A DNA stretch of 20,337 nucleotides. It comes from a virus. Shown in pieces: positions 1 to 20,337 of the stretch. The notes under the pieces are model-generated. The model made no database searches, was not told the DNA's origin, and saw only the letters and a list, made by a program, of their open reading frames with translations. The position numbers and the translations under genes were made by a program. Location: IMG/VR virus record IMGVR_UViG_3300030107_007528, positions 1 through 20,337 of that record; one strand, written 5' to 3'. How positions within the stretch are numbered: position 1 is the stretch's first letter; each line of letters begins with the position of its first letter.

Positions 1-3000
1 CCGACGCCGCCGCAACGGCTGTCAGTGTCGTGCCCCAGGACGAAAACGTCACACCGCCCCAGAGCTTTATGAACGTCTTTCAGGTAGTATATCCTAAAGA
101 ACAGTTTGAAAGCCTTTACGATATGAAGTTCCGACCGGATATAAACGAGAGGATTCAGGCCGCTGTTGAAAATCGCCCATTTTTGACCGGTGGACAGCCG
201 AATCCCCTTATCTTTGATGGTTATCCTGATTTCGAAGAGAAAATAGATAGATTAATCGACTTGATAAAATATTATAAAGAAGTTCAGGATGAAGGTTCCA
301 TTGTTTTATCTGAAGCGGGCCTTCCTTTAAATTTTCTTACATATGTTGACCCTCTAGAGGAATTAAAACAAGATATAAAATCTCATTTTGAAATCAACGG
401 GACCAGCACCACAAAGAAAACTAAATTTAGTCTTGATGTTGCCGTACACTTTGGCAACGCCCAGTATATAATCGATGCCCCAGTTCTTATGACGGGCCGC
501 TCGGAAGATATAATTAAAAAAATTAGAAAAGAGCTTAAAAAGAAGGAAAGTGATCCTTCAATCGACAACGTGGCCACCCTTACTCGGCTATATTCTGAAG
601 CAAGAAAAGAGTTTTCACAAAACTGTCTTTTAAAAGGATGGCTCCTCTCAGCCGAAGCGGGTGGCCGCTCTCAAATATTTGAGATGGAACAGCAAGAAAT
701 GAAAACATTAGGACAAGCAGATAAAGCAGAAGGACCATATCGTATTTTTGCTGATGCCCTTTATAATAACTGGGTCGATCCGTATGTGGCTCAAGGCCCT
801 CTTCAAGCTACGATCAAGTTCTTATCGGCAATGTTTGATAGTTTAAGTGCCGGCGCCGAAACTCAACTCCCCATTGGTGAATCATCGCAGGCACGATTCT
901 ATAATCCTAATCTTTATTTTCCAACCTCGGGTCCCGTCGACGATAACACTACTAATACTCAAGGATTTTTGACTTCTACTATAGAGGCTGGCTCCATGCC
1001 GTTGAGAATGGTAAATCCTCGACTAGTTTATTTGATGAGAAATTTAAGACAGCTATTGATTGTGTCTAACAAGACGTTCGATCCTGGAGGTTGTATAGCA
1101 GACTTAAAAGCCAAAGCCGAAGCGGCGAAAACAGCAAGTAAGCTTATAACAGACGCCTCAACAGCCGATATTGAAGACCTGGCTGCCGCTCCCGATGATG
1201 ATTCTACAAAACTGATCGAGCAAAGCCAGAATCAGGCCCCACCAGGGCCAATAGAATTCGCTAAAAAGTATCTGGAATGGCCCAGAGTGTCTTCCGGGGG
1301 TTATAACATTCCCCAAGTCAGTATTTTGATGAACTCCCCCCTAACAAGTGATCCTCAAGAATATCGAGGAGTTCAAGCCTCTTTAGCCGAGAATTTATCA
1401 AACGAAGAGAAGCTTAAGCTCATCGACGCGGCACGAAATGAATACTCTAAACGATCTGTGCCGGAAATAATAGAAGAGGTAATGACCCCCAATGGGATGG
1501 AACTGAGAAGGCGAACAACGTCGCCTCAATTTCTCGGCGCCTCAGCTTTTATTAACGAAGAAAATAAGTATGAATTTAGTTATGATGTCGACAAGTTAGT
1601 GGCCAAACGAAATAGATCTTTTGGAGACCAGATTGGCGATGAGCTTTTTAGAATTCAGCCGAGAGCCCCTGCTAAAATTCGAGATATCGACGACGCTTAT
1701 CGATTCTTCTTGGCTAAATTGGACCTCGCGGCCATCGCCCGAGAAGCAATGAAATGTACTTTTTTAAAGTATTCATTAGATGACCTTATTGAGATGATGT
1801 GTGACGAGTTGTTAGAAAAGTTTTTTGGTATCTTCGGTGCCGATCCTGACGAATTCGTAAAAACCCTCAACAAGATCAAGGCTCGACAATATAAGGCCGG
1901 CCCACTAGATCTAACATATCAGGTTCAACAAATCTTCGAGGATCTAGAAGCTCAGTTCGTGGCGTGGTCTCAGGCACAAACTGTCCAATTTAGTGAAAAT
2001 ATTTTTGGTGAAGTCTCGGACTCAACTGATTCGAGTAAGCCTCCCCCCGCGGGCTCCCCCTCCTTTTATGCCTCTATATCCGATGGACTCGACAAGGACA
2101 CTAAAAGAATGCTGTGTGAGCTTTTGATCGGAGGGGCAATGGGGATCATTAATTTACTGGTTATGTTGTGGAAAAAGATGTCGGATGATGATGTCGACAC
2201 TAATAAACCGGGAGGAGAGCTTAAATTTAAAGAATGTGAATTCCCATTTAGTTTAGATCTCCCAGACAGACTTCCTCACTGGAGCAAGATCTTACAAACG
2301 ATCATCACTCAGGTCGAAAAATTAGCTCAAGATTATGTAGAGCAATTTGTTATTGTTCCTCTGAGGACGGCATTGAAGAAGTTGCTTGATTGTAGTGACG
2401 ACAGCCCCCCAGCTAAAGTGGGAGATTTTTTGCAAGAGCCATCGTTAGACGGCCTTTTCGCCGCTCTCGACACGCCATCGTCGTTACGAAGTCTTTTAAA
2501 ATCTTATATCCGGGATGTTATTTCTAGACTCACTGTGGCCGACACCTGTTCGTTACTCAAGGGAGAACCCTCGGACCAGACCATAGGCGTGTGTGCTATG
2601 GTTTTGAACGAACCTAAGTACGACGTCGCCCAACTACAAACTATGCTCCGGACAAAGACTCACAAGATTAGTTTTTTTGAGAGCTTAGGAAAATCCGCCG
2701 ATTTTGAGATCTGTGACGCTATAGCGGAGTTTCAAAACACAGATATGTGTAACGAAGGATTAACCCCTCTGCAGTTACGAATGAGATCAATTTTATCCGC
2801 CGTAGGCTTTACCCCCGAAGAAGTCGACTATCAGATGGAATTGGATGTGAAAACCGACAAGGAAGATCTCAAACAACTTCTGACTTCTTTTTTTGGCGCC
2901 CCAGAAGAAGTGATAACTTCGTCTCAAATAGAGGACATTGTTGCTAGTTCTGAAGCGATTAAAAAAGTTAACGACAAGGCTCTTGGACTTGTGTTGAATC

Positions 3001-6000
3001 CCCTGGATGTCAATATGGTAAACTATGACTTTGACAACTTTAAAGAGCAATATGCTAAAATACTCCTAACAGAAAAAGTAAAACAACTTCAACAGGATGA
3101 AAAGACTGACGAACTCGCAACTCTCAACACCAATGTGAACAACAACGGTATACAATATGTGGTCAAAGATGATCAACTAATAGGCCTACTGGATAAAACA
3201 AAAATAAACAACCCAGCCACCGACCCCCTTATCGAACAAACAAACAACCATGTGAGGCTTGGTGATTTTGTTTATCACGAAATAAACTTATTTGGGGATC
3301 CGGACGTGGCAACATCTGAACTATTAAACCTTTCTCCCCTCTCATCAGATATTTCTCAATATTATTCGAATGATCTTCAGACAACTCCTCCTCACATAAC
3401 TTCTTATTTGACCTCGACCTTATCCACCTCCCCATCATTAAGCTGGGTTCTCAATACATGTAGTGCTAATCTGAAGCAGAAAGCCTATGAATTAGCCACA
3501 ACAGAAGATAAGCTCAAGCCTACCGCTACGACCCAGGGAGTCACCAGGCTCCCCTATTCAGAATGGTTACTAAATATCGAGGAACTTAAGAGGGTAATAT
3601 CCACCCTGGCCAGCCAGAATTTTCGAGAACTTCCAGAGGGGGAAAATACACCCCCCACTCACCTATATGATGCTGTTTTTGAAGGAATTGTCGTTATTTA
3701 CACTAGACTTTTCCTAGCGGAGCTAATGATGAGCGCGCCATATATTTTTCAGTCGTCTTCGCCAGAAGGCATCCTGGATACAGCCATGGTGAGACAATAC
3801 ATAAAAGAAGTAATGTATCCGGGCCTCGGAGATGAATTTGAGCGTCTTGAAAACCAACTAGATGTCATATCGTCAACATATTTGGTAGAGAAGTCCGATA
3901 TGAACGTGAACTACAAAGCTAGTTTGTCTCAGTTAAATAAATTGGCCGCCGAATTTTTTAATAAGATTGAGAGTGGGCCGTGTGTGGTCGACAACACTAA
4001 CGCCGAGGCAATTCCCTTAACATTTAGATCTTCCTCCGACTTTTTTGATTATGTGGATGTAGGGGATACTTTACTATTTTCCGACACCTTAACTAAAAAT
4101 AATCAACAATTTATTTTTGAAAAATACGCTTCGTTTGATAGAATTAAACCGGGCCTCTTAAGTGGCGGTCAGGTTAATAAGTTAAGAAGCCTTGGAATAT
4201 TAGGGCTTGCTGGATATCCTGAAAATCCAATTCCCTCCCGTAAACAAATAATAAGTGAAAAAGATCTTTTTTCTATTTTTCAAGTCATTTATGACGAGAC
4301 AGATTTACCAACTCAGCCCAGAAACCTCATCCCATTGGGATTTTATGTAGAAGATGACAAAGATGCCCAATGGAGGCTTTCTAATGAAGGAGGAGAAAAA
4401 AACGCTTCCCAACTTTACTATTCCCCAAATTTCCAGTCTTATAAAATGATGTACGGCCTCATGGCTGAAAAATATTTTAGGACTCTTATTTTACAATTTG
4501 GAAATGGATTAGTCGACCCCAAACCAGAACCAAGCGTTGATGGTGCCAAGGCATGGCCCTCTTCGTGGTTTGAGATAGGGGAGAAGTATTCACAAGAGAA
4601 AGAGGATTTGGAGGCTATATTAGAATGGATAGCACTTACAATTCCAAATTGGTATAGCCCCGATCTTTCACAAAGTGAGAAAGATTATATACAAGAACAA
4701 CTGGACGCTCGAAATCCCAATTTTTTAGAGTTCGTAGGCTATGATGATGTTACGTCATTCACTTACTCCAACGCCAAGACCTCGGTGCTGGGGTGGAGCG
4801 GGGACGGTGACACCAAAGTGTGGGACCAGGATCCCGGCAAGGCCATAAAAGCCCTGGCAGAAGCGACAGTCGACTGGATAAGCCCAGCTTCTTATTCCAA
4901 CTATAGCTACACCAGAGCACTCGTAGGCTGGATATGGGAAAGGATAATAAATGTAGAACTCCCTCAAATAGAGCCCACGGTAGAGACGAGCATGGCAATA
5001 CAGAACCTGTTTTTGAATATAGAGCGTGAGTTTTTCCCTCAGAGCAACCCGGAAATTAATTCGATTAAAAAGAAACTTCTTAAGGATGTAGACGTTGAAT
5101 GGAGCGACGACGGCACTACAAATAAGACATTTAAAAAATATTATAACGAGGCTTATTTCACTCACTCCGAGTTTGGTGGAAATCGTGAAGTTGAAGAGGT
5201 AGAACTATATAAAATGTTTTTCCCTTATTATTATCGACTGCATCCGATAACGCCCGAAGGCGCCTATGTTGGGAAAAGAGGGGTGTTTAAAACTCCGAGC
5301 TGGGTTGATGATGCCGATCTGGTGTTGGAAGGCAACATTAGTCAGGGCGACGGCGGCTTCGATCCTGAAATAGCGATGACTACAAATCCGGTTTTTGTAA
5401 GAGACTTTACTTATAACCATTTTAATGGACTTATTGACAGCGGTGGGGACCTTCGACCGGCGGATATATCCAAACGAGGAAGTTTGCTTCCCCAAGTACG
5501 AAGAGCGCCAGGGTGCCCAGGGCGAATGGTGGGCAAGTTCATGTTTACTGAGACCTTCCCAGCTGGCTCACGATACTTAGAGGGGGAGCAAAATGAAATT
5601 AAGCATGTCTATACGGGAGCTAATGAATCTTGTGAGTTGCTGACGAAGGACACGTTTATAGAAAAATTTAATTCTTATCGAGACAGCGTTAACGATATAT
5701 ATACACAACTGGCCGATGCTGCAGCCGATCCTCTTTTGCCCTTTATCGGATCTGGCGGCACAAACACAGGTGCGGCGAATTTGGAATCAATGGGAATTCC
5801 AAGGAGTATTATAAGGTTGGAAAAACTCACAGATTCCGATTCTTTCAAAGCAGTAGACGACGAAGGAAAGGAATACGAGTTATTTTTTAAAAGAATCAAC
5901 ATTCGAGTCCCAACCAGAGTTTATACCATTAGCGGAGCAGAAGACGATGACTTTTGGACATCCACCGAGTTTCACACCGTTAAAGGAGGGGTTAGTTACG

Positions 6001-6890
6001 AGGATGACGGCCCAACCATGACCTTCATTGATACAAAGATGATTCCCGTAGTGAGGGTATTTTTAGTAGAGGAGCCCGCTCAAAGCCATATTAGAGAAAT
6101 CAATTACCCTACAGATACCAATTTTTACACCACCAAATTTGAACTGAAAAGCAGTTCACCGGGGATCACTTCTGACACGAGAATTTGTGACATTTTTGAG
6201 AACTTTCAGTATGGACTTAGATTATCTTTTCCACTGGTCCCTTCCGACGAACTGGACGATGAGAATCTTCTATTACAGTCATCAAAAAAGATGCTCGAAA
6301 CCTTTAACAGTATTATAGAGATAACGTCGCCTACCGAATTCTACTGGGAGAAAAAATATGGTAACTTTATGACCCCGATAAACTCAGAGCCAGTAACGAT
6401 GTTTATCGATACGTTCAAGAACCCACAATTGAAAATTAACGGCGCCCTCCCCCCAAAACAGCTATCACCAGCCGCGTTGATCCCTATTACAACTTCTCAG
6501 TTAACTTTAGCGGACATCAAGAAGAATGAGAGTGGCCAATTTATAACCACCTCTCAAAAATTTAAAGATATATTTAAAAACTTTCCTATGCATGGTAGTG
6601 AAGAATTTAAAAGTGATATTCATCCTTTTTTACAATCTGAAAAATTATATGGTGAACCTATAGGGAATCATCTTTATTGTAAAATGCTTGAGGATCCCCA
6701 TTTGAGACAGTTTTTTCGGTGTGGAATCAAGCTTCACAATTCCCTGGCGTTCGCCACACTTCAGACCCACATCCAACTTTTAGCTGCCTATCAGAGTTCT
6801 CAGAAGACAAAACCTTTTGAGATTACCAAAGATATGTTACAAAAAATTAGTGATTACATAATTACCAATAGAGACGGAGATGACATATAA
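1..6890 (+). CDS. Giant structural protein upstream of gp25, 5' partial, family not recognised
   Basis: The frame is open from the left edge (first complete codon at base 3), so the start lies outside the window. The GTG at base 30 has no ribosome binding site and is only the first start-like codon in view. At least 2295 residues are visible. Residue numbers here count from that GTG. No signal peptide, lysozyme, LysM or protease motif could be recognised. The protein is mixed charged and helical with many short hydrophobic helices, a strongly hydrophobic segment near residues 695-714, and scattered cysteines with no regular spacing. The C-terminus (about residues 2205-2256) is a compact block with NHLYCKMLEDPHLRQFF. 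It overlaps the gp25-like gene by one base (TAATG), which suggests translational coupling and a role in the same baseplate. In T4-like phages the neighbourhood of gp25 and gp6 holds wedge and hub genes, so a baseplate or tail role is inferred. A tape-measure role is less likely but not excluded. Confidence 0.75.
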   Translation, partial: DAAATAVSVVPQDENVTPPQSFMNVFQVVYPKEQFESLYDMKFRPDINERIQAAVENRPFLTGGQPNPLIFDGYPDFEEKIDRLIDLIKYYKEVQDEGSIVLSEAGLPLNFLTYVDPLEELKQDIKSHFEINGTSTTKKTKFSLDVAVHFGNAQYIIDAPVLMTGRSEDIIKKIRKELKKKESDPSIDNVATLTRLYSEARKEFSQNCLLKGWLLSAEAGGRSQIFEMEQQEMKTLGQADKAEGPYRIFADALYNNWVDPYVAQGPLQATIKFLSAMFDSLSAGAETQLPIGESSQARFYNPNLYFPTSGPVDDNTTNTQGFLTSTIEAGSMPLRMVNPRLVYLMRNLRQLLIVSNKTFDPGGCIADLKAKAEAAKTASKLITDASTADIEDLAAAPDDDSTKLIEQSQNQAPPGPIEFAKKYLEWPRVSSGGYNIPQVSILMNSPLTSDPQEYRGVQASLAENLSNEEKLKLIDAARNEYSKRSVPEIIEEVMTPNGMELRRRTTSPQFLGASAFINEENKYEFSYDVDKLVAKRNRSFGDQIGDELFRIQPRAPAKIRDIDDAYRFFLAKLDLAAIAREAMKCTFLKYSLDDLIEMMCDELLEKFFGIFGADPDEFVKTLNKIKARQYKAGPLDLTYQVQQIFEDLEAQFVAWSQAQTVQFSENIFGEVSDSTDSSKPPPAGSPSFYASISDGLDKDTKRMLCELLIGGAMGIINLLVMLWKKMSDDDVDTNKPGGELKFKECEFPFSLDLPDRLPHWSKILQTIITQVEKLAQDYVEQFVIVPLRTALKKLLDCSDDSPPAKVGDFLQEPSLDGLFAALDTPSSLRSLLKSYIRDVISRLTVADTCSLLKGEPSDQTIGVCAMVLNEPKYDVAQLQTMLRTKTHKISFFESLGKSADFEICDAIAEFQNTDMCNEGLTPLQLRMRSILSAVGFTPEEVDYQMELDVKTDKEDLKQLLTSFFGAPEEVITSSQIEDIVASSEAIKKVNDKALGLVLNPLDVNMVNYDFDNFKEQYAKILLTEKVKQLQQDEKTDELATLNTNVNNNGIQYVVKDDQLIGLLDKTKINNPATDPLIEQTNNHVRLGDFVYHEINLFGDPDVATSELLNLSPLSSDISQYYSNDLQTTPPHITSYLTSTLSTSPSLSWVLNTCSANLKQKAYELATTEDKLKPTATTQGVTRLPYSEWLLNIEELKRVISTLASQNFRELPEGENTPPTHLYDAVFEGIVVIYTRLFLAELMMSAPYIFQSSSPEGILDTAMVRQYIKEVMYPGLGDEFERLENQLDVISSTYLVEKSDMNVNYKASLSQLNKLAAEFFNKIESGPCVVDNTNAEAIPLTFRSSSDFFDYVDVGDTLLFSDTLTKNNQQFIFEKYASFDRIKPGLLSGGQVNKLRSLGILGLAGYPENPIPSRKQIISEKDLFSIFQVIYDETDLPTQPRNLIPLGFYVEDDKDAQWRLSNEGGEKNASQLYYSPNFQSYKMMYGLMAEKYFRTLILQFGNGLVDPKPEPSVDGAKAWPSSWFEIGEKYSQEKEDLEAILEWIALTIPNWYSPDLSQSEKDYIQEQLDARNPNFLEFVGYDDVTSFTYSNAKTSVLGWSGDGDTKVWDQDPGKAIKALAEATVDWISPASYSNYSYTRALVGWIWERIINVELPQIEPTVETSMAIQNLFLNIEREFFPQSNPEINSIKKKLLKDVDVEWSDDGTTNKTFKKYYNEAYFTHSEFGGNREVEEVELYKMFFPYYYRLHPITPEGAYVGKRGVFKTPSWVDDADLVLEGNISQGDGGFDPEIAMTTNPVFVRDFTYNHFNGLIDSGGDLRPADISKRGSLLPQVRRAPGCPGRMVGKFMFTETFPAGSRYLEGEQNEIKHVYTGANESCELLTKDTFIEKFNSYRDSVNDIYTQLADAAADPLLPFIGSGGTNTGAANLESMGIPRSIIRLEKLTDSDSFKAVDDEGKEYELFFKRINIRVPTRVYTISGAEDDDFWTSTEFHTVKGGVSYEDDGPTMTFIDTKMIPVVRVFLVEEPAQSHIREINYPTDTNFYTTKFELKSSSPGITSDTRICDIFENFQYGLRLSFPLVPSDELDDENLLLQSSKKMLETFNSIIEITSPTEFYWEKKYGNFMTPINSEPVTMFIDTFKNPQLKINGALPPKQLSPAALIPITTSQLTLADIKKNESGQFITTSQKFKDIFKNFPMHGSEEFKSDIHPFLQSEKLYGEPIGNHLYCKMLEDPHLRQFFRCGIKLHNSLAFATLQTHIQLLAAYQSSQKTKPFEITKDMLQKISDYIITNRDGDDI
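2112..2171 (+). other. Hydrophobic, Gly-containing segment inside the first giant protein
   Basis: Residues 695-714 (counting from the GTG at base 30) read LCELLIGGAMGIINLLVMLW. There is one acidic residue near the start, and charged stretches lie on both sides (DKDTKR before, KKMSDDDVD after). The length and composition fit one membrane-spanning or membrane-associating helix, or a buried core helix. It is the most hydrophobic stretch I noticed in this protein. Confidence 0.4.
6876..6880 (+). promoter_or_regulatory. Ribosome binding site of the gp25-like gene
   Basis: GGAGA lies nine bases before the ATG at 6890, inside the last codons of the upstream giant gene. This is close to ideal spacing and supports that start, whose A is also the last base of the upstream TAA stop. 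Confidence 0.7.
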
Positions 6891-7285
6891 TGGCTTACGG
6901 CATATCAGTTCAATTACCACTTTCCTTAGATACAAACGATGGGGCATATACTCTCAACAAAACAATTAAAGAGAGTATTAAGCAAAATTTTAAAAATCTT
7001 ATTCTGACTGCTCCCGGAGAGAGAATCATGGATCCGGCCTTTGGAGTGGGGATACGAAGGTTTTTGTTTGAGAATAGCGATGACTTTACCTCGGATGAGA
7101 TCAAGTCTCGTATTGGTGAACAAGTGTCTATTTATCTGCCCTTTATTAGTATCATCAGTATTCAAATCGCCAATGCTCAGAACGCTTCCCCACTCTCTGA
7201 TCTCGGCAGAAATGAGATAGTTGTCAGCATTGTCTATCATATAAAAGAGATAAGTAGTTCGGATACATTAGACATAAAATTTTGA
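6890..7285 (+). CDS. gp25: Baseplate wedge protein, gp25-like (GPW/gp25 family)
   Basis: The protein has 131 residues, about the length of T4 gp25 (132). The family signature lies at residues 41-61: a Gly-Glu-Arg, then DPAFGVGIRRFLFE, matching the conserved turn and helix of the gp25/GpW fold shared by T4, P2, type VI secretion and other contractile systems. The N-terminal half (TLNKTIKESIKQNFKNLILT) is the usual amphipathic helix before that motif, and the C-terminal half is alternating beta strands ending in YHIKE. In T4, gp25 is part of the wedge core that binds gp6 and gp7 and helps start sheath assembly. A gp6-like gene follows after 39 bases, which fits. The start overlaps the upstream stop by one base and has a good ribosome binding site. 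No anomaly is seen. Confidence 0.93.
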   Translation: MAYGISVQLPLSLDTNDGAYTLNKTIKESIKQNFKNLILTAPGERIMDPAFGVGIRRFLFENSDDFTSDEIKSRIGEQVSIYLPFISIISIQIANAQNASPLSDLGRNEIVVSIVYHIKEISSSDTLDIKF

Positions 7286-7324
7286 TTTAACTAATTATTT
7301 TGTGTTTTGGAGATAAATTAAGTC
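7286..7324 (+). other. Intergenic gap between gp25-like and gp6-like genes
   Basis: This is the only real gap in the window, 39 AT-rich bases. I see no stem-loop with a T-run and no convincing promoter. GGAG at 7309-7312 is the likely ribosome binding site of the next gene. Confidence 0.6.
7309..7312 (+). promoter_or_regulatory. Ribosome binding site of the gp6-like gene, long spacer
   Basis: GGAG lies 12 bases before the ATG at 7325, longer than the common 5-9 bases. No better-placed purine block exists in the gap. The encoded N-terminus (MAKKDVPIRYTSRDYNSIR) matches how gp6-like proteins begin, so the start is sound. Confidence 0.5.
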
Positions 7325-9163
7325 ATGGCTAAAAAAGATGTGCCCATAAGATATACTAGTAGAGATTATAATAGTATTAGAAACGACCTATTGGACCACG
7401 TAAAAAGGTATTATGGGACGAGTTATAAGGATTTTAACGAAGCTACTTTTGGCTCGATGATGATAGACGCTGTAGCCTATATTGGCGACATCTTGTCGTT
7501 TTACACTGATTATCAGGCTAACGAATCTTTTTTCGATACAGCGAATGAATACGACAATGTAGTTAAGCAAGCGAGGCAGCTTGGTTACAAGTTTAATTAT
7601 ACCGCCGTCGCCACAGGCAAGGTAGATTTCTTCCTTTCTGTCCCCGCTAATAGCAATGGAATCGGTATTGATATATCTTATCTACCAGTTTTAAAAAAGG
7701 GGACTTTGGTTTCAGCCGGCAGCAATACCTACACGTTACTGGCCGACATTGACTTTTCTAACTTGGATATCGTTGATGTGGCGGTAGGGACGGTCAATTC
7801 AGACACAGGCGCCGTAGAAAACTATGCTGTTCGAGCGTCCGGAGATGTCATTTCCGGCGACCTACTTTTTACGAGCTATGAAGTAGGAAATTTTAGAAAG
7901 TTTCTTTCGGTTGATATTAATGATCCAAATGTGATAGAAGTTGTTTCGGTTTTAGACTCCGAGGGTCACGAATATATTCAAGTGGAAAATCTGGCTCAAA
8001 ATGTAGTGTATAAGGCGATTAAAAGCCAAAGAAGCGATAAAAACTTGGCGCCGTATCTTCTGAAACCTTTCGTCGCCCCTCGACGGTTTGCTGTAGAGAG
8101 GTCTCGTTTTAAGACCACTTTACAGTTTGGCCATGGCTCGGATAGTGAGATAAAGTCTCCCGGAGTGGCAGATCCGAGTGACGTCATCCTAGACATATAT
8201 GGAAAGGATTATGTCTCGGACCCATCTTTTGATCCAGCTAAGTTAAACGATTCCGATAAATTTGGAATTGCACCAGCAAACACCACTTTATCTATAGTCT
8301 ATAGAGCCTCTTCCACGGAAAATATGAATGCCCCAGCCGGAGCGATCAATTCAGTTTCGAACGCTATTCTAGAGTTTGATGTAAACGAGACCCTTCAGGG
8401 CGCCAAAACTCAGGAAATTATATCTAGCATAGAGGCCTCGAACCCCGAAGCTCTCGTAGGCGATTCCACGTTGCCCACAATTGATGAGCTTAAGATGCTC
8501 GCTAAAAATCATTTTGCTGCCCAAAATAGAGCTGTAACAAAGCAAGATTATATAAGTTTAGCGTATTCAATGCCGAGCAAGTTTGGGTCTCTCAAACGAG
8601 TAAGCGTGGTACAAGATGTAGATTCTTTTAAACGAAACTTAAACATGTATTTGCTCGCCGAAGATCCATCGGGTAATTTAACCGCCCCTTCAGCAACCAT
8701 AAAAGAGAACCTTCGAACATGGCTTAACAATTATAAAATGATAAACGATACCGTGGATCTGCTTGACGCTCAGATCGTCAATATTGGAATCAACTTCGCT
8801 CTCGTCGCAGAAAGAAATTATAATCCTACAGAACTACTTTTACAGTGCAAAAGTAGATTATCTGAGTTGTATGCTCAGAAATTTAACATTGGAGAGCCCC
8901 TTAATATCGCTCAAATTTATCAGGTGCTAAATCGTGTAGAGGGAGTGATTGATACCACAGATGTAACTATTATACAGAAGACCGGAACAGCGTATTCGGG
9001 TGTTAATTACAATATAGCGGAGCATTTGTCGACCGATGGTCGTCTGTTGTTGGTGCCTCATGATACCGTGTTGGAGATTAAATTCTTGTCGTCTGACGTA
9101 ACGGGCCAAATTATTGGCCACACGTCGGATTCATCGCTACCGAGCGGAGGAACAACGTACTAA
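7325..9163 (+). CDS. gp6: Baseplate wedge protein, gp6-like (baseplate J family)
   Basis: The protein has 612 residues (T4 gp6 has 660). The N-terminus carries the pattern usual for T4-type gp6: Y-T-S-R-D-Y near residues 10-15, then DFNEATFGSMMIDAVAYIGD (37-56) and LSFYTDYQANESFFDTA (57-73), followed by a beta-rich part. The C-terminal half resembles baseplate J proteins: LAKNHFAAQNRAVTKQDYISLA (about 392-413), a Leu/Asn-rich helix around 458-470, and a long alpha/beta segment through LNIAQIYQVLNRVEGV (526-541). In T4, gp6 forms the inner ring that ties the wedges together and binds gp25 and gp7; its equivalents are P2 gpJ and TssF. The order gp25 then gp6 supports the call. The next gene starts two bases after its stop. 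Confidence 0.92.
   Translation: MAKKDVPIRYTSRDYNSIRNDLLDHVKRYYGTSYKDFNEATFGSMMIDAVAYIGDILSFYTDYQANESFFDTANEYDNVVKQARQLGYKFNYTAVATGKVDFFLSVPANSNGIGIDISYLPVLKKGTLVSAGSNTYTLLADIDFSNLDIVDVAVGTVNSDTGAVENYAVRASGDVISGDLLFTSYEVGNFRKFLSVDINDPNVIEVVSVLDSEGHEYIQVENLAQNVVYKAIKSQRSDKNLAPYLLKPFVAPRRFAVERSRFKTTLQFGHGSDSEIKSPGVADPSDVILDIYGKDYVSDPSFDPAKLNDSDKFGIAPANTTLSIVYRASSTENMNAPAGAINSVSNAILEFDVNETLQGAKTQEIISSIEASNPEALVGDSTLPTIDELKMLAKNHFAAQNRAVTKQDYISLAYSMPSKFGSLKRVSVVQDVDSFKRNLNMYLLAEDPSGNLTAPSATIKENLRTWLNNYKMINDTVDLLDAQIVNIGINFALVAERNYNPTELLLQCKSRLSELYAQKFNIGEPLNIAQIYQVLNRVEGVIDTTDVTIIQKTGTAYSGVNYNIAEHLSTDGRLLLVPHDTVLEIKFLSSDVTGQIIGHTSDSSLPSGGTTY
9146..9151 (+). promoter_or_regulatory. Possible ribosome binding site of the 660-residue protein, long spacer
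   Basis: GGAGGA lies within the last codons of the gp6-like gene, 14 bases before the ATG at 9166. The spacer is long. With the gp6 stop only two bases before the ATG (TAATAATG), re-initiation by the terminating ribosome probably also contributes. Confidence 0.45.
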
Positions 9164-9165
9164 TA

Positions 9166-11148
9166 ATGAGTATTAAACGATACATAGCTGACGCTGACAA
9201 CACAATTACGAACGCTTTTAAGGCAAGCCTTACCACTCGTGGAACAGGCTCTAATATGGGCGCTTCTGACGTTCTAGAGGTGTTCTCAATTTATGGACAA
9301 GTATCCAGTTCCGCACCGGTTGGTTACACTGAAGAACTGGCGAGAATCCTCATTCGATTTCCAATCGACGATATTGTGACAGATCGAACCAGTAAAAATA
9401 TACCAGCGAGCGGAAATGTTTCTTTTTTCCTTAGAATGTACAATGCCAAGCACTCCTTTACACTGCCTACTGACATGAAGTTGGTTGTTACCCCTGTTAA
9501 ACAATACTGGGAAGAGGGTTTCGGGCTAGACATGGAAGAATATACCGATCTAACATACGATGGTTCGGGGTCTAACTGGCTTAGAAGAGCTACATCTTCC
9601 GCAGGAACTCTGAGTTGGGATCGACTTGGTGGCGACTATTATGATCACGACAGTCTGGCAACGAGCTACACCGTAAACTTTGCCCATGGGTGGGAGGATA
9701 TGGAAGTAGATATTTCCGGACTAGTTGAGCAATGGATTGCAACCAACGTCGCGGCAACTGCTACAATAACCATTACGGACTACACCGAACTCAACACGGG
9801 TGATAAGGTGAACTTGATTGCTACGGACGGCACTAACTACGACTTTACCAATGGTGATCAAAGTTCGGTCAATGGCACATGGGAATCCGCAACCTCAAAC
9901 GATCAAACAGCGACCAATCTGATGAATGTCATCAACACTTCAAGTGGCCCAGCCGGAACCAGATTCACCGCTACGGTGGAAGGGGCCGTTGTTACGGTAA
10001 CCCAGGCCACAGCGGGCGATGGTGGCAATACGACTGTTACTCTTACAGATTCTGGGACTGCTGGGATGTCTAAAACAAATTTTACTGGTGGCACCGGCAA
10101 AACCAATCATGGAATAATTATAAAGCTTACCGGATCACAGGAGGCATTTTCGGACACCGAGAGTTCAACCGCTGTTCTCCTTAACGACACGGGCTCTAAA
10201 CGATCTTACTATACTAAAAGATTTTTCGCTCGAACAAGTGAATACTTTTTTAAGCGGCCTTGTATTGAAGCTCGCTTTGATGAGTCGATTAAAGATGATC
10301 GAGGAAATTTTTATTATAGTAGCTCGTTAGCCCCAAAGGATGATAACGTAAGTCATTTATATCTTTACAACTATGTGAGAGGTAAACTTACAGATATCCC
10401 AGGCATCTCTTCGGATTACAAGGGGGAAATTTATGTTTCTTTCTTCTCGGGGAATTTGGCCAACTCGGCAGCCACCGAGAAGGGAGGCCCCATTGAGTGT
10501 GTGGATACCACGGGGTTCGTAAACCAGCCGAATCCGTATGTCGTGACAGGCGGCTATGTTTCTACTGGAATTTATTCTGCTTCAGTATGCCTCACGGCAG
10601 CATCCGATCCTTTAACACGGATCTACGATGTCTGGTTCACGGGCAGCATCCAGGTCGGAAACCCGACTATGGACAATGCTATAATTTTTAAAACAGGCAG
10701 TTTTGTGCCCAATACTTTGAGCAGTTCTCCCATCTATGAGACTCCTCGTTACAGCACTAAAATTACGAACTTAAAGACAGTATATGGGAGCAATGAAACT
10801 CCCCGACTCAGAGCGTTTGTGAGAACCATCGGAGAGGACTACAATATTTACACCAGAGTTAACGCCGCGGCCAAAAATACCATTATTGAAGACGCTTGTT
10901 ATAAGGTTTACAGATTGACTGACGACTTAACGGCAGTAAGCTATGGAACCGGCTCCTCTCCTGGTGTAACAGGGTCAAAAGAAGATTATACTCGTCTTTC
11001 TTTTGATGTTTCGGGAGGGTATTTCGACTTTGATATGTCCCTCCTTGAAAAGGGATATGGTTATGGCATTAAGTTCGCTTACTATAACGGAATAGAGTAT
11101 TTAGAACAACCGGAGATTTTTAAATTTAGGATTGAAGATAAGTCATGA
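9166..11148 (+). CDS. Phage structural protein with a DNRLRE-like beta-sandwich and an inserted domain
   Basis: The protein has 660 residues with no signal peptide or membrane segment. Residues 1-193 and about 314-330 look like one split beta-sandwich. It has an ARILIRFPIDDI strand (59-70), an aromatic-rich stretch with SWDRLGGDYYDHDS (150-163), then DISGLVEQWIA (182-192). After a 119-residue insertion it resumes with NHGIIIKLTGSQEAF. In DNRLRE-type domains the segment ending in V-x-x-W runs almost directly into N-x-G-x-x-hydrophobic, so the insertion sits in that loop. Residues 345-400 (KRSYYTKRFFARTSEYFFKR, RGNFYYSSSLAP) and the beta-rich C-terminus complete the protein. From memory this arrangement occurs in large marine-type phages; that is not checked. 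It starts two bases after gp6 and overlaps the next gene by four bases (ATGA). A baseplate-peripheral or host-contact role is inferred. Arg codons by hand count: AGA 11, CGA 8 of 26. Confidence 0.85.
   Translation: MSIKRYIADADNTITNAFKASLTTRGTGSNMGASDVLEVFSIYGQVSSSAPVGYTEELARILIRFPIDDIVTDRTSKNIPASGNVSFFLRMYNAKHSFTLPTDMKLVVTPVKQYWEEGFGLDMEEYTDLTYDGSGSNWLRRATSSAGTLSWDRLGGDYYDHDSLATSYTVNFAHGWEDMEVDISGLVEQWIATNVAATATITITDYTELNTGDKVNLIATDGTNYDFTNGDQSSVNGTWESATSNDQTATNLMNVINTSSGPAGTRFTATVEGAVVTVTQATAGDGGNTTVTLTDSGTAGMSKTNFTGGTGKTNHGIIIKLTGSQEAFSDTESSTAVLLNDTGSKRSYYTKRFFARTSEYFFKRPCIEARFDESIKDDRGNFYYSSSLAPKDDNVSHLYLYNYVRGKLTDIPGISSDYKGEIYVSFFSGNLANSAATEKGGPIECVDTTGFVNQPNPYVVTGGYVSTGIYSASVCLTAASDPLTRIYDVWFTGSIQVGNPTMDNAIIFKTGSFVPNTLSSSPIYETPRYSTKITNLKTVYGSNETPRLRAFVRTIGEDYNIYTRVNAAAKNTIIEDACYKVYRLTDDLTAVSYGTGSSPGVTGSKEDYTRLSFDVSGGYFDFDMSLLEKGYGYGIKFAYYNGIEYLEQPEIFKFRIEDKS
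9748..10104 (+). other. Inserted Thr/Ala/Gly-rich domain, copy 1 (in the DNRLRE-like fold)
   Basis: This covers residues 195-313 of the 660-residue protein. It starts with ATATITITDYTELNTGD, has a Ser/Asn-rich middle with TATNLMNVIN, then FTATVEGAVVTVTQATAG and GGNTTVTLTDSG, and ends with NFTGGTGKT. It is almost all predicted beta strand with one short helix. Hand count of 9781-10080 gives about 150 of 300 G+C (50%), against about 147 of 360 (41%) in sampled flanking lines. A related copy lies in the next gene. I cannot name the family; from memory, close versions recur in marine phage structural proteins. Confidence 0.75.
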
Positions 11149-14100
11149 GTTTAAAAGATTTATTTAAGCAGGGAAATATTTCAAAGGTTCTCGTGGCTAA
11201 AAGTGCCGAAGAGATCGGAAAAGAAGCCGAATCTGAGAGATATGTGTGGTCGAGAAAAGAAGAAAGAAACCGACTCATCCCTCAGATTGACTTCTCCGAC
11301 CCTAAAAACTTTGCTAAATTTGGATCAGCTGAAGAATATTATGTTCAGTCTATTAAAAGGATATACAGCACCTATCCTTATGATGGGTCTCGTTATGAAA
11401 AACAAGCCTGGGAAAACAGTTCTTCTTATTTAGATTTATATATTTTTGAGGAACTTTATCCACGAACCACAGGCCACGCCATCTTCTCCCCTGATAATGC
11501 TGGAAATGGGTGGGGAACTATCTCCAACACCATTGGCCAATATGACCTTTCCTCCGACCAAGAATACATCTTTTTTAAAGGTGGTCCTCATCCGAATCGA
11601 AATAGTTCAAAAATTAACGAAGCTTTCCCTAGTTTGGAGACTCGTCAATCGGGCAATGTTGGGGCCAATTTATTTGACCTAACGGAACATCGAGAATCTA
11701 ACCTGAAGATTGGGGGAATCGACGGAAACACGATTGAGTTTTGGTTGAAGAAGCCGGAATTTCTTACAAGCGTTAACACCGTAGATCATGAGACTGTTTT
11801 CGATTGTTATACGACGAGTAGTATAACTTCGAGTTTAAATTACGGAAGACTGAGGGTTGAGCTATCAGGAACCTCGGTCGACAACTGGGGTCCTGCGGCC
11901 ACGGCAACAATCACTATCTCGGATTATTCGGACGTTTCAAACACGGAAACTTTAGTTTTAGTAGATTTTGAGGGAACCAGCATAACTTTAACAGTTGACA
12001 ATACTCAAGATAGAAGTCCTGGCGTGGCTAACAAGATCGGAATACAAGATGTGACCGATGATGAGAAATTGGCGCAAGCTATAGCTTTGGGCCTCAACGC
12101 CTCAACGACTAAAATTACCGCTGCCCCAACAGACGGCTCTAGTGACACTATCACTTTCACTCAGGGGTCTATCGGAGCAGTCGGAAATAGGGTCAACTCC
12201 ACTACATTCGGCGCCGGATACGGACTGTTATCCGATTTTACGGGAGGAGAAAGCACATATACACCGTTTTTTGTGACATGTATGTCGGGCAACAACGGGT
12301 TTTGGAGAGTCCCGGTTGGGAATGTAACTACAAGTGATGTGGCCGATGGCAACTGGCACCACTACTCGATTGTTGTCGAGAACACAGGAGCATTAAGTTC
12401 TCGCCTAGAGGAGTTTCCCCCTGTTGATACGGAACAACTCTATGGAGGAGGCGCTCAGCCTGATATGAAGGCTATGAAAATCAGCTTTTATGTCGATGGC
12501 CGATTTAACGATAGCATTGTGACGGGCTCGACTGTAGATTACGTGTCCGGAGCCCTAGTAGCCACCGTTGGTTCACTGGTTGCTTCACCATCCGGAAGCC
12601 CTGGGGGAACAATCCAGGCCGCAGTCAAAGAAGATATGCAGACCATGAGAGGTTATGGAAAACTTTCAGGCTCCATAGACGAATTTCGATTTTGGAAAGA
12701 AGCTCGATCCGCTAGACAAGTCGGACTAAATTGGAAATCCCCAATTGGTGCCGGAACCAACTTGGATTTGGCCAACACCCAACTCGGGGTGTACTATAAA
12801 TTCAACGAGGGAATAACCCAGACCTCAAGTGTAGACTCTACGGTTATCGACTATTCGGGTCGTGTAACAAACGGCTACTGGACAGGTTACGTGGAGGCTG
12901 CCCGTGCCACAGGTTCAGCAATTGTAGAATCTTCAGCGTCTGCAGAAGAATTTAAAGACCCAATTTTATACTCTTTCCACCCTAAAGTGGACAGCTTAGA
13001 ATATCATAAAAAATATGAAGGTCGAGCTTATGACCTTAAGAATCCGGGAAACTTTTATAGAACGTTTCCAGAGTGGATTCTTTCTGAAGATTCGGACACG
13101 GGCGAAAATCTTTTAAAACTAACCCAGGTGATGTCCAGCTATTTTGACACCCTCTACTTGCAACTTAAACAACTTCCATCCATTAAAAATGTTCAATACT
13201 TAAGTTCAAGTGTGGGAGCCACCGGCAGCTATAAGCCTCTTCCTTTCATGGATCGAGTCTTGGAGTCTCAAGGTTTTTTGACAGCTGATATGTTCGCTGA
13301 TGCATCAATCATCGAGCAATATATGGATAAGGACGACTATAAGAATTTTACAGAAAAATTATCAGATGTTAAAAATTTAATATATCAGAATATTCACAAC
13401 AACCTTGTGAACATTTATAAGACCAAGGGAACCGAAAACGCTTTTAGAAACTTTATTCGATGCTTTGGTGTCGATGAGGATTTAATTCAATTAAACATTT
13501 ATTCCAACAATGAAGAATATGAGATAAAACAAAATTATCGATATCGCTCAGAGCGTAAAAACTATATTGATTTCGGAACTTACGGAGATCACGAGGCAGT
13601 TGTATATCAATTTAAGTCAGGATCTCAAAGTTCCGGCTTCCTTTCTGCTTCCAAGACAGCATTCTCGGAATCAGGAATGTCCCAGACTTTTGAATGTGAG
13701 CTAATTGCCCCACCTCCTCCAAACCCAACGGTCCAGGGAGCTTCTTTATATCCATATGTAACCTCCTCAGTTTTTGGAGTTCAACAGGTTAACTACCTTG
13801 CCAACGGCACAGTGGACGAAGATGACACTAGTTGGGAATTGGGGCGAGTACAGGACGATTATGCCAATTTTCAGGTTTATGTTGTTCGCCCAGGGGTGGG
13901 ATCTACAACTGGTAAATTTGTTTTAACTGGCTCAAATGCCAGCGGAATTACAGCCCTCAGCAGCAGTTATTATGTAGATTTGTATGATGATCGAAAATGG
14001 AATCTGGGAGTAAGAATTGTACCAAAGGCCAGCCCGTGGATGGATACAGTGTCTGGCAGTTCGCCCCAAGGGGACGAGGATGGCCTTGGGTATCGAGTAG

Positions 14101-17100
14101 AGTTTTACGGGGTAAATTACGACGCTAATACAATCCGAGATAGTTTTTATAAGACAGCAGATTTCTCCCCAGAAGCATCATCGGCTGACGCGAATGATGC
14201 CCGAGGAGATAAGTTCTTACAAAACGGCAAGCGAATGTATATCGGAGCCTTAAGGACTAACTTTACCGGAGCAGTAGTTCAACGAACAGATCTTAAAATC
14301 TCTTCGACAAGAGCCTGGATGGGAAATATTTCCAATGAAGTTATTAACGCCCATGCTATTGATGCCTCTAACATCGGAACTCTACGCCCTTATGAGAGTG
14401 CTTATTTGTTTGAAAACAGTGCCTCTTACGCTCCCCACAAGCTACGCCCGATGTCAAAAACAAATCAAGGAAGCAACCAGTATGTCCCAAATATCGCCAC
14501 CTTAGCTCTTAACTGGGACTTTAAAACGCTTACTGGCTCTTCAGGAGGCGGAACATTCTCAGTGTTGGATGCGTCATCGGGGTCTACAGCAGATATCGGT
14601 CGTTATGGTTGGTTAGGAAATATTCTAGAAATGCAACACCCAGGAAAGGGAAGCTTTTTCCGAGACAGCCAAATCAATGTGGTCGACACAAATTATATAA
14701 ATTCGGCCAAGCAAATGGATCCGGAATCTATTAACAGCCTAGATATGATTAAATCTCTGAGTAGAGATGACACCCATTTCACGAGAGAGAGTCGCCCAAT
14801 AAATTACTATTTTATGCTCGAAAAGAGTATGTATCGGACCATCACTGAACAGATGTTGAACTACTTTGGAACAATCAAAGATTTCAATGACCTAATCGGA
14901 AGCCCCGTTTACAAATATAGGCACGACTACAAGCCGATGGAAAAACTTCGTCACCTTTTCTTTGAGAAGGTGGGGAACATCCCGGACTTAGACAAGTATA
15001 TTGAGTACTACAGATGGCTGGATTCCGCCATTGGTGACATGGCAGAGCAACTTTATCCCGCCTCCGCGGACCATACTCAGGGCCTGAAGACGGTAGTGGA
15101 GAGTCATGTTTTAGAAAGAAACAAATATCAATACAAATATCCATCCATTGAACGAGGAAGGGATTACGATAAGATCGGAGAAGGGGAATCCCAAGTCCGA
15201 CTTGCCGATGGACAAGCAATGAGAGAGACAGTGGGCAACTGGTTTACTTTTGGATATCCCATAAAGTTAAATCCTCTTGACTTGGCCTCGTCCTTCAACT
15301 GGTGGAACGCAAGAGCAGAAAGAGACAAAACACCTGAGATTACTTCTGGGGTTACCAGCGTGGACGAGTTGAGAGAAGTATATAGAAAAATTATCTACAA
15401 TCCGAAGACTTTGGCTTTAGGAGCATACAATTACAGAAGAGGGACAAAGACTAATTTAAATGATATCTACAATCCCCCCTCAGCTAAGTCCGGACCATCT
15501 AGAGCATATCCCCACACTTTGCTGACTCATGGTCTCACCAACGGAGCCAACTCGTTTAGGGACAGCAGTTCCGACCTTATTAAACCAGACCTTCAAATTG
15601 AGGCAGGATCCGTCCCGGATCTGAGATACAATCAGTCTCCGGATGTTCAACCAAGCCCGCTTCATGACGTTGATGTTAATCTTGACAGGTTCCCTAAAAT
15701 TAAAATTGAGCCCAAAATAAATATATTAGATGAGGAACGAGGAGAACGAAATCAAATTAAAACGATGGAAGGGCTCCCTTCGTTATACAGTAGTAGTCTG
15801 GGCCTTCGGTTTACCAACATTCAACAAGATGTCTCTCACGGCGCTGAAGTCCCCCTCCAAGGCCCCTTTGTCAGAAAATATGTTGGAGGATATGAAAGCC
15901 GAAACGTGCCCATCAGCACAGCTTCTCAGGGACCAGAGGACCGAGTAGAAAGGTTCAGGATATCTGGACCTGCCTCGAATCTAGTTGGGGGCTCGGCGAC
16001 AGATGTCTACATTTATCCCCCAACCAAAACAAACGCTGGTGTGGAGAATTTACATCTTCCCCGAGCTGATATTAATCGAGGAACTCGACGACCTTACAAT
16101 ATTCGTAATATTCAACAACTAACAGCCTCTGCTTTACAAACATCAACGGTTCTGGGAAATTACGAAGAGAACTACCAGATTGTCATGACGTCAGGTCGAA
16201 GTATTAATGATCCTTGGTTTGCCAGAAACTCTGGCAGTATTGGAAGCACCACTCCTGAGATGCCATTTTTAACTGGAACGTTGAATTACGAAATACCAAC
16301 GAGAACAACAACTAAATCAATTATAGTAGAGCGATTCTCCAGCCCAGGAGGATTTGAAGTTCAATCGCTTGGTTATCTGGATCCTCAAGCCGAAGAGAAG
16401 TCGGTATACAACGCACTGCCCTTCAAGAATCGAATGGTCCTAAACGGATCAGGTAGTAAAGATTGGACCACCACCGAAGACAACGACCGGACCCATTTAG
16501 GAATTTACACAGATATTCATTCGGCCTCTGGTGATGGTTATAATTTGCTGTCTAGTCGTCATTGTGGCAAGTTTGGAATCGATAGCATTTACGGCACAAT
16601 CAGGGCGAATGATTACGACACCGTTCCATCATATCAGAATGTTCCGAGAAACACCCTCCATACTATCAAATATAGCAACACGGCGTTCAGTGATGCTCTC
16701 GGAGAATATGATCCACTGAATTACATTACTGCTTCCATTTATAACAACCTTTTCTACAATGCTCCAATCCCCCAGAGCGAACTTCAATATGCCTGGATTA
16801 GTGCTTCCTTAGAAAGCGCTTCGGTTCACCCCTTGGTGGGATATACTTCGAACGGAAGGATGTTTAATGGATTAGTTTCTGGATCCAATGGGTTTGAGGA
16901 TCCCATTCATTTTTACAAAGGTGAAGAAGCGTCTTCTTATTATAGCGGATACCCAGCTGACTTAGTTGGTCTAAATACTTTGGTGGTTGACACCATTTTA
17001 ACAGCGAGCAATCTTATTTCTGCTTCAACAACAGAGGATTATAGAAATACAGCATTTGCCACCGTAACCGATGGACAACAATTCATGGTGTTGATGAATC

Positions 17101-20100
17101 ATCGTAATGGAGGACTCCAAGCTCCAAGCTGGAAATTGACCTTTAAATCTTCTAATCCCCTGGTGAGAAAGCAGCGAGAGAATAACTTAATTAATGTTCT
17201 GGAATACAAGACGCTTCCTAAACCCTATAAAGGGGACACCACAACTAATTTGAATTTAGATAATTTAAATCAAATACCACAGACAAAAGTGGTCCGCCAA
17301 TACATCGTCCCGCCCCCAACCAGCAAGTTTAAACCGCTAACGCTGACTCTTGTGGATAAAGACAGCGCCGGCCCGGAGATGATTGTAAAAACCACTTATT
17401 CTAATAATTTTGATTTTATGACAACCCCTGAAATCGATTTGAAACTTGGCCTGAGTCAAACTAACCAACAACAGTTTGATATAATAAAAAATTCAGGCGA
17501 TCTTTCAATTTGTAAATTGGTTTATCCAGAAACGGTTTATCCCAAAGAGCAGTACACCTATCTGGCAAAAGTACGAGGTCGAATCTCGTATGCTGAAGCC
17601 AGCGGAAGTACGGACTTTAATCGACAACTAGGGACTCAAAGGACTTTCTGGAGAGATACTCCAAAAAATCGAAGACGTAGTAGCGACCATAAGGCCGTTA
17701 ATTCACAAGGAATTCTCCTTTATCAAGGAGTTGGATCAGCTTCTGTAGATCAATATTCCGGACAGCTTTATAATCAATTCCGGGAATATTCGTGTGCCCT
17801 GTCTGTTTGGCCTCTTGATGCTGGCTATTTAAGTAACTCTTACGGTGAAGATTTTGCCAACTATTGGTATGACCCCGCGGGCGGAGACACTCTTGCCCTA
17901 GAACCCCCTCAAGGGGCCTGGTATGATGAGCCCAATGGGGAACTTTTGACACCCACCATCAACCAGCTTTTGGCAGCAGTTTCACAAGAAGAATTTCCAA
18001 GCGTGGACGATGACTATGACTGGAGAGGTCCGGTCACGGCATCCCAACAGCTTCTTTACCCCAATAAATGGACATCCAATCTTTCGGAATCTGATGGAAC
18101 AGTGGGAAGTAATCGGGGATATGACCAGCGCTATTTAACTTACAATTTTTATCGAGCAGACTCACAATCCGGTAACCGACCGTGGTTTGACTCATACGAC
18201 GAATTTGCTTCGGACATTAGAGTTATGGCTCAGGGCCACACTGTCTTGCCAGAATTTAGAATATCCGAACACATGGAATATTATATTGACAACGGTTTTG
18301 ACTTTAACAACAAATTCTTGACTCTGGCAGGAGCCGATATATCAGCCAGTGCCAATACTGCTACTTCTAGCTATAATGAAGACTTCTTTAAGATATATTC
18401 TCATTCCGACTTTATGAAACATTTCGCAACTCTTGATACTGTAGACAATAAGCTTTCGAGAATTACACTACAGTGCCATGGGATCAAAAAGCTGCTTCCA
18501 TATAATGGATTTTATCCGGCGCTCCGAACCACTCAACTAGGAAGCATGTTTTCCCAATCTTTTGGTCCGTATATTTCAGGCTCTACAGCATCCCAAACAG
18601 GCTCTTATGACGGGGAACGAATGAAATCTATTCTCCAACCCTTCTTTGCTCCTGGGATCATGTATAATACAATTAAATCCGGTCTCGCTGTCGACTTCCC
18701 CGTTTATACTGGATCTATAGAGGGGGGAAGTTCATACCTGGGTCGTTTCAGGAGGAAGAGTGTGGCAGAAGGCTCTTTCTATAACTATAGAATGCCCTTT
18801 GAGGCAATTGTGGAGCCACAAAGATATCTCCCGGTGGACAACCCAACGGATTCTACGGACGCTGCCATTTCGTTCCTCTATAATTGGACCGGCAGCACGG
18901 GAGTCAATCCCCCCATTTTCCCCGAACAAATATATGGATCCTGGACAGGAGAATCTGATTACAACTACAATTTGGCCATGAATAATTTCCTGGCGGAAGT
19001 TCCTAAATTTTTCTTGAAAGACGGGAGCTTCACCACATTTTCTTCAAAACCAGAAAATCAGTTTAAAACAATGAAATCCGGATCGACCTATTATATGGAT
19101 GTCGTATTGGCTAAAACTTCTAAAATGATAATGGCCCAAGGGCTGGGCAACGTCCCACTTTTAGAGGTTACAGCGAGCACCGACAGCAGCAAGGGTCTCG
19201 TAGGTAATGATTTCCATGGACAAATCTTTGGGCCAGCCTGTGAATACTTTAGAACAGCTGATAATGTTCCTCATCCCAATTATAGTCCATCCCAAGGTGC
19301 GTATTATGCCGACACTATCTGTATGGCAGATCCCGGATTTGCCCCCCACACTCCTCCTTATTTTTACGGGGATGCCATAGCTAGAGTTTCTTTCACGCCA
19401 GAGAATCACGTAGTTCTTTTGGAGGGGGAAAGTAAGTTCTTCACTTTAGACGAAATCTTGGCCGGGTGTAAAATTGATACGATTTATACATCGAGCTATA
19501 CTGAAAAGACTAATTGGCTACAGTTTGCCATAAACAATAATTATCCGGCAGGGCTGTCTCAAATGAGGCTCTCGTCTTCTGTCAATCTGTTTGGAAAAAG
19601 TAGTATTAAAAAAGTGACTTATCAAACAGATGCCCAAGAAGAGGGCAAGTTTGTACCAGCCGCTGCCGAGGACCCAACAGACTCTTCATTCGACTTGTGG
19701 ACTATTAGTCCAAAATTTGAGTGTCCCGTTATTAACGTTTCTTCATCCACAGCTTCAGGCTCAGCTTATTCAACTTTGAAAGAAGCCTCATTCGGTTATC
19801 AAACCGGAGATAGTGATGATATATCCAATAAACAAAGTCAATTTGGAGATATCACCTCAGTTAAGTCCGTTTGGGGTCAATACGGCAACCCACCTAGTGG
19901 CTCAGAGGGGATATTCCTCAAGATTAAGGAGAGCTATCCGGATGTCCTAGAAGATCCATCTTCTGGAGCACAGACTACGGGCTCGCTTATTGATATCTGT
20001 GGGTTCCAAGAAAGTACGAAAAGAGTCGGCGAGTTCTCTGCAGAAAAAACAATCTCTGAGGCAGTTGTGGCGATTCCCTTTGTTCAAAAAGCCGGGAAAA

Positions 20101-20337
20101 GAAAGTTCTTCCCTGTCTTGAAAACTCAGGTTAAATATGTGCTGGGAACGGCGACAAAGGGGGAGACTACAAAGTTAACCAACAATGGGAAATTACCAGG
20201 AGAATCTATTACAAACATGGTGACGGCCTTACAGAAATATGTATTACCTCCCCACCTTGATTTCATTAACAATAAGTCAGTTCAGCCTTATGTCGCTTAT
20301 GTTTTTGAATTCGAACACAAATTGAACAGAGACGATT
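11145..20337 (+). CDS. Giant multidomain baseplate/adhesin protein, 3' partial (at least 3064 residues)
   Basis: The ATG overlaps the previous TGA (ATGA). No strong ribosome binding site precedes it, so coupling by re-initiation is likely. The frame stays open for 3064 codons to the right edge with no frameshift seen. Domains in order: a conserved-looking N-terminus with RNRLIPQIDFSDPKNFAKFG (41-60) and SSYLDLYIFEELYPR (93-107); a LamG-like domain (about 193-556) split by an inserted domain; a helical part with IYKTKGTENAFRNFIRCFGV (757-776) that resembles gp7/gpI wedge proteins; a second lectin-like domain (about 835-1090); a helical block with IGSPVYKYRHDYKPMEKLRH (1251-1270); then beta-rich blocks at about 1725-1762 and 1983-2014. 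It ends near YVLPPHLDFINN (3032-3043). From memory this arrangement occurs as one giant structural gene in large phages. It probably forms the outer wedge or host-contact part of the baseplate. The true end is outside the window. Confidence 0.85.
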   Translation, partial: MSLKDLFKQGNISKVLVAKSAEEIGKEAESERYVWSRKEERNRLIPQIDFSDPKNFAKFGSAEEYYVQSIKRIYSTYPYDGSRYEKQAWENSSSYLDLYIFEELYPRTTGHAIFSPDNAGNGWGTISNTIGQYDLSSDQEYIFFKGGPHPNRNSSKINEAFPSLETRQSGNVGANLFDLTEHRESNLKIGGIDGNTIEFWLKKPEFLTSVNTVDHETVFDCYTTSSITSSLNYGRLRVELSGTSVDNWGPAATATITISDYSDVSNTETLVLVDFEGTSITLTVDNTQDRSPGVANKIGIQDVTDDEKLAQAIALGLNASTTKITAAPTDGSSDTITFTQGSIGAVGNRVNSTTFGAGYGLLSDFTGGESTYTPFFVTCMSGNNGFWRVPVGNVTTSDVADGNWHHYSIVVENTGALSSRLEEFPPVDTEQLYGGGAQPDMKAMKISFYVDGRFNDSIVTGSTVDYVSGALVATVGSLVASPSGSPGGTIQAAVKEDMQTMRGYGKLSGSIDEFRFWKEARSARQVGLNWKSPIGAGTNLDLANTQLGVYYKFNEGITQTSSVDSTVIDYSGRVTNGYWTGYVEAARATGSAIVESSASAEEFKDPILYSFHPKVDSLEYHKKYEGRAYDLKNPGNFYRTFPEWILSEDSDTGENLLKLTQVMSSYFDTLYLQLKQLPSIKNVQYLSSSVGATGSYKPLPFMDRVLESQGFLTADMFADASIIEQYMDKDDYKNFTEKLSDVKNLIYQNIHNNLVNIYKTKGTENAFRNFIRCFGVDEDLIQLNIYSNNEEYEIKQNYRYRSERKNYIDFGTYGDHEAVVYQFKSGSQSSGFLSASKTAFSESGMSQTFECELIAPPPPNPTVQGASLYPYVTSSVFGVQQVNYLANGTVDEDDTSWELGRVQDDYANFQVYVVRPGVGSTTGKFVLTGSNASGITALSSSYYVDLYDDRKWNLGVRIVPKASPWMDTVSGSSPQGDEDGLGYRVEFYGVNYDANTIRDSFYKTADFSPEASSADANDARGDKFLQNGKRMYIGALRTNFTGAVVQRTDLKISSTRAWMGNISNEVINAHAIDASNIGTLRPYESAYLFENSASYAPHKLRPMSKTNQGSNQYVPNIATLALNWDFKTLTGSSGGGTFSVLDASSGSTADIGRYGWLGNILEMQHPGKGSFFRDSQINVVDTNYINSAKQMDPESINSLDMIKSLSRDDTHFTRESRPINYYFMLEKSMYRTITEQMLNYFGTIKDFNDLIGSPVYKYRHDYKPMEKLRHLFFEKVGNIPDLDKYIEYYRWLDSAIGDMAEQLYPASADHTQGLKTVVESHVLERNKYQYKYPSIERGRDYDKIGEGESQVRLADGQAMRETVGNWFTFGYPIKLNPLDLASSFNWWNARAERDKTPEITSGVTSVDELREVYRKIIYNPKTLALGAYNYRRGTKTNLNDIYNPPSAKSGPSRAYPHTLLTHGLTNGANSFRDSSSDLIKPDLQIEAGSVPDLRYNQSPDVQPSPLHDVDVNLDRFPKIKIEPKINILDEERGERNQIKTMEGLPSLYSSSLGLRFTNIQQDVSHGAEVPLQGPFVRKYVGGYESRNVPISTASQGPEDRVERFRISGPASNLVGGSATDVYIYPPTKTNAGVENLHLPRADINRGTRRPYNIRNIQQLTASALQTSTVLGNYEENYQIVMTSGRSINDPWFARNSGSIGSTTPEMPFLTGTLNYEIPTRTTTKSIIVERFSSPGGFEVQSLGYLDPQAEEKSVYNALPFKNRMVLNGSGSKDWTTTEDNDRTHLGIYTDIHSASGDGYNLLSSRHCGKFGIDSIYGTIRANDYDTVPSYQNVPRNTLHTIKYSNTAFSDALGEYDPLNYITASIYNNLFYNAPIPQSELQYAWISASLESASVHPLVGYTSNGRMFNGLVSGSNGFEDPIHFYKGEEASSYYSGYPADLVGLNTLVVDTILTASNLISASTTEDYRNTAFATVTDGQQFMVLMNHRNGGLQAPSWKLTFKSSNPLVRKQRENNLINVLEYKTLPKPYKGDTTTNLNLDNLNQIPQTKVVRQYIVPPPTSKFKPLTLTLVDKDSAGPEMIVKTTYSNNFDFMTTPEIDLKLGLSQTNQQQFDIIKNSGDLSICKLVYPETVYPKEQYTYLAKVRGRISYAEASGSTDFNRQLGTQRTFWRDTPKNRRRSSDHKAVNSQGILLYQGVGSASVDQYSGQLYNQFREYSCALSVWPLDAGYLSNSYGEDFANYWYDPAGGDTLALEPPQGAWYDEPNGELLTPTINQLLAAVSQEEFPSVDDDYDWRGPVTASQQLLYPNKWTSNLSESDGTVGSNRGYDQRYLTYNFYRADSQSGNRPWFDSYDEFASDIRVMAQGHTVLPEFRISEHMEYYIDNGFDFNNKFLTLAGADISASANTATSSYNEDFFKIYSHSDFMKHFATLDTVDNKLSRITLQCHGIKKLLPYNGFYPALRTTQLGSMFSQSFGPYISGSTASQTGSYDGERMKSILQPFFAPGIMYNTIKSGLAVDFPVYTGSIEGGSSYLGRFRRKSVAEGSFYNYRMPFEAIVEPQRYLPVDNPTDSTDAAISFLYNWTGSTGVNPPIFPEQIYGSWTGESDYNYNLAMNNFLAEVPKFFLKDGSFTTFSSKPENQFKTMKSGSTYYMDVVLAKTSKMIMAQGLGNVPLLEVTASTDSSKGLVGNDFHGQIFGPACEYFRTADNVPHPNYSPSQGAYYADTICMADPGFAPHTPPYFYGDAIARVSFTPENHVVLLEGESKFFTLDEILAGCKIDTIYTSSYTEKTNWLQFAINNNYPAGLSQMRLSSSVNLFGKSSIKKVTYQTDAQEEGKFVPAAAEDPTDSSFDLWTISPKFECPVINVSSSTASGSAYSTLKEASFGYQTGDSDDISNKQSQFGDITSVKSVWGQYGNPPSGSEGIFLKIKESYPDVLEDPSSGAQTTGSLIDICGFQESTKRVGEFSAEKTISEAVVAIPFVQKAGKRKFFPVLKTQVKYVLGTATKGETTKLTNNGKLPGESITNMVTALQKYVLPPHLDFINNKSVQPYVAYVFEFEHKLNRDD
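11721..12812 (+). other. LamG/concanavalin A-like domain 1 of the giant protein, interrupted
   Basis: Residues about 193-556 of the giant protein. Typical LamG elements appear in order: NTIEFWLKKP (195-204), GRLRVELSG (234-242), GFWRVP (385-390), DGNWHHYSIVVENTG (401-415), MKISFYVDGRFND (444-456), GSIDEFRFWKEARSARQV (509-526) and LGVYYKFNEG (547-556). The W-H-H-Y, F-Y-V-D-G and I-D-E-F-R-F-W motifs are hallmarks of the fold. A foreign-looking segment breaks the sheet between GRLRVELSG and TYTPFFVTC. Such domains usually bind glycans or act as structural beta-sandwiches. Confidence 0.8.
11871..12254 (+). other. Inserted Thr/Ala/Gly-rich domain, copy 2 (in the LamG fold)
   Basis: Residues about 243-370 of the giant protein. 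It opens with AATATITISDYSDVSNTET, has a helix with DDEKLAQAIALGLNAS, then TDGSSDTITFTQGS and GAVGNRVNSTTFG, and closes with DFTGGES. The opening (ATATITI-T/S-DY-T/S) and closing (FTGG) match copy 1 in the previous gene, and the strand-helix-strand order is the same, though the middle has diverged. Hand count of 11881-12240 gives about 169 of 360 G+C (47%). Confidence 0.65.
13080..13530 (+). other. gp7/gpI-like wedge region within the giant protein
   Basis: Residues about 646-795. A helical stretch (ENLLKLTQVMSSYFDTLYLQ, 654-673) is followed by a helix pair leading to NIYKTKGTENAFRNFIRCFG (756-775). A K-G-T followed by an aliphatic/aromatic helix and an L/F-G end recalls the conserved element of tail protein I and gp7-type wedge proteins, which follow the J/gp6 gene in many phages. 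The position two genes after gp6 fits. The match is by motif and context only. Confidence 0.4.
13647..14414 (+). other. Second lectin-like (LamG-type) domain of the giant protein
   Basis: Residues about 835-1090. Elements in order: MSQTFECELIAPPPP (845-859), NFQVYVVRPG (908-917), YYVDLYDDRKWNLGVRIVP (942-960), YRVEFYGVN (983-991), RMYIGALRTNFTG (1030-1042) and TDLKISSTRAWMGNISNEVI (1048-1067). The D-x-x-W-x-L-x-V-R-I and R-M-Y-I-G-A elements mirror the strand order of LamG domains. A Pro-rich loop (APPPPNPT) lies after the first strand. Confidence 0.6.
14811..15150 (+). other. Helical, aromatic-rich block of the giant protein
   Basis: Residues about 1223-1335. It contains YRTITEQMLNYFGTIKDFND, IGSPVYKYRHDYKPMEKLRH, DLDKYIEYYRWLDSAIGDMA and VVESHVLERNKYQYKYPSIE. 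It is helical and rich in Tyr, Lys and Arg, in contrast with the beta-rich domains around it. From memory this block is well conserved among giant phage structural proteins; I cannot verify that here. It may be the structural anchor of the chain. Confidence 0.5.
16317..17190 (+). other. Two ordered beta-rich blocks of the giant protein
   Basis: Residues 1725-1762 include SIIVERFSSPGGFEVQSLGY and EEKSVYNALPFKN. Residues 1983-2014 include LMNHRNGGLQAPSWKLTF and VRKQRENN. Both read as compact, low-variability motifs rather than linker. Between them lies the Tyr/Ser/Asn-rich stretch with NAPIPQSELQYAWISASL. I recall similar strings in giant phage structural proteins but cannot name a family or function. 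Confidence 0.45.

Follow-up and report, generated by a model that had tools for sequence, protein, structure and literature searches.

The window, that is, the whole stretch of DNA analysed here, comprises 20,337 bases and constitutes the entire IMG/VR record IMGVR_UViG_3300030107_007528. Its features are listed in Table 1. Two adjacent genes, coding for p660 and for a giant protein, each harbour a segment that opens with ATATITI-DY and closes with FTGG. The genes for a gp25-like and a gp6-like baseplate wedge protein lie directly 5' of these two hosts, which assigns both to the baseplate operon of a contractile tail. According to the ORF list, the giant ORF (11145-20336) lacks a stop codon inside the window; the 2295-residue frame that precedes the gp25-like gene (3-6890), itself open at the window start, had PHROG matches no stronger than E 0.2.

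Table 1. Coordinates of the features discussed in the text
Feature	Position	Strand	Basis
gp25-like baseplate wedge protein	6890..7285	+	PF04965 E 6.8e-11, phrog_261 E 4.6e-23
gp6-like baseplate wedge protein	7325..9163	+	phrog_219 E 4.9e-21, phrog_10646 E 9.5e-16
p660, hosts segment 1, 660 residues	9166..11148	+	ORF list and relatives
Segment 1, ATATITITDY...FTGG copy in p660	9754..10092	+	empty-site comparison and AF2
Giant protein, hosts segment 2, at least 3064 residues, open at window end	11145..20337	+	ORF list and 34 relatives
Segment 2, diverged ATATITISDY...FTGG copy in the N-terminal, weakly LamG-like part of the giant protein	11898..12248	+	searches and AF2

Segment 1 spans residues 197-309 of p660 (113 residues) and segment 2 residues 252-368 of the giant protein (117 residues). 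The initial annotation had described them as related, with common ends and diverged middles, and both parts of this description were confirmed. Their local BLOSUM62 score of 95 lies above that of shuffled sequences (44.6 +/- 8.4, maximum 82, n=500), a protein search with segment 1 matched segment 2 in its own record (E 2.9e-4, at an overall identity of 32%), and an iterated profile linked the two at E 5.6e-16 in a small database of fetched ORFs. Judging from these sequence comparisons, the two segments are homologous. AF2 predicted, with confidence, a compact fold for segment 1 (54 sequences; pLDDT 95.2, pTM 0.89) and gave a pLDDT of 82.0 and a pTM of 0.78 for segment 2 (26 sequences). Both models run through the same order of elements, namely strand, short helix, two strands, long helix and three strands, a likeness that refers to element order and not to superposition. 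The prediction, together with the joining of the profiles, gives no sign of two unrelated folds.

A Foldseek comparison of the segment 1 model with the PDB returned no match below E 0.24. Against predicted viral structures, it found 24 matches at E <=0.001, including baseplate J-like, major tail and tail sheath proteins, and weaker ones to tail tubular protein B, capsid and fibre proteins. The best PDB match of segment 2 was to domains D2-D3 of FliD, the flagellar cap protein (TM 0.55-0.57, probability 0.93, E 0.067). Kinship with FliD was rejected, as the sequences do not support it (probability 0.2 in hhalign with the E. coli protein); PF07196 (flagellin IN) had no match in the six records in which it was sought, and FliD D2-D3 is absent from the listed structural matches of segment 1, such that we treat this similarity as a lead only. 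Pfam and PHROGs offered no convincing family for the domain, a few members having scattered weak matches, at best to PF16377 (5.5e-5, one member) and phrog_28344 (2.5e-4, eleven members), neither of which has a name, and a carbohydrate-binding Pfam match was looked for in the domain and not found.

To compare the sites of insertion, p660 relatives were fetched using the sequence after the domain, 17 of them coming from the scan and others being found upstream of giant relatives. One of these, L069, is 98% identical to p660 past the insertion site and provides a clean empty site for segment 1, with LVEEWIAGT-KTNHG against LVEQWIATNVA-[domain]-FTGGTGKTNHG in the window. At the DNA level, the window exceeds this empty site by about 9741-10086 plus one codon, and its junction consists of TGGATTGC, the insert and TGGCACC. 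The site is also empty in the other aligned p660 relatives and in nearly fifty relatives in a wider comparison; nearly all relatives are empty there, and the carriers L110, L112, L113 and L190 hold distant copies in the very loop that accommodates segment 1 in the window. The 117 columns of segment 2 contain at most 5 residues in any of the 34 fetched giant relatives. L069 and L086 belong to the same contig of 123 kb, and searching it with the profile yields not a single copy of the domain. Hence neither segment is a constant part of its host protein, segment 1 being missing from L069 and segment 2 from 34 of 34 scanned giant homologues, and both are true insertions. L004, a giant homologue beyond these 34, carries a segment-1-type copy in the loop of segment 2. 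The initial proposal that each segment interrupts a beta-sandwich at a loop stood with regard to the insertion, which the empty sites of relatives indicate; the putative LamG-like nature of the giant protein around segment 2 derives from a Pfam match that is sub-threshold (E 0.2). As a separate observation, this weakly LamG-like part (11700-12650) is about 0.6 identical to the nearest relative, L086, compared to about 0.83 further on, and as a whole seems to have been exchanged or to evolve fast.

The domain is not confined to these two hosts. With segment 1 as query, we found copies in 66 viral contigs, the close relatives being 57-90% identical, at differing places in host proteins of very different length; the latter form 15 clusters with no mutual resemblance outside the domain. 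With a widened profile, the count rose to 298 copies (186 frames), a number swollen by many contigs that were fetched twice, and 80 copies in 17 host clusters were left after redundancy removal (19 labels once p660 and the giant protein, joined by single linkage, are split). Segment 2 alone had no matches in viral contigs. Named hosts are a tail sheath protein (PF04984, phrog_23), a podovirus tail protein (phrog_376) and a head protein (phrog_8455); a further host is Tail_P2_I-like, with a match just under the cut-off, and two unnamed host families adjoin a head-tail connector gene. The presence of copies at differing points in these further virion proteins supports the idea, put forward in the initial annotation, of a domain that moves or is exchanged among them. 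In one host, the podovirus tail protein L034:1916-4858, an E1_FCCH-type match (PF16190) directly precedes the domain copy, so that two kinds of module adjoin. Considering the Pelagibacter link described below and the nature of such records, the contigs are likely marine in origin.

Even within a single host family, the domain occupies many positions. In stop-to-stop numbering (which exceeds ATG numbering by 23 residues for p660 and by 1 for the giant protein), p660 proteins have three insertion points, at about 162-187, 214-216 and 514-526. In the giant family the domain is found at at least ten points, at about 243-250, 823-828, 883-906, 925-939, 1147-1156, 1337-1387, 1547, 1595-1640, 1716-1731, 1766-1868 and 1925-1995, with a few more that are less certain. 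The domain also accepts itself: in L006-L011 and L048, a copy is split by a second one, whose insertion point, between the strands RFTA and VVTITQ, corresponds to a turn in the predicted model of segment 1. Single genomes can hold several copies, with 5 each in the L012 and L108 records. L090 possesses a private, long-branched subtype, with one full and one partial copy in its p660 (865-3243) and two in its giant protein (from 3251); these copies are 60-83% identical among themselves, and their occurrence in both proteins points to spread within a genome as well.

INPHARED protein searches with segment 1, p660, the N-terminus of the giant protein and two diverged copies gave no match. Cultured phages were reached only via a host protein: when that of L041 was used as query, it led to phages that infect Pelagibacter, a marine bacterium, in which tail tubular protein B (nozzle) contains a domain member in HTVC034P (E 7e-19) and HTVC010P (E 3e-19). 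These copies had escaped the direct search owing to low-complexity filtering or divergence. In a comparison that excluded HTVC028P, six relatives, HTVC035P, Lederberg, HTVC203P, HTVC024P, Greip and Skadi-1, have an empty site at precisely the HTVC010P/HTVC034P point, most of them being recorded on the same host strain as the carriers, while Baldr has at this site a 91-residue insert that the profile does not recognise. Strain HTCC1062 is recorded as host for several phages with and several without the domain, indicating that the domain is optional for infecting this strain. Outside viruses, two scans of GTDB genomes with narrower alignments detected no relative, and we found no description of the domain in a literature search that covered mainly papers outside subscription.

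Copies in different host clusters share a mean amino acid identity of 75%, with identities of 0.79, 0.85 and 0.44 at first, second and third codon positions. Conservation of the amino acids while third positions are near random indicates that the domain protein is under selection, and pairs of copies in unrelated hosts have dN/dS values of 0.13-0.28. By these measures, the amino acid sequence is under purifying selection in whichever host protein it resides. In DNA, the closest pair in unrelated hosts (L039 and L005) reaches 89% identity. On a tree of the 80 copies, which has few columns and many weak or unresolved forks, host labels change 33 times; this number lies between the minimum of 18 and the shuffled mean of 56.2, meaning that copies group by host, though not cleanly. 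Segment 1 itself has a GC content of 0.50, compared to 0.435 for the remainder of p660, and its donor is not among the sequences compared, the closest of which in DNA reaches only 82% identity.

These segments almost certainly belong to a single family of small beta-rich domains that fold independently, are about 100-135 residues long and move among the virion genes of tailed phages. Its mobility is apparent from in-frame loop insertions in unrelated virion proteins, from clean empty sites and from insertion into itself. As to the route, the identity between p660 and L069 shifts at 9733, beside the insertion, from 86% on the left to 93% on the right (reached in 0/200 block permutations within p660, and at 0.04 with the stretch extended to 11600), and dS falls from 0.82 to 0.30 across it. 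Together with the 7 bp, TGGCACC, that the right junction shares with the empty site, this suggests recombination at the insertion point in this single case. Between p660 and more distant relatives, synonymous sites are saturated and the comparison is uninformative; an equivalent identity jump was sought at the insertion in Pelagibacter pairs and not seen. The window/L069 junction exhibits no clear target-site duplication, only the 7 bp shared. The terminal codons of domain copies vary synonymously, and the domain thus has no fixed DNA ends. An intein was rejected, because the splicing residues (Cys/Ser at the N end, His-Asn at the C end) are absent, the ends being ATATITI and FTGG; segment 1 is devoid of cysteine. 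Rickettsia palindromic elements are in-frame inserts of about 30-50 residues in unrelated protein-coding genes, with palindromic DNA and housekeeping genes as hosts. In contrast, the mobile domain is folded, lacks fixed DNA ends and is seen in virion genes.

We consider it likely that a mobile domain with a role in attachment best accounts for these observations as a whole. The domain would move by ordinary recombination during co-infection, a short shared end sequence being used rather than an enzyme of its own; it would be tolerated because its two ends are necessarily close together, allowing a loop to carry it, and it would be kept for an accessory function on the virion surface. Most likely, the domain would aid adsorption by binding weakly to glycans of the host surface, or to other material of the envelope. 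Attachment as the function, taken by itself, we regard as about evenly balanced. The segment-1 subfamily retains loops that in distant members are free to vary, and such conservation in hosts that are not related speaks for a single ligand or partner common to them. One can go further and ask whether a single ligand-binding module circulates ocean-wide through the virion genes of contractile- and short-tailed phages, continuously re-equipping their surfaces, through a process biased towards precise insertion, in frame, into loops and into itself; this joint reading strikes us as rather unlikely.

The domain could, alternatively, reinforce or decorate the virion, as a spacer, a stabiliser or a binder of a neighbouring virion protein, with no ligand on the host. 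Its occurrence in sheath, nozzle-type tail, baseplate and head-region proteins alike, beyond tips and fibres, would fit such a role, as would the structural matches to predicted sheath, major tail, capsid and baseplate proteins. These varied host structures, however, share no neighbour, and yet the segment-1 subfamily keeps most of its residues and loops, for which reason we give this explanation only a minor share of the probability. Nested copies, multiple copies per genome and empty sites among phages recorded on one host strain would also be expected of a near-neutral or selfish passenger, a low-harm in-frame insert of the kind that has been proposed for Rickettsia palindromic elements, conserved only since misfolding would break its host protein. 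Such a passenger appears improbable to us, as it sits uneasily with the conserved loops of the segment-1 subfamily, with the dN/dS values, and with termini that vary synonymously in place of fixed DNA ends; moreover, all nameable host families are virion proteins, several further families being without a name. Descent from an ancestral virion protein with the domain, followed by loss in most lineages, is very improbable: although some sites are common to several carriers, such as the p660 site of the window, the copies at this site are far apart on the tree, the host proteins are unrelated, one protein family has at least ten points, and copies in unrelated hosts are up to 89% identical in DNA.

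A mobile domain with an attachment role has precedents in tailed phages. Ig-like domains (Fraser et al. 2006, as cited in PMC9230969) recur in different virion proteins with horizontal exchange and have been proposed to bind carbohydrates weakly. Like these, the mobile domain is accessory and beta-rich, recurs in virion proteins of unrelated phages and is present or absent among relatives; unlike these, it is mostly an internal insertion with conserved ends, and its predicted fold of a central helix and about seven strands is not an Ig fold. An Ig fold was rejected, with TM scores to Ig chains of about 0.3-0.4 in Foldseek (E >=0.24) and no Pfam Ig match. Tail sheath proteins have additional domains, of which types 2 and 3 are beta-rich (PMC9230969). 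The predicted sheath of Agrobacterium phage 7-7-1 resembles the modelled fold of the mobile domain (TM 0.60, E 1.5e-3), and both have a short TA..GVxTLT..G..GN stretch (hhalign E 0.009, at a probability of only 4%); the mobile domain, however, occurs near-identically in many non-sheath proteins too. A survey of contemporary domain mosaicism found recent shuffling of fragments between phage proteins, as we see it for the mobile domain, the main sites being tail fibres and spikes, endolysins and DNA polymerase (PMC10684548), whereas the mobile domain, which matches no named family, resides in sheath, nozzle, baseplate and head-region proteins.

That virion proteins exchange accessory domains is known in its main lines, chiefly from Ig-like domains and from receptor-binding proteins. 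Here, a single domain without a name, with copies that are often 80-90% identical, is seen in numerous unrelated virion proteins, and its empty sites are clean. This closeness, combined with the clean empty sites, makes insertion points, direction and age readable, and the domain offers a handle for annotating many unnamed virion proteins. In the Pelagibacter phages, cultured natural relatives with and without it are available on one host strain. Their nozzle proteins accept other inserts too: among L230, L238 and L239, inserts alternate between relatives, namely one of about 75 residues near residue 98, the 91-residue one of Baldr and one of 69 residues at another loop in Skadi-1, the nozzle being a protein with several loops that accept differing inserts.
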